DNA of 56,001 nt from a virus, in IMG/VR virus record IMGVR_UViG_3300020057_000388, positions 1 through 56,001 of that record, one strand, 5' to 3'. Below are positions 1 through 56,001 of the stretch, piece after piece. The notes below the pieces were generated by a model. The model saw nothing but the letters and a program-made list of their open reading frames with translations, did not search any database and was not told the origin of the DNA. Position 1 is the stretch's first letter, and every line of letters starts with the position of its first letter. A program made the translations under genes and the position numbers.

Positions 1-236
1 CCGTACGCTCGCACCGTGGCGCTGCTGGACGCTTGCACCGTGGTGCTGTCGTACGCTTGCACCGTGGTGCTGCCGGACGCTCGCACCGTGGCGCTGCCGT
101 ACGCTCGCACCGTGGCGCTGTCGGACGCTTCGAAGTACCCCGAGCCGATGCAGTCAGGCGTGACTCGCTCGCCGGCTCGTTGACGAATCAAAATCGCTTC
201 GAGTTCAGCTTGCGTTGCGACTTGAATGTAGTTCAT
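1..236 (-). CDS. Octapeptide-repeat (beta-solenoid-like) protein, partial at left edge
   Basis: Reading leftwards from an ATG at 236 with a purine-rich ribosome site (GGGGGA) upstream, the frame is open to the edge of the window. After a short N-terminus (MNYIQVATQAELEAI...) the protein becomes regular eight-residue repeats of the form S-A/T-T-V-R/Q-A-Y/S-G/D, with position 7 alternating Tyr and Ser. Such short hydrophobic/small repeats usually fold as a beta-solenoid (inference). It follows the exonuclease gene on the same strand with a 44-bp gap, so it is probably the last visible gene of the leftward early operon. Function is unknown. It could be a phage surface or adhesin-like protein, but its early position argues for an intracellular role. 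Confidence 0.7.
   Translation of the reverse strand, partial: MNYIQVATQAELEAILIRQRAGERVTPDCIGSGYFEASDSATVRAYGSATVRASGSTTVQAYDSTTVQASSSATVRAY
2..130. repeat. 24-bp tandem repeats coding for octapeptides
   Basis: Five complete 24-bp units (2-121) and part of a sixth, each with the core GCACCGTGG and alternating CGTACGCT / GGACGCT starts. The period is three times eight codons and the units lie in frame within the minus-strand repeat protein, so they are coding repeats and not an intergenic array. Confidence 0.85.
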
Positions 237-280
237 CCCCACGTCCCCCTTTTGCTGGTGCGCGCCGGTGTCCGACGTCG

Positions 281-1000
281 CTACGCCGCTGGCTGATACG
301 GCAAACCTAAGTCGACGCGCGCTTGCCGTTCGCGGAGCATCCCGTCGAGTCCGCGCTGCGTCACGTACGCAGCGAAGTCGCGCGCCAGGTCCGCGCAGTC
401 GCGATCCAATTCGGCGTACGGGTAGAGCGGCATCGTTTCGATGTCGCGTAGCTCCCCGACAACCACGCCCGCTTCGCTGCCCTTCCCCTCGCGTAACAGG
501 AACACGTGGTACGTGATGCGACGCGGTTGGAATGCCGAAGCCATGAATCGCCATTGCGAGCTGACCGCGTACTTCTCGGCGTCGAAGCTATTCAGTGTCG
601 TCTTGAATTCGTGCAGGTCGGCCCCGACCAGCATGTCCGCTTTCGACACAATCAGAACGTCGCCGTACTGCTTCTGCGCCTTCGCCTCGTAGACTCCGTG
701 ACGTACGGCAATCGCGAGCGGCCCCGCCATTGTCGCGTCGGAGAAATGAAATGCGAGCCACTTCTTTTCTCCGTCCTCGACAAGGGGCCAGTGCTTCGTG
801 CGGTAGCCTCCCGAGACTCGATACTTGTCGGGGTTTTCGAGAATCTTGCCGAACGCCTGACCGATCAAGATGCCGCGATTCGGCGTGAATTCCCCGCGGA
901 TCGTGGCAAGTAGATCAGCCTCGCTCATCCAGGCTTGTTCGGGATCGCGCCACAATCGAAATGACTCGATGGTTGTGGCGCTGGCGCGCATGATGGTCAT
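281..1000 (-). CDS. PD-(D/E)XK exonuclease (recombination exonuclease)
   Basis: A 239-residue protein with the signature of PD-(D/E)XK nucleases used by phages for recombination: D122 in the KADMLVG strand followed by E131-x-K133 in LHEFKTT, and a conserved late QWRFMASAF helix. It probably resects DNA ends for single-strand annealing together with the Sak4-like ATPase two genes upstream. The start at 1000 is chosen because GGAGGG sits just upstream and because the ATG overlaps the TGA of the preceding HNH gene (ATGA, 997-1000). Residues upstream of it in the same frame show no conservation. The family call is good; the exact substrate (dsDNA exonuclease versus Cas4-like) is not determinable. 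Confidence 0.8.
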
Positions 1001-1506
1001 GCGACCCTCCGCGAATCGCGGCGAACGCGCCGATTGCTTGCCTGCTCTGTCGGTGTGGCCCACCGGCAATTATCGGGCGAATACGGCCCGTCATTATCTT
1101 TGCGGTCGATCGTGTGTTGCGGCGTCGGCTTCGGCCCCATGTCGTCCGCGAAGGCGACGAAATCATGTCGCCACCGATCGCACACGAAGATGCCGCGTCC
1201 CCCGTACTCGGAGTACTTCGGTTCATTTTGGTTGGTGCACCGATTGATCACCCCCGCCCATGTTGAGTAGAGCGGGTCGGTACCCGAGCGGCCATGAGTA
1301 CGGCGTAGCGCTCCGGTGATCTGGCGTCGGAGACAGCCGCACGAATTGGTTTTGCCCTGCCGGAGCGTCCCCGTGAGAGCGGCGATCTCCCGGCCGCATT
1401 GACAGCGACACCGCCAAAGGATCGGCCCAGGTAAGCCGTAGTCGACACGGTCGATCACAACGAGGCGCCCGAACTGCGCGCCCAGGATATTTATTGAGCG
1501 ACCCAC
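997..1506 (-). CDS. HNH/AP2-type phage endonuclease
   Basis: About 169 residues. The C-terminal half carries the well-known phage pattern [11 protein letters not shown]...[19 protein letters not shown], typical of small HNH proteins that are often mobile; the N-terminal half has CRCQCG and CGC pairs that could bind zinc. The GTG start at 1506 lies two bases after the stop of the Sak4-like gene and gives [14 protein letters not shown], which resembles family N-termini. Further upstream reading would run inside the neighbour. It sits between two recombination genes, as expected of a homing-type insertion that did not break the operon. Active nuclease is likely but unproven. Confidence 0.75.
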
Positions 1507-1508
1507 GG

Positions 1509-2426
1509 CTACGCCGCTGCTGCTGTCGCCGTGAAGGCTTTTGCGCCCTTGTCGTAAGCGAGTCCGAGTCCCTTCGCACGATCCGCCAGTAGCTTCTTGA
1601 CTTGCGTTTCGACGATGGCCGGTAGCTTCGCGTCTGCGATGGTATCGACCATTGTCGTACAGGTGTCGGGTTCGGTCAGCGCAGCGATACGCTCGCGCCA
1701 TTCCTCGACGACGGCGAGCACCTTCGCGGACTCCCCGCTGATCGCGCCGAGCGCGTCACGACCCTTGGCGTACAAATCGCCCATGAACGTCGTACACTTT
1801 CCGGTTGCTGGTACCTTAAACGGCGACCAGCTCGCGGGATTCTTCCCTACCCACCGATCCGTCGGCGAGAAGTCGAGCACGCGATCCTTGCCCGATAGAA
1901 AATAGTACCCGAGGAAGTCAGCGTTCTTGAGCACCTCCCCGTAGCTGCCGCCCGTAATGTCGGGGCGGACTACGCGCACGTCGCCGTCCTTGTCTTCCTT
2001 GTCATGCGCGATCAGCAGCAAGTCTTTGCCGAGCCCGCGCGCCTGGGCGACGAATTGCCGGAAGCGATTCTTCAGCACGCCCCAGCCTTGTTGGGACAGG
2101 TTGCCGCCCGGTGCTTTCTTGGGGTCGTTCTCGGCGATGTCTGCGGTGAGCGCGTCGAGGCAGCGGCCAACCGTGTCGACGCACAGCGACTTGTACCGCG
2201 CCAGGACGTCGCGGTTGCTGAGCAGTTCAGCGACGTCGGTCCACGCATTGATTTGCACCGTGTCCCGCCGATTCGCCGCGCGATGCGCGCCGAGGTCGAA
2301 GTCGAGACAGAGCACGTCGCCCATCGAGTAGCCGAGCGTGGACTTACCGATGCCTGGCTGTCCGAAGATCAAAAACACCGGATGCTCGACGGGGATGGCT
2401 TCCGTTCCTGAAATGATCTTGATCAT
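1509..2426 (-). CDS. Sak4-like AAA/RecA-type single-strand annealing ATPase
   Basis: A 305-residue P-loop protein with Walker [10 protein letters not shown] at residues 22-30, DFD in the strand after it, and a Walker B-like LCVDTVGR strand. Length and order fit the AAA_24/Sak4 family of phage recombinases, which stimulate annealing together with an SSB or exonuclease. A strong ribosome site (GGAGGTAGTC) precedes the ATG. Its partners are the PD-(D/E)XK exonuclease and possibly the replication genes on the other side of the control region. The alanine-rich C-terminus (TATAAAA) is a likely flexible tail. Confidence 0.85.
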
Positions 2427-2428
2427 GA

Positions 2429-2782
2429 CTACCTCCGGCCCTTCTCGGGCGTTGCGGGTTTCGGTTTCGTGGCGAAAGCTCCGGCCACGCGCGTCTCGAT
2501 GCTCGCCTGCGCCAGCTCCTCACGACGTTGCTGGGCGCGTAGTGCTTCCTCTTGGCCCGCGGCTTCGCGCAGGTAGACGAGCGACACCATGCCGTCAGTC
2601 TCGATCTCGGTGCCGGCGTTCTTGAGCCGGTGCCCGACGTACAGGCACGCGTTGCCGAGCGTGTCGCCGAAGTGAAACACGGCCAGCACCGACACCGGGG
2701 CGACGCACCCGAGCAGGATGAACGCAACGACCGTGCGGTTGATCCGACGTCGCAACGTCTCGAAGGCGACTGCCTCTTTCAC
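2429..2782 (-). CDS. Small single-pass membrane protein
   Basis: 117 residues with one clear hydrophobic segment (about residues 17-37, TVVAFILLGCVAPVSVLAVF), followed by a charged, Gln/Glu/Arg-rich helix and a Pro/Lys-rich tail (KPKPATPEKGRR). A basic N-terminus suggests an N-in orientation (inference). The start codon overlaps the stop of the upstream zinc-ribbon gene by ATGA. No family recognised. It belongs to the leftward early operon, so it may tether an early complex to the membrane, but nothing proves that. Confidence 0.6.
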   Translation of the reverse strand: MKEAVAFETLRRRINRTVVAFILLGCVAPVSVLAVFHFGDTLGNACLYVGHRLKNAGTEIETDGMVSLVYLREAAGQEEALRAQQRREELAQASIETRVAGAFATKPKPATPEKGRR

Positions 2783-3144
2783 GCGTGCACCGCGGCGGAC
2801 TCGGCGTACCCGCGCACGAAGGCCACCGCTTCACCCGGCGTCGCCGTCTGGTGAATGCGCTGCCCGTTGCGGCGGATCTCATAGGCGCGACACGGCTGCG
2901 CGGGCACCGTTTCCGTGCTGTCGTCGAGCCGACGAATCGTGACGGCCGGCTCCGTGTACTCGATTTCGTGCACCGTCAATTCCGGTGCGGCCAGTGCGGT
3001 GTTGCCGTTCCCGTTCTCCATCGCTCCCACCTCCGTGTACGCGCCGCATCTAAGGCAGCGTCGTCGATAGCCGCGCCCTGATGCACGCGGCGGCATGATC
3101 ACGTCGTCCGACAGGTTCCCGACTGAGCACCACGCGCACCGCAT
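2779..3144 (-). CDS. Zinc-ribbon protein, NrdR-like N-terminus
   Basis: About 121 residues, first gene of the leftward operon. Near the N-terminus it reads MRCAWC...SDDVIMPP...GYRRRCLRCGAYTEVG, a CxxC-CxxC ribbon laid out like the zinc ribbon of NrdR (Arg-rich stretch before the second Cys pair). The rest (HEIEYTEPAVTIRRLD... HQTATPGEAVAFVRGY) is unrecognised. Start is uncertain: ATG 3144 keeps the ribbon but has no strong ribosome site, while an in-frame ATG at 3021 has GGAGG eight bases upstream and would give an 80-residue product without the ribbon. Both may be made. Confidence 0.5.
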   Translation of the reverse strand: MRCAWCSVGNLSDDVIMPPRASGRGYRRRCLRCGAYTEVGAMENGNGNTALAAPELTVHEIEYTEPAVTIRRLDDSTETVPAQPCRAYEIRRNGQRIHQTATPGEAVAFVRGYAESAAVHA

Positions 3145-3254
3145 TGACGCTGAACGATTTACGTCAACGCCAGAAACGCAGCGAGAAGTTTGCTGCGGCG
3201 CCGTGATGACATGCAGCAGTCGGGTGCGGGTCGTGTCCATTCGAGGTACAGGGT

Positions 3255-3283
3255 ATTTGCCATACACGGTACCGGGATGTCAA
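3255..3283 (-). promoter_or_regulatory. Candidate leftward early promoter with GGTACC palindrome
   Basis: On the minus strand a perfect TTGACA (3283-3278) is followed by the palindrome CGGTACCG (3267-3274) in the spacer; the -10 at 17 bases is poor (GCAAAT). It lies upstream of the leftward operon, where an early promoter is expected. The palindrome within the spacer resembles the arrangement at 9643-9672. Confidence 0.35.
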
Positions 3284-3298
3284 GCACCCTAGTCTTGA

Positions 3299-3541
3299 TT
3301 GACTGTGCGGCCCGGCTCGACTACTGCTCGCGACACGTATGCCGAGAGTCGGAAAACCCAAGAGCAGCGCGCCGCGGCCAAGCCAGCAGGCCGGCGCGAG
3401 CCCTCGATTCGCGTCATGCTGTTCCCCGCGGAAAAGAAATCGCTAGAGGACTACGCCCGCAAGCAGGGGCTCGAAACGTCGACGTGGCTGCGCCAGCTTG
3501 GACTACGCAAAACCGGGTATCTTCCGGACGAGAATGGCTAG
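3299..3541 (+). CDS. Small ribbon-helix-helix-like DNA-binding protein
   Basis: About 80 residues. The C-terminal half, SIRVMLFPAEKKSLEDYARK then GLETSTWLRQLGL, fits a ribbon-helix-helix fold: one beta strand followed by two helices, as in Arc/MobC-like proteins. The N-terminal part is low-complexity, Arg/Ala-rich. Starts are non-ATG (TTG 3299 or GTG 3305) without a good ribosome site, so the start is uncertain; an internal ATG at 3417 would cut the strand. It is divergent to the leftward operon and next to palindromes, the position of a phage control protein (inference). Confidence 0.5.
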   Translation: MTVRPGSTTARDTYAESRKTQEQRAAAKPAGRREPSIRVMLFPAEKKSLEDYARKQGLETSTWLRQLGLRKTGYLPDENG

Positions 3542-4059
3542 ACGTGACGACGGTTGACACCTGCCGGGTTTTGCCTTGCTAGCGCTTTCTGGGCCGTGCT
3601 AACCCCGAGCGATCACGTCTTGGGGGTGCCCGGTGCCTGGTATTTCACGTCATCTCGGTGTGTAGGGGCGCTCGGCCCCGCACGTCTCGTTGTCGATTCA
3701 ACGGTTACGTCCTTGTTTTCGATAGTCAATCGCGTACGATGGTAGGTTTTGAAAAAACCCTTGACTTCTCAGATTCCATGGTAGTAGTGAGTGCTGCGCG
3801 CACAAAGCGCGCACAGTGGCGGGGTGGTGAGGGTAATACGGACGGCGCAGCAAGGGGTTAGCGGAGCAATCGCTCAGGTCAAGCTCTACTTCGACTGCAA
3901 AGAGCAGTAACGCACTCGATCGAGCCTGATCCTAGGTGATCGTTCTGATTCGCGGCACGGGTGACCCGTGCTCACGAATCACCCCTGAATCCAGCACACC
4001 GAGCGCACACGCGCTCAGGCGTCAGGGGGTCGGGGAATGGTTGAGGTCAAGGGGCGCCA
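3542..4059. other. Non-coding control region between divergent early operons
   Basis: About 520 bases with no convincing long gene. Visible elements: TTGACA at 3554 and TTGACT at 3761, both with weak -10 boxes; a hairpin TGCGCGC-acaaa-GCGCGCA at 3795-3813; a palindrome at 3955-3971 (separate entry); and a 13-base inverted repeat ACACCGAGCGCAC (3996-4008) whose partner (4069-4081) overlaps the start of the HNH gene. Possible peptides of 40 residues (ATG 3739) and 28 residues (GTG 3824) are open but lack good ribosome sites. Role inferred: promoters and operators for the rightward early operon. Confidence 0.5.
3955..3971. promoter_or_regulatory. 17-bp palindrome, candidate operator
   Basis: GCACGGGTgACCCGTGC is a perfect inverted repeat of eight-base arms about one central base. 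It is flanked by a second inverted pair, GATTCG (3947-3952) and CGAATC (3975-3980). The inner half-site ACGGGT recurs in the palindrome inside the promoter at 9643-9672, so the same regulator may bind both. It could also act as an RNA hairpin in the leader of the HNH gene. Confidence 0.5.
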
Positions 4060-4491
4060 GTGCGCTCGGTGCGCTCGGTGTGTTTCTTGAGCGACTGCCG
4101 GGGGCGTTCGTTCCGCGAGCGTCAAGCGCTCGTGTGGGCCAAGACAGACTACCACTGCTGGTACTGCGGTGTCAATCTGCGGGAGCTTACTGGTCGGTGG
4201 ACGTCCGATCATCAGGTGCCAGTTTCGCGGGGCGGTTCGGACGAGAGCAGCAACCTCGTCCCGGCGTGCGATCGCTGTAACGTCAGCAAGCGCGACCGAA
4301 CGCCAGACGAGCACCGCAGGGCGATGGTTGATCGCTGGCGCCGCGATCTCTCTCGAATTCTAGGCGAGCTGCGCCGAGTAGCTTCCTGGCTCCCGGATGC
4401 GCCGGTCACCCCTGAGAAATTACAGGAGCTCGCCGATATCGACGCGTACCTTCAGACCGCAAGCGTGACGTTCGCCGGAGAGCGTCAGTGA
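4060..4491 (+). CDS. HNH endonuclease
   Basis: 143 residues with a textbook HNH core: C33-x2-C36 (CWYCG), D50-H51 (SDHQVPVSRGG), N65, and C70-x2-C73 (CDRCNVSKRDR), followed by a helical C-terminal tail. The GTG start at 4060 has AAGGGG about five bases upstream. It overlaps the initiator gene by four bases (GTGA at 4488-4491), so it is the first gene of the rightward early operon. HNH genes in this position may be solitary mobile genes or may help replication or packaging; the sequence does not decide. Confidence 0.8.
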   Translation: MRSVRSVCFLSDCRGRSFRERQALVWAKTDYHCWYCGVNLRELTGRWTSDHQVPVSRGGSDESSNLVPACDRCNVSKRDRTPDEHRRAMVDRWRRDLSRILGELRRVASWLPDAPVTPEKLQELADIDAYLQTASVTFAGERQ

Positions 4492-5342
4492 GCGCGGAGC
4501 TGATGGCGCGCGTCATGTACACCGAGTTACCGACGCACCAGAAGCTGTGCCTGGTCGCGCTCGCCGATCACGCCAACGACGACGGTTGCGGCATTTGGGC
4601 CGGTCAGCGCCTGATCGCGCACAAGGTCAGTGCCGGCGATCGAGCTGCCCGAGCGACCCTGAAGCAGCTTCGAGATGACGGCTGGATCATGCGCGAGGCG
4701 CGAGAAGGCGCGCACGGGACGGATCGCTACCGCATCCTCATCGAGCGACTGCCGACTTCGACTGAGTGTCAGGCCATTCGCCAGCGCCTGCGCGACTCCG
4801 CGTCGACCGGACGTGGGCTGCCACCTGGACGTGCACGACCGCCCGGAAGTCTACGGCACGTCGACCGGACGTCCACGTCCGGTGTCGACCGGACGTCCAC
4901 GTCCGGTAAACCATCAGTAGAAACATCAGAAGAACCAAAAGAGATCACCGGCGCCCGTCGGCGCCGTCCTACCAACCCGGAAGCTGACGCCCGAGTCCGC
5001 CCGGTGCTCGATCACTTCTGCCAGGCGCACCAGGTAGCGCTCGGTGAAGCCTACCCCGTCGTGGGTGGACGTGACGGCACAGTGATCAAGCGGCTGCCGC
5101 AGTCCTACGACGTCGCAAAGCTCTGTGCCTTGATCGACAGGTTTTTCGCGTCGCTCGGGGCGGACGACTTCGTGCGCGAGAAGATCGGCGCGACCGTGCC
5201 GGCGTTCGTTGGGAAAATCTCGGCGCTACTCGGTCAGGGCAAGGGGTCGATCGCCGTCAGCGCTTCGCGGCCGACGCAGAGCCGGCTGCCCGACTTCGAG
5301 ATCACTGAGGAAATGATTCAGGGAGGTCGCAAGTATTCCTAG
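4488..5342 (+). CDS. Replication initiator, O-like with winged-helix N-terminus
   Basis: 284 residues. The N-terminal ~90 residues (YTELPTHQKLCLVALADHAN...GIWAGQRLIAHKV...LKQLRDDGWI) form a winged helix-turn-helix of the DnaD/lambda-O/phage initiator type. A low-complexity linker (about 105-165) contains the duplicated octapeptide VDRTSTSG encoded by the iterons. The C-terminal domain (VRPVLDHFCQAHQ...VGKISALLG) may contact the helicase. The DnaB gene follows directly. As with lambda O, the gene seems to contain its own origin. It starts with GTG overlapping the HNH stop. Confidence 0.75.
   Translation: MSAELMARVMYTELPTHQKLCLVALADHANDDGCGIWAGQRLIAHKVSAGDRAARATLKQLRDDGWIMREAREGAHGTDRYRILIERLPTSTECQAIRQRLRDSASTGRGLPPGRARPPGSLRHVDRTSTSGVDRTSTSGKPSVETSEEPKEITGARRRRPTNPEADARVRPVLDHFCQAHQVALGEAYPVVGGRDGTVIKRLPQSYDVAKLCALIDRFFASLGADDFVREKIGATVPAFVGKISALLGQGKGSIAVSASRPTQSRLPDFEITEEMIQGGRKYS
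4802..4950. repeat. Iteron-like repeats plus AT-rich stretch, candidate origin
   Basis: Two perfect 24-bp tandem copies lie at 4860-4883 and 4884-4907, each containing the palindrome CCGGACGTccACGTCCGG. A 13-base partial copy (GTCGACCGGACGT) lies at 4802-4814. Directly downstream, 4907-4950 is visibly A-rich on the top strand (runs such as AGAAACATCAGAAGAACC). Repeats with dyad symmetry plus an adjacent AT-rich region inside an initiator gene match the plan of the lambda ori. The repeats are in frame within the initiator linker. Confidence 0.65.
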
Positions 5343-5367
5343 TCCCGACGACACGTTCCTGCGGCGC

Positions 5368-6750
5368 GTGCCGCCGAGCAGCTCAGACGCGGAGCAGTCG
5401 GTGATCGGCGCCATTCTGATTGAGCCCGTCGCGCTCGATCGGATCATCGGCATCGTCGCGGCGGGCGACTTCTACGCGAAGGCCAACCGCGTGATTTTCG
5501 CCGTCGCGCTCGAAATGTACGACCGCAGGGAACCGATCGACAGCGTCACGCTGACGGCAATTCTGCGATCGCGCGGCCAGCTCGCTGACGTCGGTGGCGC
5601 GTCCTACATCAGCGAGCTGATGAACCACACGCCGAGCGCGGCGAACGTGGCGTCATATGCGCGGATCGTCGCGGACAAGGCGACGCAGCGGCGGCTGATC
5701 GAGGCGTCGATCAAGAATCTACAGGACGCGTACGACCCGCCGGATGGTTCGGTGCGCGAGATGATGACGCGCGCCGAGGATCGCGTCAGCGAAGTGAGCG
5801 ACGACGCCGAGCCCGTCAGCACGGGTGAGATCGGCGACGCGATCACGCAAGCAACGCTGATCATCACGGCCAAGGACGCGCGCCGCATCCCGACCGGCTA
5901 CCCCGTCGTCGACGAGAGTATCGGCGGGTTCAAGCTCGGATCGCAGTGGATCGTCGCCGGTCGTCCGGGCTCGTTCAAGTCGGTGTGTGCGTCCGACATC
6001 ATGTTCGCGGCTGCGTTCAACGGCGTCGGCTCGGTGCTGCTCTCGTTGGAGAACACCGCGGGGCAGGTGCTGCTGCGCCGCGCCGCGAAGGATCTCGGCA
6101 TACCGAACATGAATCTGCAGATGGGGTTCACGCACTCGGGTCGCTCGTTGCTCACGAACGACGAGCGCGCCGCGGCCCTCGCGAAGCTGGAGGAATACCG
6201 CCGGCTGCCGCTCTGGATCTTCGACGATCACCTACCGTGGCCGCAGCAGGTGCGCCGGCTCCGCGCGATGAAGCGGCAAAATCCGAAGATCGGACAAATC
6301 ATCATCGACCACGTCCGGCTGGTGAGCGGCGTTCCGGGCCTGCGTGACGATCAGGAGCGCGAACGCATCGCGGTCGTCAGCGGCTGGGGCATGCGCTTCT
6401 GCAAAGAGGCGAAGGTTAACACGCTGCTCGTCTCGCAGCTCAATCGCGAGAGCGAGAAGCAAAACCGCGAGCCGCTGATGGCGGATCTCGCGCTGTGCGG
6501 GAACCTCGAACAAGACGCGCACGGGATCATGTTCGCGCACTTCGCCGACAAGGAATCAGCCGGCGAGCATGACGAGGAATTTCTGCTGGCGCTCGCGAAG
6601 AACCGCGACGGGCCGAAGGGGCGTTACAAAATGCGCGCGGTGCGGAAGTTCTGCCGCGTCATCGACCCGGTGGAGGAAGCGCGCGCAGAGCGCCACGGCA
6701 ACGACTACGGCAACGGCTACGGCAACGACAACCACGAAGGGATGGCCTGA
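5368..6750 (+). CDS. dnaB: Replicative DNA helicase, DnaB family
   Basis: 460 residues with the DnaB N-terminal domain (SSSDAEQSVIGAILIEP... GGASYISELMNHTPSAANV) and the RecA-like C-terminal domain: Walker A GRPGSFKS at about residues 198-205, the IGQIIIDHVRLVSG Walker B strand, and VNTLLVSQLNRESEKQ with the downstream ADLALCGNLEQDAH motif. It unwinds DNA at the fork, presumably loaded by the adjacent initiator. The C-terminal tail is Asn/Gly/Tyr-rich (repeats of GNDYGNGYGN). GTG 5368 is the conventional start but has no ribosome site. An in-frame ATT at 5335 sits eight bases after GGGAGG and would add 11 residues. Confidence 0.92.
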   Translation: MPPSSSDAEQSVIGAILIEPVALDRIIGIVAAGDFYAKANRVIFAVALEMYDRREPIDSVTLTAILRSRGQLADVGGASYISELMNHTPSAANVASYARIVADKATQRRLIEASIKNLQDAYDPPDGSVREMMTRAEDRVSEVSDDAEPVSTGEIGDAITQATLIITAKDARRIPTGYPVVDESIGGFKLGSQWIVAGRPGSFKSVCASDIMFAAAFNGVGSVLLSLENTAGQVLLRRAAKDLGIPNMNLQMGFTHSGRSLLTNDERAAALAKLEEYRRLPLWIFDDHLPWPQQVRRLRAMKRQNPKIGQIIIDHVRLVSGVPGLRDDQERERIAVVSGWGMRFCKEAKVNTLLVSQLNRESEKQNREPLMADLALCGNLEQDAHGIMFAHFADKESAGEHDEEFLLALAKNRDGPKGRYKMRAVRKFCRVIDPVEEARAERHGNDYGNGYGNDNHEGMA

Positions 6751-6753
6751 AGG

Positions 6754-7383
6754 ATGCGATACCACAACGCCGACGAGATTTTTCTGGGGGATCGCGCGAC
6801 GCGACAACCCGTCAACCAACGCCGGAACCTCTACCCGGTCGAGTCCGTTCCCCGGCACATGCAGATGGCGTACGCGCTGGTGAAGAACGCGTACGAATCG
6901 CTAGGCAAGTGCACACGCGAACGCCTCGCGGCCATCCGCTGGTTTCTGTACGACCCGCGACCTGAGCGAGAGTTCGGCTCGTTCCTCTGGGCCGCGGCGG
7001 TGATGGAGCTCGACGCCGACCAGTTCCGCCGCCGCATCGTCGACCTGCTGAAGCGCAAACGCATCACGTACACGCGCGACACCTGCACCAAGGCGCACGA
7101 GCTGGAATTTCTGGAGCTGTGGCCGAAAGAGCGGATGAAGTACTGTACGGCCGGCGAGTGCGATGCGCCCCGCGCGTTCCAGTGTGCCCGTTGCACGCGG
7201 CACTGTGATCGGCACGACCATTCGCGAGCGATCGCCCTGGAGAGGATTTTGCCGAAAACGTGTTTCGAGGACGGCTGCGAGACAGCCAGACAGGGGTACT
7301 ACACGCGCTGCCTTGAGCATCAGCGCGAACGGTGGAAAGCGAACGTCGGCCGCTACCGCACGCGCAAGGCTGACGCGGCGTGA
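6754..7383 (+). CDS. Cys/His-rich protein of unknown function
   Basis: 209 residues, three bases after the helicase stop. The first two thirds are helical with no recognised motif (SVPRHMQMAYALVKNAYESL... EREFGSFLWAAAVMELDADQFRRR). The last 70 residues hold a dense metal-binding pattern: YCTAGECDAPRAFQCARCTRHCDRHDH, then CFEDGCETAR and YTRCLEHQ, enough ligands for two zinc sites. Its place after DnaB suggests a DNA-metabolism role such as a primase-like or nuclease accessory, but no catalytic motif is seen. Confidence 0.65.
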   Translation: MRYHNADEIFLGDRATRQPVNQRRNLYPVESVPRHMQMAYALVKNAYESLGKCTRERLAAIRWFLYDPRPEREFGSFLWAAAVMELDADQFRRRIVDLLKRKRITYTRDTCTKAHELEFLELWPKERMKYCTAGECDAPRAFQCARCTRHCDRHDHSRAIALERILPKTCFEDGCETARQGYYTRCLEHQRERWKANVGRYRTRKADAA

Positions 7384-7994
7384 ATCCGCCAAAGCTCACC
7401 GGGGCCGCGCGTCGCGTGGTCGAGCAGGCGATTCGCGACATCGTGGACGAACGGTACGACGATGCAGCCGAGGCGCTGCGGGCGTTGATCGCGCGGCCGA
7501 AGCGGGGTGTCGCCGTCGAGCCGCGCGAGTTCGGCGTCAAGGTGGTGCCGATCGTGCGCGAGCCGCTGCCGCCGCTGGCACCGATTGAGGTGGACCGCAG
7601 CGCCGAAGTCGTGACGTCGCTGTCGAAGCCTGACGGACGCATCGAAGATCCGGCCGCGATCCTCGCCTATCGCGCGCGGCACCCGGTCTGCGAAGCCGCG
7701 GGGCCGGACTGCTGGTATGCGGTGCACTACCCCGAAGGGCATCCGCGGGCCGGTTGTCCGTTCGTCGAGGTGCATCACGTCGTCAAGAAGTCGAAGGGCG
7801 GTGACGACGTGCCGCAGAATTTCCTCGCGCTCTGCACCGCGCACCACACGGGCCGCGTCGGGTGGCACTCGCTCACCCCGCCGGTGTGGTTCGCACGATT
7901 CAACGATCGGCTGGACGTGGTCGCCTACGCCAAGGCGAATCACTTCCTGCGCACGAAGGGGTGGAACCCCGAGCTGATCGAGGTCGCCGCGTGA
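7380..7994 (+). CDS. HNH endonuclease
   Basis: 204 residues. A helical N-terminus is followed by an HNH fold: C104 and C111 (HPVCEAAGPDCWY), H132-H133 (VEVHHVVKKSKGG), N147 (QNFLAL) and C152 with H155-H156 (CTAHHTG). The spacing matches NinG/RecA-like-associated HNH proteins rather than intron-type ones, though this is only resemblance. GTG start overlaps the previous stop (GTGA), and the next gene overlaps it the same way, so it belongs to a tightly coupled operon. Confidence 0.75.
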   Translation: MNPPKLTGAARRVVEQAIRDIVDERYDDAAEALRALIARPKRGVAVEPREFGVKVVPIVREPLPPLAPIEVDRSAEVVTSLSKPDGRIEDPAAILAYRARHPVCEAAGPDCWYAVHYPEGHPRAGCPFVEVHHVVKKSKGGDDVPQNFLALCTAHHTGRVGWHSLTPPVWFARFNDRLDVVAYAKANHFLRTKGWNPELIEVAA

Positions 7995-8173
7995 AGCCAC
8001 CACGCGAGACGATGGACGCGAGGTGCGCGCAGTGCGGGCGCACGTCTGCGGTCGAAGTCTCGTCGGTGCTGGTCGAGGTGCCGTGCCCGCGGTGCGGCAG
8101 CCAGTATCCGCAGCCGGTGAAAGCAGTAGCACGGGAAAAACTGCTGGCGTCGATGCGCCGACAGCGTGTGTAA
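7991..8173 (+). CDS. Small zinc-ribbon protein
   Basis: 60 residues with two cysteine pairs, CAQCG near residue 12-16 and CPRCG about residue 34-38, ending in a basic helix (AREKLLASMRRQR). This is a compact zinc ribbon of the sort that binds nucleic acid or a protein partner. The GTG start at 7991 overlaps the HNH stop. No family assigned. Confidence 0.6.
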   Translation: MKPPRETMDARCAQCGRTSAVEVSSVLVEVPCPRCGSQYPQPVKAVAREKLLASMRRQRV

Positions 8174-8189
8174 CGGGAGGGGGTGCAAG

Positions 8190-8657
8190 GTGGGGCATCA
8201 TAGCGAGCATCGCCCGCAGTATTCGCACTTGGCTGCCGCGCTGACGGCGTACTTCTCGGCGAAGGTTGGCAGCGCGGGGCGCTGCACGCTGGCGGACCCT
8301 GGCCGCATTCGGGGTGACGTCGACCCGAGCGCAAACAGCGACCGCATCGCCGAGATCGCGGTGGCACTCGCGCAGGTCGCCATCGAGGGGCGGGTGGCGC
8401 TGGAGCTGGAGACGTTGCACGCGCACCTGCCGGTGCGGTTCGACCCGGACGCCAAGCCGGCGAAGAACATGAGTCCAGTCACGTACGGCAAGCTCGACGT
8501 GATGACCCGCGAGTTTGGCGGCACTTGGTACGAAAGAAAATACGGGAGCGTGGTGAAGCAGGCGCGCGACGAGGCAGCCTTCCAGCTCGCGCGCCGTGGG
8601 CTGATTCCAGAACCGTCGTGGTTCAACGACGAGAAGCAAGCACGGGGGATGGCGTGA
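8190..8657 (+). CDS. Hypothetical early protein
   Basis: 155 residues. Begins HHSEHRPQYSHLAAALTAYFSAKV and continues with a stretch on cell-size or valence-like conserved positions (AVALAQVAIEGRVALELETL) and a C-terminal TREFGGTWYERKYGSVVKQARDEA. The start is GTG 8190, six bases after GGGAGGGGG; an earlier GTG at 8166 overlaps the previous gene. The position late in the early operon would suit an antiterminator or regulator (inference only); no recognised motif. Confidence 0.6.
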   Translation: MGHHSEHRPQYSHLAAALTAYFSAKVGSAGRCTLADPGRIRGDVDPSANSDRIAEIAVALAQVAIEGRVALELETLHAHLPVRFDPDAKPAKNMSPVTYGKLDVMTREFGGTWYERKYGSVVKQARDEAAFQLARRGLIPEPSWFNDEKQARGMA

Positions 8658-9265
8658 TGGTGGACGAGATGAACGAGGACGGGCAGGACAACGAGCTGAC
8701 CTATGTGGCAGTCGAGGGTGCGGAGGGGCCGACGGTCGACCGCGCAAGCTACGACGCCTGGAAGCAAAGCGTCATCCAGGTGGGGAAGTACGGCACTGGC
8801 GTGCCGTGGGCGCTGGGTGATCTACTCGTCGAGGGTGAGCGGAAGTTCGGTGAGGACTACGCGGCCGTCATCCCCGACCTGGAAGCCTACAGCTACAAGC
8901 CGGCGACCCTCACGCAGTTTCTGTTCGTCGCGAAGAACGTACCCGGCGGTGAGAACGGGCGCCGCAGAGTCGGCGTCGTCGACTGGTCGCACCACAAGGA
9001 AGTGGCGTCGCTCACGGCCGAACAGCAGGTCGAATGGCTCGAAGCCTGCGAGCGCGACCAGCTCTCGGTCAAGACGCTGCGCGAGAAGCTGAAGGCTGCC
9101 GGCCTGCGGAAGTCGCGCGCCAGCACGCCGCGCACCTGCGAGGGCTGCACGCAGTACGCCGAGCAGGTCGCGGCCATGCAGGCCATCATCAACGACCAGC
9201 AGGACGAGATCGAAGGGGCGCGCGCCGCGGTGCAGATGGAGTCGGCCGAGGCTGCCGGTGCGTAG
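8657..9265 (+). CDS. Hypothetical protein with HH-x-VA-L...WL motif
   Basis: 202 residues. The region YDAWKQSVIQVGKYGTGVPW ALGDLLVEGERKFGEDY, then a SYKPATLTQFLFVAKNVP helix, then WSHHKEVASLTAEQQVEWLEACERDQLSVKTLREKL, resembles a recurrent phage/plasmid protein related to ParB-like or DUF3102 proteins, which often bind DNA. A CEGCTQY pair precedes a C-terminal coiled coil (EQVAAMQAIINDQQDEIEGA). ATG 8657 overlaps the previous stop (ATG within GTGATG). Family resemblance is from memory and moderate. Confidence 0.6.
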   Translation: MVDEMNEDGQDNELTYVAVEGAEGPTVDRASYDAWKQSVIQVGKYGTGVPWALGDLLVEGERKFGEDYAAVIPDLEAYSYKPATLTQFLFVAKNVPGGENGRRRVGVVDWSHHKEVASLTAEQQVEWLEACERDQLSVKTLREKLKAAGLRKSRASTPRTCEGCTQYAEQVAAMQAIINDQQDEIEGARAAVQMESAEAAGA

Positions 9266-9584
9266 AATCCCCCGCGACGCGGTGCTGATGGGCTGGAAGG
9301 AAATTGCCGGGGCGCTCGGCTACTCCGAGGATCGCATGCGCGACATCGCGGCGACCGAGGATCTGCCGGTGTTCCGCATGGGGGTCGATGTCGGCGAGGA
9401 CCGTGGCCCCGGCGCACAGGTCGTGCTCACGGGGGCCGCGCTGCATGAGTGGGCGCGGGCTCGGTCGCTCGGCTACTCGCGCCGATCGTGGCGCCTGGCG
9501 ATCGCTGATCGCATGCGAAATGCGTTCGATCGTGTGTTCACGGGCGGCAATTCCGCACCCGTTCGGATGGCGAAAAGCGCCTGA
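9258..9584 (+). CDS. Helix-turn-helix DNA-binding protein (excisionase/MerR-like)
   Basis: 108 residues. MGWKEIAGALGYSEDRMRDIAATEDLPVFRMG is a MerR/excisionase-type helix-turn-helix with a following wing, then ALHEWARARSLGYSRRSW. GTG start 9258 overlaps the previous gene by eight bases; an in-frame ATG at 9288 would give just the domain. It is the last gene before the promoter with a palindrome at 9643-9672, so it is a candidate for the protein that binds there (inference). Confidence 0.6.
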   Translation: MRRIPRDAVLMGWKEIAGALGYSEDRMRDIAATEDLPVFRMGVDVGEDRGPGAQVVLTGAALHEWARARSLGYSRRSWRLAIADRMRNAFDRVFTGGNSAPVRMAKSA

Positions 9585-9642
9585 CGAATGATCGGCCCGC
9601 GATTGCCCCGCGTATGGCCGGAGTCGGGCCAGGGATGACACC

Positions 9643-9672
9643 TTGACTTGACACGACGGGTACCCGTATAAG
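9643..9672 (+). promoter_or_regulatory. Strong sigma70-like promoter with operator palindrome in spacer
   Basis: TTGACT (9643-9648), an 18-base spacer, then TATAAG (9667-9672). The perfect 12-base palindrome ACGGGTACCCGT occupies 9656-9667, between and touching the -10, where a bound repressor would block polymerase. The half-site ACGGGT is the same as in the 17-bp palindrome at 3955-3971. Confidence 0.7.
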
Positions 9673-9678
9673 CCACCA

Positions 9679-9810
9679 TCGCAATTGTTCCCGAGGGGAA
9701 CGAACGGTAAACGCGAGCAGGAGTGCGCCATGCACTGCAACTAGATCGCAAACCATCTGAGATGAACCCGCGGGGCGCCAGGCTGCGAAGCCGGCGCCCC
9801 GCTTGCGTTT
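9679..9810 (+). ncRNA. Candidate small RNA (promoter to terminator, about 130 nt)
   Basis: Starting about seven bases after the -10, the transcript would run to the hairpin at 9770-9802. It contains a minimal reading frame, ATG CAC TGC AAC stop at 9730-9744, preceded by AGGAG with six-base spacing, so it could be a leader with a minigene or a regulatory RNA. No longer gene fits between promoter and hairpin. If the hairpin does not terminate, this is instead the leader of the glycan operon. Confidence 0.45.
9770..9810 (+). terminator. Strong GC hairpin with GCGA tetraloop, terminator-like
   Basis: GCGGGGCGCC (9770-9779) pairs with GGCGCCCCGC (9793-9802), and inside it GGCT (9781-9784) pairs with AGCC (9789-9792) around a GCGA loop, leaving one bulged A. 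A weak T-rich tail (TTGCGTTT) follows. The stem is among the strongest in the window. Confidence 0.6.
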
Positions 9811-9823
9811 CCGACGTCACAAG

Positions 9824-9982
9824 ATGAAGCGACCAAAGGTCAAACGACCGACCCCGACTTCGGTTGAGGTGTCGATCGAGCCAGCCGAACCGGCCAAGCC
9901 GGTGAACGGCGGCAACAGGTCGCTTCTGTCCAGAAATGGGCATGGCAGTAAATCGAAGGGCAATATTCAAGAGCCGCACTAG
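9824..9982 (+). CDS. Small basic/proline-rich protein
   Basis: 52 residues beginning MKRPKVKRPTPTSVEVSIEP and ending KSKGNIQEPH. Basic at the N-terminus and low in complexity, with no recognised domain. The ATG is 14 bases after the terminator-like tail, with only a weak purine stretch before it. The next 170 bases to the glycosyltransferase start are open in other frames but show no clear start. It may be real or a chance frame. Confidence 0.4.
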   Translation: MKRPKVKRPTPTSVEVSIEPAEPAKPVNGGNRSLLSRNGHGSKSKGNIQEPH

Positions 9983-10151
9983 CGGCCATCGAGCAGGCGG
10001 GACGACCCCGCCGACTACGAAGCGGCCTCGGGCTGCACCCCTTCCGGGGTGCGGTACCGGGGCCGTCGTACTTTTGGCCGGTTGCGCTTCGCGCGCGCGG
10101 CAACGGCGTCGTCACTGGCGCCGCATCTTCAAGTGCGCCCGAGGAGCCTTC

Positions 10152-10769
10152 GTGGACCTGCTGCCTACCCTAACGATCGTCACGCCGGTGACGCGCGTCG
10201 CGAACCTGCCCGAAATCGGGCGGTCGATCGCGACTGCGCTGCGCAATGCCGGCGAGGACATGCCGATAGTGTGGTGGCGGTCGCTCGCATCGTTCCTCAT
10301 CGTCGATGATGTCACGCAGACTGATCGCGCCTTGCCGTTCCTCTGCCGCATGACGCGCTGCCATGTAACGGGCCGCGTCGGCTCGGCAGAGCGTAGCGAC
10401 GTGCTCGACCGCCTTGCCGGCGGATACGTCTGCTTCCTCGACGACGACACCACGATGCACCCCGAGTATCTGGCGACCGTCGCGCACTACATGCGCACGA
10501 AGCCAGGGCACGCCATCGTTGTCGATCAAGTCGACGCCGCGGGGAACCTGCGGTGCATCGCTGCGCCGGATCGTGTGCAGCCCTGCATGATCGACACGGG
10601 ACAGTGCTGCGTGCCGTTCGACTTGATCGGCGAGCTGCGGTGGAACCGCGATCGCTACGAATGCGACGGGGAGTTTTACCAAGCGGTGTACCAACGCCAT
10701 CCGGCGCGGTTCGTGTTCGTCAATCGCACGCTCTCGATCTACAACGGCATTCCGGCGTGCGACTCGTAG
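10152..10769 (+). CDS. GT-A type glycosyltransferase
   Basis: 205 residues. TLTIVTPVTRVANLPEIGRSI opens a GT-A Rossmann-like fold; CFLDDDTTMHPEYL holds the DxD metal motif and VFVNRTLSIYNGIPACDS closes the domain. The protein should transfer a sugar from a nucleotide donor; donor and acceptor are unknown. GTG 10152 is chosen because GAGGAG lies five bases upstream and the fold starts there. The longer upstream frame is Arg/Pro-rich junk. It heads a five-gene glycan operon and overlaps the next gene by 13 bases. Confidence 0.8.
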   Translation: MDLLPTLTIVTPVTRVANLPEIGRSIATALRNAGEDMPIVWWRSLASFLIVDDVTQTDRALPFLCRMTRCHVTGRVGSAERSDVLDRLAGGYVCFLDDDTTMHPEYLATVAHYMRTKPGHAIVVDQVDAAGNLRCIAAPDRVQPCMIDTGQCCVPFDLIGELRWNRDRYECDGEFYQAVYQRHPARFVFVNRTLSIYNGIPACDS

Positions 10770-11563
10770 CCGGTGGTCCGGGCCTTGGCGATGCCATGGT
10801 CCTTTCCGCGGTGGCGCACGAGATCCGCCGCCAGCGTCCATCGGAACCGATCACCCTCGCTGTCGCCTACCCTGAGCTGTACGTCGGCAATCTCGACGTG
10901 ATGACTGAGCCATGGTCGCCGAGCTCGCCGCGCACGTTCGCGGCGCTCGACGACATGAACACCACGGGCGGTGAGCATCAGGTCACGTTCATGTGTCGGC
11001 AGCTCGGGCTTGAGCCGCCGACGACGATTCAGCAACGCGCATATTTCATGGTGGGTGAGGGTGGCGAATCGCCCCCCTTCCCGCGGTACGTGACGGTCCA
11101 GTCGAGCGCAGGGCCGTGGGCAGGAAACACGAAGCGATGGCCGGCGCAGGACTGGCGCGAGCTGGTCGCCCGCCTCGCGAGCGATGGGCGCGTCAAGGTG
11201 GTGCAGGTCGGGTCGACTGACGACCCGGACGTCGGCGCCGACATCGACGCGCGCGGCTGGCCGGTTCGGCTCAGCATGCGCCTGCTGGCCGATGCGCGCT
11301 GTCACGTCGGACCGATCTCTGGGCCGATGCACCTCGCGAACGCCGTGCGGACGCGATCGGTGATCGTAGCCGGGGGCCGCGAGCAGCGCGAGGTAGTCGG
11401 ATACGTCGGTGACGTGTGGGTCGAGAAACGCGTGGCCTGCTCGCCGTGCTGGCTGACCAGCTGTCCCGTCGAGAACGGCAACAAGATCGCCCCGTGCTTC
11501 TCGGCGATCTCGGTTTTTGAGGTCTTGGAAGCGGTCAACATGGTCCTGGAAGGGGCAGCGTGA
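10757..11563 (+). CDS. Glycosyltransferase family 9 (heptosyltransferase-like)
   Basis: 268 residues of GT-B fold. The N-terminal glycine loop VAGGPGLGDAMVLSAVAHEI, the VTVQSSAGPWAGNTKRWPAQ DWRELVARL segment and GPISGPMHLANAV are typical of GT9 (ADP-heptose transferases and relatives). A Cys-rich stretch (ACSPCWLTSCP) follows. The GTG start lies inside the previous gene. It probably acts on a lipid- or protein-linked glycan in the cytoplasm. A second GT9 is encoded three genes downstream. Confidence 0.85.
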   Translation: MRLVAGGPGLGDAMVLSAVAHEIRRQRPSEPITLAVAYPELYVGNLDVMTEPWSPSSPRTFAALDDMNTTGGEHQVTFMCRQLGLEPPTTIQQRAYFMVGEGGESPPFPRYVTVQSSAGPWAGNTKRWPAQDWRELVARLASDGRVKVVQVGSTDDPDVGADIDARGWPVRLSMRLLADARCHVGPISGPMHLANAVRTRSVIVAGGREQREVVGYVGDVWVEKRVACSPCWLTSCPVENGNKIAPCFSAISVFEVLEAVNMVLEGAA

Positions 11564-12255
11564 GCGAGACGGTTCAGTCAACCGAGATCATCGACGGCGT
11601 GTCGCTCGTCGTGCATGACAGCGCGGGCGCTGGCTCGACGCTCGGCGTCGTCAAGGAGCTGCGCGAAGATTGCTACGGCGTCCGCGAGCTGAACCTGCAG
11701 CCCGGTGACGTCGTCGTCGACATCGGCGCGCACACTGGCGCGTTCGCCTGCTTCCTCGCGCTCCGCTACGGCGTGCGTGCCTATAGCTACGAGCCCGCCG
11801 CCGACAATTTCCGCCACCTGCAGCTGACCATCGCGGCCAACGGTGTCGCCGATCTCGTCGAGCCGCATCATGCTGGCGTGAGCAGTGACGGCCGCGCGGT
11901 CCGGGTCGTAACGCCGAGCTATAACACCGGCGGCGGAAGTAGTTTCTACGTCGGCGACCCGAGCGGACACCTCGTCAGCGAAGCACCATCAACCACGCTA
12001 GACGCCATCTTCGAGCGGTACGCGATCGAGCGCTGTGCGCTGCTCAAGGTCGATTGCGAGGGGATGGAATTCGAGGTGCTGCGGACGTTCGCCGCATGGG
12101 CGAGCGTCGCCAACCTCGGCATGGAAGTGCACGACTTCGGCGACATTCCTGACCGAGACGTGCCGGGCCCGCTGAAGCTGTGTGCGTCACGTGTCAGCGG
12201 TCAGGTGCGCACGGTCGTGATCGCGTCACCGCATAACGGTTTCGAGTGGACGTGA
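11560..12255 (+). CDS. FkbM-family methyltransferase
   Basis: 231 residues. SAM-binding motif I is VVDIGAHTGAFACFLA, followed by AYSYEPAADNFRHLQLTIAAN and the family hallmark LLKVDCEGMEFEVLRTF. FkbM enzymes O-methylate sugars or similar hydroxyls, which fits its position between glycosyltransferases: a cap or decoration step on the glycan. GTG start overlaps the GT9 stop (GTGA). Confidence 0.88.
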   Translation: MSETVQSTEIIDGVSLVVHDSAGAGSTLGVVKELREDCYGVRELNLQPGDVVVDIGAHTGAFACFLALRYGVRAYSYEPAADNFRHLQLTIAANGVADLVEPHHAGVSSDGRAVRVVTPSYNTGGGSSFYVGDPSGHLVSEAPSTTLDAIFERYAIERCALLKVDCEGMEFEVLRTFAAWASVANLGMEVHDFGDIPDRDVPGPLKLCASRVSGQVRTVVIASPHNGFEWT

Positions 12256-12265
12256 GGGGGTCGGG

Positions 12266-12883
12266 ATGCTGAAGCGGTTCGGACTCATTACGGCGGTCGA
12301 TGCAACCGCGATCGCGCACTCGTTGCTCGCGGTTGCGAAACAGTTCGCGGGTACGACGCTGAACCTCTGCGAAATCGGTATTTGCCACGGCGAAACCTCG
12401 CGCGGCATGGCCGAGTTCCTGACCGACCGCGGCATCGCATTTGACTACGTCGGCGTCGACAACGGCCGCGATGGTGCAGGCGGTGCTGTGTGCGCTGACG
12501 TGCCGCCGTTCGCTGGCGCGCGCGTGGTGCAGGGCGAGTCGAGTCACGTCTACATCGAAGTTTCCAACGGGCTGCATTTCCTGTTCGTCGACGGCGGACA
12601 CGACATCAATCACGTGATGCTCGATGCGTTGCACTACGGCGACAAGGTTCTGCCGGGCGGACGCATGATCCTGCATGACGCGTCGCCGCTGGCACAGAAC
12701 AAATGCGACTGGCAGGGCACGGGTCCGAAGCACCACCCCGATTTCGGCACGGCCACGCTCGAAGCCATTCGCAAACTCGGAATGCTGCCGATGCTGCGGC
12801 CCGACTGGCGCATCGTGGAACATACGTACGACCCGGCCCTCGACTACGGCGGTGTCATCGTGTTCGAGCGCGTGGCGATCTAA
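12266..12883 (+). CDS. Class I SAM methyltransferase (Methyltransf_24-like)
   Basis: 205 residues. NLCEIGICHGETSRGMAEFL is motif I, FDYVGVDNGRDG follows, then VSNGLHFLFVDGGHDINHVM LDALHYGDKVLPGGRMILHDAS, the pattern of the Methyltransf_24/cephalosporin-hydroxylase-like group. GAGGGGGTCGGG precedes the ATG. Likely a second glycan-modifying methyltransferase in the operon. Confidence 0.8.
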   Translation: MLKRFGLITAVDATAIAHSLLAVAKQFAGTTLNLCEIGICHGETSRGMAEFLTDRGIAFDYVGVDNGRDGAGGAVCADVPPFAGARVVQGESSHVYIEVSNGLHFLFVDGGHDINHVMLDALHYGDKVLPGGRMILHDASPLAQNKCDWQGTGPKHHPDFGTATLEAIRKLGMLPMLRPDWRIVEHTYDPALDYGGVIVFERVAI

Positions 12884-12886
12884 GCC

Positions 12887-13693
12887 GTGCGCCTATTTCT
12901 GCGCGGTTCGCTCGGCGACGAGGTCGCCATGACGGCCACGGTGCGCGCGCTGCGGGCCTTCCGCCCGAGCGAGCGTGTGACGGTGGACGTCCGACGGCCC
13001 GAGCTGTTCGAGAGCAATCCTCACCTCGAAGGCGGATGGGAAGATGACGGCACCGTCGTTGTTCTGCCGCTCGGTGGGTACGCCGGCCAGCACATGGCCG
13101 ACTCGTACGCCCACGCCTGCGGCATCGACCACGCCTCGCCAATGTACGAGCAGCTGCAGTGCCGTGAGCCTCAGATATTCCTGACCACCGCCGAGCGCGC
13201 GACAGCCAAGGCGCTCGACAATCCTCACGGCGCGGTTGCCGTCGACGCATGGGCCGGATGGCCGAGCCGGCGCTGGCCGCGCGCTTCGTGGGAACGGCTC
13301 GTCGCTGCGTTGTCGGATGAGCTCGTGCCAGTCATCGAAGTCGGCGCGACGGTGCCTGACTGCAACGGTGGTCGCCGCAATAGCCCGCTGCCGCAAACGG
13401 ACGCGAGCTACCTCGACCAGCTGACGATCCGCGAAACCGCGGCCGTGCTCGAACGCTGCGCGCTGTACGTCGGCAACGACTCGGGCCTGATGCACGTCGC
13501 TGCTGCAGTTGACTGCCCGCAAGTCATCGTGTTCGGCGCCATGCCGTCGGCCGTCCGAGCGTACGCCAGCACGACGGCCGCGAATCCGGGCGACCCGTGT
13601 GGCTGCGCTGAGCACTGCATGGCGCAGCCGCAGTGCCCGCTGCGCGTCACGGTCAAGTCGGTTCTCGGAACCGTCCTGCAGCGGCTCTCGTAG
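12887..13693 (+). CDS. Glycosyltransferase family 9 (second copy)
   Basis: 268 residues of GT9 type: LFLRGSLGDEVAMTATVRAL at the N-terminus, AVAVDAWAGWPSRRWPRASWERLVAAL in the middle, and YVGNDSGLMHVAAAVDCPQVIVFGAM, which is the conserved acceptor/donor loop (NDSGLMH). A Cys-rich tail (CGCAEHCMAQPQC) parallels the Cys-rich stretch of the other GT9, so the two are probably diverged paralogues acting in sequence. Starts with GTG three bases after the previous gene. Confidence 0.87.
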   Translation: MRLFLRGSLGDEVAMTATVRALRAFRPSERVTVDVRRPELFESNPHLEGGWEDDGTVVVLPLGGYAGQHMADSYAHACGIDHASPMYEQLQCREPQIFLTTAERATAKALDNPHGAVAVDAWAGWPSRRWPRASWERLVAALSDELVPVIEVGATVPDCNGGRRNSPLPQTDASYLDQLTIRETAAVLERCALYVGNDSGLMHVAAAVDCPQVIVFGAMPSAVRAYASTTAANPGDPCGCAEHCMAQPQCPLRVTVKSVLGTVLQRLS

Positions 13694-13720
13694 TTCACTT
13701 CCACAAGATCGGAACCAGTC

Positions 13721-13945
13721 ATGTCCGTTATCACTCGCGACGGTGGCATCGAAGCAACCGAAGCGCACCTCATTCTCGAATCTGCGATGGCGCGACTCAC
13801 GTTCGACGAGCGCCGCGTGGTCGCGCTTCGCATGGAAAACGCATCGTTCTTCGAGATCGCGCAGGAGCTGAACGTGCGCCCGGATTCGGCACGCGCGCTG
13901 TACGAGACGGCGCGCACAAAGCTGGCGTCGATCATCGGCGAGTAA
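13721..13945 (+). CDS. Sigma-70 region 4-like helix-turn-helix protein
   Basis: 74 residues. LTFDERRVVALRMENASFFEIAQELNVRPDSARALYETARTKLASI has the layout of sigma region 4: a helix, helix-turn-helix with EIAQELNV, then a recognition helix and a basic end. No region 2 is present, so it is not a complete sigma factor. It may recruit or redirect polymerase for late genes, or be an unrelated tri-helical regulator. It follows the glycan operon and precedes three small genes. Confidence 0.65.
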   Translation: MSVITRDGGIEATEAHLILESAMARLTFDERRVVALRMENASFFEIAQELNVRPDSARALYETARTKLASIIGE

Positions 13946-13955
13946 GGGGGGTTCT

Positions 13956-14150
13956 ATGTTTGGGAAGCTGCGGAGGTGGTTCGGGGGAACCCCGACGGGT
14001 GAAGCTGCCCGTCGCGAGCTGGTGATCGACGCCCGTATTCGGGACAACCGCGCCCATGGCGTGCGGCGGAAGGCGTCGCGGAATGCGTTCCGCAAGGCCA
14101 AGCGCCAAGCGCAGCGACGCGCACGACGCGTCACGCGGCACGCGCGATGA
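13956..14150 (+). CDS. Small highly basic protein
   Basis: 64 residues, starting MFGKLRRWFGGTPTGEAARR and ending in an Arg/Ala-rich helix (RKAKRQAQRRARRVTRHAR). The strong positive charge suggests nucleic-acid or acidic-surface binding. The start has AAGGGGGG upstream. The stop overlaps the next start (ATGA). No family recognised. Confidence 0.6.
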   Translation: MFGKLRRWFGGTPTGEAARRELVIDARIRDNRAHGVRRKASRNAFRKAKRQAQRRARRVTRHAR

Positions 14151-14332
14151 TCGAGCTGCGGCTGCAGGACGAGAACGGCAATGGCATCGCGCTGACCGAG
14201 GCAGACAAGGGCGGTGCGCAGCTGACCGTATTCGGCGGCAGCGACAGCGTCATCGTGCGCCTCACGCGCCGGCAAGTCGATGCGCTCGCGCAGGGCGCTG
14301 AGTCAATCGCGGACGGCTCACTGCTCGACTGA
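14147..14332 (+). CDS. Small acidic protein of unknown function
   Basis: 61 residues: MIELRLQDENGNGIALTEAD then GGAQLTVFGGSDSVIVRLTRRQVDALAQ, a beta-rich N-terminus with a C-terminal helix. It overlaps the basic protein before it by ATGA, so both are translated together; a complex of the two is conceivable. Not recognised. Confidence 0.55.
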   Translation: MIELRLQDENGNGIALTEADKGGAQLTVFGGSDSVIVRLTRRQVDALAQGAESIADGSLLD

Positions 14333-14368
14333 GCAGTGACATCACAAAACAAAATCGAGGGGGCTGGT

Positions 14369-15094
14369 ATGGCAAAGCGGGCAGCGGGGAGCGAGGTTGT
14401 GGTGGTCGAGGCTGACATGGTGGACCCGGACGACATCGCCCCTGGTCTCGAGGACGTGGACCTGACCAAGATTCGCACGGTGTCGGGTCTGCGCGAGATC
14501 GGCACCGAGCTGCAGGCTGACGTCCGCGGCTTGCTCGACGAAGTCGACGACCTGACGGACACCGTCGAGTCGCGCGAGGCAACGCTGGCTGCGTACAAGA
14601 GCGTGGCCTGTGACTGGCAGACGACGGCCGAGCAGGCGCAGAGCAACGCCGAGCGTGCGAACCTGACGTCGGTGCAAGCGCTCTCGCTCCGCGACGAAGC
14701 GATGCGCGAGCTACGCGGTGCGCGCTCGCTGTTTATGTCGATCTTGCGCGCCAAGTCCGAGGTGGGTCCCCGGCTGCTTGCGGATCTTCGCGTCGCCAGG
14801 GCGAACGAAGCGGCCTGCGCGGCCTACGCGAAAACGGCCGAATCTGTCAACCACGGCCTTGCGGCCCGCGTGCTGGAGATGGAAGCGGAAGTCGGTGCGA
14901 AGGCCGACGAATTGGCCGAGTGCCAGCATAAGGTCAACGCCGCGCTCGAATCGCGTGACGTCGCTCGCGCGCTACGCGACGACTTGCGCCAGGACGTCGC
15001 GAACCTGAAGTATCGTCTGGTGCCGCTCGTAGCCATCATCGGCGCAGCCATCGGCGGTTCGATCGCGGGCACCATCGCGTCGCTGCTGCGGTAG
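14369..15094 (+). CDS. Coiled-coil protein with C-terminal membrane anchor
   Basis: 241 residues from ATG 14369, preceded by GAGGGGG; a GTG at 14336 in frame has no such site. The body is a long Ala/Glu/Arg-rich coiled coil (about residues 40-215), and the last 25 residues are a hydrophobic Gly/Ile-rich segment (LVPLVAIIGAAIGGSIAGTIA). A tail-anchored coiled coil could act at the membrane, for example in superinfection exclusion or as a scaffold; this is inference. The Type ISP-like gene begins five bases later. Confidence 0.65.
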   Translation: MAKRAAGSEVVVVEADMVDPDDIAPGLEDVDLTKIRTVSGLREIGTELQADVRGLLDEVDDLTDTVESREATLAAYKSVACDWQTTAEQAQSNAERANLTSVQALSLRDEAMRELRGARSLFMSILRAKSEVGPRLLADLRVARANEAACAAYAKTAESVNHGLAARVLEMEAEVGAKADELAECQHKVNAALESRDVARALRDDLRQDVANLKYRLVPLVAIIGAAIGGSIAGTIASLLR

Positions 15095-15098
15095 GTCA

Positions 15099-17849
15099 TT
15101 GACGCCCGACCTGATCACGCGCATCAAGGCGCTGCTGGACGACCCCAAGAGCAAACACGCCAAAGCCTTCGCCGAATTTCTGGCCGGTTTGCAGCACAAC
15201 CTCAACCCCGCCGTCAGCCGTGACGACGCGATCGAGATGCTCGCGCAGCACCTCATCACCGGGCCGGTGTTCAACGCGCTGTTCGGCAACTACCAGTTCA
15301 CGCAACACAACCCCGTCTCGCAGGCCATGGGGAAGATGCTGCAATTGCTCGACGAGCAAGCCATCGGGAAGGAAGCCGAAACCCTCGACAAGTTCTACGA
15401 AGCCGTAAAAAGAAAAGTCGAAGGCGTCGACGACGCCGAAGGCCGCCAGACCGTCATCAAAACGCTCTACGATGAGTTCTTCAACAAGGCCTTTCCCCGC
15501 ATGGCCGAGCGGCTGGGCATCGTCTACACGCCCGTCGAAGTCGTCGACTTCATCATCCACAGCGTTCAGGACGTTTTACGCGACGAGTTCAACAGCGGAC
15601 TGGGCGAAAAAGACGTCCACATTATCGACCCCTTCACCGGCACCGGCACGTTCCTCGTCCGTCTGCTCCAGTCCGGCCTCATCCCGCCCGACAAGCTGCT
15701 GCACAAATACAAACACGAGATGCACGCCAACGAAATCGTCCTGCTCGCCTACTACATCGCCGCCATCAACATCGAAGAAACCTTCCACGGCCTGCGAAGC
15801 CAAGGCGCGAGCCTGGCCGAAGGCAAGGGCAAGGACGACTACATCCCCTTCGACGGCATCTGCCTGACCGACACGTTCCAACTCTACGAATCCGGCCAAC
15901 AACAATTCGAAGGCACCTTCCCCGAAAACTCCGCCCGCGTGAAACGCCAGAAAGCCAGCCCGATTCGCGTGGTCATCGCGAACCCGCCGTACTCCGCGCT
16001 ACAGAACAGTGAGAACGACGGAAACAAGAACCTCAAATACGAATCGTTGGACGACCGCATCCGTGCGACGTACGCGGAAAGGTCAAATGCGACGTTGCTG
16101 AACAGTGTCTACGACAGCTATGTCCGCGCCATTCGCTGGGCCAGCGATCGGATCAAGGACCGCGGCGTAATTGGATTTGTCACCAACGGCTCGTACATCG
16201 ACGGTAACGCATTCGATGGCTTGCGTGCTTGCCTGAAAGACGAATTTACATCGATTCTGGTCTTTAACTTGCGCGGAAACCAGCGGACGTCAGGTGAGCT
16301 ATCAAGGCAAGAAGGCGGAAAAATCTTCGGCTCCGGTAGTCGCGCGCCTATCGCCATCACGTTGTTTGTAAAGAACCCCGCTAAGAAGGACGGTTGCACA
16401 GTCCGGTACCACGACATCGGCGACTACCTCAGCCGCGAAAAAAAGCTCGCGCTCGTTAAGAGTTTCGCGAGCGTTTCGGGAATCGAAAACGCAGGGAAGT
16501 GGAGAGAGATTGAGCCCAATAGCGACAATGACTGGATCAACCAGAGAGACGAAGCCTTTTCGACTTTCGATGAATTGGGCCAGACCGACGCGATTTCAAA
16601 GGTTGTATTCTTTGAAGACTACTCAAGCGGCGTAATCACCAACCGCGACGCATGGTGCTACAACTTCTCGCAGAAAGTATTGCGGTCGAACATGTCCGAC
16701 ATGATCGACTTCTTCAATTCTGAAGTGAAACGATTCAAAAACTCCAACGTTCCCACTACCCCGAAGGAGCGGTTAGAGGCCGTTGACGATTTCATTGAGA
16801 TCGACCTCAAGAAGATCAGTTGGACGCGAGAGGTAAAACAGGATTTGGCGAGAGGAAAAGCGGGCAAATTCCATTCGGACGCTGTTCGCCAGTCGATGTA
16901 TCGTCCGTATTCAAAGCAGTGGATGTACTTCGACCGCCAATTCAATAACTGCGTCTACCAAATTCCGAAGATCTACCCGACTGCGAACTCCAAAAACCTC
17001 TCAATCATGGTGTCCGGCATCGGCGCTTCGAAAGAATTCTCCGCGTTGATAACCAATTGCACGCCCAACCGGCATTTGCACGATACAGGACAGTGTTACC
17101 CGCTCTATCTCTATGAACCCGCCGAAGATTCCGGCAATCTCAACCTCGGTAAAAGCGAAGGTGAGGTCATCGACGGCTATCGCCGTCGGGACGCGATCAC
17201 GGATGCGATCCTGAAGACGTTCCGGGCCGCGTACGGGAAGGACGTGGGCAAGCAGGACATCTTCTATTACGTCTACGGCGTGCTGCATTCCCCCGAGTAC
17301 CGCACCCGCTTCGCGGCGGACTTGAAGAAGATGCTGCCGCGCATCCCGCTGACGAAAGAAACCAAGGATTTCAAAACCTTCTCCGACTCCGGCCGGAAGC
17401 TGGCGGAATGGCACTTGAACTATGAGACGGTGCCGACCTGGCCGGTGGAGGAGATTCACGACAAGCTCGATCTGGGGTTGCCCGAGACCTATAAGGTCGA
17501 CAAGATGCGATTCGAACGCCCGAGCGCCGAGCAGAAGGCCGCGGGGGCGAAGTGGGACAAGACCCGCATCATCTATAACAGCCACCTGACGATCTCGAAG
17601 ATTCCGCTGGAGGCGTACGACTACATCGTGAACGGCAAGCCTGCGATCGAATGGATTATCGAACGCTATCAATTCACGCGGGACAAGGACAGCGGGATTG
17701 TGAATGACCCGAACGACTGGTGTAAGGAACACAACCAGCCGAGGTATATTGTGGATTTGATCGGGCGGGTGGTGCGGGTGAGTGTGGAGACGATGAAGAT
17801 CGTGAACCGATTGCCGATGTTGAATGAGAGAAAAGAGCGGGCGGGTTAA
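15099..17849 (+). CDS. Type ISP-derived DNA methyltransferase plus specificity half, lacking nuclease/helicase
   Basis: 916 residues that match only the C-terminal part of Type ISP restriction-modification enzymes (normally about 1500-1600 residues: Mrr nuclease, helicase, coupler, methylase, target recognition). It begins in the coupler (DDAIEMLAQHLITGPVFNALF), then has the N6-adenine methylase with DPFTGTGT at 177-184 and NPPY at about 295-298, and a long target-recognition region. No nuclease or helicase is encoded upstream. So it should methylate but not cut, protecting phage DNA. The TTG start lies four bases after the upstream stop. The central part (about 16.0-17.1 kb) is visibly AT-richer than its neighbours, a sign of transfer. 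Confidence 0.82.
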   Translation: MTPDLITRIKALLDDPKSKHAKAFAEFLAGLQHNLNPAVSRDDAIEMLAQHLITGPVFNALFGNYQFTQHNPVSQAMGKMLQLLDEQAIGKEAETLDKFYEAVKRKVEGVDDAEGRQTVIKTLYDEFFNKAFPRMAERLGIVYTPVEVVDFIIHSVQDVLRDEFNSGLGEKDVHIIDPFTGTGTFLVRLLQSGLIPPDKLLHKYKHEMHANEIVLLAYYIAAINIEETFHGLRSQGASLAEGKGKDDYIPFDGICLTDTFQLYESGQQQFEGTFPENSARVKRQKASPIRVVIANPPYSALQNSENDGNKNLKYESLDDRIRATYAERSNATLLNSVYDSYVRAIRWASDRIKDRGVIGFVTNGSYIDGNAFDGLRACLKDEFTSILVFNLRGNQRTSGELSRQEGGKIFGSGSRAPIAITLFVKNPAKKDGCTVRYHDIGDYLSREKKLALVKSFASVSGIENAGKWREIEPNSDNDWINQRDEAFSTFDELGQTDAISKVVFFEDYSSGVITNRDAWCYNFSQKVLRSNMSDMIDFFNSEVKRFKNSNVPTTPKERLEAVDDFIEIDLKKISWTREVKQDLARGKAGKFHSDAVRQSMYRPYSKQWMYFDRQFNNCVYQIPKIYPTANSKNLSIMVSGIGASKEFSALITNCTPNRHLHDTGQCYPLYLYEPAEDSGNLNLGKSEGEVIDGYRRRDAITDAILKTFRAAYGKDVGKQDIFYYVYGVLHSPEYRTRFAADLKKMLPRIPLTKETKDFKTFSDSGRKLAEWHLNYETVPTWPVEEIHDKLDLGLPETYKVDKMRFERPSAEQKAAGAKWDKTRIIYNSHLTISKIPLEAYDYIVNGKPAIEWIIERYQFTRDKDSGIVNDPNDWCKEHNQPRYIVDLIGRVVRVSVETMKIVNRLPMLNERKERAG

Positions 17850-18101
17850 GTGGGGGGTGTTGGAATCCGATGCTGGTGTGGCAACGGCCGTAGCCGTACA
17901 ACCGTGAACGTCCGAGTTTGGCGATTATGTCGACGCAGCGGATAGCGACCTCTTTGGAATTGCTGGCTGTATCCAGCGATTGGCTTCTGGTGTAGTTTCG
18001 CGGGTGGCTGTTCGATCGCCACGGCGAACCTCGCCTGGCTGTGGCTCATGTTCTTGTACCGGCGCAACTAGGCGGCGGATCTTCTCGGTAGGTGGTGGAC
18101 A
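17850..18101 (+). other. Gap with an open hydrophobic frame, possible gene remnant
   Basis: No complete gene. The frame 17946-18071 is open without a proper start and codes a hydrophobic, Trp-rich stretch (WLYPAIGFWCSFAGG ... NLAWLWLMFLYRRN) that looks like the end of a membrane protein. It may be what is left of a gene displaced by the methylase insertion. The last bases carry AGGTGG, the ribosome site of the glycosyltransferase. Confidence 0.35.
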
Positions 18102-19163
18102 GTGGCGAATCAAGAGGCAGCGCAGGGATTCAAACCGGGGATGTTCTCGCGGCCCGACCGCGTCCACGCGCCTTTGCATGTGGTGTGCACCCTGTTCAAT
18201 TCAGCGCGCTACCGTTCTCGCTGGGATCTCTACGAGCCTTTTGCGAAGATGGTTCACGACGCGGGCGCCGTCCTGCATACGGTCGAGGTCGCGTTCGGGG
18301 ATCGTGACCATGCGGTGCCGGAGTATGCGCCCGCGATGGATTCGGCGACGCCGTCATGGGTGCCGACTCCGCAGCACCAATATACGCGCCTGCGCACCAA
18401 GTCCGAAATCTGGCACAAGGAGTCGTCACAGAATGTCGGCGTGACCCGGCTTCCCCATGACGCCGAGTACATCCTTTTTCTCGACGCCGACGTTCGTTTC
18501 GTTCGGCCGGATTGGGCAGGTGCCATCGTTCAGGCACTGCAACACTACGCGGTGCTGCAGCCGTGGAGTGAAGCACTCGACCTGACGCACGACTTCAGGC
18601 CGCACCAGACACACAAGTCATTCGCGGCGTGTTTTCGCGAGGGCGATCAACGCAACCCCACTGGTCACCGTCCGTACTACGGCGGTCCGGTGCAGCCAGG
18701 CAAAACGCACCTGTGGCATCCGGGTTTCGCGTGGGCGTGGCGCCGGGATGCGCTCGACGCGGTTGGCGGGCAGATTGATTTCGCCATCGCTGGCGCCGGT
18801 GACCATCACCAAGCGCAAGCGCTGATCGGTGAGGTAGACCGATCGTTCCATCCGAAGGCGCACCCCGGCTATGTTCGTCGGTTGCATGAGTGGCAGGCGC
18901 TGGCCGAGCGCGAGATCCGACGCAACATCGGGTTCATCCCTGGCCTCATCACGCATGCTCATCATGGGCCGAAGCGGTCGCGGCAATACTGGCAGCGCTG
19001 GCGCATCCTGGTCGACAACGGATTCAACCCTGACGTTGATCTCAAGCGTGACTGGCAGGGGCTCTATCAGCTCGTCGATGACGGCTCTGCGCGGTCGAGG
19101 AATCTGCGCGACCAGCTGCGGACGTACTTTGCTTCGCGGAACGAAGACGATCCAAACACTTGA
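18102..19163 (+). CDS. GT-A type glycosyltransferase
   Basis: 353 residues. LHVVCTLFNSARYRSRWDLYEPF opens the fold, YILFLDADVRFVRPDWA carries the DxD motif, and HLWHPGFAWAWRRDALDAVGG with ITHAHHGPKRSRQYWQRWRIL completes a phage-type GT seen in large glycan modules. The GTG start has AGGTGG upstream. It is separated from the 10-13.7 kb glycan operon by the methylase insertion but is plausibly part of the same system. Confidence 0.8.
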   Translation: MANQEAAQGFKPGMFSRPDRVHAPLHVVCTLFNSARYRSRWDLYEPFAKMVHDAGAVLHTVEVAFGDRDHAVPEYAPAMDSATPSWVPTPQHQYTRLRTKSEIWHKESSQNVGVTRLPHDAEYILFLDADVRFVRPDWAGAIVQALQHYAVLQPWSEALDLTHDFRPHQTHKSFAACFREGDQRNPTGHRPYYGGPVQPGKTHLWHPGFAWAWRRDALDAVGGQIDFAIAGAGDHHQAQALIGEVDRSFHPKAHPGYVRRLHEWQALAEREIRRNIGFIPGLITHAHHGPKRSRQYWQRWRILVDNGFNPDVDLKRDWQGLYQLVDDGSARSRNLRDQLRTYFASRNEDDPNT

Positions 19164-19164
19164 C

Positions 19165-19419
19165 CGCGATGGCCCCGACGCTTCAAAAAAGTTGCGTGCC
19201 GGCCGGGGCACGGTGGGAAAAATTCCGGTGATGGGGATGCGCGAGCGCGGCAAGGGCGGCCGGACGAAAGCACACCCCGTCGCCAGCACTGAGGCGAACA
19301 CACTCCAAGCGGCCATCCACAAGAGCGTTGAGAGTGGGTCAACCCTCCACACTGACGAGCACGGCGGCTATCATGGTATCGGCGGCCTCTTCTACGATCA
19401 CCACACCGTCAGCCATGAG
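19165..19419 (+). pseudogene. IS1595-family transposase fragment
   Basis: Immediately after the glycosyltransferase stop, one frame reads ASKKLRAGRGTVGKIPVMGMRERG, then STLHTDEHGGYHG and FYDHHTVSHE. This is the core of the DDE domain of IS1595 transposases, with the TDE acidic residue. It is cut on both sides: there is no N-terminus, and after VSHE the sequence leaves the family. No inverted repeats are seen. It is a relic about 85 codons long and not a functional element. Confidence 0.75.
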
Positions 19420-19462
19420 CCCCCTTCCTTCTGTTTCTTTGTGACGTCGCAATGGCCCCCCT

Positions 19463-19990
19463 ATGCCGACAATCGAAAAACTATACGCCGGCATGCTAGA
19501 CGCCACTGCAAATGGCAAGAGCCACGGTATTGGGCGGGAAGACTGCGAATTCGCAGAGTATGCCCTTACGCAGGTGGATCGACTTCGTGCCGGCCTCCTT
19601 TCTCTCGGGGGGAGAGAAAAAGACGTTCAGGGTGTTTTACGAAAGCTGCGCCAGGGGGCGGCTTCGTATCGGCGTCGAGCGCGTCATGCGAAGGCGAGGA
19701 ACGCCTCCGTACAAAAGTACGGCGTTAGCTTTCGCCAACGGGTCGCCGAGCGCGATGGACTGAAGTGTAAAGTCTGCGGGTTCGACGTGACCGTTCACGC
19801 ACATCACATCGTTCCGATATCGGAAGATGGACCGGATGAATCAGAGAACGGCATCATGCTCTGCCCTCATTGCCATTCATTGGCGCACGCCGGAAGGCTC
19901 ACGGCCCAAAGTCTCTATGCCTTGATCAGCGTCACATCAGCCCATGGCGCTAGTTCTGTCATCGGGAATGAAGCTAGTTGTGGCGTCTGA
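19463..19990 (+). CDS. HNH endonuclease
   Basis: 175 residues. A helical N-terminus leads to an HNH core with C102-x2-C105 (CKVCG), H114-H115 (HAHHIVPISEDGPDE), N129, and C134-x2-C137 (CPHCHSLAHAG). HNH genes often sit directly before terminase genes in HK97-like phages and help packaging cleavage; here it lies right before TerS, overlapping it by 23 bases. It could equally be a mobile copy. Confidence 0.8.
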   Translation: MPTIEKLYAGMLDATANGKSHGIGREDCEFAEYALTQVDRLRAGLLSLGGREKDVQGVLRKLRQGAASYRRRARHAKARNASVQKYGVSFRQRVAERDGLKCKVCGFDVTVHAHHIVPISEDGPDESENGIMLCPHCHSLAHAGRLTAQSLYALISVTSAHGASSVIGNEASCGV

Positions 19991-20768
19991 CACTGGGGGT
20001 CAGGTCCGCGAGTCCGTTGGTGGTCGACCTGAAGTGGCACTCGACCTAACCCAGCTCTACAAGTTGGCGCTTCGCGCATCGACGGTCGCTGACGTGGCGC
20101 AATGGTTCTGCGTCTCCGAGCGAACGGTCTACCGACGACTGCTGGAGGAGCCCTACGCTTCTATCTGGGCGCGAGGGCAGGCAGAGGCGAAGGTCAGCGT
20201 GCGCGCGGCCCTCTTTGGGATGAAGGATACCAACGCGACCGCGGCGATCTTCCTCGCGAAGAATCTCTGCGGGATGACGGATAAGGTCGCCCACGAGCAC
20301 GCCGGCCCCGGTGGCGGGCCGATCGCAATGGTGACGACGTACGCCGACCTAGCTCGCGAAGCCGAGGCGCTGATTCGCAAGGGGGTGCGAATCGAAGGCT
20401 ACGACTACATTGACGGGGAGCTAGTGCCGAATGACGAGGGCGAGGACACCCGAGGATCAGAAGATCATCAACCACCTGACCAACAAGCAACGCCCGGAAT
20501 GGTGGGTCGAGACGCACCTATCGGGGAAGCTCTGGCCGAAGCAGGTAGAGATCCTGCGCTCGATCAAGAAGAATCGACGCACGGCGGTGCGCTCGTGCCA
20601 TGGCGCGGGCAAGACGCACTTGGCAGCGAGAGCGGCCCTGCAGTTCGGGTGCTGTCACCCGTACAGCATCGTGATCACGACAGCGCCGACGGGGCGCCAG
20701 GTGCGGAAGCTGCTGTGGCAGGAGCTGCGGAAGGCGCACTCGACAGCGCTTCGGCCGTTGGGTGGTAA
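19968..20768 (+). CDS. Terminase small subunit-like protein with long overlap into terL
   Basis: From ATG 19968 the frame gives 266 residues. The first about 155 form a small terminase: a helix-turn-helix (VADVAQWFCVSERTVYRRLLEEP), then YASIWARGQAEAKVSVRAALFGM and AAIFLAKNLCGM, which recognise pac/cos DNA. From 20431 on the frame overlaps TerL by 338 bases and becomes Gly/Ala/Pro/Glu-rich without motif; that tail may be a genuine dual-coded extension or the result of a lost stop codon. A second in-frame ATG lies at 19944. Confidence 0.75.
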   Translation: MKLVVASDTGGQVRESVGGRPEVALDLTQLYKLALRASTVADVAQWFCVSERTVYRRLLEEPYASIWARGQAEAKVSVRAALFGMKDTNATAAIFLAKNLCGMTDKVAHEHAGPGGGPIAMVTTYADLAREAEALIRKGVRIEGYDYIDGELVPNDEGEDTRGSEDHQPPDQQATPGMVGRDAPIGEALAEAGRDPALDQEESTHGGALVPWRGQDALGSESGPAVRVLSPVQHRDHDSADGAPGAEAAVAGAAEGALDSASAVGW

Positions 20769-21825
20769 GCTCAACCTCACCGACCTGACGTTCGAGGATG
20801 GGTGGTACCTGTTCGGGTTCGCGACTGACGACCCGACGAGCTTTCAGGGCGTCCACCCGTCGAGCGGTCACATTCTGATCATCGTCGACGAGGCAAGCGG
20901 CGTCGCGGATGAAATCTGGGAAGCCATCGACGCGGTCATGTCGTCGGGTGGCGCCCGGCTGCTGAGCATCGGCAACCCAACCGATCCTAACAGCCGCTTC
21001 GCTCAAGAGTTCAAAACCCCCGGCGTCGAGAAAATCAAAATCACGGCGTTCGATACGCCGAACCTGCAGGGCAACGGTATCGTCATCCCTGGCCTGGTCA
21101 CACAGGAATGGGTCGACGACATCGCCGCACGCTACGGCGAGGAGTCATCGTTTTACATCAGCCGCGTGCTGGCTGACTTCCCCGAGCTGGGCGACGACAC
21201 GTTGTTCCCGCTCTCGTGGATCGAGCGCGCCATGGCCCGAGAGATCGAGCCCAAGGCGACCGACCCGAAGGGGCTCGGCGTCGACGTCGCACTGTACGGG
21301 GGCGACGAAACCGTCATCGCGACCCGGCATGGACCGCGGGTGCGCCTGGTCGAGTGCTACCGGAACCAGGATACGATGGCGACCGCCGGTCGGGCGAAGA
21401 TATGGCGCCGCGACTTCGGAGCCGAGGTGATCGGCGTGGACGCCAACGGCATCGGCGCCGGGGTGCACGATAAGCTGATCGAGGAAGGGGAACCGTCCGA
21501 GCCGATCAACGTCGGCACACGCGCCCACGACCCCGAGCGGTACTTCAACCGCCGCAGCGAATTGTATTGGGCGGTGCGCGAGCGTCTGAAGTCGGGCGAC
21601 TGCGATCTGCCGCAGGATGATCTGCTGTGCGCGCAAATGTCGGCGATCCGCTACCGCGTGAACGGGAAGGGTCAGATTCAAGTCGAGAGCAAGGACGACA
21701 TGCGCAAGCGCCTGAAGCACCGCGCCGGGGTGAACAGCCCTGACCGTGCGGATGCCGTGGTGCTGGCCTACGCAGCGCGGTCGTCGTCGCTCATCAGCAT
21801 CGACAACGCGATTTCGTTTGGGTGA
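20431..21825 (+). CDS. terL: Terminase large subunit
   Basis: 464 residues. N-terminal ATPase: Q-motif region WPKQVEILRSIKKNRRT, Walker A SCHGAGKT at 55-62, Walker B ILIIVDEAS with D153-E154, and the TTAPTGRQV coupling segment. C-terminal RNase H-like nuclease: GLGVDVALYGGDETVIATRHG and VIGVDANGIGAGVHDKL provide the acidic residues, ending with NSPDRADAVVLAYA. It powers DNA packaging into proheads and cuts the genome. Start lies inside the TerS frame. Confidence 0.93.
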   Translation: MTRARTPEDQKIINHLTNKQRPEWWVETHLSGKLWPKQVEILRSIKKNRRTAVRSCHGAGKTHLAARAALQFGCCHPYSIVITTAPTGRQVRKLLWQELRKAHSTALRPLGGKLNLTDLTFEDGWYLFGFATDDPTSFQGVHPSSGHILIIVDEASGVADEIWEAIDAVMSSGGARLLSIGNPTDPNSRFAQEFKTPGVEKIKITAFDTPNLQGNGIVIPGLVTQEWVDDIAARYGEESSFYISRVLADFPELGDDTLFPLSWIERAMAREIEPKATDPKGLGVDVALYGGDETVIATRHGPRVRLVECYRNQDTMATAGRAKIWRRDFGAEVIGVDANGIGAGVHDKLIEEGEPSEPINVGTRAHDPERYFNRRSELYWAVRERLKSGDCDLPQDDLLCAQMSAIRYRVNGKGQIQVESKDDMRKRLKHRAGVNSPDRADAVVLAYAARSSSLISIDNAISFG

Positions 21826-21840
21826 CAAGGGGGTGAGGGG

Positions 21841-22044
21841 ATGGGACGCAACGCACGCAAGCAGTACCGCACGGGCAAGCTGCCCTGTGGGCACGCGTAC
21901 CGGATCAACACCAAGTCGACGCCGATCGGAACGCTGATTCAGCGCTGCAACGGCTGCGTCCGCGACCTGAAGGCAGCGACCGGCGAGGGCACCACGATCG
22001 CCGAGCGCGAGCTATACTTCATCGAGAACCGAGCCGCGGCGTAA
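21841..22044 (+). CDS. Small Cys-containing protein
   Basis: 67 residues, MGRNARKQYRTGKLPCGHAYRI ... IQRCNGCVRDLKAATGEG. The pattern CGH and CNGC could bind one zinc ion. Upstream AAGGGGGTGAGGGG gives a strong ribosome site. The stop overlaps the next start (TAATG). Function unknown. Confidence 0.6.
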   Translation: MGRNARKQYRTGKLPCGHAYRINTKSTPIGTLIQRCNGCVRDLKAATGEGTTIAERELYFIENRAAA

Positions 22045-22520
22045 TGGGGGCGACAACCTACGCCGCACGCATCGCCAACGTGACGCAGCTGCGTACGCGG
22101 CAAGGGCCGCGCGTGTCGGTGGTGCTGAACCTCGACGCCGAAGCGACACCTGGCCTGGTCAGCGAGCTGAACAGCCTCTGGATGGAGCGGGACGTACAGG
22201 TCGCGCTCGTGGCCCCGCACGAGGGCCACAACCTCGGCAACATCCAAGCGGCTGTCATGCGCATGGACGAGCCGGCACCCGCGCCCGTGCCGTCAGTGTG
22301 TACCGATCAGGTCACGCTCGGGGGCTATGGAGCTCGCGCCGGGGAGCTGGCAGCGACGCAGCCTGACCGCCTCGCCCTGGTGGTCGATCTCGTCGGCCGC
22401 ATGCTGGGCACCCACGCGCACGTGACCGACATCGCCAAGACGACAGGCACCGCGGCGGTCGACATCGCCTGCGAGCTGATCGAGCACGCCGAGAAACGTC
22501 TGGCTGAGCGGGCTAGCTAA
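22044..22520 (+). CDS. Hypothetical protein
   Basis: 158 residues with a beta-rich N-terminal half (VTQLRTRQGPRVSVVLNLDAEA ... VQVALVAPHEGH), a Pro/Ala linker (DEPAPAPVPS) and a helical C-terminal half (RLALVVDLVGRMLGTHAHVTDIAKTTGTAAVDIACELIEHAEKRLAE). The second half resembles small DNA-binding helical bundles, but no family is recognised. It is coupled by TAATG to the upstream gene. Confidence 0.6.
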   Translation: MGATTYAARIANVTQLRTRQGPRVSVVLNLDAEATPGLVSELNSLWMERDVQVALVAPHEGHNLGNIQAAVMRMDEPAPAPVPSVCTDQVTLGGYGARAGELAATQPDRLALVVDLVGRMLGTHAHVTDIAKTTGTAAVDIACELIEHAEKRLAERAS

Positions 22521-22521
22521 A

Positions 22522-22692
22522 GTGTCGCTCTACATCCTGAAGGTCCGCACCACCGGCACGGTGGACGGCTACACCACAGCCATCGTCGAAGCACTGACCG
22601 CGGTCGAGGCAGCGCTAGAGCTAGGCTGTGAGACCCATGACGGCCAAGCGGCATTGGATCATCGCCACCTTCGAGCGCCTGCCAGAGCTTGA
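22522..22692 (+). CDS. Small hypothetical protein
   Basis: 56 residues from GTG 22522: MSLYILKVRTTGTVDGYTTA IVEALTAVEAALELGCETHDG. Codon usage in this frame is GC-rich at third positions like the neighbours. It overlaps the following gene by 56 bases, so one of the two ends may be overextended. Not recognised. Confidence 0.4.
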   Translation: MSLYILKVRTTGTVDGYTTAIVEALTAVEAALELGCETHDGQAALDHRHLRAPARA

Positions 22693-22867
22693 GGTGTTCG
22701 AGCTGGAGCACTGGGCGTGCAAGAACTGCGATGACACCCACGTCGACGACTGGCAACTGGACCGCAATCAGACGCGGATACAGGTCGCCGGGGAAAGGCA
22801 TGTGGCAGAGCACGCGCCAGAGGACCGACACCCGATGCACTTTCCCGCACCGCACGTCACGCATTAA
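22637..22867 (+). CDS. Small hypothetical protein
   Basis: 76 residues from ATG 22637 (a GTG at 22628 is also in frame). MTAKRHWIIATFERLPELEVFELEHWACKNCDDTHVDDWQ, with one CxxC pair and a His-rich C-terminus (HPMHFPAPHVTH). Might bind a metal ion. No family recognised. Confidence 0.45.
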   Translation: MTAKRHWIIATFERLPELEVFELEHWACKNCDDTHVDDWQLDRNQTRIQVAGERHVAEHAPEDRHPMHFPAPHVTH

Positions 22868-22896
22868 CAAACATGCTGGAAACGGATAGAGAACGA

Positions 22897-23949
22897 ATGA
22901 CCTATGCGCTACACCACGGCGACTGCATGGAGGTTATGCGGACGCTACCGGACAACTCCATCGATCTTGTGCTGACTGACCCGCCCTACTTCAAGGTCAA
23001 GGGCGACGATTGGGACAGGCAATGGGATAAGCCGGACGCCTTTCTCTCGTGGCTGGATGGTGTGGTGGAACAGTTCGTGCGCGTGTTGAAGCCGAATGGG
23101 AGCCTGTACCTGTTCGCCAGCCCGCAGATGGGTAGCCGCGTAGAAATGCAGATTGCCGTGCGCTTGAGCGTGCTGTGCAACATTCGATGGCGCAAGGAGC
23201 AGGGGTGGCATAATGGGGCATGTAAGGATGATTTACGCGGTTACTTCCCCGCCTCCGAAACAATCATCTTTGCCGAGCACTACGGCGCGGACAACATCGC
23301 CAAGGGTGGGGCGGGCTATGCGGCCAAGTGCGACGAGCTGCGGGGGTTCATCTTTGAGCCGTTGCGGGCTTATATCGCGGGCGAGTGGCAGCGCGCTGGC
23401 CTGACTTCGCGAGACGCCAACATCGCAACATCCAGCCAGATGGCGGGCCACTACCTGAGCCGCGTTCAGTGGAGGCTGCCTACGCGCGAGAAGTACGAAC
23501 AGCTTCGCGCCTATGCCAACCGCCAAGGCGGCGAGTATTTGCGCAAGGACTACCATTATTTGCGCAAGGACTACCATGAATTGCGCAAGGATTACGAGGA
23601 CTTGCGCAAGGACTACCATGAATTGCGCAAGGATTACGAGGACTTGCGGCGACCGTTCGCAGTCACCGCTGATGTCCCCTATACCGACGTTTGGGACTTC
23701 CCCACGGTGCAGGCATACAGGGGCAAGCACCCATGCGAGAAGCCGCAGGCGCTGTTGCGGCACATCATCGCGGCCAGTTCCAAGCCTGGCGCTGTAGTGC
23801 TTGACGCATTCGCGGGATCGGCCAGCACTGGTATCGCATGTCAGGCGATGGGCCGCTCGTTTATCGGGATCGAGAAGGATGCGGGCTATTACGCCAGTGC
23901 AACCGAACGGCTGTTTGATCGCCAAGAATCACTACTGGCAGCGGCATGA
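22897..23949 (+). CDS. DNA adenine/cytosine-N4 methylase with heptad repeats
   Basis: 350 residues of the N6/N4 DNA-methylase family in permuted order: catalytic DPPY at 28-31 (LVLTDPPYFKV) near the N-terminus and the SAM site VVLDAFAGSASTGIACQ near the C-terminus. Between them lies YLRKDYH/ELRKDYE repeated five times, ending in the usual EDLRRPF. The repeats are probably an extended helical linker and their number may vary. It likely protects phage DNA or mimics host methylation. The start at 22897 is preferred because a near-identical start (MTYALHHGDC) recurs in the truncated paralogue at 23960; ATG 22873 is also in frame. Confidence 0.85.
   Translation: MTYALHHGDCMEVMRTLPDNSIDLVLTDPPYFKVKGDDWDRQWDKPDAFLSWLDGVVEQFVRVLKPNGSLYLFASPQMGSRVEMQIAVRLSVLCNIRWRKEQGWHNGACKDDLRGYFPASETIIFAEHYGADNIAKGGAGYAAKCDELRGFIFEPLRAYIAGEWQRAGLTSRDANIATSSQMAGHYLSRVQWRLPTREKYEQLRAYANRQGGEYLRKDYHYLRKDYHELRKDYEDLRKDYHELRKDYEDLRRPFAVTADVPYTDVWDFPTVQAYRGKHPCEKPQALLRHIIAASSKPGAVVLDAFAGSASTGIACQAMGRSFIGIEKDAGYYASATERLFDRQESLLAAA
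23536..23649. repeat. 21-bp tandem coding repeats (42-bp higher order)
   Basis: Five complete 21-bp units at 23536-23640 with the core TTGCGCAAGGA-TA, then the start of a sixth. Units 3-4 and 5-6 form a 42-bp alternation (GAA-start then GAC-start). In frame, each unit adds one heptad (x-LRKDY-x) to the methylase. Confidence 0.9.
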
Positions 23950-23959
23950 GGCTAACGGC

Positions 23960-24238
23960 ATGACTTACGCGCTACACCACGGCGACTGCCTAGAGGTAAT
24001 GGCGGGGCTGCCGGATGCGAGCGTGGACTTAACCGTCACCAGTCCGCCATACGACAACCTGCGCACGTATAACGGGTTCACCTTTGACTTTGAGGGCATC
24101 GCCCGCGAGGAAGTGCGCCGGCTGCAGGCAAGCCGCCTCAGTCACACGTCGGCGTCGTTCTGGTCGGGTGGCTCACGCGACAACGGCCGAGAGATTCAAG
24201 CAGCGAAGGAAGCAGAATGGAGGGCGTACGGGTGCTGA
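23960..24238 (+). pseudogene. Truncated second DNA methylase (5' part only)
   Basis: Starts MTYALHHGDCLEVMAGLPDA with catalytic TSPPYDNLRTYNGFTFDFEGIA, a close paralogue of the upstream methylase start and of phage N4/N6 methylases. After residue about 52 it leaves the family (EEVRRLQASRLSHTSASFWS...) and stops at 92 residues. The SAM-binding half is missing, so it cannot be active. The junction is near 24105-24115. GAGG lies eight bases before the ATG, so it is probably still translated. Confidence 0.75.
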
Positions 24239-24573
24239 AGGGGCAAGGCTCATTGTTCGGGCAGAACCCGATCGCGCACACGAACGACCCTGTGACGTCG
24301 CACCTGGCAGCCGACTACGTGACCCGCACCGGGAAGCGGGGCACGCACGTGACGCTCGTCGTCAACCTCGTGCGCGCCTATCCGGGCATGACCGCCTGCG
24401 AGCTGTGGCAGCTCGGGAGCGACCCCGACCGCCGCGAGCTGGGCGAGCTGCAAGAGATCCGCCGCCGGCTGACTGATGCAGACGCGGCCCTACTCGTGAA
24501 GCAGGGGCCAGCGCGGAAGTGCCGTGTTCGGGGATCAACGCAAGTGACGTGGTGGAGGGGTGATGCTGAGTAG
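24232..24573 (+). CDS. Winged-helix-like small protein
   Basis: 113 residues from GTG 24232, which has GGAGG seven bases upstream (ATG 24217 in frame lacks one). SLFGQNPIAHTNDPVTSHLAAD, then RGTHVTLVVNLVRAYPGMTACELWQLG...ELGELQEIRRRLTDADAALLV is the layout of a winged helix that replaces a phage regulator or restriction-related protein; exact family unknown. It follows the truncated methylase, overlapping its end. Confidence 0.65.
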   Translation: MLKGQGSLFGQNPIAHTNDPVTSHLAADYVTRTGKRGTHVTLVVNLVRAYPGMTACELWQLGSDPDRRELGELQEIRRRLTDADAALLVKQGPARKCRVRGSTQVTWWRGDAE

Positions 24574-24627
24574 GTGCGGCTGTTCGGTGGCCGGCCATGC
24601 ACCGCGGTCCGCTTGGAGGATGCCTAA

Positions 24628-24804
24628 GTGCGCTGGCCTTGCTGTCACCGGCGCGCCATGGCCTGGATGCCAGACGCCGGGCAATTTGCGTGCCCCGTCT
24701 GTAGGCGCAGGCTGCGCGTGTTCCGCGGTTATTTGCCGCTCGCTAAATCGGCTGCGCCCCGCCCCCTACCCCACACGTGCCCACACGTGGAGCCGCTGAC
24801 ATGA
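24628..24804 (+). CDS. Small zinc-ribbon-like protein
   Basis: 58 residues from GTG 24628, with GGAGG eight bases upstream. PCCH near the N-terminus and FACPVCRRRLRVFRGYLPL give two cysteine pairs. The tail ends PHVEPLT and the stop overlaps the next ATG (ATGA). The same C-terminal residues (PHLEPLT) and the same boundary DNA recur at the end of the next gene. Confidence 0.55.
   Translation: MRWPCCHRRAMAWMPDAGQFACPVCRRRLRVFRGYLPLAKSAAPRPLPHTCPHVEPLT
24781..24804. repeat. Gene-boundary repeat, copy 1 (copy 2 at 25332-25355)
   Basis: CCACACgTGGAGCCGCTGACATGA here and the same with one change (CCACACtTGG...) at 25332-25355. Each copy spans the end of one gene, the ribosome site GGAG and the ATGA stop/start of the next. 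The sequence CTACCCCACAC just before is also shared. Such boundary homology can guide exchange of whole genes. Confidence 0.8.
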
Positions 24805-25355
24805 ACCCAAGTCCAAGAAAGTACCCCATGGCGCATGCCGATGTCATTGCCACGGCGGTGGCAAGGCACATCTTCCCCTGGCGTCAATTCATTGTCGTGC
24901 CGAACGTCAGCTGGGGGCTGGTAAGCTGGGAAATGGACCTCGCGGTGCTGTCGGAAAGCGGAGTGCTGTACGAGGTCGAGATCAAGACCAGTAAGGCAGA
25001 CCTAAAGGCTGACGCCAGCAAGCGGAAGTGGAAATGCCCTGATTTTGGCCGTCGTATCGGCCATCATTACGTCGCCTTGCCTGTCGAGAAATACCATGAC
25101 ATGGGGCCGCTGGTCCCCGCCACGAGCGGCATCATCGCGGTGCCGCAATTCGGCAAGCCAGAGCTGCGCCGCAAGGCCGTGGCGAACCGCAGCGCCGAGA
25201 AGGTCAGCGATGCCGATCGTCAGCAATTGATGCGACTAGGGTGCATGCGCTACTGGGCGCGCCAAGACGCCTGCCACGCCATGCTTGAGGCGCTGCACGG
25301 CTTGGCGCTGCACTGCCCGCTGACTGCTACCCCACACTTGGAGCCGCTGACATGA
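24801..25355 (+). CDS. PD-(D/E)XK nuclease-like protein (MmcB-like)
   Basis: 184 residues. VPNVSWGLVSWEMDLAVLSESGVLYEVEIKTSKADLKAD holds the motif D (in WEMD), then E-x-K in VEIK, the core of PD-(D/E)XK folds such as MmcB. The following WKCPDFGRRIGHHYVALPVEK and GIIAV strands fit the fold. It may process damaged or foreign DNA; target unknown. ATG 24801 overlaps the previous stop. Confidence 0.7.
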   Translation: MNPSPRKYPMAHADVIATAVARHIFPWRQFIVVPNVSWGLVSWEMDLAVLSESGVLYEVEIKTSKADLKADASKRKWKCPDFGRRIGHHYVALPVEKYHDMGPLVPATSGIIAVPQFGKPELRRKAVANRSAEKVSDADRQQLMRLGCMRYWARQDACHAMLEALHGLALHCPLTATPHLEPLT

Positions 25356-25486
25356 GCAGTATTATTCACACGGGCGATGCGCTTGAGATCCTGCGCACAA
25401 CACGTCGCACGAGAAGCGCTTCGGCCTGTCGTCCGACATCTACGAAGCCTGGTGTCAACCGCGCAAGGGTGGCGGCGTCACGCTGA
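25352..25486 (+). pseudogene. Third truncated DNA methylase start, fused out of frame
   Basis: MSSIIHTGDALEILRT is the typical first 16 residues of phage N4-cytosine/N6-adenine methylases, after which the frame enters unrelated sequence (TRRTRSASACRP) and stops at 44 residues. The downstream gene is open in another frame from about 25390 without a start of its own, so a deletion has joined the two. The stop overlaps the next ATG (TGATG at 25484-25488). Confidence 0.65.
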
Positions 25487-26319
25487 TGGTGCTGCTCACG
25501 CGCAAGTCGTATTTGATCGACCGCAACCTGAGCGAGCAGGACGCCAACGACACCGCACGTTGGCTGACCTACTGGCTCGGCTTCCGGGGGATGCCGGCCA
25601 AGGTCGAGACGGCAAGCATGGATCTCGGCAACGGGCGCAGTCTGTCCCGTGCGTCGATCGCGCTGCCGCCGCAGCACTCGCAGTCGACCCCGAAGGGGGC
25701 ACGCCTGCCGGTCGCCTACATGGTCGAGAAGGTCGTGGCGATGGCGCGTGCGGGGCTGCGTGACTATGTGTCGGGCAGCTGGGTGCCGATGAACGACCCG
25801 ACGCCGCGGCACGGCCTGACGTTCAAGCATGACCCTGCCACGGCGCCTGTCGTGCGCCCGTTTACGATGCCGCTGAAGCCATCGCCGATGCCCAACCTGC
25901 TCCGCGATGCGCTCGCGCGATGCGCGGACGAGATGGTCGCCGAGGTCAAGGCAACCGTCGGTCGCGCGATCAAGGTCATGGCACCACGCACCGACCCGTT
26001 CAGTGACTACCTGTCGCGCGCGATGGCGAACGCTGGCCCCGTGCCTGGTCCGGCTGCCCGCACGCCGCTGACGCCCGCCCCGCCGACGGTCACCACCGGC
26101 GAACGCTGGGCGCAGCTGACAGCCACCTTCAAGGACGCACGCCACGCGACCGAGGATGCAATCACGATCATCCGAGGGCAGTGCGTGCAGGCTGGCTACC
26201 GCCTCGACTGGTCGCGGCTGGAAATCATGTCGCACACCAAGGGCGATGACGGCGTGACGCTCAGACTGCGAGCGCCGCTGCTGTCGGGTGGTGTGACGTC
26301 GCGCAAGGTCGGGCTGTGA
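25486..26319 (+). CDS. Hypothetical protein, probably 5'-truncated
   Basis: 277 residues from ATG 25486. No family recognised. The reading frame stays open upstream to about 25390 (AHNTSHEKRFGLSSDIYEAW), which looks like genuine protein cut by the methylase junction, so the true N-terminus was probably lost. The middle is Pro-rich (AARTPLTPAPPTVTTGE) and the C-terminus ends with LRAPLLSGGVTSRKVGL. Translation may now depend on the short methylase remnant through TGATG coupling. Confidence 0.55.
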   Translation: MVLLTRKSYLIDRNLSEQDANDTARWLTYWLGFRGMPAKVETASMDLGNGRSLSRASIALPPQHSQSTPKGARLPVAYMVEKVVAMARAGLRDYVSGSWVPMNDPTPRHGLTFKHDPATAPVVRPFTMPLKPSPMPNLLRDALARCADEMVAEVKATVGRAIKVMAPRTDPFSDYLSRAMANAGPVPGPAARTPLTPAPPTVTTGERWAQLTATFKDARHATEDAITIIRGQCVQAGYRLDWSRLEIMSHTKGDDGVTLRLRAPLLSGGVTSRKVGL

Positions 26320-26411
26320 CGCCGGGGGTGTTTCTGATGCTCGTCGGTATCACGCTACTATCGCCACGCGCGGGCGTGATTATGCTTGCGGTGATCGTGT
26401 GGCGGTGCTGA
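26316..26411 (+). CDS. Tiny membrane protein (31 residues)
   Basis: GTG 26316 overlaps the previous stop (GTGA) and encodes VFLMLVGITLLSPRAGVIML-AVIVWRC, almost entirely hydrophobic with a short hairpin around SPRAG. The end-to-end coupling and hydrophobic pattern support a real microprotein. Function unknown. Confidence 0.5.
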   Translation: MTPGVFLMLVGITLLSPRAGVIMLAVIVWRC

Positions 26412-26444
26412 CGCAGGCGAGGTCGTGAACGCGCTACAGGTTCC

Positions 26445-26726
26445 CTAGCTAGCTTTTCGCTCGCGGGGCGCTGCGGCGTACTGCACCAACAGCGGCACAC
26501 CGCCGCGGTGTTCGGGATCACCGAGGACGGCATCAAGCGCGCTCGGGTCAGGGATTGGCTCGCCGTCCTCTCGCATGCCTTCGATATGGAACGCCAGCGC
26601 CTCGACGGCGCGTTCGTGGGCCTGCTGTAGCGTCTCGCCGACGGTGATGCACCCTGGAAAGTCGGGGAACATTACTCCGAAGTCGGAGTCAGGCTCTTTC
26701 CGTAGAATCGCAATGTAGGTCGTCAT
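26445..26726 (-). CDS. hicB: HicB-family antitoxin
   Basis: 93 residues with the HicB fold: TYIAILRKEPDSDFGVMFPDFPGCITVGETLQQAHERAVEAL AFHIEGM, the partially degraded RNase H-like domain that covers HicA. The C-terminal DNA-binding part is short. A ribosome site (GGGAG) precedes the ATG. Its partner hicA lies immediately upstream on this strand but is split, so HicB is probably an orphan. It may still act as antitoxin against the host HicA. Confidence 0.88.
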   Translation of the reverse strand: MTTYIAILRKEPDSDFGVMFPDFPGCITVGETLQQAHERAVEALAFHIEGMREDGEPIPDPSALDAVLGDPEHRGGVPLLVQYAAAPRERKAS

Positions 26727-26744
26727 AGTAGCGGCTCCCTTCGC

Positions 26745-26855
26745 CTAGCGTATCTGTATCCCCGCCTGGCGTTCAATGCTGCGGTGCGTGCCTGGCGTCA
26801 CGTCCTTGACGGGGTGCGGCACCGTCACGCGGCCCGGCTTGGTCGGGTGCCGCAG
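26745..26855 (-). pseudogene. hicA: hicA toxin, C-terminal fragment
   Basis: In the frame just before hicB one reads LRHPTKPGRVTVPHPVKDVTPGTHRSIERQAGI, the unmistakable C-terminal 36 residues of HicA mRNA-interferases, ending 18 bases before the hicB start. The first 20-odd residues are found at 28233-28295 on the same strand. The mod gene lies between the two pieces, so hicA has been interrupted, with loss of about five codons including the region of the catalytic His (usually GSHHxF). Confidence 0.85.
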
Positions 26856-26865
26856 GGAAGAAGAA

Positions 26866-28161
26866 ATGACGAACCGACTCAAACGACTGGAGCTGACCTG
26901 GATCGGCAAGGATGAGCGGCCCCGGCTGGAGCCCCGCATTCTGCTCCCTGAGGCTTCGCTCGCGCACGTGTCGGCGACCAACGTTGGCCGACGCAGTGAT
27001 CACCTCGTCATCGAAGGTGACAACCTGCTCGCCCTGAAGGCCTTGGAGCAGGAGTTCGCTGGCAAGGTCAAGTGCATTTACATCGACCCCCCGTACAACA
27101 CCGGAAGCGCCTTCTTTACCTACGACGATGGTTTGGAACACAGCCTCTGGCTGTCCCTTATGCGCGCCCGCCTTGAGCTTCTTTGGAAACTGCTCACGCC
27201 GCGCAATGGGACCTTGCTCATCAGCATTAACGACGACGAATGCCACTACCTGAAAGTTCTTTGCGACGAGCTTTTCGGGCGCGACGCATTCTACTGCAGC
27301 TTCGTATGGAACTACGAAGGGAACACCGACAACCAGGCCAAGGTAATCAACTACCACGAATACGTACTCGCCTATTCCAAGTCTGGCGACATCGATGAGC
27401 CGAACGTCGTCGACCCCAATGTCGGCGCGGACAGCAAGCTCTTCCGCGCCGAAATCCGCAATACGGTCGTGAAGAACGGTCCGAAGAACCCGCCTGTAGC
27501 GGTTCGACTTCCTGCGGGATTTCCGGCGTCGTTTGACTCCGGGAGGGTAGCCCGAGAAGACGTCCAGTGGCCCAGATACGACCGAGATCTCCACGTCTCC
27601 GCGGGTAAACTGTCGAAGCCTGTTACGGCCACGTCCGGCTGGAGCTCTCGCAAGATCCTGGAGTCCTTTGTCGCCGCCGGCTTCAGCCCCGTGCTCGACA
27701 GCAAAGGGCAGGAGACGGTGTTCGAGATCACGCGAACGGGCGCTATCGAGGCTGTCAAAAAGCGGGAGCAACGCAAGGGTCATGTCGTCAGCGTTCTCCG
27801 TGGTTTCGGCACGACTAATCAGATGCGTCTAATGCTGGAGAGACTCGGGATCAGGTTCTCCTACCCGAAGCCGGTGGATCTCGTTGCGTACCTCATCGAG
27901 GTATTCAGCGGACCCGATGACATCATTCTCGACTCCTTCGCAGGCAGCGGAACCACTGGTCATGCAGTGCTGAAGATCAATGCCGAGCGGGGGAGCAATC
28001 GACGCTTCGTCCTTGTCGAACTTGACTCCGACACCGCACGGAGTGTCGTCGTACCCCGCCTGCGTGCGGCCGCCGACGGGCACGAAGGTGCTGGACTGTC
28101 AGGCTACGGAGGCGGCTTCCGCTTCTTCAAGCTCGCCCCCATCGCTGCTCGAGAAGGATAA
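26866..28161 (+). CDS. Type III-like Mod DNA methyltransferase, frameshifted near 3' end
   Basis: 432 residues from ATG 26866: N-terminus NRLKRLELTWIGKDERPRLEPRILL as in Type III Mod subunits, SAM/catalytic order YIDPPYNTGSAFFTYDDG and ILDSFAGSGTTGHAVLKIN. No Res (helicase/nuclease) gene is present. At 28136-28140 a run of five C ends the frame with IAAREG; the next frame continues as family sequence (SLLEKDKWGNWIVSKQYHPEM LAEAMCKLEG), so one C too many shifted it. The sequence then ends at hicA. All methylase motifs lie before the shift, so activity may survive, but the specificity C-terminus is lost. Confidence 0.8.
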   Translation: MTNRLKRLELTWIGKDERPRLEPRILLPEASLAHVSATNVGRRSDHLVIEGDNLLALKALEQEFAGKVKCIYIDPPYNTGSAFFTYDDGLEHSLWLSLMRARLELLWKLLTPRNGTLLISINDDECHYLKVLCDELFGRDAFYCSFVWNYEGNTDNQAKVINYHEYVLAYSKSGDIDEPNVVDPNVGADSKLFRAEIRNTVVKNGPKNPPVAVRLPAGFPASFDSGRVAREDVQWPRYDRDLHVSAGKLSKPVTATSGWSSRKILESFVAAGFSPVLDSKGQETVFEITRTGAIEAVKKREQRKGHVVSVLRGFGTTNQMRLMLERLGIRFSYPKPVDLVAYLIEVFSGPDDIILDSFAGSGTTGHAVLKINAERGSNRRFVLVELDSDTARSVVVPRLRAAADGHEGAGLSGYGGGFRFFKLAPIAAREG

Positions 28162-28232
28162 GTGGGGCAACTGGATCGTCAGCAAGCAGTACCACCCCGA
28201 GATGCTCGCCGAGGCGATGTGCAAGCTCGAGG
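28139..28232 (+). pseudogene. Continuation of mod in shifted frame, truncated
   Basis: Reading from the C run in the alternative frame gives SLLEKDKWGNWIVSK then YHPEMLAEAMCKLEG, normal Mod sequence, abruptly replaced at about 28233 by antisense hicA. Removing a single C at 28136-28140 would rejoin it to the upstream gene. Confidence 0.75.
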
Positions 28233-28295
28233 GCGCTGCGACACGACCTGCCAGCCATCCGCGTTCAGGTGCTTGAGCAGTTCCCGACTCGACAT
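28233..28295 (-). pseudogene. hicA: hicA toxin, N-terminal fragment
   Basis: From ATG 28295 on the minus strand: MSSRELLKHLNADGWQVVSQ, the standard HicA N-terminus. It stops matching at 28233 where mod begins. Joined to the piece at 26745-26855 it makes a toxin of normal length minus about five codons. The fragment keeps its promoter. Confidence 0.85.
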
Positions 28296-28301
28296 GCAGA
28301 A

Positions 28302-28330
28302 AGAATAGCGTGGCGCGCGACATCTGTCAA
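28302..28330 (-). promoter_or_regulatory. hicA promoter, giving a near-leaderless transcript
   Basis: On the minus strand: TTGACA (28330-28325), 17-base spacer, TATTCT (28307-28302), with the hicA ATG only six bases past the -10. Transcription would start at or next to the A of ATG, so the message would have almost no leader. It also overlaps the start of the divergent gene at 28310. Confidence 0.7.
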
Positions 28331-28537
28331 GCAAAAAAGACGTCGCTGGTCTACGATCGTGGGCTCGTCGGCGGCATGCCGTCGGTGGTGATCACGCCAC
28401 CAGGCAAGCGCGTGTACTTCGGCATGAACCTCGGCCGTGAAGGTCGACCAGCGGAACCCTACGTTAAGGTCGCCGAGTCCGAGCTGCTGGGGCTGATTAA
28501 GGCGCTGACGGGCTGCGAGATCGAGGTGCGAACATGA
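28310..28537 (+). CDS. Small hypothetical protein
   Basis: 75 residues: MARDICQAKKTSLVYDRGLV then SVVITPPGKRVYFGMNLGREG and VAESELLGLIKALTGCEI. It looks like a small beta-alpha protein that reads a nucleotide or base. The GTG start lies inside the divergent hicA promoter; a shorter start at ATG 28376 is possible. The stop overlaps the next ATG (ATGA). Not recognised. Confidence 0.5.
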   Translation: MARDICQAKKTSLVYDRGLVGGMPSVVITPPGKRVYFGMNLGREGRPAEPYVKVAESELLGLIKALTGCEIEVRT

Positions 28538-28743
28538 GTGTTTACATTAAGCGCGACTGGCGCTGGTGGCCGATCTGGTGCCGCCTGTTCGGCCATGGCG
28601 ACTATCTCGGCGTCGCTACCGAGGAATGGATCGCGGGCCGCTGGGTGACGCAACGGCGCTGCCTGCGCTGCAGCAAGATCAAGCTGTACGTCGAGCGTCG
28701 CGTGATCCGCGGGGCGCGCACGCACCTGAAGGGGGAACGGTAA
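28534..28743 (+). CDS. Small Cys/Trp-rich protein
   Basis: 69 residues, SVYIKRDWRWWPIWCRLFGHGDYLG ... RRCLRCSKIKLYVERR. The C-x-x-C pair with the earlier CRLFGH suggests a zinc site, a pattern seen in many phage microproteins that start with CxxxGH. Function unknown. Overlaps the upstream gene by ATGA. Confidence 0.55.
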   Translation: MSVYIKRDWRWWPIWCRLFGHGDYLGVATEEWIAGRWVTQRRCLRCSKIKLYVERRVIRGARTHLKGER

Positions 28744-28745
28744 AG

Positions 28746-28940
28746 ATGGCGAATCCTATCATGCGACATTTCGCGTACGAGCACCTGCCTGCGCACCTGC
28801 AGGAAGTCAGCAAGCCTATCGGCGACCTGGCACGCACGATGGACGAGACGCTGCCTGACTGTGCCGAGAAGTCGGCGGGCCTGCGCAAGATCCTCGAAGC
28901 GAAAGACTGCCTCGTTCGCGCGAAGCTCGAAGGCAAGTAG
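28746..28940 (+). CDS. acb2: Acb2-like anti-CBASS cyclic-nucleotide sponge
   Basis: 64 residues. MRHFAYEHLPAHLQEVSKPIGDLARTMDET then EKSAGLRKILEAKDCLVRAKLE is the two-helix hairpin found in phage Acb2/Tad1-hairpin (DUF7681-type) proteins: H-F-x-Y-x-H-L-P, LQxVSKP and LRKxLEAKDxxVR. Acb2 forms hexamers that bind cyclic di- and trinucleotides and so block CBASS (and in some cases Thoeris) signalling. The family call is from memory of the motif. It sits in an island of methylases, as expected for an anti-defence gene. Confidence 0.72.
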   Translation: MANPIMRHFAYEHLPAHLQEVSKPIGDLARTMDETLPDCAEKSAGLRKILEAKDCLVRAKLEGK

Positions 28941-28942
28941 CC

Positions 28943-29323
28943 GTGCCCGTCGATCGCAAGGGCCTACGCGTCATCGAAGGCGGCAAGGATAAACCCAAGC
29001 CGCTGCCCGTCAAGCAACGCCTGCACACCACCATGGCGTGCGTGATCAGCATGATCGAGGACGGGTCATTGCAGGGCATGGCAATCTCGGGCGTCACGGA
29101 TGAAGGCAACCCGGTGGCGTTCGTGAACCTCGGGGACGCGAATGCCTGCACACTCCGCGGGGCGCTGGCACTGACCGAGGATGTCATGCGCGAGATGCTG
29201 ACCGAGTACGAGACAGCGGACGTCGAGCTCGACGCTGACGAGCTGATCGACGCGTGCTCGGCGGGATGCACCGTGACGGGTAACGCGGAGCCTGACGAGC
29301 CTGACGGCAACCGGACAGCGTGA
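28943..29323 (+). CDS. Hypothetical protein
   Basis: 126 residues, KGLRVIEGGKDKPKPLPVKQRL then ACVISMIEDGSLQGMAISGV TDEGNPVAFVNLGDANACTLRGALALTEDVMREM, with an acidic C-terminus. A beta strand-turn-strand around GMAISGV...VAFVNLG is likely. Starts two bases after Acb2, so it belongs to the same transcript. Unknown; possibly another defence-related accessory. Confidence 0.55.
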   Translation: MPVDRKGLRVIEGGKDKPKPLPVKQRLHTTMACVISMIEDGSLQGMAISGVTDEGNPVAFVNLGDANACTLRGALALTEDVMREMLTEYETADVELDADELIDACSAGCTVTGNAEPDEPDGNRTA

Positions 29324-29481
29324 TGATGGGGATTCCTGGCGCGATCCTGGCCGATGGTCGGATCGAGCGACAGCACGAAAGCCCGGAGTGCGCAGCGACG
29401 CGTGCCCGTGCCGAAGCCGCAGGGCACAGACGTCGTGGCATCGTTCGAGCGTCGCGACGACGCTGCAAGCGTGGCCGGTGA
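29323..29481 (+). CDS. Small Arg-rich protein
   Basis: 52 residues: MMGIPGAILADGRIERQHES then an Arg/Ala-rich tail ending RRRCKRGR. ATG 29323 overlaps the previous stop (TGATG), and its own stop overlaps the GTG of the interrupted membrane gene (GTGA at 29478). The coupling supports it more than the sequence does. Confidence 0.4.
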   Translation: MMGIPGAILADGRIERQHESPECAATRARAEAAGHRRRGIVRASRRRCKRGR

Positions 29482-29564
29482 CGTTCTTCTGTACGCTCGC
29501 GGCCGACTACGCCTGGGCGCGCTACACCGCCGGCATCGCCGGACGCGACGCGCGTCCGGCTGGT
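29478..29564 (+). pseudogene. Small membrane-protein gene, 5' part, split by IS607 element
   Basis: From GTG 29478: VTFFCTLAADYAWARYTAGI AGRDARPAG. The other half resumes after the IS at about 31264: CTC TGG TCC GCT GTG... gives LWSAVIILLSACTVVAYTTN and ends at 31406. Joined in frame the two make a two-pass membrane protein of about 77 residues, a common small phage protein. Confidence 0.75.
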
Positions 29565-29609
29565 AACAGATCACTTGACTAGTAGTCGATCATTGCCTAT
29601 TATAGTCGC

Positions 29610-30173
29610 ATGAAACTATCTCACTGGGCGAAACAGAACGGAATTGCGTACATCACCGCTTGGCGATGGTTCAAAACAGGCAAGCTGCCGGTTGTGGCGT
29701 ACAGAGCGCCAAGCGGTGCAATATTAGTTGAACCGAAGTCGCAAAGGAAAGAGTCTCTGTCAGCGTCGGTGTATTGCCGAGTGTCTTCGCATGACAAGAA
29801 GGCTGATTTGGATCGACAGGTTGAGCGGTGTTTAGAGTTTTGCAGGGGCAGAGGGTTTGTTGTTGACAAGGTTGTGAAGGAAATCGCTTCTGGAATGAAC
29901 GACCGGCGAAAGAAGCTAACCGCCCTACTTCGCTCCAATCCAGATCGGATAGTCGTGGAACACAAGGACCGCCTGACTCGATTTGGATTCGCGTATTTTG
30001 AAGAACTTCTGCCGAAGTGTGGTTGCGAACTCATCGTCATCAACAGAGACTCAGAAGCAAAAGATGATTTAGTAAAGGATTTAATTGCGGTTGTAACCAG
30101 CTTCTGTTGCCGATTGTATGGGATGCGTCGCGGCAGCAAGAAGGCCGCTGTCATTGCGAAGGAACTCGAATGA
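29610..30173 (+). CDS. tnpA: IS607 TnpA serine recombinase
   Basis: 187 residues. A MerR-like helix-turn-helix at the N-terminus (KLSHWAKQNGIAYITAWRWFKTGKLP) precedes the resolvase domain with YCRVSS (catalytic Ser about residue 59), SEIASGMNDRRKKLTALL-type turn and EHKDRLTRFGFAYFE. Domain order HTH-then-catalytic is diagnostic of IS607. It excises and inserts the element. The TGA overlaps the tnpB ATG. Confidence 0.92.
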   Translation: MKLSHWAKQNGIAYITAWRWFKTGKLPVVAYRAPSGAILVEPKSQRKESLSASVYCRVSSHDKKADLDRQVERCLEFCRGRGFVVDKVVKEIASGMNDRRKKLTALLRSNPDRIVVEHKDRLTRFGFAYFEELLPKCGCELIVINRDSEAKDDLVKDLIAVVTSFCCRLYGMRRGSKKAAVIAKELE

Positions 30174-31243
30174 GGCGAGCCTGTGAGGTAACTCTGAAGT
30201 TTGCGACCGACCACAAGCGACAAGCCATTGCCGCTTTGCTGGAATCCTATCGTGGTGCGGTCAACTTCTACCTCCGTTCGGTATGGAATGATCGCGGTTC
30301 GCTCGACAAGCCAACGCTGGCCCGGCTGACGTGTACGCGATTGTCCGAACGGTACAAGAGTCAAGCCTTGAAGCAAGCGTTGGAAATGGTCGTGGCAACA
30401 AAGAAATCAGCCAAGGCATTGGGAAAACAGGCGAGTTGCCCAGTATTTCGCGGCTCCGCCGTGCTGGACTCTAAGTTTGTCGGCGTAGAAGTCGGTCGCG
30501 GTTCGTTCGATCTGATCGTTCGGTTGTCCACGCTGCACGCCGGGCATCGTATCACGATCCCAACGAAGCGAACTACCATCGTCAACAAGTGGCTAGACGT
30601 CTCCGGAGCGAAATTCATTCAAGGTTGTGCCCTGAGTGAAGATGCTTTGATCGTGTGGATCGACGCACCCACTAAAACAACCAAGACAGGCGGCATCACA
30701 CTGGGATTGGACCTTGGCTTGAATAAGCTGATTTCCGACTCGGACGGCAACCACTATGGCCGCGAGTTTATCGCCATTCGAGACAAGATTCGTCGCCGTA
30801 AGCCTGGCTCGAAGTCGCGGCAACGAGCCTTTCGCGAACGCGAGAACTACATTAACCGGACCATCAATCTTTTGCCGTGGAGTACGCTGGCAACGCTTGG
30901 AGTCGAGAAGTTGCATGACATGAAGCGTGGCAAACAAAAGAAAAGAGGTAAGGCATTTAGAAAAGCAATCGCACCTTGGACCTGTCGCCGAGTTCTTACG
31001 CGGATTGGACATAAGGCCGAAGAGCACCGTGTGCAGCTTCACGCCGTTCCTCCCGCGTACACTTCGCAGACGTGCCCCGAGTGTGGAAGGTGCGATCGTG
31101 ACAACAGAAAGGGAGAGCATTTTGCGTGCGTTGGCTGTGGCCACACGTCCGACTCCGATCATATTGGGGCACGCAACGTGTTCGCTCGTACCTTGGAAAC
31201 TTTGCGGAGCGTAGAGTCCCGCAAGCTCATAAAGGCAATGTAA
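30170..31243 (+). CDS. tnpB: TnpB RNA-guided nuclease of the IS607 element
   Basis: 357 residues with an intact RuvC domain: D181 in LGLDLG, E246 in LGVEKLHD, D330 in SDSDHIGARN, and a zinc ribbon C302-x2-C305 / C320-x2-C323 (CPECG, CVGCG). TnpB uses an omega RNA made from the 3' end of the element to cut at sites marked by a short motif, favouring retention. Only about 20 bases lie between the stop and the right end, so the omega RNA would mostly overlap the gene's 3' end. ATG 30170 overlaps tnpA. Confidence 0.92.
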   Translation: MRRACEVTLKFATDHKRQAIAALLESYRGAVNFYLRSVWNDRGSLDKPTLARLTCTRLSERYKSQALKQALEMVVATKKSAKALGKQASCPVFRGSAVLDSKFVGVEVGRGSFDLIVRLSTLHAGHRITIPTKRTTIVNKWLDVSGAKFIQGCALSEDALIVWIDAPTKTTKTGGITLGLDLGLNKLISDSDGNHYGREFIAIRDKIRRRKPGSKSRQRAFRERENYINRTINLLPWSTLATLGVEKLHDMKRGKQKKRGKAFRKAIAPWTCRRVLTRIGHKAEEHRVQLHAVPPAYTSQTCPECGRCDRDNRKGEHFACVGCGHTSDSDHIGARNVFARTLETLRSVESRKLIKAM

Positions 31244-31262
31244 TAGGCGACTATTCATTTCC

Positions 31263-31406
31263 TAACTCTGGTCCGCTGTGATCATCCTGCTGTCAGCGTG
31301 CACCGTCGTCGCCTACACCACCAACCGCTGGATGGTGGTGCCCGCTGCCCTCGGCGCGTACGTCGGCACGTTTGTCGCGGTCCGCAGTGAGGTGACCGCC
31401 TCGTAG
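31263..31406 (+). pseudogene. Small membrane-protein gene, 3' part
   Basis: Frame resumes after the IS with LWSAVIILLSACTVVAYTTN RWMVVPAALGAYVGTFVAVR and stops at 31404-31406: two hydrophobic helices. Its start is the piece at 29478-29564. Confidence 0.75.
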
Positions 31407-31483
31407 CTGAGCTGCAAGCCGCCAAGCGCGGAACCTAGCGCCCCGCTCCGCGCACCAAAATCAAACCAAGGGGAACATCGAAA

Positions 31484-33040
31484 ATGGGTGGAAACATCAA
31501 GGCGGCGCTTTGCGCTGCGACGCTGGCGTGCGCGCTGTTGCTGGGGGGCAGTGGCAATGCGTCCGCTGCGCCGACGCTCTCGGATTCGACGGTGCGGTTC
31601 GGTACCGACTACTCGAAGGTGACGTGTCAGACGATCACCGTGACGGGTGAGCCAGTCTCGTTTATCCAGTCCGACAAGCAAGCGCTGTGGCTCAACGGCG
31701 CGATGGACGTTGACAGCGGCGTGCTCACGCTCTGCGTCAACGTCTGCCTGGTCCCGACGAGTGGTGATCGCGTGCTCCTCGACATCAATGGCGCGATCCT
31801 GACCGTTGCCGCCAAGACGTCGACGAGCACTGATCGCAGTGCCTGCGGTCCGGCCACTGATCCGACTTCGACCGTGCCGCGTTCCACCGGGACGCCGCGC
31901 CCAACGTCGACCACGGCTCGCACACAAGGGGCAGTTACCGCTACGCCCGAGCCGGCGTCGACACCAGTGGTCGACTGTAACGCCAACCCGACCGACCCTG
32001 TCCGCCCGTCGCGCCGTGACGTCTCGGTCAAGATCGAGAACAGCGGACGCACCGGCGATCCGTATGGATTCGACGCGGACGGCTGCACGGCCACGCAAGT
32101 CTGGATGGACGCGGCGCAGGAGTCGCGATGGAATTTCGCAGCCGAGGCGGTGCGCATGATGCGCGACACGCTGCCGGGTTCCGCGCATCGGGTGCAGCGC
32201 GATGTCGAGCTGCTGGGTGACATCACCAAGCGTCTCGGCGTCATCTACGAGATCGCCCGTGCGCTGAAAGACACGCTCGGCGGCAGCTGGCAGACCGACG
32301 AGGACGGCAAGCACTACGACAAGGAAGCGCAGGTACTCTACGACGTCGCAGGCATCTGCCTCGCGTACCCGGTCGAGTGTGCGCAGTCGCCGAAGATGAA
32401 TGACAGCCTTGCCGACGTGATGGATGTCCGCATTGTGCGGGACGCCAGCGGCACGCCGCTCGTCGTCGAGGCGGGCGCGCTGTTCGACCTCCCGTCGAAC
32501 GAGCTGCGGAACCGTCCGCGCATGACGCTCGGCACTGTGCAGGCTAGGACGCAGATGCCGGCGCTGACCGAAGCGCAGCTGATCGCGGTCGACGCAGCGC
32601 ACGAGGCGCACCATGCGGTCGACGACTTCGCGTGCGGCGTCGGTCCGGCGCAACCGGCCGGCATCGTCCGCGCCAAGCACGTCGCACTCGAAGCGCTCGC
32701 GCGGAACGAGGACGAGCATCACTTCCTCCGCATGAAGGACTTCGAGGGTTACGCGGACTCGATCAAGAACGGCAACCCGAACGGGTGGACGTCGACGCAG
32801 GTCTGTCAGTGGCACCGCATTATCGGTCGGTTTCACCACGACTGGCGTGACGCCGTGCTCGCCGGCAAGTGGGGCCGCTCGCGACTCGCCGAGAACGATC
32901 ACCAGACGGGGCATCGGTGCCTGAACCTCAAGGCCGGTCTGCTTGTCAAGTTTTCATGCGGCAAGGGCGTCGACGGTGGCGAGGTGCGCGAGTGTCCGCT
33001 TGAAACGTGCGAGCAGTACCTGGCGAGGGTGTCGCCGTGA
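31484..33040 (+). CDS. Secreted protein with HExxH motif (putative metallopeptidase)
   Basis: 518 residues. Signal peptide (IKAALCAATLACALLLGGSGNASA, likely cut after ASA), then a beta-rich domain with Cys pairs, a Ser/Thr/Pro linker (about 115-165: TSTVPRSTGTPRPTSTT), and a C-terminal domain. That domain has H373-E-A-H-H377 in VDAAHEAHHAVDDF, followed by EALARNEDEHHFLRMKDFEGYAD, where further acidic residues could be the third zinc ligand. Further Cys near the end suggest an exported fold. Ribosome site AAGGGG upstream. Zinc-peptidase activity is inference from one motif; the family is not recognised. Confidence 0.7.
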   Translation: MGGNIKAALCAATLACALLLGGSGNASAAPTLSDSTVRFGTDYSKVTCQTITVTGEPVSFIQSDKQALWLNGAMDVDSGVLTLCVNVCLVPTSGDRVLLDINGAILTVAAKTSTSTDRSACGPATDPTSTVPRSTGTPRPTSTTARTQGAVTATPEPASTPVVDCNANPTDPVRPSRRDVSVKIENSGRTGDPYGFDADGCTATQVWMDAAQESRWNFAAEAVRMMRDTLPGSAHRVQRDVELLGDITKRLGVIYEIARALKDTLGGSWQTDEDGKHYDKEAQVLYDVAGICLAYPVECAQSPKMNDSLADVMDVRIVRDASGTPLVVEAGALFDLPSNELRNRPRMTLGTVQARTQMPALTEAQLIAVDAAHEAHHAVDDFACGVGPAQPAGIVRAKHVALEALARNEDEHHFLRMKDFEGYADSIKNGNPNGWTSTQVCQWHRIIGRFHHDWRDAVLAGKWGRSRLAENDHQTGHRCLNLKAGLLVKFSCGKGVDGGEVRECPLETCEQYLARVSP

Positions 33041-33249
33041 CGAACGTCGGAAAGCACGCACCAGCGCACCACTGGCCGCTCACGCCGAGCGCGCCCTGGG
33101 CAGGTGACATGCCGCTGACGTATCCGGGGATTCAGCCGCCGGGGCCATGGCCGGTTCCCGAGCCGCATCGTCACACCTGCCCGAATTGCGGCGCGTGCCC
33201 GAGCTGCGGATGGCCGATGGTGCCGCGTCGAGGCGTCAGCTTCAACTAA
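33037..33249 (+). CDS. Small Pro-rich zinc-ribbon protein
   Basis: 70 residues from GTG 33037 (overlapping the previous stop). The first 50 are rich in Pro/Trp/His (PLTPSAPWAGDMPLTYPGIQPPG), followed by HTCPNCGACPSCGWP, two tight cysteine pairs. The layout suggests a flexible arm plus a zinc knuckle. Unknown. Confidence 0.5.
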   Translation: MTNVGKHAPAHHWPLTPSAPWAGDMPLTYPGIQPPGPWPVPEPHRHTCPNCGACPSCGWPMVPRRGVSFN

Positions 33250-33266
33250 AAGACGAAGGGGGAGCA

Positions 33267-33455
33267 ATGAGGATCGAGGGGCAAATTACATCGGTGGTGC
33301 AGTCGAGGGGCTGGAAGGGGGAACGCTTGGCGATCGTCAACGTACAGACTGAGGGTTCGGCGGTGGCGGACATGCACATTTACGTGCCGCGCGTTCATCC
33401 ACTGGCGAAGGTCATGCGCGAGGGTGTGACGATCCAGGTGGGGCCAGCGAAATGA
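33267..33455 (+). CDS. Small beta-rich protein
   Basis: 62 residues, MRIEGQITSVVQSRGWKGER LAIVNVQTEGSAVADMHIYV then VTIQVGPAK, an OB-like alternation of strands. GGGGGAGC lies before the ATG. It could be a single-strand-binding or virion accessory protein; not decidable. Confidence 0.55.
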   Translation: MRIEGQITSVVQSRGWKGERLAIVNVQTEGSAVADMHIYVPRVHPLAKVMREGVTIQVGPAK

Positions 33456-33808
33456 CGTCGCAGGCGCCGAACGCCGTACCGCAGCCGAGTCTCGGCGAAC
33501 AGGTCATCGACTGGTGTGGCCGCTTCGAGGCGCAGCAAGGAAAGCTCGCACACGGTGCCGCGATCCTCTGTAACGCTGCCGGGGATAGCTGGCACGCACT
33601 CGCCGTCACGGCCAACCAGTCGCGCGCAGCCGCGCAACGCATCGCGAAGGATATGGCGATCGTGATGCGCTACCGCGGTGACGAGTCGATTGCCGCAGTC
33701 GACAACGACGACGTGGCGGTGACGTTCCTCCGCAAGCTCGGCGACGAGTACGAGGACGAAGCCGGCCACCTGATGCGCGAAGTGCTGCGCCTGAAGGGGA
33801 TTCATTGA
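33452..33808 (+). CDS. Hypothetical protein
   Basis: 118 residues, mostly helical: VIDWCGRFEAQQGKLAHGAA ILCNAAGDSWHALAVTANQSRAAAQRIAKDMAIVMRYRG, then VTFLRKLGDEYEDEAGHLMREV. ATG overlaps the previous stop (ATGA). Unrecognised. The coupling with the next TTG start shows it is part of the small-gene string before the head module. Confidence 0.55.
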   Translation: MTSQAPNAVPQPSLGEQVIDWCGRFEAQQGKLAHGAAILCNAAGDSWHALAVTANQSRAAAQRIAKDMAIVMRYRGDESIAAVDNDDVAVTFLRKLGDEYEDEAGHLMREVLRLKGIH

Positions 33809-33912
33809 GCACGGGCGTCAATCGCTCGATCACCACGCGGCCAGTGCGCAAGCCTGACGGCGCGGTCGAGCGACCTGCCCCGGTGAGCAAGACGAAGGAA
33901 AAGAAAAAGTAG
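33805..33912 (+). CDS. Short basic peptide (35 residues)
   Basis: TTG 33805 overlaps the previous stop (TTGA) and encodes STGVNRSITTRPVRKPDGAV ending in KTKEKKK. Lysine-rich tail suggests DNA or protein contact. Weak support besides the coupling. Confidence 0.4.
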   Translation: MSTGVNRSITTRPVRKPDGAVERPAPVSKTKEKKK

Positions 33913-33936
33913 CGACGCGATCGGGGGTCGCGTCGC
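33912..33936 (+). terminator. Hairpin after the small-gene string
   Basis: GCGACGCGA (33912-33920), seven-base loop, TCGCGTCGC (33928-33936). It begins at the last base of the short peptide's stop. No T run follows, so it may be a processing or Rho-assisted site. Confidence 0.5.
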
Positions 33937-34109
33937 ACGAGCTAGGGCGGCGGCTTCAGCGCTTGAGTGGGTCGCCTCGCGCGCCTGTTCCCCCGCAGGT
34001 TGGATCGGCTTAGGCCGGTCGGCCGTCGCCCTTCTTTCTGTCATCGCTGATGCAATTCAGGCAGCGACGTCGAGCCCGGAAACGCTACGGCGTTCGTCCG
34101 GCTTAATCC

Positions 34110-34148
34110 ACGGCTCCGTACGCCTAACCGCGTGCGGGGCCGTCTTTT
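34110..34148 (+). terminator. Terminator before the head module
   Basis: ACGGCTCCG (34110-34118) pairs with CGGGGCCGT (34135-34143) with one G-U pair, followed by CTTTT. The 290-base gap 33913-34204 holds this, the previous hairpin and no gene; a promoter for the head genes would be expected downstream, but no good one is visible. Confidence 0.55.
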
Positions 34149-34204
34149 CGTGCGTCCCGGTTTCGCCACCTGTTCGCCCCTGCCGAAAGCCACGAGCCCT
34201 GCCT

Positions 34205-36415
34205 ATGCCGAAGCGCAAACACATGAACCGCCCCGATCGTGCCGGCAATGCTGCAGGCGCGGTGACCCGCGGCGAGGTCGACGCGCATGTACGTTCGAGC
34301 GTCGACGCGATGGCGAGAGCCTTCTATTCCGGCGTTGTCGACGGGAACGGCCGCGCTTATGGAGGTCGCGGCGCCGAGGCATCGTTCTCAACGCATGACC
34401 TGCTGTTCTCGGCGATGTCGCTGCTCATGCAGGACGTCGCCGCGATTCCCCGCAAGCTGATCAAGGGCAAGGGCCCCGAAGCCATCGACACCGATCCGGT
34501 GCTCGACTTCGTGAACGACAACCCGAACCCCGGTCGCTACCCGGACGGCGACTACGTCGTGCAGCTCCTGTGCGGCTACCTGCTCGAAACGGGTAACGCC
34601 TGGATCTGGACCAGCTCGATGCTGGACAGCCGGACCGGCCTGCCCATCGAGATGCTGGTGCTCGGCCTGCAGCACGTGTCGCCGGTGATCGACTACGTGA
34701 CCGGCTCGCTGAAGGCGTGGCGCATCACGTGGGGCTCGCAACGGAAAGACTTCCCGCCCGAGTACCTGACGCACGTCAAGCTGCTGCCCGACCTGAACGA
34801 CAAGTATCAAATCTTAGGCTGCGGCCCGGTGCGCGCTGCCGCGTCGAAGGTCGATGGCAACTATGCGCGCCAGCTCTACGACAAGGCGTTTTTCGAGCGC
34901 GGCGCGGAGCCGAGCGCCGTGGTGCGCTACGGCGCTGACGGTGACACCCGGATTCCGCAGGTCGTCGACAAGGCCACGCTCGATGCGATGGTGCGCGGCT
35001 TCAAGGAACGACACGTCGGCGTCGAGAACATGCGCGGGGTCGTTGGCCTGAACGCCGGCTGGCACCTCGAACCGTTCGGCGGTGATCTCGGCGACCTGCA
35101 GCTCGTCGAGATGGCGGTGCAAGGCGTCAAGGACGTCGCCCGCATTTTTAAGATTCCGCCCCCGAAGCTCGGTGACTATTCCGACGTTGGACTGTCACGC
35201 GAGGGCATCGAAGCAACGGACATCATCTACGCGGTTCAGGCCGTCGTGCCGCTCGCGAAGATCGTCTTTTCTGGCCTGACACATGCGCTCGTTGCGCATC
35301 TGAACGGCCGCAAGTTCTACCTCGACCGCGACGAGATCGACGCCCTGCGCGGTCGCTTCGAGGACAAGGTCAAGAATTACGGCACGCTCGTCGACAAGTT
35401 CGTGTCGCCCCGTGTGGCCGCAGAGCTGGTCGACTTGGGTGCGAACCCGGATGACCTGACCGACGAGGTGCTGGTGCGCGGCGTGGTCACCACGCTGGAG
35501 CAGGCAACCGCCGAGCCCGAGGAGCAACCCGCCGCACTGGCAGGGGCACCGCCGCCGCTCGCCATCGACGAGGTCGACGACCTGACCGATGGCGCACCCG
35601 AGCCCGTCGCCACTGACGAGACGGCGCGCGGCTGTGGCTGCGGTCATGGACGCTTCGCCCGCAACTTCCAGCCGAAGCGCCTGCGCGAATGGCGGGCGTT
35701 CGTCGCGAAGTGGGCACCGCTCGAAACGACAACGCGGAATCGCCTGAAGCGGTACTTTCGCGGGCTCCGCACCGAGACGTTAGCGAACCTCGAACGCGTG
35801 GTCGGACGCAACGTCCGCAGCGTCGACGAGGACACCAAACGCATTCTGTTCGACGAGCGCGCGGCGGATCGCGAGCTGCGGAGCTTCATTGCCCCGTACC
35901 TCGAACAAGCCATCGGCATCGGCGTCGACGACGTCGCTGAGATCCTGGGCGCTGACCCGCTCGCCATTGAGTCGGGCGCCGCGGATGCGCTGCTGCGCGA
36001 CAAGACGATCCGCGTGGTGCGGATCAACGACACGCTGCGCGAGTCGCTGCGCGTCACGCTCCGCGAAGGGCTGAACAAGGGCGAGGCAATCAACGACCTA
36101 GCTGCCCGCGTCCGCCTTACGTTCCAAGATCGCGCCGAGAACGGTGCGAGCCGCACCCGCACCATCGCCCGCACCGAGATCGGCGGCGCCGTCAACGGCA
36201 GCAAGCGCGTCGAGATGAAGGCGCAGGGCGTGAAGAAACGCGAATGGATGACGTCGGGTGATGAATTCGTGCGCGACTCGCACGTCGCCGTCGACGGCGA
36301 AATTCGCGACATGGACGAAGTGTTCTCGAATGGCCTCGCCATCCCCGGTGATCCGAGCGGCGCTGCCGAGGAAGTCATCAACTGCCGCTGCACGACGACA
36401 CCTGTCGTCGCCTAA
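34205..36415 (+). CDS. Portal protein fused to MuF-type head morphogenesis protein
   Basis: 736 residues. Residues about 40-430 are an HK97-type portal (FVNDNPNPGRYPDGDYVVQLL, LETGNAWIW, FFERGAEPSAVVRYG, IPPPKLGDYSDVGLSREGIEATDI, LVAHLNGRKFYLDRDEI). An Ala/Pro-rich linker follows. Residues about 500-736 are SPP1 gp7/Mu F-like (ARTEIGGAVNGSKRVEMKAQGVKKREW, VRDSHVAVDGEIR, INCRCTTTP). The portal forms the DNA channel; MuF domains help head assembly or DNA ejection. The joined form is known in some phages. The long linker fits a fusion, not a frameshift. Confidence 0.88.
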   Translation: MPKRKHMNRPDRAGNAAGAVTRGEVDAHVRSSVDAMARAFYSGVVDGNGRAYGGRGAEASFSTHDLLFSAMSLLMQDVAAIPRKLIKGKGPEAIDTDPVLDFVNDNPNPGRYPDGDYVVQLLCGYLLETGNAWIWTSSMLDSRTGLPIEMLVLGLQHVSPVIDYVTGSLKAWRITWGSQRKDFPPEYLTHVKLLPDLNDKYQILGCGPVRAAASKVDGNYARQLYDKAFFERGAEPSAVVRYGADGDTRIPQVVDKATLDAMVRGFKERHVGVENMRGVVGLNAGWHLEPFGGDLGDLQLVEMAVQGVKDVARIFKIPPPKLGDYSDVGLSREGIEATDIIYAVQAVVPLAKIVFSGLTHALVAHLNGRKFYLDRDEIDALRGRFEDKVKNYGTLVDKFVSPRVAAELVDLGANPDDLTDEVLVRGVVTTLEQATAEPEEQPAALAGAPPPLAIDEVDDLTDGAPEPVATDETARGCGCGHGRFARNFQPKRLREWRAFVAKWAPLETTTRNRLKRYFRGLRTETLANLERVVGRNVRSVDEDTKRILFDERAADRELRSFIAPYLEQAIGIGVDDVAEILGADPLAIESGAADALLRDKTIRVVRINDTLRESLRVTLREGLNKGEAINDLAARVRLTFQDRAENGASRTRTIARTEIGGAVNGSKRVEMKAQGVKKREWMTSGDEFVRDSHVAVDGEIRDMDEVFSNGLAIPGDPSGAAEEVINCRCTTTPVVA

Positions 36416-36445
36416 CCCGCTTCCCTCACTGCTCAGGAGTTCACC

Positions 36446-37984
36446 ATGGCAACCGTCATCAATCGCATTCGTGCGCTCGCCGGACAGGCGATCCAGAACC
36501 TTCCCGCCCTCAAGTTCCGCGAGGGCACCGACAAGGCGACCCGCGCCCAAGCCGAGGGCATGCTGTCGACCCTTCAGCGCGGTGAGATGGTCACCGTTCG
36601 CACCGTCGCCTCATTCGGTGCGCGCGTGTTCACTGGCGCCGAGTTCGGTGGCTGGGAACGCACGGCCAACTTCGAGGCGTGGCAGCGCGCGACTGACGGC
36701 GGGGGCGATGGGCGCCTGCTCGAATTCGTCGCCGTGTCCGAGGGCGACAAGCGCGATGGCTCGCGCATTCGCGTCGACGGCATCGACACCACGAACCTGG
36801 CGAAAAACCCGGTGTTCTTGTGGAACCATAACAGCGGTGGCCCGCTGCCGCCGATTGGTCGCATTGTCGCGATCAAGAAGGCGGACCACGTCGGCCTCGG
36901 TCGCGTGCTGATGATCCGCGTCGCGCCGCTCGCGACGACCGACGGCACCGAACACCTCGACTTTGCGCGCATGATCTTCTCGATGTTCGAGAACGGCGAC
37001 ATGCACGCCGTCTCGTTCGGATGGGTGCCGACCGACTATGAGGTCATGTACTCGGATGACGGGTACTTCCTCGGGTTCGACTTCCTTAAGTCGGATGCCC
37101 TCGAAGTCTCGGCGGTGCCGACTCCGGCTGACCCGGACGCGCTGAAACAGCACGCCGGCAGCGCCTGCGCGTACCGCTCAGCTGCGAGCAAGTTCCCTGA
37201 CCTGTTCACGACCCGGCGCGATTCCGGCGTGTTCATGCTGCGGGACGGCGTCGAGCTGGGACCGCTGTTCCGACTCGCCGACGAAGGCGCCACGACGAGC
37301 AGCGTCGAGGGCCAGCCGCCGATTCCCGCGCCCGCGCGCGAGGAGGGTGGCAGCCAGAATGCCGCCGCTGAGCCTTGCAGTGTTCCGTTACCAACGGAAC
37401 AGGCCGAGAAGCTGCGCGGCATCTTCGCCGGCCCGGTCCGCGAGGCGCTGGCTGCGAACGATACGAAAGAGCTGCTGACGCTCGTGCGCGAGCTGATCGC
37501 CGCAGGCACCGCGGCCGACGAAGTCTATGCGGCCGTCGAGTCCGAGCGTGATGCTGCGCACGAGGAAGCGGCCCTTGCGATCGAGACGGCTGAGCGTGTC
37601 GCTGGTCTGTTCGGCGACAAGTCCATCGTCGGCCAGCGTGCCGGCAAGTCCCTGTCGCGCAAGAACCGCGAGAAGGTCGAGGCTGCGCACGCAGCGTGCT
37701 CGGCTGCGACCACGGCGTTGCGCGACCTGCTCGATTCGACGTCGGAAAGCACGACCGACGACACGAGCGACGACGATGCGCGCTCGGTGTCTGATGCACT
37801 GACCCGTCTGCAGGCGTCGGCTGAAACCCTGGCCCGCGCGAACGGTACCGACACCGTGTCGGTGCTCGCCGCGGCTCAACGGTCAGTCGAGCGCTTGGCG
37901 GCGCTGGTGTCGCCCCCTGCGCCCGACATCGGTGGTGACATTTACGCCGGTATCTTCGCCCGCGCTGCCGTCGTCGGCGCGTAA
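36446..37984 (+). CDS. Prohead protease with C-terminal scaffold-like part
   Basis: 512 residues. N-terminal HK97-family serine protease: H128 in LWNHNSGG, S190 in MHAVSFGW, and the EVSAVPTPADPDAL end of the domain at about residue 230. The remaining 270 residues are helical, Ala/Glu/Arg-rich with coiled-coil character (AALAIETAERVAGLF... ALTRLQASAETLARANGTD), which is likely the scaffold cleaved during maturation. A strong ribosome site (AGGAG) precedes the ATG. Confidence 0.85.
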   Translation: MATVINRIRALAGQAIQNLPALKFREGTDKATRAQAEGMLSTLQRGEMVTVRTVASFGARVFTGAEFGGWERTANFEAWQRATDGGGDGRLLEFVAVSEGDKRDGSRIRVDGIDTTNLAKNPVFLWNHNSGGPLPPIGRIVAIKKADHVGLGRVLMIRVAPLATTDGTEHLDFARMIFSMFENGDMHAVSFGWVPTDYEVMYSDDGYFLGFDFLKSDALEVSAVPTPADPDALKQHAGSACAYRSAASKFPDLFTTRRDSGVFMLRDGVELGPLFRLADEGATTSSVEGQPPIPAPAREEGGSQNAAAEPCSVPLPTEQAEKLRGIFAGPVREALAANDTKELLTLVRELIAAGTAADEVYAAVESERDAAHEEAALAIETAERVAGLFGDKSIVGQRAGKSLSRKNREKVEAAHAACSAATTALRDLLDSTSESTTDDTSDDDARSVSDALTRLQASAETLARANGTDTVSVLAAAQRSVERLAALVSPPAPDIGGDIYAGIFARAAVVGA

Positions 37985-38030
37985 CCTTCACCCTCACACC
38001 CCGCAACCACAACCCACAACCGAACCCTAT

Positions 38031-38079
38031 CCGGGCCGCACCGGCGCGACGAGCGCCGAGCTGCGCCCGGTTTCTTTTT
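38031..38079 (+). terminator. Terminator between protease and capsid genes
   Basis: CCGGGCcGCA ... TGCGCCCGG with an inner GGCGC/GCGCC helix, then TTTCTTTTT (38071-38079). It overlaps the region just before the capsid ribosome site (GAGGAG). It would reduce read-through of the protease message, or act together with a capsid-proximal promoter not identified here. Confidence 0.7.
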
Positions 38080-38091
38080 GAGGAGCCACAC

Positions 38092-39474
38092 ATGAGTGCA
38101 ACCGATGCCAAGAATCACCCCGTAGCGCCCGACACGGGCTCGCTTCACACCGCGATCGCGACCCTGGAGCGCAACAGCGACCAGATCGCGCGCGACGCAG
38201 CCAGCATCAAGGAGGATGCAAAGGCGGCTCGCGAGGCAGCTGAAGCCGGCAAGATCACTGCCGAGCAGTACGCGCGCACCGCGGCCGAGCTGGTCGAGGC
38301 AAACGCTAAGCTCGACTCGCAGCGTGCGGTCGTCGAGAAGCTGAGCGCCCGGTGCGACGTGCTGGAGAAGAACCAGACGCGTTCCAGCATCATCGACGAA
38401 AAGGAATACGTCGCCGAGTTCTCGCAGCGGAACGGCGGGCTGTCGCGGAAGCAGCGCGAGAGCATCACTCAGTTCGGCCGCTGGGTCGAGGACCGCACGC
38501 GCGTCGAGATGGAAGCGAAGCCGCGCAACTTCGGTCCCGAGATGTTCAAGCGCGGGTCCGGCCAGGATGAAGGCGCACCCTCGGGCGGCGTGTCCAAGGG
38601 CGGCAACCTCATCATGCAGCAGATTTTCGACGAGGTGCAGTGGCTGCAAGACGAGTACGGCACGGTCCTGCGTGACGCACGCGTCGTGCGGATGACGAGC
38701 CCGACGCTCGACATCCCGACCGCGGCCAACGCCTGGACGCTGGAGTACCCCGGCGAGACGAACGGCCCGGCGGCTTTCGCCGGCTCCGAGATCATCGACC
38801 CCAAGCCTCGCCTCGATGCCAAGACGGCGATCGCCAAGTCGAAGATCAGCTTCGAGCTGAATCAGGACATGCCGATCGGCTTCCTCGATTTTATGATGGA
38901 GCAGGCGTTCGAGACGTTCGGCCTAGAATACGACCGCGTCGGCCTCGCGACCAATAACAGCCCGACCGGCTGGTACGGCGCGCTGTACGCTGCGGGCGCA
39001 TTCGCGCACAGCCTCGGTGGCAGCTCGACCAGCGGCAAGACGTCGATGTCCAACATCGCCTATGACGATTTCGTCGACGCGATGTCCAAGGTCGACAAGC
39101 GCGTGCACCTGACGGGCAAGTTTTACTTCAGCTCGTACGTTGCGGATCTCACCCGCAAGATCAAGGACAGCGCACTGCAGCCGCTGTTCTCGCCGATGAT
39201 GGCCGGCGCCCCTGCCACCATCCTCGGTCGCCCGTGGGAAGTCTGCAGCGTGCTGCCGGACATCACCACGAACGCAACTGCGGGCATGCCGTTCGCCCTG
39301 TACGCGAACCTGCGTCGGGCGCTGTTCTTCGGCCTGCGCCATGATCTCGAAATCGCGTTCAGCGATCACGCGGAGTTCTACTCCGGCGGCATGGGCATCC
39401 GGCTCATTTCGCGGTTCGCGCCCAAGGTCGTGCTGCCGAAAGCAATCGTGATCATCAAAAATGCGGCTTCGTAA
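38092..39474 (+). CDS. Major capsid protein, HK97 fold
   Basis: 460 residues. The N-terminal 110 are a helical delta domain (IATLERNSDQIARDAASIKED AKAAREAAE), then the HK97 capsid: NLIMQQIFDEVQWLQDEYGT, ANAWTLEYPGETNGPAAFA GSE, ELNQDMPIGFLDFMMEQAFE, and the end FALYANLRRALFFGLRHDLEIAFSDHAEFYSGGMGIRLISR. The delta domain should be removed by the protease. Flanked on both sides by terminators, so it likely has a separate abundant message. Confidence 0.92.
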   Translation: MSATDAKNHPVAPDTGSLHTAIATLERNSDQIARDAASIKEDAKAAREAAEAGKITAEQYARTAAELVEANAKLDSQRAVVEKLSARCDVLEKNQTRSSIIDEKEYVAEFSQRNGGLSRKQRESITQFGRWVEDRTRVEMEAKPRNFGPEMFKRGSGQDEGAPSGGVSKGGNLIMQQIFDEVQWLQDEYGTVLRDARVVRMTSPTLDIPTAANAWTLEYPGETNGPAAFAGSEIIDPKPRLDAKTAIAKSKISFELNQDMPIGFLDFMMEQAFETFGLEYDRVGLATNNSPTGWYGALYAAGAFAHSLGGSSTSGKTSMSNIAYDDFVDAMSKVDKRVHLTGKFYFSSYVADLTRKIKDSALQPLFSPMMAGAPATILGRPWEVCSVLPDITTNATAGMPFALYANLRRALFFGLRHDLEIAFSDHAEFYSGGMGIRLISRFAPKVVLPKAIVIIKNAAS

Positions 39475-39496
39475 ATCGCAGCCGTAACCTAGTCCT

Positions 39497-39541
39497 CCGC
39501 ACCTCCTGGTGGCTCACGCCGTCAGGAGGTGCGGCTGTTTT
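39497..39541 (+). terminator. Strong terminator after the capsid gene
   Basis: CCGCACCTCCTG (39497-39508) is perfectly complementary to CAGGAGGTGCGG (39523-39534), followed by CTGTTTTCGTGTTT. A classical Rho-independent terminator. Confidence 0.88.
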
Positions 39542-39568
39542 CGTGTTTCTGCGGTGTGGAGGGGTGGA

Positions 39569-40570
39569 ATGCTCAAAGTCGCGTGGATCGGTGACGACTA
39601 TCTGGCAACGGGGCGCGGCTACGGCTACGCCGTCGCGGCCGAAGGAATCAAGCAGGCGCTCGCGCCGTACGTCGATTGGGATGACGCCGCGCCGCTCGCG
39701 TTCACCGTCGCACCGCCGACCGACTTGCCCGAGAAGATCGAAGGCAAGCGGCTCGTCGCTTACACGATGTTTGAGTCGCCCGACCTACCGCGAGGCGCCC
39801 GCGATGCGCTCGCGCGCATGGACCTGCTCGTTGTGCCGTCGAAGTTCTGTCGCTCGATCTTCTTGAACGTCCGCGAGGATCTACCCGTGCTGCTCGCGCC
39901 GCTTGGCGTCGATCCGATGCCGCTCGTGGAACGCACCTACGGTGTGCCGTTCCGCTTCTTGTGGGTCGGCGCCGCGAGCTTACGCAAGGGGCAGGTGATC
40001 GCCGCGCAGGCGTACGTCCTCGGCCAGCTGAAAGACTGCGGTGCGCACCTGTACCTCAAGACGACCACGCAAGATCCGAACGACCCCGGCAAGATCGAGA
40101 CGAACGACAGCGGAACCATTCACTACGACACCCGCAACCTGACGCGTGCCGAGCTGGGCGAGCTGTACGCCAGCGCGCACGCGTTCGTGTACCCGACGAT
40201 TGGCGAAGGCTTCGGCATGACGCTCGCGGAAGCGATGACGTCGGGCCTGCCGTGTATCGCTCCCGAGTGGGGCGGACACCTGGAATTCGCCAGCGAGCGC
40301 AACTGCCTGCTGCTGCCGGCGCAGCCGATTCGCGTCGGCGTTACGCACGGGGAGCATGCCGCCGAGACTGATGACGGGAAGTACCGGCAAGCGATGACCG
40401 GGCCGAACGACTTCGCCGAAGCGATGCTCGTCACCATGCTGAAGTACGACCAGACGCTAGAGCTTGGCGCCGAGGGCGCGCGCTACATCCGGCGCGAATT
40501 CACATGGGCGAAATGCGGAGCGCGCATCGCCGAAATTCTCACCGACGCGCAGAAGCGTTTCCAGCTCTGA
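39569..40570 (+). CDS. GT4-type glycosyltransferase
   Basis: 333 residues of GT-B fold. VAWIGDDYLATGRGYGYA opens the N-terminal domain, YTMFESPDLPRGARDALARMD LLVVPSKFCRS is a hallmark also found in the glycosyltransferase at 48906, and EGFGMTLAEAMTSGLPCIAPEWGG is the donor-binding E-x7-E region (FVYPTIGEGFG). ATG 39569 has GGAGG six bases upstream. It is placed directly after the capsid gene, so virion proteins are plausible acceptors (inference). Confidence 0.87.
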   Translation: MLKVAWIGDDYLATGRGYGYAVAAEGIKQALAPYVDWDDAAPLAFTVAPPTDLPEKIEGKRLVAYTMFESPDLPRGARDALARMDLLVVPSKFCRSIFLNVREDLPVLLAPLGVDPMPLVERTYGVPFRFLWVGAASLRKGQVIAAQAYVLGQLKDCGAHLYLKTTTQDPNDPGKIETNDSGTIHYDTRNLTRAELGELYASAHAFVYPTIGEGFGMTLAEAMTSGLPCIAPEWGGHLEFASERNCLLLPAQPIRVGVTHGEHAAETDDGKYRQAMTGPNDFAEAMLVTMLKYDQTLELGAEGARYIRREFTWAKCGARIAEILTDAQKRFQL

Positions 40571-40597
40571 CTGCGCCCTTCGCCCCCACTGGTGCCG

Positions 40598-40819
40598 ATG
40601 AAGATTGCAACGTGTGTCGTTCGACCCGGCAAGGTCGCCCATACCCCTGACAAGGTCTACCGCGAGGGCAGCGAGTTTCCGCTGCAGCTCTCGCTTGCGA
40701 CGCCGCTGAAGCTAAGCGGCGTCATTGACATTACCAGCGTGCGCGACCGCGCCGACGGTACCGGCGAAGCACGCATCACGACCGCCGGAACCCGAAGCAT
40801 GATGGCCGCGGATTGGTAA
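40598..40819 (+). CDS. Small virion-region protein
   Basis: 73 residues, MKIATCVVRPGKVAHTPDKVYREGSEFPLQLSL then VIDITSVRDRADGT. Beta-rich. The position after the capsid suggests a head accessory or decoration protein. Start ATG 40598; a GTG six bases earlier is possible. Not recognised. Confidence 0.5.
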   Translation: MKIATCVVRPGKVAHTPDKVYREGSEFPLQLSLATPLKLSGVIDITSVRDRADGTGEARITTAGTRSMMAADW

Positions 40820-40834
40820 CCACCGGAGCCGCCT

Positions 40835-41251
40835 ATGGCAACTGAAAGCGTACAGAAGGGCACCGTTCCATCAGGCGGCGCCGAGATCGCGACCGAAACA
40901 AACACCGAGGACAGCAAAACCAAACACTGGCAGCGTATCACCGTCGATGGCCGCAACGGCAAGTCGGTCACCGATGCGCTGAGCGCGAGCACGCCGGACG
41001 GCACCGTGACGGTGACGACATCGTCCACACTGCTGCTCGCCGCAAACGCCAACCGCGTAGGATTCTCAATCAACAATATCGGCGGCGCAAATATCTTCGT
41101 GCGTCTCGCATCGACCGGCGCCACGACGACAGCCGGCCACAGGATCACGCCCGGCGGCTTCTGGGACATGCAGGGCATTGGCCTATTCCGCGGCGCGCTA
41201 TGCGCCATCACCTCGTCAGGCACTGCTGATGTGCGCGTATGCGAGTGGTAA
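40835..41251 (+). CDS. Beta-rich virion-region protein
   Basis: 138 residues. DGTVTVTTSSTLLLAANANRVGFSINNIGGANIFVRLAS and GHRITPGGFWDMQGIGLFRGALCAITSSGTADVRVCEW match small phage beta-sandwich proteins placed near the capsid that may decorate the head or tail. The stop meets the stop of the reverse HNH gene with no gap. Confidence 0.6.
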   Translation: MATESVQKGTVPSGGAEIATETNTEDSKTKHWQRITVDGRNGKSVTDALSASTPDGTVTVTTSSTLLLAANANRVGFSINNIGGANIFVRLASTGATTTAGHRITPGGFWDMQGIGLFRGALCAITSSGTADVRVCEW

Positions 41252-41695
41252 TTAGGGCCGATCGAGGCTCGGCCAGTTCTGGCCGTTCATGCAGGCGCTG
41301 ACGGTCTGCTGCGCAACCCCGTACTCCCTCGCCAAGCTCGCTTGACTGATGCCGCCAGACGCGTAGCGGGCGCGGATAGCGACGACCTGAGCAGCCGTCA
41401 GTTTAGCATTGTAGTTCGTTTCGCCGTGGCTGTTGACGATGCCTGGATGTCGGTCCCGTAGGACCATATCGCGAGCGTTGGTTTTCATCGTGCCCGCATA
41501 AATGTGGGACGGTCTGACGCACGGTCGATTATCGCAGTGATGGCAAGCGATAGGCCGGTCCAGGGTGCGGCCCTCGCCGAAATGATCGAGCGAGAAAATG
41601 TGCGCCCCTTCCGGCCGGTCGGGCACTTGTTTCCAGAATCGTTGCTCAGGAGTGAGCGGCCAGCGCGCCCGGCGCTGCTTGTCAGTGAACGCCAT
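41252..41695 (-). CDS. HNH homing endonuclease (HNH_3 type) on the reverse strand
   Basis: 147 residues. ACHHCDNRPCVRPSHIYAGT MKTNARDM is the HNH_3 signature (two Cys pairs and H/N); it is followed by GETNYNAKLTAAQVVAIRARYASGGISQASLAREYGVAQQTVSACMNGQNW, a C-terminal helix-turn-helix for target binding. It lies alone against the direction of the virion genes, stop to stop with its neighbour, the sign of a mobile solitary homing gene. Confidence 0.88.
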   Translation of the reverse strand: MAFTDKQRRARWPLTPEQRFWKQVPDRPEGAHIFSLDHFGEGRTLDRPIACHHCDNRPCVRPSHIYAGTMKTNARDMVLRDRHPGIVNSHGETNYNAKLTAAQVVAIRARYASGGISQASLAREYGVAQQTVSACMNGQNWPSLDRP

Positions 41696-41753
41696 AGCTC
41701 CCCACTAAAGCCTACACTCGTAGAGCGCAGTAATAACTTTCCATGGAGTCACA

Positions 41754-42509
41754 ATGACGCAATTTCGATCACTTCTTGTCGCACTGCTGCTCCTCGTGGC
41801 TACGTCTGCGTCCGCTGGCCCGTCCGCCGGTCCGCCCGCGATCCAGTATACCCAGTATAACACCGGCGCAACGGTCGAAACGTACGTGACGAACGTCTTG
41901 TCGCCGCTTGGCGGCACCTGCAACGGCAGCGTATGCACCATCACGCTGCCTTCTAATTCTATCCTGCCCGAGGATCTGGATGCATCCAGCGGCGGCTCGC
42001 CTGGCGCATCGACCTACTACCGAGGCGACGGCGGGTGGGGCAATCCCTCCGGCATCACCAAAGTCCGCACGTCAGACAGTACGGCGAAGAATAGCAACGT
42101 CACGCTTGCCATCGATCAAGGCACCGGCCCCGACTTGACGGGGTGGGCCGTCACGAACGGACTCACCTACCGCATCGAAGCCGATCTCGCCGTCACCACC
42201 GGCACGACAGCGGACTTCAAACTTGCCTTCGCCGGGCCGGCTGGCTCCACGTGCCGCATCGCAGTAACCGCAATAGGCACGGCCTCCGGAGCAGACACGC
42301 CCGCCTTTCTCACGGTCTGCACCAACACACCGACGGGGGTCAAGGTTGGCGACCTGGGAAGCTCCGCCGACAACACCATTCGCGTCTCGGGTTACTTCAC
42401 CGCCGGGGCCACCGGCACCCTTGACGTCCAGTGGACACAGAACATCTCCCAGTCCACCAACACAACCCTTGACGCCGGCTCAGCGATGAGCGTCACCTTG
42501 ACGCAGTAA
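41754..42509 (+). CDS. Exported protein in the structural module
   Basis: 251 residues with a clear signal peptide (SLLVALLLLVATSASAGPSA), then a repetitive beta-rich body (STYYRGDGGWGNPSGITKVR ... GLTYRIEADLAVTTGTTADFKLAFAGPAG and VDVQWTQNISQSTNT-like end). The body resembles phage fibre/knob beta domains, but the signal peptide would send it across the membrane. ATG with GGAG upstream. Could be a surface protein made by infected cells. Confidence 0.65.
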   Translation: MTQFRSLLVALLLLVATSASAGPSAGPPAIQYTQYNTGATVETYVTNVLSPLGGTCNGSVCTITLPSNSILPEDLDASSGGSPGASTYYRGDGGWGNPSGITKVRTSDSTAKNSNVTLAIDQGTGPDLTGWAVTNGLTYRIEADLAVTTGTTADFKLAFAGPAGSTCRIAVTAIGTASGADTPAFLTVCTNTPTGVKVGDLGSSADNTIRVSGYFTAGATGTLDVQWTQNISQSTNTTLDAGSAMSVTLTQ

Positions 42510-42523
42510 CGAAAGGGCCGTCC

Positions 42524-42826
42524 ATGTTAAAGCTGCTTTCCACCGCGCTGCTCCTAGCGTTCGTCACTCCAGCCTTCGCCGCCGACCCGATCTGCCGCTT
42601 TGCGGTCGAGCGGGAGTGTGTCTCCGTCGCGGCGCAGTGCCAGCGTGACGTCAATCTCACGAGCGAGTCGGACGCGGTCAAAAGCGCCGAGCTTGCCGCG
42701 TGTGACGCGAAATCCGTGGCATGCGCGGAGCGGATGCGTCGGCCAGCCGAGGACTGCGCCACGCTTCAGCGGACGCTCGATGCGACGTTGCGCGGGACGC
42801 GCCTTACGCCGGCTCAGACGACGTAA
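42524..42826 (+). CDS. Small exported Cys-rich protein
   Basis: 100 residues. Signal peptide LLSTALLLAFVTPAFAADP, then DPICRFAVERECVSVAAQCQRD with repeated Cys (CDAKSVACAERM, EDCATLQRT). The even number of Cys after the signal indicates disulfides in the periplasm or outside. Second consecutive exported product in the structural module. Confidence 0.65.
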   Translation: MLKLLSTALLLAFVTPAFAADPICRFAVERECVSVAAQCQRDVNLTSESDAVKSAELAACDAKSVACAERMRRPAEDCATLQRTLDATLRGTRLTPAQTT

Positions 42827-42830
42827 CCCC

Positions 42831-44711
42831 GTGCTCCTCGCCCTCGATGACAATGATCTAGCCACCTCACTGGCCTATGCCATTGGAGCGGTCGCCGGAG
42901 TCTCGGCGACGAAGGCTGCACGGGTCGAGAACGTGGCCGGAGTCTCGACCACCTCGACCGAACGAGTCGAAGCGCTTGCCGCGACTTCGACCACGTCTGC
43001 CGAGCGGATGGAAGCGCTGCACGGGATCGCCGCATCCGCCGCCGACCCGATGGAGTCCAAGGGCGAGATCGTGGGCATCGTGCTCGCGAACCTACCCATT
43101 GACGCACTGGCTGGCGTGTCGGCGTCACCGAGCCTGCGGGTCGAGGGCGTTCATGGCCTGACCGCAACGATGGCCGCGATCGTCGAGGCACTGCATGCGA
43201 CGTCGCAGACGATCAGCGATCGGGTCGAGTCGCTGGCGATCGCCTCGACGACGAGTGCCGAACGCGTCGAGTCGGTGGCCGGCGTGTCCGCATTGAGCGG
43301 AGAGCGCATCGAAACGCTGGCAGCGCGATCCGCGTCACTGGCGTTGCTCATCGAGAGCTTGCGCACCTACGCTGCGACCCTTGTCACGCCAGCCGAGTCG
43401 ATGGCCGGAACCTCGGCCACGAGCGCAGAGCGCGTCGAGTCCATAGCGGCCGTCTCGGCAGCGAGTGCGGAACGGGTCGAGACGTTGGCGGCTCGTTCGG
43501 CATCCTCGGCGTTGATCGTCGAGGAGCTGCGCGGCCACGCGTCGACGCTGGCAACGCCAGTCGAGTGGCTGGCGTCCACCTCAAACGCCAGAACCGAGCG
43601 CGTCGAAGCTGCTGCCGGTGTCTCGGCGTCGAGCGGCGAACGGGTCGAGGCACTGGCCGCACGCTCCGCGTCCTCGGCGTTACTTGTCGAGGCGCTACGG
43701 ACCTACGCAGCGACGTTCGGGGCGCAGGTCGAATCGCTGGCGTCGACGTCCATCACGCGCGGCGCCCGCCTAGAAACGCTCGCGGGCGTGTCACGCCTGA
43801 TGGCGGACATAATCGAAGCGCTGCACAGCGTCGCAGGGCTCGCGGCTGAGCCGGTGGAAAACCTACGGAGTATCGCCGCGACGAGCGGCGCCACGGTCGA
43901 AGCGCTGGTCAGCGTCAGCACGCAGCTCGGGCTGCTCGCAGTCGAGACGCTGCACGGGATCGCCGCATCCGCCGCCGACCCGATGGAGTCCAAGGGCGAG
44001 ATCGTGGGCATCGTGCTCGCGAACCTACCCATTGACGCACTGGCCGCGGCATCGCGGATGCAGGCAGCACGGGTCGAATCACTGACGTCAGTATCAACGA
44101 CGGCGTCCGATCCGATCGCCACGCAACGCAGCGGGGCAGTGACCATTGCCGCGCTGATCGAGTCGCTGCGCGGGGTGAAGTACGCGCCGGTCGCGCCGGT
44201 CGAAAGCCTAACAGCCGTCTCGGCCCTCGCACCCAGCGTCCTCGAATCGCTGGCGACCGTCACGCAGCAGCAAGCACTCGCGCTTGAATGGCTCGCGGCC
44301 AGGTCCGTTTCGGCGGCGGCCGTCGTCGAGATCCTGCACACCGTCACGCGCCAGCTCGGCGCCGTGGTTGGATCGACCGCCGGCACAGGCGCGCAGGCGC
44401 AGGCTATCGTCGAGGCTCAGCACGGGATCGCGCAGGCACGCGCGCTCGTGATCGAAGCGCGGCAATCCGTCTTGTCTGTCCTAGCCTCGCTGCCGTTCGA
44501 GGTGCGCGGGTTCGTTTCCGCTCTCGGCATCGTGCACGCCAGCGGCAGCACCATCAGTGACGGCGAAGCCTCGGGCATGGCGCTCGTGGCGAGCCAGGCA
44601 CTCGACCAGACGCTGCGGGCCACGCTCGCCACGCTGCTCGCGATCGACAGCGTGCACGCGACCACCAAGCAGCTCGCTGGCGACATCGCTGGCGCGAAGT
44701 CTGTGCAGTAA
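42831..44711 (+). CDS. Long 14-residue-repeat protein (fibre-like)
   Basis: 626 residues from GTG 42831. Almost the whole chain is a 14-residue repeat with consensus R-V-E-x-L-A-x-x-S-x-x-S-A-E (for example RVEALAATSTTSAE, RVESIAAVSAASAE), giving a regular coil or solenoid, ending with QLAGDIAGAKSVQ. Two stretches of 32 residues are duplicated exactly at the DNA level (43015-43111 and 43948-44044). Its position among head-to-tail genes suggests a fibre or whisker; function unknown. Ribosome site weak, so the start is open. Confidence 0.65.
   Translation: MLLALDDNDLATSLAYAIGAVAGVSATKAARVENVAGVSTTSTERVEALAATSTTSAERMEALHGIAASAADPMESKGEIVGIVLANLPIDALAGVSASPSLRVEGVHGLTATMAAIVEALHATSQTISDRVESLAIASTTSAERVESVAGVSALSGERIETLAARSASLALLIESLRTYAATLVTPAESMAGTSATSAERVESIAAVSAASAERVETLAARSASSALIVEELRGHASTLATPVEWLASTSNARTERVEAAAGVSASSGERVEALAARSASSALLVEALRTYAATFGAQVESLASTSITRGARLETLAGVSRLMADIIEALHSVAGLAAEPVENLRSIAATSGATVEALVSVSTQLGLLAVETLHGIAASAADPMESKGEIVGIVLANLPIDALAAASRMQAARVESLTSVSTTASDPIATQRSGAVTIAALIESLRGVKYAPVAPVESLTAVSALAPSVLESLATVTQQQALALEWLAARSVSAAAVVEILHTVTRQLGAVVGSTAGTGAQAQAIVEAQHGIAQARALVIEARQSVLSVLASLPFEVRGFVSALGIVHASGSTISDGEASGMALVASQALDQTLRATLATLLAIDSVHATTKQLAGDIAGAKSVQ
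43015..43111. repeat. 97-bp exact direct duplication, copy 1 (copy 2 at 43948-44044)
   Basis: The segment from CGCTGCACGGGATCGCC to GCACTGGC is identical at 43015-43111 and 43948-44044, 933 bases apart, although the neighbouring repeats have drifted. So it is a recent duplication or gene conversion within the repeat protein. Confidence 0.9.
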
Positions 44712-44741
44712 CCCCCAACCCTTCCACCCTAGGAGCTTCCT

Positions 44742-45530
44742 ATGCCGCCTCTTGCAACGACAGACTTTCGCCCGTGGTGCGTCAAGAATGCGCCCGAAGA
44801 TAACACCGCCACCAGCGGCGGCGTGATCGACGACACTGGCACCTCAAGCGTGCCGGGCGTCGAGCCCGTGTTCACCCAAATGGCTGCGGCCGACTCGGTG
44901 CAAATCGTCTCGGACGGCGCCGACACCCGGACGGTGGCCGTCACATGCCGCAAGGCTGACGGCACCATCGTCGCGCAAACCGGTACGCTGAACGGCGCGA
45001 CCGCCGTCACGCTCTCGACGATGGGCTCGGTGCTCTACGTCCTGAAGGCGATTGCCAGCGCGGTCGACGCCGCGCGCACGATCACCGTCCGCCGCCTGAC
45101 TGGCCCGGTCACGATCCGCACCATCGAGCCCACCCGGCGCGGCTTCCGACTCATGTTCTACGACACCACGTCGGACGAGTCGGTGACCAAGACGTATTAC
45201 GAAGGCTTCTATTGGGTGAACCATAATGCGTCGCTCGCCCTCACGCACGCGCAGGTCACGCTCACCGTCGATGGCGCCAATGCGGCCAGCGCGCTTGCGG
45301 ATATCTCGCAAGGCATCGCCGCTGCGAAGGGTGACGTTTCCACGATCACCAACCGCGTGACGACGCCCGGCGGCATCACGTTCGTGACCGATGGCACCGT
45401 GCAGGACGTGCCGACCACGAACCTCGCCAACGGCGAACGCATCTTCGTGTGGCAGCGACTCGCGCTGAGCGCCACCTGCCCAGCGATTAATGCGTCGTTC
45501 ACCTCGAAGATCAGCGGCAGTGGATTCTAA
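44742..45530 (+). CDS. Virion-region protein
   Basis: 262 residues. Beta-rich with TRRGFRLMFYDTTSDESVTKTYYEGFYWVNHN in the middle; early part is Thr/Gly-rich (VTCRKADGTIVAQTGTLNGA). Typical of phage structural proteins between capsid and connector. The ATG has AGGAG upstream. Exact role not recognised. Confidence 0.55.
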   Translation: MPPLATTDFRPWCVKNAPEDNTATSGGVIDDTGTSSVPGVEPVFTQMAAADSVQIVSDGADTRTVAVTCRKADGTIVAQTGTLNGATAVTLSTMGSVLYVLKAIASAVDAARTITVRRLTGPVTIRTIEPTRRGFRLMFYDTTSDESVTKTYYEGFYWVNHNASLALTHAQVTLTVDGANAASALADISQGIAAAKGDVSTITNRVTTPGGITFVTDGTVQDVPTTNLANGERIFVWQRLALSATCPAINASFTSKISGSGF

Positions 45531-45541
45531 GGAGCCATCAC

Positions 45542-46000
45542 ATGAGTGCAATCGAAACCGAAATCGAAACCGAAGCAGCCGAACCGACGCCGATTTCCGG
45601 CGTGCGTTACCGATGCGCCGGCCCGCGCGTCCTGACCGACGCGCTACGCGGAGCAAGCATCGCGAAGCGCGAAACGCTCGAAGCGGCGGGCGACCACCCG
45701 TCGCTCGTGCTGTTCGCCCGGAACCTCGCAAAGTCGATGGAGCGTGCCGACACGCTCAGCGCGGAGCCGTCGACGACCGAGGTCACCGAGGCGCTGGTGC
45801 AGCTGACCAACGCCCGTAAGGGCTGCGGCACCGACACCACCGAGATGATCGAGGCACTGTCATTCGATGGCATCGAGCACGCGATCAGCTGCCCGACGTG
45901 CGGCACGGTCACGAAGGTGACGCGCACCCCACGCAATGCCGAGGACGCGAAAGCGGCCGACGCCAAGAAGCTCGCCAAGATCGTCGACGTTCTCAAGTAA
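45542..46000 (+). CDS. Hypothetical virion-region protein
   Basis: 152 residues. Helical middle (RGASIAKRETLEAAGDHPSLVLFARNLAKSMERAD) and a single SCPTCGTVTKVTRTPRNAE loop; ends KKLAKIVDVLK. AGGAG upstream of the ATG. It precedes the connector gene, where small head-completion proteins are usual. Confidence 0.5.
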   Translation: MSAIETEIETEAAEPTPISGVRYRCAGPRVLTDALRGASIAKRETLEAAGDHPSLVLFARNLAKSMERADTLSAEPSTTEVTEALVQLTNARKGCGTDTTEMIEALSFDGIEHAISCPTCGTVTKVTRTPRNAEDAKAADAKKLAKIVDVLK

Positions 46001-46015
46001 CGACCCGAGGTTCCC

Positions 46016-47008
46016 ATGTCTGACCTGCTCGAAATCTTTGCCGTCGACGAGAAACAGTCGCGCGAGTTCTCCACTGTCCTCGCCGACAAGAACGGCGTGC
46101 ACCCGACGCTGCTGACGGCAAAAATGCGGCTGTATAACGCCGACCTTGAAAGTGACGACTCCGCGTTCATCATCAACGCGCGGGACGGCGCGAGCGGGGC
46201 AAACGCCAACGTGCTGCAAGCGGGTGGCTGCACGTACGACAGCGGAACCGGCCTGTTCACCTGGAACATCACGGCCGCGGACACCACGATCGCGGATCAG
46301 AACACGACCACGGTGCTGTATATCGCCGAGGTCGAATACACCTATGGCGTCAAGAACGGCGGTTTTCGAGTCGGCCTGCGAGTCACCAACTGGCTCGCAG
46401 GCGGGCTCACCCTCTGCGATCGCAACGACGTGCTGCGGCACCCGTCGATGAAGGCGGAACGTGACTCGCTGGTCGAGGATACGGCGGTCACCGAGCACAT
46501 CGAAAACCTGATTGCGGCGGTGTCGGGTCACGTCGAGAAACGCACCGACCGCGTGCTGCGTCGCAAGACGTACACGCATACGCTGGACGTCGAGCCTGGC
46601 AGCCGGTCGATCCGACTGCGCGGGTACCCGATCGTCTCGATTGCGTCGATCAAGGAATCGTCGACCGGCGACTTTGCCGGCACGACCGCGAAGGACACGA
46701 GCGAATGGGCGATGCTCGACGAGGGCCGCTTCGGTGAGGTCGGGCTGCGCGCTGGCTGCTTCGTCGGTGGCATCGCGTCCGTACAGGTCGAGTACCGTGG
46801 CGGCATCGCGTCGCGCGTCGAGCTGGTGGACCCGACCACGCGCTATGCCGTCGCGGATCAGGTCGCGTTCATGTTCCGCCGCGGCACCAAGGTCGAGCTA
46901 GCGTCGGAAGGTCAGCCGCAGGGCTCGGCCTCGTTCCTGGTGGCAAAGGACTACACGCCGCTATTCGCGATGGCACTGGCAAGCCTGATGCCCCCCGGCA
47001 TCGCGTAG
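46016..47008 (+). CDS. Head-tail connector (HK97 gp6/phiE125 gp8-like)
   Basis: 330 residues. The C-terminal half (TLCDRNDVLRHPSMKAERDSLVEDTAVTEHIENLIAAVSGHVEKRTDRVLRRKTYT HTLDVEPG) is the helical connector pattern; the N-terminal half is beta-rich (QSREFSTVLADKNGVHPTL LTAKMRLYN). The connector forms the ring between portal and tail. The double-domain layout is a little longer than usual. Confidence 0.7.
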   Translation: MSDLLEIFAVDEKQSREFSTVLADKNGVHPTLLTAKMRLYNADLESDDSAFIINARDGASGANANVLQAGGCTYDSGTGLFTWNITAADTTIADQNTTTVLYIAEVEYTYGVKNGGFRVGLRVTNWLAGGLTLCDRNDVLRHPSMKAERDSLVEDTAVTEHIENLIAAVSGHVEKRTDRVLRRKTYTHTLDVEPGSRSIRLRGYPIVSIASIKESSTGDFAGTTAKDTSEWAMLDEGRFGEVGLRAGCFVGGIASVQVEYRGGIASRVELVDPTTRYAVADQVAFMFRRGTKVELASEGQPQGSASFLVAKDYTPLFAMALASLMPPGIA

Positions 47009-47009
47009 G

Positions 47010-47696
47010 GTGGCGTCCGTATACGCGGGTGCGGCGTCGTTTCGCGTCGACACCGCAGAGCTGGAACAGCTCGTCGCGGATTTCCACGACGGCGCCGTCA
47101 TCCTGCGTCAAGCGGTGCTGACCGTCACGCAGAAGCGCATCCGCATCGCCGAGCGTGAAGCCGTACAGAAGGCGTCGGGTCGACTCGTTGACCTAGCGCA
47201 AGGTCGGGAAATCCATCGGCGCACGGGTCGACTCGCGGCGTCGATCTCGTCGCGCGTTGAGCAGGAAGCAGCGGCAGTGTTCGCCCGGCTCGGGCTGCTG
47301 ACGGGCGGTGACCTGCTGGCGTACGCGGCCATTCAGGAATTCGGCGGCACGGTCCGACCGAAGCGCGCGAAGGTGCTGACCATCCCGCTCGCGGCGGCGC
47401 TGACCCCGGCTGGTGTGCCGCGCTTCACGGCGCGCGAGGCGTCCGAGCAGTACCTGACGTTTTGGCACAAGCAGCAGGACGGCGACCTGATTCTGTACGG
47501 CTACAAGGGCGGCGGCAAGAACGTGAAGGAACGGCAGCTGGTGCCGCTGTTCCTCGGCGTCACGCAGGTGACGATCAAGCCGGCGTACTTCCTGACCAGC
47601 AGCATGAACAACGCAGCCGATGCCATTCAGGCCGAGCTGCAAGCGAACATCGCCGGGCAGCTGCTCGGTCAGCAACGTGGAGGGGTGCGCGGGTGA
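47010..47696 (+). CDS. HK97 gp10-like neck/tail-completion protein
   Basis: 228 residues. TPAELEQLVADFHDGAVILRQ-type helix at the N-terminus and GRLAASISSRVEQEAAAVFARLGLL...YAAIQEFGGTVRPKRAKVLTIPLAAALT, then PAYFLTSSMNNAADAIQAELQA, the usual gp10 fold. It sits two bases after the connector. GTG start. Confidence 0.78.
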   Translation: MASVYAGAASFRVDTAELEQLVADFHDGAVILRQAVLTVTQKRIRIAEREAVQKASGRLVDLAQGREIHRRTGRLAASISSRVEQEAAAVFARLGLLTGGDLLAYAAIQEFGGTVRPKRAKVLTIPLAAALTPAGVPRFTAREASEQYLTFWHKQQDGDLILYGYKGGGKNVKERQLVPLFLGVTQVTIKPAYFLTSSMNNAADAIQAELQANIAGQLLGQQRGGVRG

Positions 47697-48163
47697 AACG
47701 AGCGATCAAGAATCTGATCCTAGACGCCGTGGTGGCGCAGCTGGCAGCGGGCACGTATCCAAAGCCGCTCGCGGTCTGCAAGCGGGGCAACCCGAACGCG
47801 GTGCAAGCCAAGGGTCGGCCGCAACCGGCCATCTACGTGTACGGCGCGGTGCGCACGTCCGATGTCGTCGCGAACCCGCTGCAGTTCAACGAAATGGAAA
47901 TCGTCGTTGTGTGCCTCGCGATGGCGACCGAGGACACGCAAGAGGATGTCGGCAACGAGTACGAGGCGAGCATCGAGGAGGCGCTGGCCGACGACAACGC
48001 GCTGATCATCGACCTAGGTGACGGCGTGAAGATCGGCGCGGATGTTCAGCTGCTCGGCGGTCGCGTGATTGCCGGCGGCGAGCAGCCCGCGCAGGCGTGC
48101 GTGACGGCCATCTACAAGGTCGCGTACTCGACCGGCCTCGGTACCCCGCGGGGCATGCGTTGA
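47693..48163 (+). CDS. Tail terminator-like protein
   Basis: 156 residues. AIKNLILDAVVAQLAAGTYPKP ... RPQPAIYVYGAVRTSDVVANP LQFNEMEIVVVCLA and AQACVTAIYKVAYSTGLG fit minor-tail-U/terminator proteins that cap the tail tube. GTG start at 47693 overlaps the previous stop, and its own stop overlaps a TTG start. Confidence 0.65.
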   Translation: MKRAIKNLILDAVVAQLAAGTYPKPLAVCKRGNPNAVQAKGRPQPAIYVYGAVRTSDVVANPLQFNEMEIVVVCLAMATEDTQEDVGNEYEASIEEALADDNALIIDLGDGVKIGADVQLLGGRVIAGGEQPAQACVTAIYKVAYSTGLGTPRGMR

Positions 48164-48909
48164 GCGAGGAGCTGGTCAAGGGCCTGTCGGTCGTGACGCT
48201 CTCGTACAAGCGGCCCGACCTGTTCGCGCAGCTCGCGGACAATCTGCCGCAAGGCGACGACATCATCGTTGAGAGAATCGTTGTGAATAACGGTGGTGAC
48301 GAGGGCACCAACCGGGCGGCGGATCGCCGCGGCTGGACGGTGCTCGAACCGGGGTGCAACCTCAGTTTCTCCGAGGGCTGCAACTACGGCGTGGCCGAGT
48401 CGGTGTCGACGCACGTGCTGCTCGTCAGCAACGACGCCGTCGTGACGCCCGAGGCGGTGCGCACGCTCTGGTTGCACCGCTCGCGTCCGCTGATCGCGCC
48501 GATGATCCTGAACAGCGACGGGACGGTCAACTTTGCCGGCGGGGCGATCCAATCACCGAGCTGGGCGCCGGTGCATATCGACCGCGGCAAGAACCCGGAC
48601 ACGCTCGATCAGCGGCCCCGCTTCTGCCCGTGGCTGACGGGCGCCTGCATCATGGTTGCGCGCGACCTGTGGGACGACTTGGGCGGAATGTCTGAAGCGT
48701 TCCCGCGGTACGTCGGACACCAAGACACTGACTTTTCGCTGCGCGCCCTGGAGCGCGGAATCATGCCGATGGTCGTCATGGAAGCGCGAATCACGCATGA
48801 CGAGTTCGGCAGCCGCAGCCCGAACGACGAAGGCGAGGGCGGAAAGGTGTTCTCGGAACGCTGGTACACGAACCAGCGCCTACAGCGCGCGCTCGGCGTC
48901 TACGAGTGA
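48160..48909 (+). CDS. GT2-type glycosyltransferase
   Basis: 249 residues starting at TTG 48160 (overlapping TTGA). SVVTLSYKRPDLFAQLADNL opens a GT-A fold, VLLVSNDAVVTPEAVRTLWLH gives the DxD-like motif (NDAVV), and FCPWLTGACIMVARDLWDDLGGMSEAFPRYVGHQDTDFSLR the acceptor side. It lies in the tail operon, before the tube gene. Acceptor unknown. Confidence 0.87.
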   Translation: MSEELVKGLSVVTLSYKRPDLFAQLADNLPQGDDIIVERIVVNNGGDEGTNRAADRRGWTVLEPGCNLSFSEGCNYGVAESVSTHVLLVSNDAVVTPEAVRTLWLHRSRPLIAPMILNSDGTVNFAGGAIQSPSWAPVHIDRGKNPDTLDQRPRFCPWLTGACIMVARDLWDDLGGMSEAFPRYVGHQDTDFSLRALERGIMPMVVMEARITHDEFGSRSPNDEGEGGKVFSERWYTNQRLQRALGVYE

Positions 48910-49949
48910 TCGCCGTCGATTGGAAGTCCGAGCCGGTCCAGCCGCAAGGCGGCAATGACACTGGGTACCTGACCGCGAACCGCTGCATGCGAGACGCGGT
49001 GCAAGCAGCCGGCGTTGTCATCGACCCGATGGCGCAACTGTCGGTGTCGTTTGAAACCCCGCTTACGTATCGCCGCGCGCGTTCCGGCTCGAAGCTCGAA
49101 GTGCTCTACACCATGTGGGAATCACCCGACTTCCCGCTGAGCGTGCGCCCGGAGCTCGACCAGGCGGACGTCGTCCTGGTGCCGTCTACGTTCTGCCGCG
49201 ACCTGCTGGCGCCGTACACGAAGCGTCGCCCGCTCATTGTGCCGCTCGGCTTCGACCCCGCGACGTTCTCACCCCCCGCAACGGATCGTGAGTGGAAGCG
49301 GGGCGAGTCCTTCCAGTGGCTGATGGTCGGCGCCCCGAATGCTCGCAAAGGCTGGGATGTCGTCGAAGACATCTGGGATCAGACGCCCTACGGTCACCGC
49401 GAGGATTCACACCTGTACGCCAAAACGGTGATGACGCGCTCCGCGATCACCGCGGCCGTGAACGACGGTTGGGAAATGCAGGAATCCGGCGTGCTCACCA
49501 AGCGGCGCATCGTGCTCGATCCGCGCCGGCTGCCGGTCGCGCTGCTGGCCGAGACGTATCGTAGGTCACACGCGTTCCTATTCCCGACGGCGGGCGAGGG
49601 CTGGGGCCTGACGCTGCTCGAAGCAATGGCAACCGGCTTGCCCTGTATCGCGACGCGGTACAGCGGGCTGCTCGACTTCACGAACCCTGACACCGTTCGC
49701 TATGTCGACTGGAAGCCGGTAGCCACCGGCATGGGCGTCGATGGCGACATCGTCAACAGTGCGCTGGCCGACTTAAACCAGGTCGTCGAGCACATGGCGA
49801 GCATTCAGCATCAGTATCGCGCAGCGGTCCGCATGGGGAAGCGGGCCGCACGCGACGTGCGACAGCGGTTCACCTGGCAGCATGCGGGTGCAGCGCTCGC
49901 CCGCACACTCTCCGACATCGCCGCAAGACGCTCTACGTTCACATTGTAG
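48906..49949 (+). CDS. GT4-type glycosyltransferase (second copy)
   Basis: 347 residues, GT-B. Shares YTMWESPDFPLSVRPELDQADV-VLVPSTFCRD with the GT4 at 39569 (YTMFESPDLP ... VPSKFCRS), so they are paralogues. Donor loop FLFPTAGEGWGLTLLEAMATGLPCIATRYSG. GTG start overlaps the GT2 stop. Its last residues (DIAARRSTFTL) run into HNH-derived sequence, so its original C-terminus may have been altered. Confidence 0.85.
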   Translation: MIAVDWKSEPVQPQGGNDTGYLTANRCMRDAVQAAGVVIDPMAQLSVSFETPLTYRRARSGSKLEVLYTMWESPDFPLSVRPELDQADVVLVPSTFCRDLLAPYTKRRPLIVPLGFDPATFSPPATDREWKRGESFQWLMVGAPNARKGWDVVEDIWDQTPYGHREDSHLYAKTVMTRSAITAAVNDGWEMQESGVLTKRRIVLDPRRLPVALLAETYRRSHAFLFPTAGEGWGLTLLEAMATGLPCIATRYSGLLDFTNPDTVRYVDWKPVATGMGVDGDIVNSALADLNQVVEHMASIQHQYRAAVRMGKRAARDVRQRFTWQHAGAALARTLSDIAARRSTFTL

Positions 49950-50275
49950 CTTGGGAAGAAAAGCACGGCCCGGTTCCAGACGGTCAGCAACTGAACCACG
50001 GATGCAACGTGGCGAATTGCGTACGCGATGGCGCTGGTCACCTCTACCTAGGCACCCAGCAACAAAATTGCGCTGACCGTGAAGCAGCGGGACGAACAAA
50101 CCCGCCGCGTGGCGAGGCGCACTACCGCAGCACACTCGTCGAATCTCAGGTGCTGGAGATTCGCCGCCGGGCTCTGACGGAAACACACCAGGGCCTCGCA
50201 ACCGAGTTCGGCGTGAGCCGCGCGCACGTGACGACGATTTTGTCGAGGCGTGTCTGGAAGCACCTTCCTCTCTGA
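49919..50275 (+). pseudogene. HNH_3 endonuclease fragment
   Basis: In a second frame from about 49919: RRKTLYVHIVAWEEKHGPVP, then QLNHGCNVANCVRDGAGHLYL GTQQQNCADREAAGRTNPPRG and a C-terminal helix-turn-helix (LTETHQGLATEFGVSRAHVTTILSRRVWKHL). This is the C-terminal two thirds of an HNH_3 homing endonuclease. Its N-terminus is lost into the glycosyltransferase frame. A GTG at 50009 could start an 88-residue remnant, without a complete HNH. Confidence 0.75.
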
Positions 50276-50361
50276 ACCAACCTCGCCCGCAGCACTAACC
50301 ACAACCGAATACGAATAATCGTCGGACTCGTATAGTCCGGGAGGATAGCATCATCGCAGAC

Positions 50362-51351
50362 ATGCTCGTCAATACTGTAGCGTTCAACTCGCTACTGGAA
50401 GGGACATACGCAGGCGGCACCCCTGAAACGACTGCGTTCAGTTCCCCGTCTTACCTGTTCCGCAATTCGCAGATCGTGCAGGTGCAGACGGATTTCATCG
50501 ACCCGCAGATCCTGAAGGCGTCGCAGACTCCGGTCGGCTTTGCCATCGGTCGGCAGCTGCAGATTTTCACGCCCGGCATGCTGCTCATGGGTCACAACAA
50601 CGCAGCCAGCACGTACCGTCTGGGCAAGCTGTTTCAAGTCTGCGGCGCGGCCGAAACGCTCGTGCATGCGTCCTCGGTAATCTACAAGCCGCGGTCGAGC
50701 GGCTGGGCATCGGGTGCGATCTCGGTGCACGAGCAGGCCGAGACGGGCAACGGCGTGCTGTACCGTGCGGTCGGCTGTCGCGGCAACATGGTGATTGCCG
50801 GCTCGGCCGGTCAGCTCGTCACCGTCGACCCGACCATCACGGGTCTGTACGCCGCGCCGATCGCGCAGGCGATTCCGACGTTCCCGGTCCCGCTGCAGCC
50901 TGGCGGCTACATCGCCGAGACGATGAAAAGCGCCAACCTGCTGATTGATCCGCTTGGCGCGGACGCAGCGGTGACGCCGTACCTCAAGTCCTTCTCGTTC
51001 GACTTCGGTCAGACCATTTCCGAGGTCAAGGACGCGAACGCGGCGGATGGCCTGTCCGCGCTCCGCTTCACGGCGCGGCAGTCCAAGCTGCAGCTCGTCG
51101 TCGGCCTCGACTCGGCGCAAGCCGTAACGTGGTTCAAGAACCTGAAGGCCGGCACTGACGAGTACCACACGGTCAGCTTTCAGCACGGCTCGTCCACGCC
51201 GGGTGGTCGCAAAATCAAGTTCGTATTCAACGGACAGCTGGAGGACGTGCCGAAGGCGGATGACGCTGGACTGCGTACCGCCACACTCACCTATCGACTG
51301 ATGCACCCGACGGTGGACGAGGGCGAGTGGGAAATCCACTGCCAGCCGTAA
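50362..51351 (+). CDS. Major tail tube-like protein
   Basis: 329 residues, beta-rich: FRNSQIVQVQTDFIDPQILK ASQTPVGFAIGRQLQIFTPG and FTARQSKLQLVVGLDSAQAV TWFKNLKAGTDEYHTVSFQHG, then KFVFNGQLEDVPKADDAGL. Order (terminator, tube, chaperone, tape measure) makes this the tube protein. ATG 50362 has no near ribosome site; GGGAGG at 50339-50344 lies six to nine bases before two in-frame ATC codons (50350, 50353), so an ATC start is possible. Confidence 0.7.
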   Translation: MLVNTVAFNSLLEGTYAGGTPETTAFSSPSYLFRNSQIVQVQTDFIDPQILKASQTPVGFAIGRQLQIFTPGMLLMGHNNAASTYRLGKLFQVCGAAETLVHASSVIYKPRSSGWASGAISVHEQAETGNGVLYRAVGCRGNMVIAGSAGQLVTVDPTITGLYAAPIAQAIPTFPVPLQPGGYIAETMKSANLLIDPLGADAAVTPYLKSFSFDFGQTISEVKDANAADGLSALRFTARQSKLQLVVGLDSAQAVTWFKNLKAGTDEYHTVSFQHGSSTPGGRKIKFVFNGQLEDVPKADDAGLRTATLTYRLMHPTVDEGEWEIHCQP

Positions 51352-51372
51352 CACGCTGACGATGATTGTTGC

Positions 51373-51414
51373 GCCGGGGCTCCCTTCGGGGGGCCTCGGC
51401 CTCTTTCGTCGTTT
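51373..51414 (+). terminator. UUCG hairpin terminator after the tail tube gene
   Basis: A 12-base stem, GCCGGGGCTCCC with GGGGGCCTCGGC (51373-51400), closed by TTCG with two G-U pairs, followed by CTCTTTCGTCGTTT. It separates the abundant tube message from the chaperone/tape-measure genes. Confidence 0.8.
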
Positions 51415-51458
51415 CTACTCCAACGCAGCACAACCAAAGCAATAGAGGAGCTGACATC

Positions 51459-51950
51459 ATGGGTGGTTTTCTTTCTGGTGCGATCGACGAGAGTCCGAAG
51501 GTCGAGCGCGTGGTGGATTGCGGGGAGGGTTTCAAGGTCACGATCAACTGGCTGCCGGTCGCGACGCGCGACAAGCTCTCGGATGACGGCACCAAGGTCA
51601 AGCGCAGTAAGCTCGTGAGTGATCGCGAGGGCTACGCCAGGACGTGGTGCAAGGCCGTGGTGCGGGACTGGACCGGACTGACCCCTGACGTGTTCCTCAA
51701 CAAGCTGAAGCTCTACGTCAAGCCGTCGAAAAAGGCTGCCGTCGATCAGGTGTTCAAGGACAACGGCGGCGAGTATCCGTATTCGTTCGAGGACGCGCAG
51801 ATCATTTTCCTGAACGCGCTCCCCGACTACTTCGCGACGCCGATCCGCAACGCGATCGCCGAGATGGACGAGAACGACCGCGACGACGTCGAATCGGAGG
51901 ACTCGAAAAGCGCTCCGGCTGTTCGGGTATCTCAAGCGGGCGCTGCCTAA
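51459..51950 (+). CDS. Tail assembly chaperone G
   Basis: 163 residues, MGGFLSGAIDESPKVERVVDCGEGFKVTINWLP ... VFKDNGGEYPYSFEDAQIIFLNALPDYFATPIRNAIAEMDEN. It precedes a second frame and the tape measure, the usual G position. Near its end, TCGAAAAGC (51903-51911) precedes frame continuation in +1, so part of the ribosomes probably make a longer G-T fusion. Confidence 0.75.
   Translation: MGGFLSGAIDESPKVERVVDCGEGFKVTINWLPVATRDKLSDDGTKVKRSKLVSDREGYARTWCKAVVRDWTGLTPDVFLNKLKLYVKPSKKAAVDQVFKDNGGEYPYSFEDAQIIFLNALPDYFATPIRNAIAEMDENDRDDVESEDSKSAPAVRVSQAGAA
51903..51910 (+). promoter_or_regulatory. Candidate ribosomal frameshift site (G to GT)
   Basis: TCG AAA AGC: changing by +1 (or -2) after AAA at 51906-51909 leads into an open frame that reads KALRLFGYLKRALPKSCTECED without a stop into the next gene. 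Both frames look like protein, as expected for a programmed shift. The heptamer is not the classical X-XXY-YYZ. Confidence 0.55.
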
Positions 51951-51972
51951 ATCCTGCACCGAATGTGAGGAT

Positions 51973-52332
51973 ATGGCTGAACGCAAAGTCGGCCCGGTCC
52001 TCACAGGTCCGAACGGGGAGGAAGTGCCCTGCGTGCCCTGCTGTGAATCGCAGCACCCCGTCGGCACTGAATGCGACGAGTGCCCCTTCCAGCAGGCAGG
52101 CGAACCAGGCGACCGCCTACAGCGGTTGTTCTACGCCAGCGCAGAGGCACACCCCGTCGACCACAAGCACCCTGACGGGGCGAAAAAATGGCACCTCGAT
52201 CGCAACGGAATCGAGATGGCATTCAACGTCTACGAAATTACTGAGAAGCCACGCGCGTACGAGCTCCTGCAGCACGCGTGCGCCGTGATGAACGGTGACG
52301 AAGAACCACCCGAAGCGCCGGAGGAAACGTGA
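51973..52332 (+). CDS. T domain of the tail assembly chaperone (GT fusion part)
   Basis: 119 residues from an internal ATG 51973: AERKVGPVLTGPNGEEVPCVPCCESQHPVGTECDECPFQQAGEPG, with two Cys clusters, then YEITEKPRAYELLQHACAVM. The open frame extends upstream to the shift site, so it is best read as the C-terminal part of GT. The Cys clusters might bind zinc. Confidence 0.65.
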   Translation: MAERKVGPVLTGPNGEEVPCVPCCESQHPVGTECDECPFQQAGEPGDRLQRLFYASAEAHPVDHKHPDGAKKWHLDRNGIEMAFNVYEITEKPRAYELLQHACAVMNGDEEPPEAPEET

Positions 52333-52697
52333 GCCTGAAAGACGCCCTGTCCGAACCTCCTGCGTCAGCGCCTCGGGTGGTCCCTATCGTGAACGGTTTT
52401 GCGGTGACGGTAAGCTGTCCGTCACCGCAGACGTTCATCCGCATCGAATCACTGCCGCCGCTCGAAGCGCTGGCAGTCGAAGCGCAGAGTATCCTGCGCG
52501 GATGGGATGGCCTGACGCCGTCCGTACTGCTCGACGATCTCGGGCTGCCGATGGGTCGCGCCGGTCGTGAGCAGCTACACCGCGACGTCGCCAAAACCGG
52601 CGGTGTCGTCCCGTACGTTATGCGCACGGGTGTCATGGTGTGGCTCTACGCTGACGACGCCGCGTTCCGGTCGATCGTGTTAGCGGCGCTGCGCTAA
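52329..52697 (+). CDS. Small tail-region protein
   Basis: 122 residues from GTG 52329 (GGAGG four bases upstream), SLKDALSEPPASAPRVVPIVNGFAVTVSCPSPQ then LPPLEALAVEAQSILRGWDG and VVPYVMRTGVMVWLYADDAAFRSI. Overlaps the previous stop by GTGA and the reverse-strand moron by 18 bases. Role unknown; could be a tail accessory. Confidence 0.55.
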   Translation: MSLKDALSEPPASAPRVVPIVNGFAVTVSCPSPQTFIRIESLPPLEALAVEAQSILRGWDGLTPSVLLDDLGLPMGRAGREQLHRDVAKTGGVVPYVMRTGVMVWLYADDAAFRSIVLAALR

Positions 52698-53099
52698 AAA
52701 CGAGTCAAATAGCTTCATCCAGTCTTCCTGTGTTCGCATCTGCCACAAGCAAGACTGAACACAGGCAAGGTCGCTAACCTTGCCGGCATCCTTCAGCGCC
52801 TCTCGAAAACTCCCCTTGGCGTACGCGGCAAGGGCCTGCGGCTGTTCACACTCGTACTCGTACTTGTGTCGACGGCACTCGAGGGCGTCCCTTAGCCGCG
52901 CCACTGCGATGTCGCATAGCTGCTCGGCGCTCCAGCAGGCGCGGTTCGCTGCTCGGGCGCGGGCTTCATCCGCCCGCTTGCCGTCAGCCCACATGCTTCG
53001 GCCGGTGAATATGACGGCAGCCACGATGAACGCAGCCGTGACGGCCTTAAACAGCTTCGCGTCGCGCAGCACCTGCTGACTCGGAGTTAGATCGGTCAT
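52680..53099 (-). CDS. Reverse-strand membrane protein (moron)
   Basis: 139 residues from ATG 53099. One hydrophobic segment (about residues 18-34, AVTAAFIVAAVIFTGRSMW), a C-terminal Cys-rich region (CWSAEQLCDIAVARLRDALECRRHKYEYECEQ, CVQSCLWQM) facing outside or the cytoplasm. It interrupts the tail operon on the opposite strand and has its own promoter, the definition of a moron. Such genes often alter the lysogen's surface; this is inference. Confidence 0.65.
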   Translation of the reverse strand: MTDLTPSQQVLRDAKLFKAVTAAFIVAAVIFTGRSMWADGKRADEARARAANRACWSAEQLCDIAVARLRDALECRRHKYEYECEQPQALAAYAKGSFREALKDAGKVSDLACVQSCLWQMRTQEDWMKLFDSFLAQRR

Positions 53100-53111
53100 C
53101 GGGTCAACCCC

Positions 53112-53138
53112 ATAATACAACGGTTGTCGTTTTGTCAA
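53112..53138 (-). promoter_or_regulatory. Moron promoter
   Basis: Minus strand TTGACA (53138-53133) and TATTAT (53117-53112), both near consensus, with a 15-base spacer (short of the usual 17); a 17-base alternative is TTATGG. It lies just upstream of the moron ATG and inside the gap before the tape measure. Confidence 0.6.
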
Positions 53139-53190
53139 GACACCGCCCCGCTTCACCGCTGTTCCCTCTGCTGTCTACCGAGCGAGTGCC

Positions 53191-56001
53191 ATGGCTGAAC
53201 GTACTGTCGAAATTCGTCTGCGCGTTGCTGCGCCTGGAGCTGACGCGGTGTTTGCCGCGCTCTCGAAGGGTGGCAGCGACGTCGCAAATAATCTGCGCGG
53301 AGTCTCTATCGCGAGCGACGGCCTCACCGCCAGCTCCGGCAAAGCTACCCAAGCGCTCACGCTGAAGGCCAAAACGATGGAGGGGCTGCGCAACGTCGCG
53401 CGGCAGTACGCGGCGCAGCTCGGTCCGGTGGGTTCGTCTGTCGCCGCTCTCGGCCCAGCGGCGCTTGTGGCAGTCGCCGGGATTGGGGCGCTCGGGAAAA
53501 TCCTTTCCGACTCAATCCGATTCGGTCGCGAGTTTGAAAAGGGCCTCGCTAACCTTTCAGCGATCACTGGCGCGACGGGCAAGGATCTCAACTATCTGCG
53601 TGATCAGGCCATTGAGCTTGGCCGGAGCACCACCAGTGCCGCGATTCAGACCGTCGAGGCGTTCAAGCTCATCGCGAGCGCTAAGCCTGAGCTGCTAGAG
53701 GACGCGAAAGCGCTAGCGGCGGTGACGCGCGAAGCCATTGCGCTCGCCGAGGCGACGGGAACGGCAGTTCCCGAGTCGTCACGTCTGCTCGTCACCGCAC
53801 TGAATCAGTTTGGAGCTGGCGCCGGGGAGGCGTCGCGCTTTATCAACGTGCTCGCGGCCGGCGCCAAGTTTGGTGCAGCCGAGATTCCCGCCTTGGCGGT
53901 TGCGATCGTCAAGGCCGGTACCGAGGCGCGAGGCGCAGGTCTGTCGTTCGAGCAATTTAACGCCGTCCTGCAGAAGCTCGCGGCGTTCGGCACGCCGGCC
54001 GAGAAAATCGGCACGTCGCTGCGTAACATCTTCCTGGAATTGCAGAAGGGTAGCGACGCCACCAATCCCAAGATCGTTGGGATTACTAAGGCGCTTGAAA
54101 ACCTTGCGGCGCAGCAGCTCACCGTTACAGAGCTGACGGACCGCTTCGAAACCGAAAACGTCACGGTCGCCCAGCAGCTTCTGCAGGTGTCCTCGTCGTT
54201 AGGAACAATGACGGGGCAGATCACTGCGACGTCAGAGGCGTACGACCAGCAACGAATCAACACGGACACGCTTGAGGGGTCTATCGCGAAGCTGCGCAAC
54301 TCTTACGAGGAGCTGCTGGCCGCGATCTCGCAGGACCAGAGCCTCCTGCGCGACCTTGTTGTGATCTTCGGTGAGCTACTCCACGTAACAGCACTCGTCG
54401 CTAACTCCACGGACGGTTGGAAAATCGTCATTGGGGCAGCCTCGGTCGCCGCTGGGTTACTTACGGGCAATGTAGCCGTGGCCGCAGGGGCATACGTTAC
54501 CCTTTCGTCCGCCCTGGACGCGAATCGTGCACACCAAGAGAGCGTAGCCCAAACGCAGCGGGACGGCGCCGAAGCCGCTCGACTGGCCGCAGTGGCGCAG
54601 CGGGACACCGCCGAAGCCGCTCGACTGGCCGCAGGGTTCGTCAGCGGCCTCGACGCGGAAGTGCGGGGGCTCACCACCGGACTGGGCGGCATGAGTCCGC
54701 TCATCGCCGACACCGCGAGTTTTCTTGCGTCGCTCGGTGGCGCCGCAGCAGGGGCCGCCAAGGATCTCGAAGCGCTCAAGGCTGCACAAGAGGCCGCGAT
54801 CAAGGAAAACGACGACTCGAGCAAGCGCCTGCAGGTCGAGGTCAAAGTACGCGAGGAGTCGAAGCGACTCGGCCGCGATCAAGTTGAAACGAACCTGGCG
54901 GTCGCGGATGCGCTGCGGCAGTCCAACGGAGTAGAGCATGACGCGTCAGTCTCGCGCGGTGAATTGGAACGTAAGAACCAGGCGCTGATCACCTCCGGTA
55001 AGGATCACGCCAAGTCGATCAAAGCCGAAGCCGGAGAGTTTCAGCGGCTCCGCGAGGCGATGGCCGAGAAGATCGCCACCACGGAAGCGGAGGCGAACGC
55101 CATCGCGCAGTCTATCGCGCGAGGCGACTCCTACGTTCAGACGTTGGCGAACATTGCCGCAGCACAGCTGCACGCGAAGGGCGCCACCGACAAAGAGACG
55201 GAATCCTACCGGCAGCAAGCGCTGCATGCCGAGGAAGCCGCCGAGAAGCTGAGCAAGCTGAAAGAGTTCCAGTCGTTCACGACGAACGGTAACGAACGGC
55301 TGGCTCAGCTGGACCTAGAGCGCAAGGCCATTGACGAAGTCGGTGCCGCGCGCGGACGCTCAATCGACATCGAGCGTGCACAGGCTGTCGCTGCGGCTGA
55401 GTTCACGGCTCGCACTGCGCAGCAAAACGATGAGAAAATTGAAGGCGCGAGGCGACTTGCGGCCGAACTATTTGACCAGCAGCACGCCAACGACGCCCTG
55501 CGGGATTCGCAGGCAGCCCTCCAGGGCACCCGCGACTCTATCGGGGACATCCAAGCCCGCATCAACGTCCTGAACCAGCAAGCGTCCGGCACGCTCACGT
55601 TAGCGCAAGCCACCGAGGAGCTGGCCGTCATCGAAGCGCGGCGGCGCGCGATCAATCAGGGTGGCACCCTCAGTCCCGAAGCGGAAGCGGGCGTCAGGCA
55701 GCTGGTGCAGCTGCAAGAGGAGTACGCGCACGCCGAGCGCGCCGCTGCGCGGTTCGCTCGCACGACGCAGGACTCGCTCGACGACGCGTTTGATAGCGTC
55801 GTGGATCTTGGACGGGGTGCGTTCGAGGAGCTGTTCGCAACAGGTAGGATCGACGCCGGACGATTTGCCGACGGCCTGAAAAGTATCATTTTCAAGGCGC
55901 TCGCTGACATCGCCACGCAGAAGATCATCCTACCGATCGTCGCCAATATCGTTGGCGCCGTCGGCGGCGCCGTCGGCGGTGGTGGTGGCGGTGGTGGTGG
56001 C
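53191..56001 (+). CDS. Tape measure protein, partial at right edge
   Basis: 937 codons, open to the end. MAERTVEIRLRVAAPGADAVF is the usual beta strand start, then a TP901-like region (FGREFEKGLANLSAITGATGKDLNYLRDQA, TALNQFGAGAGEASRFINVLAAGAKFG), hydrophobic segments at about 410-440 (IVIGAASVAAGLLTGNVAVAA), and long Ala/Glu/Gln coiled coils. A duplicate (AEAARLAA twice) occurs near residue 455. It sets tail length and helps DNA entry. The window ends in a Gly-rich stretch near the C-terminus. Confidence 0.88.
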   Translation, partial: MAERTVEIRLRVAAPGADAVFAALSKGGSDVANNLRGVSIASDGLTASSGKATQALTLKAKTMEGLRNVARQYAAQLGPVGSSVAALGPAALVAVAGIGALGKILSDSIRFGREFEKGLANLSAITGATGKDLNYLRDQAIELGRSTTSAAIQTVEAFKLIASAKPELLEDAKALAAVTREAIALAEATGTAVPESSRLLVTALNQFGAGAGEASRFINVLAAGAKFGAAEIPALAVAIVKAGTEARGAGLSFEQFNAVLQKLAAFGTPAEKIGTSLRNIFLELQKGSDATNPKIVGITKALENLAAQQLTVTELTDRFETENVTVAQQLLQVSSSLGTMTGQITATSEAYDQQRINTDTLEGSIAKLRNSYEELLAAISQDQSLLRDLVVIFGELLHVTALVANSTDGWKIVIGAASVAAGLLTGNVAVAAGAYVTLSSALDANRAHQESVAQTQRDGAEAARLAAVAQRDTAEAARLAAGFVSGLDAEVRGLTTGLGGMSPLIADTASFLASLGGAAAGAAKDLEALKAAQEAAIKENDDSSKRLQVEVKVREESKRLGRDQVETNLAVADALRQSNGVEHDASVSRGELERKNQALITSGKDHAKSIKAEAGEFQRLREAMAEKIATTEAEANAIAQSIARGDSYVQTLANIAAAQLHAKGATDKETESYRQQALHAEEAAEKLSKLKEFQSFTTNGNERLAQLDLERKAIDEVGAARGRSIDIERAQAVAAAEFTARTAQQNDEKIEGARRLAAELFDQQHANDALRDSQAALQGTRDSIGDIQARINVLNQQASGTLTLAQATEELAVIEARRRAINQGGTLSPEAEAGVRQLVQLQEEYAHAERAAARFARTTQDSLDDAFDSVVDLGRGAFEELFATGRIDAGRFADGLKSIIFKALADIATQKIILPIVANIVGAVGGAVGGGGGGGGG

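Follow-up and report, generated by a model that had tools for sequence, protein, structure and literature searches.

Glycosyltransferase genes beside the capsid and tail tube genes of an uncultured phage: a conserved placement consistent with virion glycosylation

Which function do glycosyltransferase (GT) genes fulfil when they are encoded between the structural genes of a phage? Glycosylated particles have been demonstrated in only a handful of phages; in these, the glycan influences recognition by antibodies. The question is raised by an uncultured phage represented by positions 1 to 56,001 of record IMGVR_UViG_3300020057_000388; the whole stretch of 56,001 nucleotides is referred to as the window. 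A first-pass annotation had described nine dispersed genes as one co-evolving glycan-building system. All nine open reading frames are present in the window at the positions given there. Their family assignments, giving seven GTs and two methyltransferases, were borne out as well, weakly so for the GT-A at 10152 and the GT at 18102.

Gene inventory of the window

The early-region cassette and the GT gene downstream of it comprise:

10152..10769, + strand: GT-A glycosyltransferase, GTG start (PF00535, E 1e-3, below the Pfam cut-off)
10757..11563, + strand: GT9, heptosyltransferase-like (PF01075, E 4.5e-8)
11560..12255, + strand: FkbM-family methyltransferase (PF05050, E 3e-14; TIGR01444, E 3e-23)
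12266..12883, + strand: Methyltransf_24 (MT24) methyltransferase (PF13578, E 2.5e-11)
12887..13693, + strand: GT9, heptosyltransferase-like (PF01075, E 3e-15; LPS heptosyltransferase II, PDB 1psw, E 1.5e-6)
18102..19163, + strand: putative GT-A glycosyltransferase (weak match to phrog_13126, E 0.0035)

Searches with the gene product at 18102 against Pfam and NCBIfam profiles and against PDB sequences gave no match; it shares 40% identity over 94% with a protein of Xanthomonas phage XaC1 that carries no annotation. The two GT9 proteins are 28-30% identical. Cys-rich tails had been named as a common feature of both, and the two C-termini are indeed rich in Cys, but the spacing differs and the trait is not established as unusual.

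The remaining GT genes are found at the capsid and at the tail tube:

38092..39474, + strand: major capsid protein, HK97 family (PF05065, E 4e-22; phrog_10, E 2e-29)
39569..40570, + strand: GT4a, capsid-side glycosyltransferase (PF13692, PF00534, PF20706 and phrog_2170, E ~1e-24; motif YTMFESPD)
40835..41251, + strand: small protein, function unassigned, following the capsid-side GT4 in the window and in the related records G001 and G004
47693..48163, + strand: tail terminator (position and syntenic relatives)
48160..48909, + strand: GT2-like glycosyltransferase (PF00535, E 1e-3; phrog_22332, E 1e-4)
48906..49949, + strand: GT4b, tube-side glycosyltransferase (PF13692, PF00534, PF20706 and phrog_2170, E ~1e-24; motif YTMWESPD)
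50009..50275, + strand: HNH-like homing endonuclease candidate (sequence, by eye)
50362..51351, + strand: tail tube protein (phrog_290, E 1.4e-5; synteny, ahead of chaperones and tape measure)

GT4a is encoded directly behind the capsid gene, as had been described, starting 94 bases after its end and preceded by the ribosome-binding-like sequence GGAGGGG. GT4b had been placed right before the tube gene; it lies near this gene, but the HNH-like gene intervenes. The GT2 gene overlaps by 4 bases with the tail terminator as well as with GT4b, and no GT2 occurs at this junction in G001, G004 or the third relative with both GT4 copies, G012.

The GT4 family and its placement

GT4a and GT4b are paralogs with 33% identity over 336 aa (E 1e-45). 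The block YTM(F/W)ESPD is seen in both, in accordance with the first-pass annotation. Its interpretation as a sign of co-evolution within this genome does not hold, since the motif is the signature of a subfamily, V(L/A)YTM(W/F)E, and is present in most relatives. The C-terminal domains carry the EX7E motif (GEGFGMTLAEA and GEGWGLTLLEA in the window), whose EG is kept in 16/16 aligned relatives, and the catalytic GEGFG...E block is retained in nearly all of the GT4 relatives. For GT4b a two-domain GT-B fold was predicted (AlphaFold2, pLDDT 88, pTM 0.89), and a Foldseek search against the PDB returned MshA, PimA, BshA and B736L at E 1e-10 to 1e-12. The motif in both proteins and the fold of GT4b agree with the retaining glycosyltransferases of CAZy family GT4, and retaining sugar transfer is their predicted activity.

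A role of the GT4 genes in biological conflict (defence or counter-defence), as the Pfam name GT4-conflict suggests, agrees with PF20706 scores above the cut-off for both proteins. However, general GT4 models score about equally, a PADLOC search of GT4a, GT4b, GT2 and GT9b gave no match and the neighbours are virion genes, so we consider this role highly improbable.

In divergent phages members of the GT4 family occupy one or both of two sites, immediately after the major capsid gene and in the interval from tail terminator to tube. Four phages, the window, G001, G004 and G012, possess both copies at both places; the tube-side position is also shared by L011 and the cultured phages Magritte and KellEzio. 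The window capsid is 28% and the window tube 32-35% identical to the counterparts in G001 and G004. In total 47 GT4 clusters were collected. A capsid or tube gene could be recognised in 40 of them, and in 30 of these 40 the GT4 lies within 500 bp of one, compared to 5.4 expected for random genes of the same loci; none of 200,000 simulations reached 30. Many of these loci share ancestry, and the GT4 queries that retrieved them were already known to be adjacent. The tube gene of L026 was assigned through a PHROG Ig-domain match and is doubtful; without this locus the count is 29/39. When the loci are condensed to ten hand-drawn groups, about five are adjacent (P about 0.006). The GT4 family is tied to virion protein genes beyond chance.

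Capsid-side partners belong to PF05065 and to the P22-type family PF11651, and less tightly to PF13252. With partners from different families, the placement appears to have been reached more than once. In the tree, capsid-side and tube-side labels are intermixed within one supported clade, which speaks against a single ancient duplication behind the pairs; separate capsid-side and tube-side clades are unsupported.

Relatives that share the virion genes but not the GTs had been named as an argument against virion glycosylation. Both GT4 genes are in place in the closest divergent relatives G001, G004 and G012, whereas very distant relatives lack them. Related capsids and tubes also occur without GT4: a capsid detectably similar to that of G004 is found in 367 reference phages, whereas GT4 matches come only from phages of actinobacteria and from a small number of others. 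The window capsid itself retrieved no relatives from the reference phages. On the tail side, the seven reference records with a KellEzio-type tube are the same seven that contain a full-length Magritte-type GT4. Two scans of genomes for copies in bacteria or prophages yielded only two weak MAG matches; the match that was inspected lies outside any virion context.

Some GT4 clades are located away from these partners. In large phages one clade is separated from capsid or tube by 3.8-6 kb, the GT4 of T4-like relatives is 1.6-2 kb away from the tube, and in Streptomyces phages relatives lacking the motif are found near ribonucleotide reductase. Such clades could be expected if the GT4 genes were morons that modify the host surface (LPS, teichoic acid, O-antigen) and thereby exclude other phages, their late-operon site reflecting that insertions are tolerated at gene junctions next to strongly expressed virion genes. 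Both the window and G012 have HNH genes inserted close to these junctions, which would agree with this, as does the fact that GT9 and GT2 types are typical for cell-surface glycans. A patchy distribution would then be expected, yet each of the four divergent phages retains paralogs at both junctions, and members of the GT4 family are found next to capsid genes of more than one family. An alteration of receptors would also be poorly timed if expression is late. We therefore regard host-surface modification as an improbable function of the GT4 genes.

Modification of phage DNA bases, known from T4-like phages, was also considered. Several phage GT families glucosylate DNA and the window phage encodes three DNA methyltransferases, but no gene for hydroxymethyl-pyrimidine synthesis was recognised in the window and a placement at two junctions, capsid and tube, is unexpected for such enzymes. 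The odds of this function are very low.

Proposed glycosylation of capsid and tube

The occurrence of the same GT4 family at the same places in very distant phages points towards particles that are probably sugar-coated by their own virus. The suggestion that GTs beside capsid and tube glycosylate the virion is thus strengthened by the conserved placement of the GT4 genes, and we assign a probability of roughly 0.7 to the reading that the phage glycosylates its own capsid and tube with partner-specific GT4 enzymes. GT4a would be made alongside the capsid protein and would transfer sugar onto the capsid, its presumed acceptor, or onto the small protein encoded next. The latter aligns with its counterparts in G001 and G004 at 28-30% identity and is possibly a decoration protein; its predicted structure is of low confidence (pLDDT 51), too poor for use. 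GT4b, made alongside the tube protein, would add sugar to the tube, perhaps assisted by GT2. Each GT4 would draw on a nucleotide-sugar donor from the host, and the location beside the acceptor gene would ensure joint late expression. In several relatives further modification genes accompany the GT4, in favour of this reading: a radical SAM gene in L045, a radical SAM-like and a sulfotransferase gene in L011, a methyltransferase gene, by eye, in L016 and a GT2-rich island in G012. Against it, no obvious Ser/Thr-rich C-terminal tail is present in the window capsid or tube.

It was initially proposed that all nine genes belong together. This is not supported by the related records; only the two GT4 genes behave as a system. 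Among six such records, several of them fragments and two (Magritte and KellEzio) complete genomes, GT9 occurs in none and the GT2 family in one, G012. Queries with GT9 and MT24 against reference phages and viral contigs found no relative. Accordingly, the genes of the cassette (10152-13693), together with the GT gene at 18102, are better described as separate and phage-specific; their products may modify the host surface or lengthen and methylate the glycan proposed for capsid and tube.

In an extended form of the virion-glycosylation reading, with which it is compatible, all nine genes would form one pathway to a single complex virion glycan, assembled and methylated by the cassette, with the first sugar linked to capsid and tube by GT4 and GT2. 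Mycobacteriophages Corndog and Che8 pair GTs with an O-methyltransferase (PMC4351075), Che8 gp108 being a GT2-MT24 fusion, and the window cassette contains both an MT24 and an FkbM methyltransferase. In G012 an island of sugar-related genes adjoins the capsid-side GT4. Against a single pathway stand the missing GT9, also in the two complete genomes, the lack of relatives of GT9 and MT24, and the 25 kb that separate the cassette from the capsid gene. Overall, one pathway appears unlikely.

Comparison with known systems

Phage-encoded virion glycosylation is a known phenomenon. In mycobacteriophages Che8, Corndog and Myrna virion proteins (capsid, tail tube) are glycosylated by phage GTs (Freeman 2023, as quoted in PMC12363180 and PMC12619734). 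The GT genes of Corndog are situated in the structural region between portal and protease and are joined by a methyltransferase (PMC4351075). The window phage resembles these phages in encoding GTs of its own, some of them within the structural region, and in the company of methyltransferases. In contrast, the Che8 enzymes are of GT2-MT24, GT2 and GT25 types and their genes lie at the right genome end, whereas the window has one GT4 paralog per structural gene. No BLASTP match below E 0.2 was obtained between Che8 gp108-110 and the nine window proteins, and homology was rejected on this basis.

The best PDB fold match of GT4b is the chlorovirus B736L-type GT (3oy2; TM 0.70, 15% identity). This enzyme stems from a eukaryotic algal virus, and the likeness is one of fold and no sign of common function. 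The chlorovirus capsid is glycosylated.

Both window GT4 proteins match PHROG 2170, a family of phage glycosyltransferases. Among the reference phages, GT4 relatives come mostly from Streptomyces phages and match at 22-33% identity, but the Streptomyces relatives inspected differ in lacking V(L/A)YTM(W/F)E and in lying away from capsid and tube. We see about an even chance that unrelated tailed phages repeatedly took up the GT4 subfamily as a capsid- or tube-dedicated GT and kept it beside its acceptor gene; gene order alone would then predict the glycan-bearing structural protein across many uncultured phages. If the family marks glycosylated particles, virion glycosylation would be far more widespread, extending to phages with P22-type coats and possibly to T4-like phages, and readable from gene order.

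Closer likeness is found in cultured Arthrobacter and Microbacterium phages, which have the tail-side version. The GT4 encoded after the tail terminator and ahead of the tube is gp28 in KellEzio, gp29 in Kitkat and gp21 in DanielleIgnace, all Arthrobacter phages, and gp31 in Microbacterium phage Magritte. In Magritte, KellEzio and DanielleIgnace the gene order is tail terminator, GT4, small ORF, tube. Magritte and KellEzio differ from the window in having one GT4 and no GT9 or GT2 Pfam match genome-wide. For these two isolates the lone GT4 beside the tube gene predicts a sugar on the tube protein. No paper on the KellEzio GT4 gene was found in the literature. The GT4 genes of Magritte, KellEzio, Kitkat and DanielleIgnace are annotated simply as glycosyltransferase, and all four phages are isolates with laboratory hosts.

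Glycan-related genes of the window

The nine glycan-related genes proposed in the first-pass annotation are all present in the window (GT-A at 10152, GT9 at 10757 and 12887, FkbM at 11560, Methyltransf_24 (MT24) at 12266, GT at 18102, GT4 at 39569 and 48906, GT2 at 48160), seven being glycosyltransferases (GT) and two methyltransferases. Their family assignments stand, weakly for GT-A 10152, which lies under the Pfam cut-off, and for 18102, which has no Pfam match. The capsid-side GT4a and the tube-side GT4b are paralogs with 33% identity, the two GT9 proteins paralogs with 28-30% identity. The EX7E block is present in the window GT4, and structure prediction returned a GT-B fold for GT4b with high confidence. 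Overlaps of 4 bases join the tail terminator to GT2 and GT2 to GT4b.

The window, 56,001 bases long with 63.6% G+C, spans the whole of one IMG/VR virus record. No tRNA genes were found in it, and judged from gene content it is a siphovirus-type genome. Since the tape-measure frame is still open at the right end, the record is cut within this gene.

Virion genes and GT4 genes of the window
20431-21825, terminase large subunit
34205-36415, portal fused to head-morphogenesis domain
36446-37984, protease
38092-39474, capsid, HK97-family
39569-40570, GT4a
46016-47008, head-tail adaptor
47010-47696, neck protein
47693-48163, tail terminator
48906-49949, GT4b
50362-51351, tube
about 53100 to right end, open tape-measure frame

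The GT4 pair in divergent relatives

Contigs L003 to L006 match the window almost exactly (identity at least 99.7%) and add no evolutionary information. With an alignment of the two window GT4 as query, phages with only distantly related virion genes were retrieved. The gene order in G001 (IMG/VR 3300006802_000982) is capsid, GT4, a homologue of the small ORF 40835..41251 downstream of GT4a and, further on, adaptor, neck, tail-terminator-like gene, GT4, tube and chaperones. G004 (3300034980_000276) shows capsid, GT4 and the same homologue, later GT4, tube, chaperones and tape measure. In G012 (3300020057_000496, 166,852 bases) terminase, portal, protease, capsid, GT4 and an island of sugar-related genes are followed further on by adaptor, tail-terminator-like gene, GT4, tube, HNH-like gene, chaperones and tape measure. 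Identities of the window to G001 and G004 are 28% for the capsid and 32-35% for the tube (37% and 44% between G001 and G004). The GT4 proteins are equally divergent (32-38% identity); the pair has thus kept its position while all the surrounding genes diverged.

In the GT4 tree, capsid-side and tube-side labels are intermixed inside a core clade of ten rows (support 97/98). The capsid-side GT4 of G001 and G004 are sisters (98/94), as are the tube-side GT4 of the window and G001 (96/80), and the window capsid-side GT4 joins the latter pair (93/95). One old duplication with strict specialisation therefore does not account for the pairs; GT4 copies were probably replaced or re-duplicated, and would then have been retained at the same two junctions.

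The G012 island (L048:12732-20678) follows the capsid-side GT4 and ends ahead of the tail genes; its genes are of the GT2, radical-SAM-like and methyltransferase types, one methyltransferase being MT24-like. The capsid-side GT4 itself (L048:10022-12220; also L046, L047) carries an intein, for which such a gene is an unusual host. The intein sits inside the catalytic EX7E motif (GEGFGL / TAAEA) and has a Cys start, HN end, +1 Thr and a LAGLIDADG endonuclease (PF14890, PF14528).

GT4 placement and proposed function

Beyond this lineage, GT4 lies downstream of the capsid gene in a large phage group with P22-type coat proteins (L013, L015, L022, L025 and several dozen others, in most cases 40-200 bases away), and a few genes downstream of a third capsid family in the L021 group. 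Microbacterium phage Magritte has it between the tail terminator and the tube, as do the Arthrobacter phages KellEzio and DanielleIgnace; in L011 it lies immediately upstream of the tube. The KellEzio-type tube and the full-length Magritte-type GT4 occur in the same seven records of the reference collection, representing only three lineages. In T4-like contigs the distance to the tail tube is 1.6-2 kb; in L027-L033 GT4 is found just downstream of a collagen-like Gly-Ser-Thr repeat protein, few genes upstream of the tube gene.

Clustering at 60% identity gave 47 GT4 clusters, 40 with a recognised capsid or tube within the fetched stretch. GT4 lies within 500 bases of either in 30/40, compared to 5.4 expected for random genes of the same loci (0 of 200,000 simulations reached 30), a count that overstates independence because many loci are related and some queries were picked from adjacent genes. 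Without the doubtful L026 the value is 29/39, or 29/46 with unrecognised loci scored as misses; by ten hand-drawn groups it is 5/10 (P about 0.006).

During late expression, each GT4 would take a sugar from a nucleotide-sugar of the host and add it to the product of the neighbouring gene. Protein acceptors on the particle are favoured because, depending on the phage, GT4 is retained with only the capsid, only the tube or the two together, and because phages such as KellEzio carry GT4 in a genome that otherwise has no match to the GT2 or GT9 families. Radical SAM, sulfotransferase, methyltransferase and GT2 genes adjoining some GT4 are lineage-specific and look like an elaboration of the modification. 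Mycobacteriophages are known to encode the glycosylation of their capsid and tube (Freeman 2023, as cited in PMC12363180 and PMC12619734), so the proposed function, virion glycosylation, is not new. The Che8 enzymes belong to a different family from the window GT4. Che8 also does not pair each structural gene with a paralog of its own at the junction of that gene, an arrangement of which no report was found in the open-access literature.

The cassette and further features of the window

For the cassette (10152-13693) and 18102 no partners were found in the related phages searched; GT9 is absent from 6/6 related records, and GT9 and MT24 queries returned no relatives. In composition, the cassette resembles the sets of Che8 and Corndog (PMC4351075 for Corndog). 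The 18102 protein is 40% identical to an unannotated protein of Xanthomonas phage XaC1, encoded away from recognisable virion genes.

The 916-aa protein of 15099-17849 aligns with a Type IIG restriction-methyltransferase model (1250 bits), covering the 895 C-terminal positions out of 1646; as the N-terminal part is missing, it appears to be an orphan modification portion retained by the phage. The DNA methyltransferase at 22873-23949 contains a tandem repeat (LRKDYHE/LRKDYED units, 23539-23648) separating its two matched stretches. By eye, an inserted IS607-like element was recognised at 29610-31243, its serine-recombinase-like ORF (29610-30173) overlapping a TnpB-like ORF (30107-31243). Among the head-tail genes, the 703-aa protein of 42600-44711 consists mostly of a degenerate repeat built around TS(A/E)ERVE(S/A)LA.
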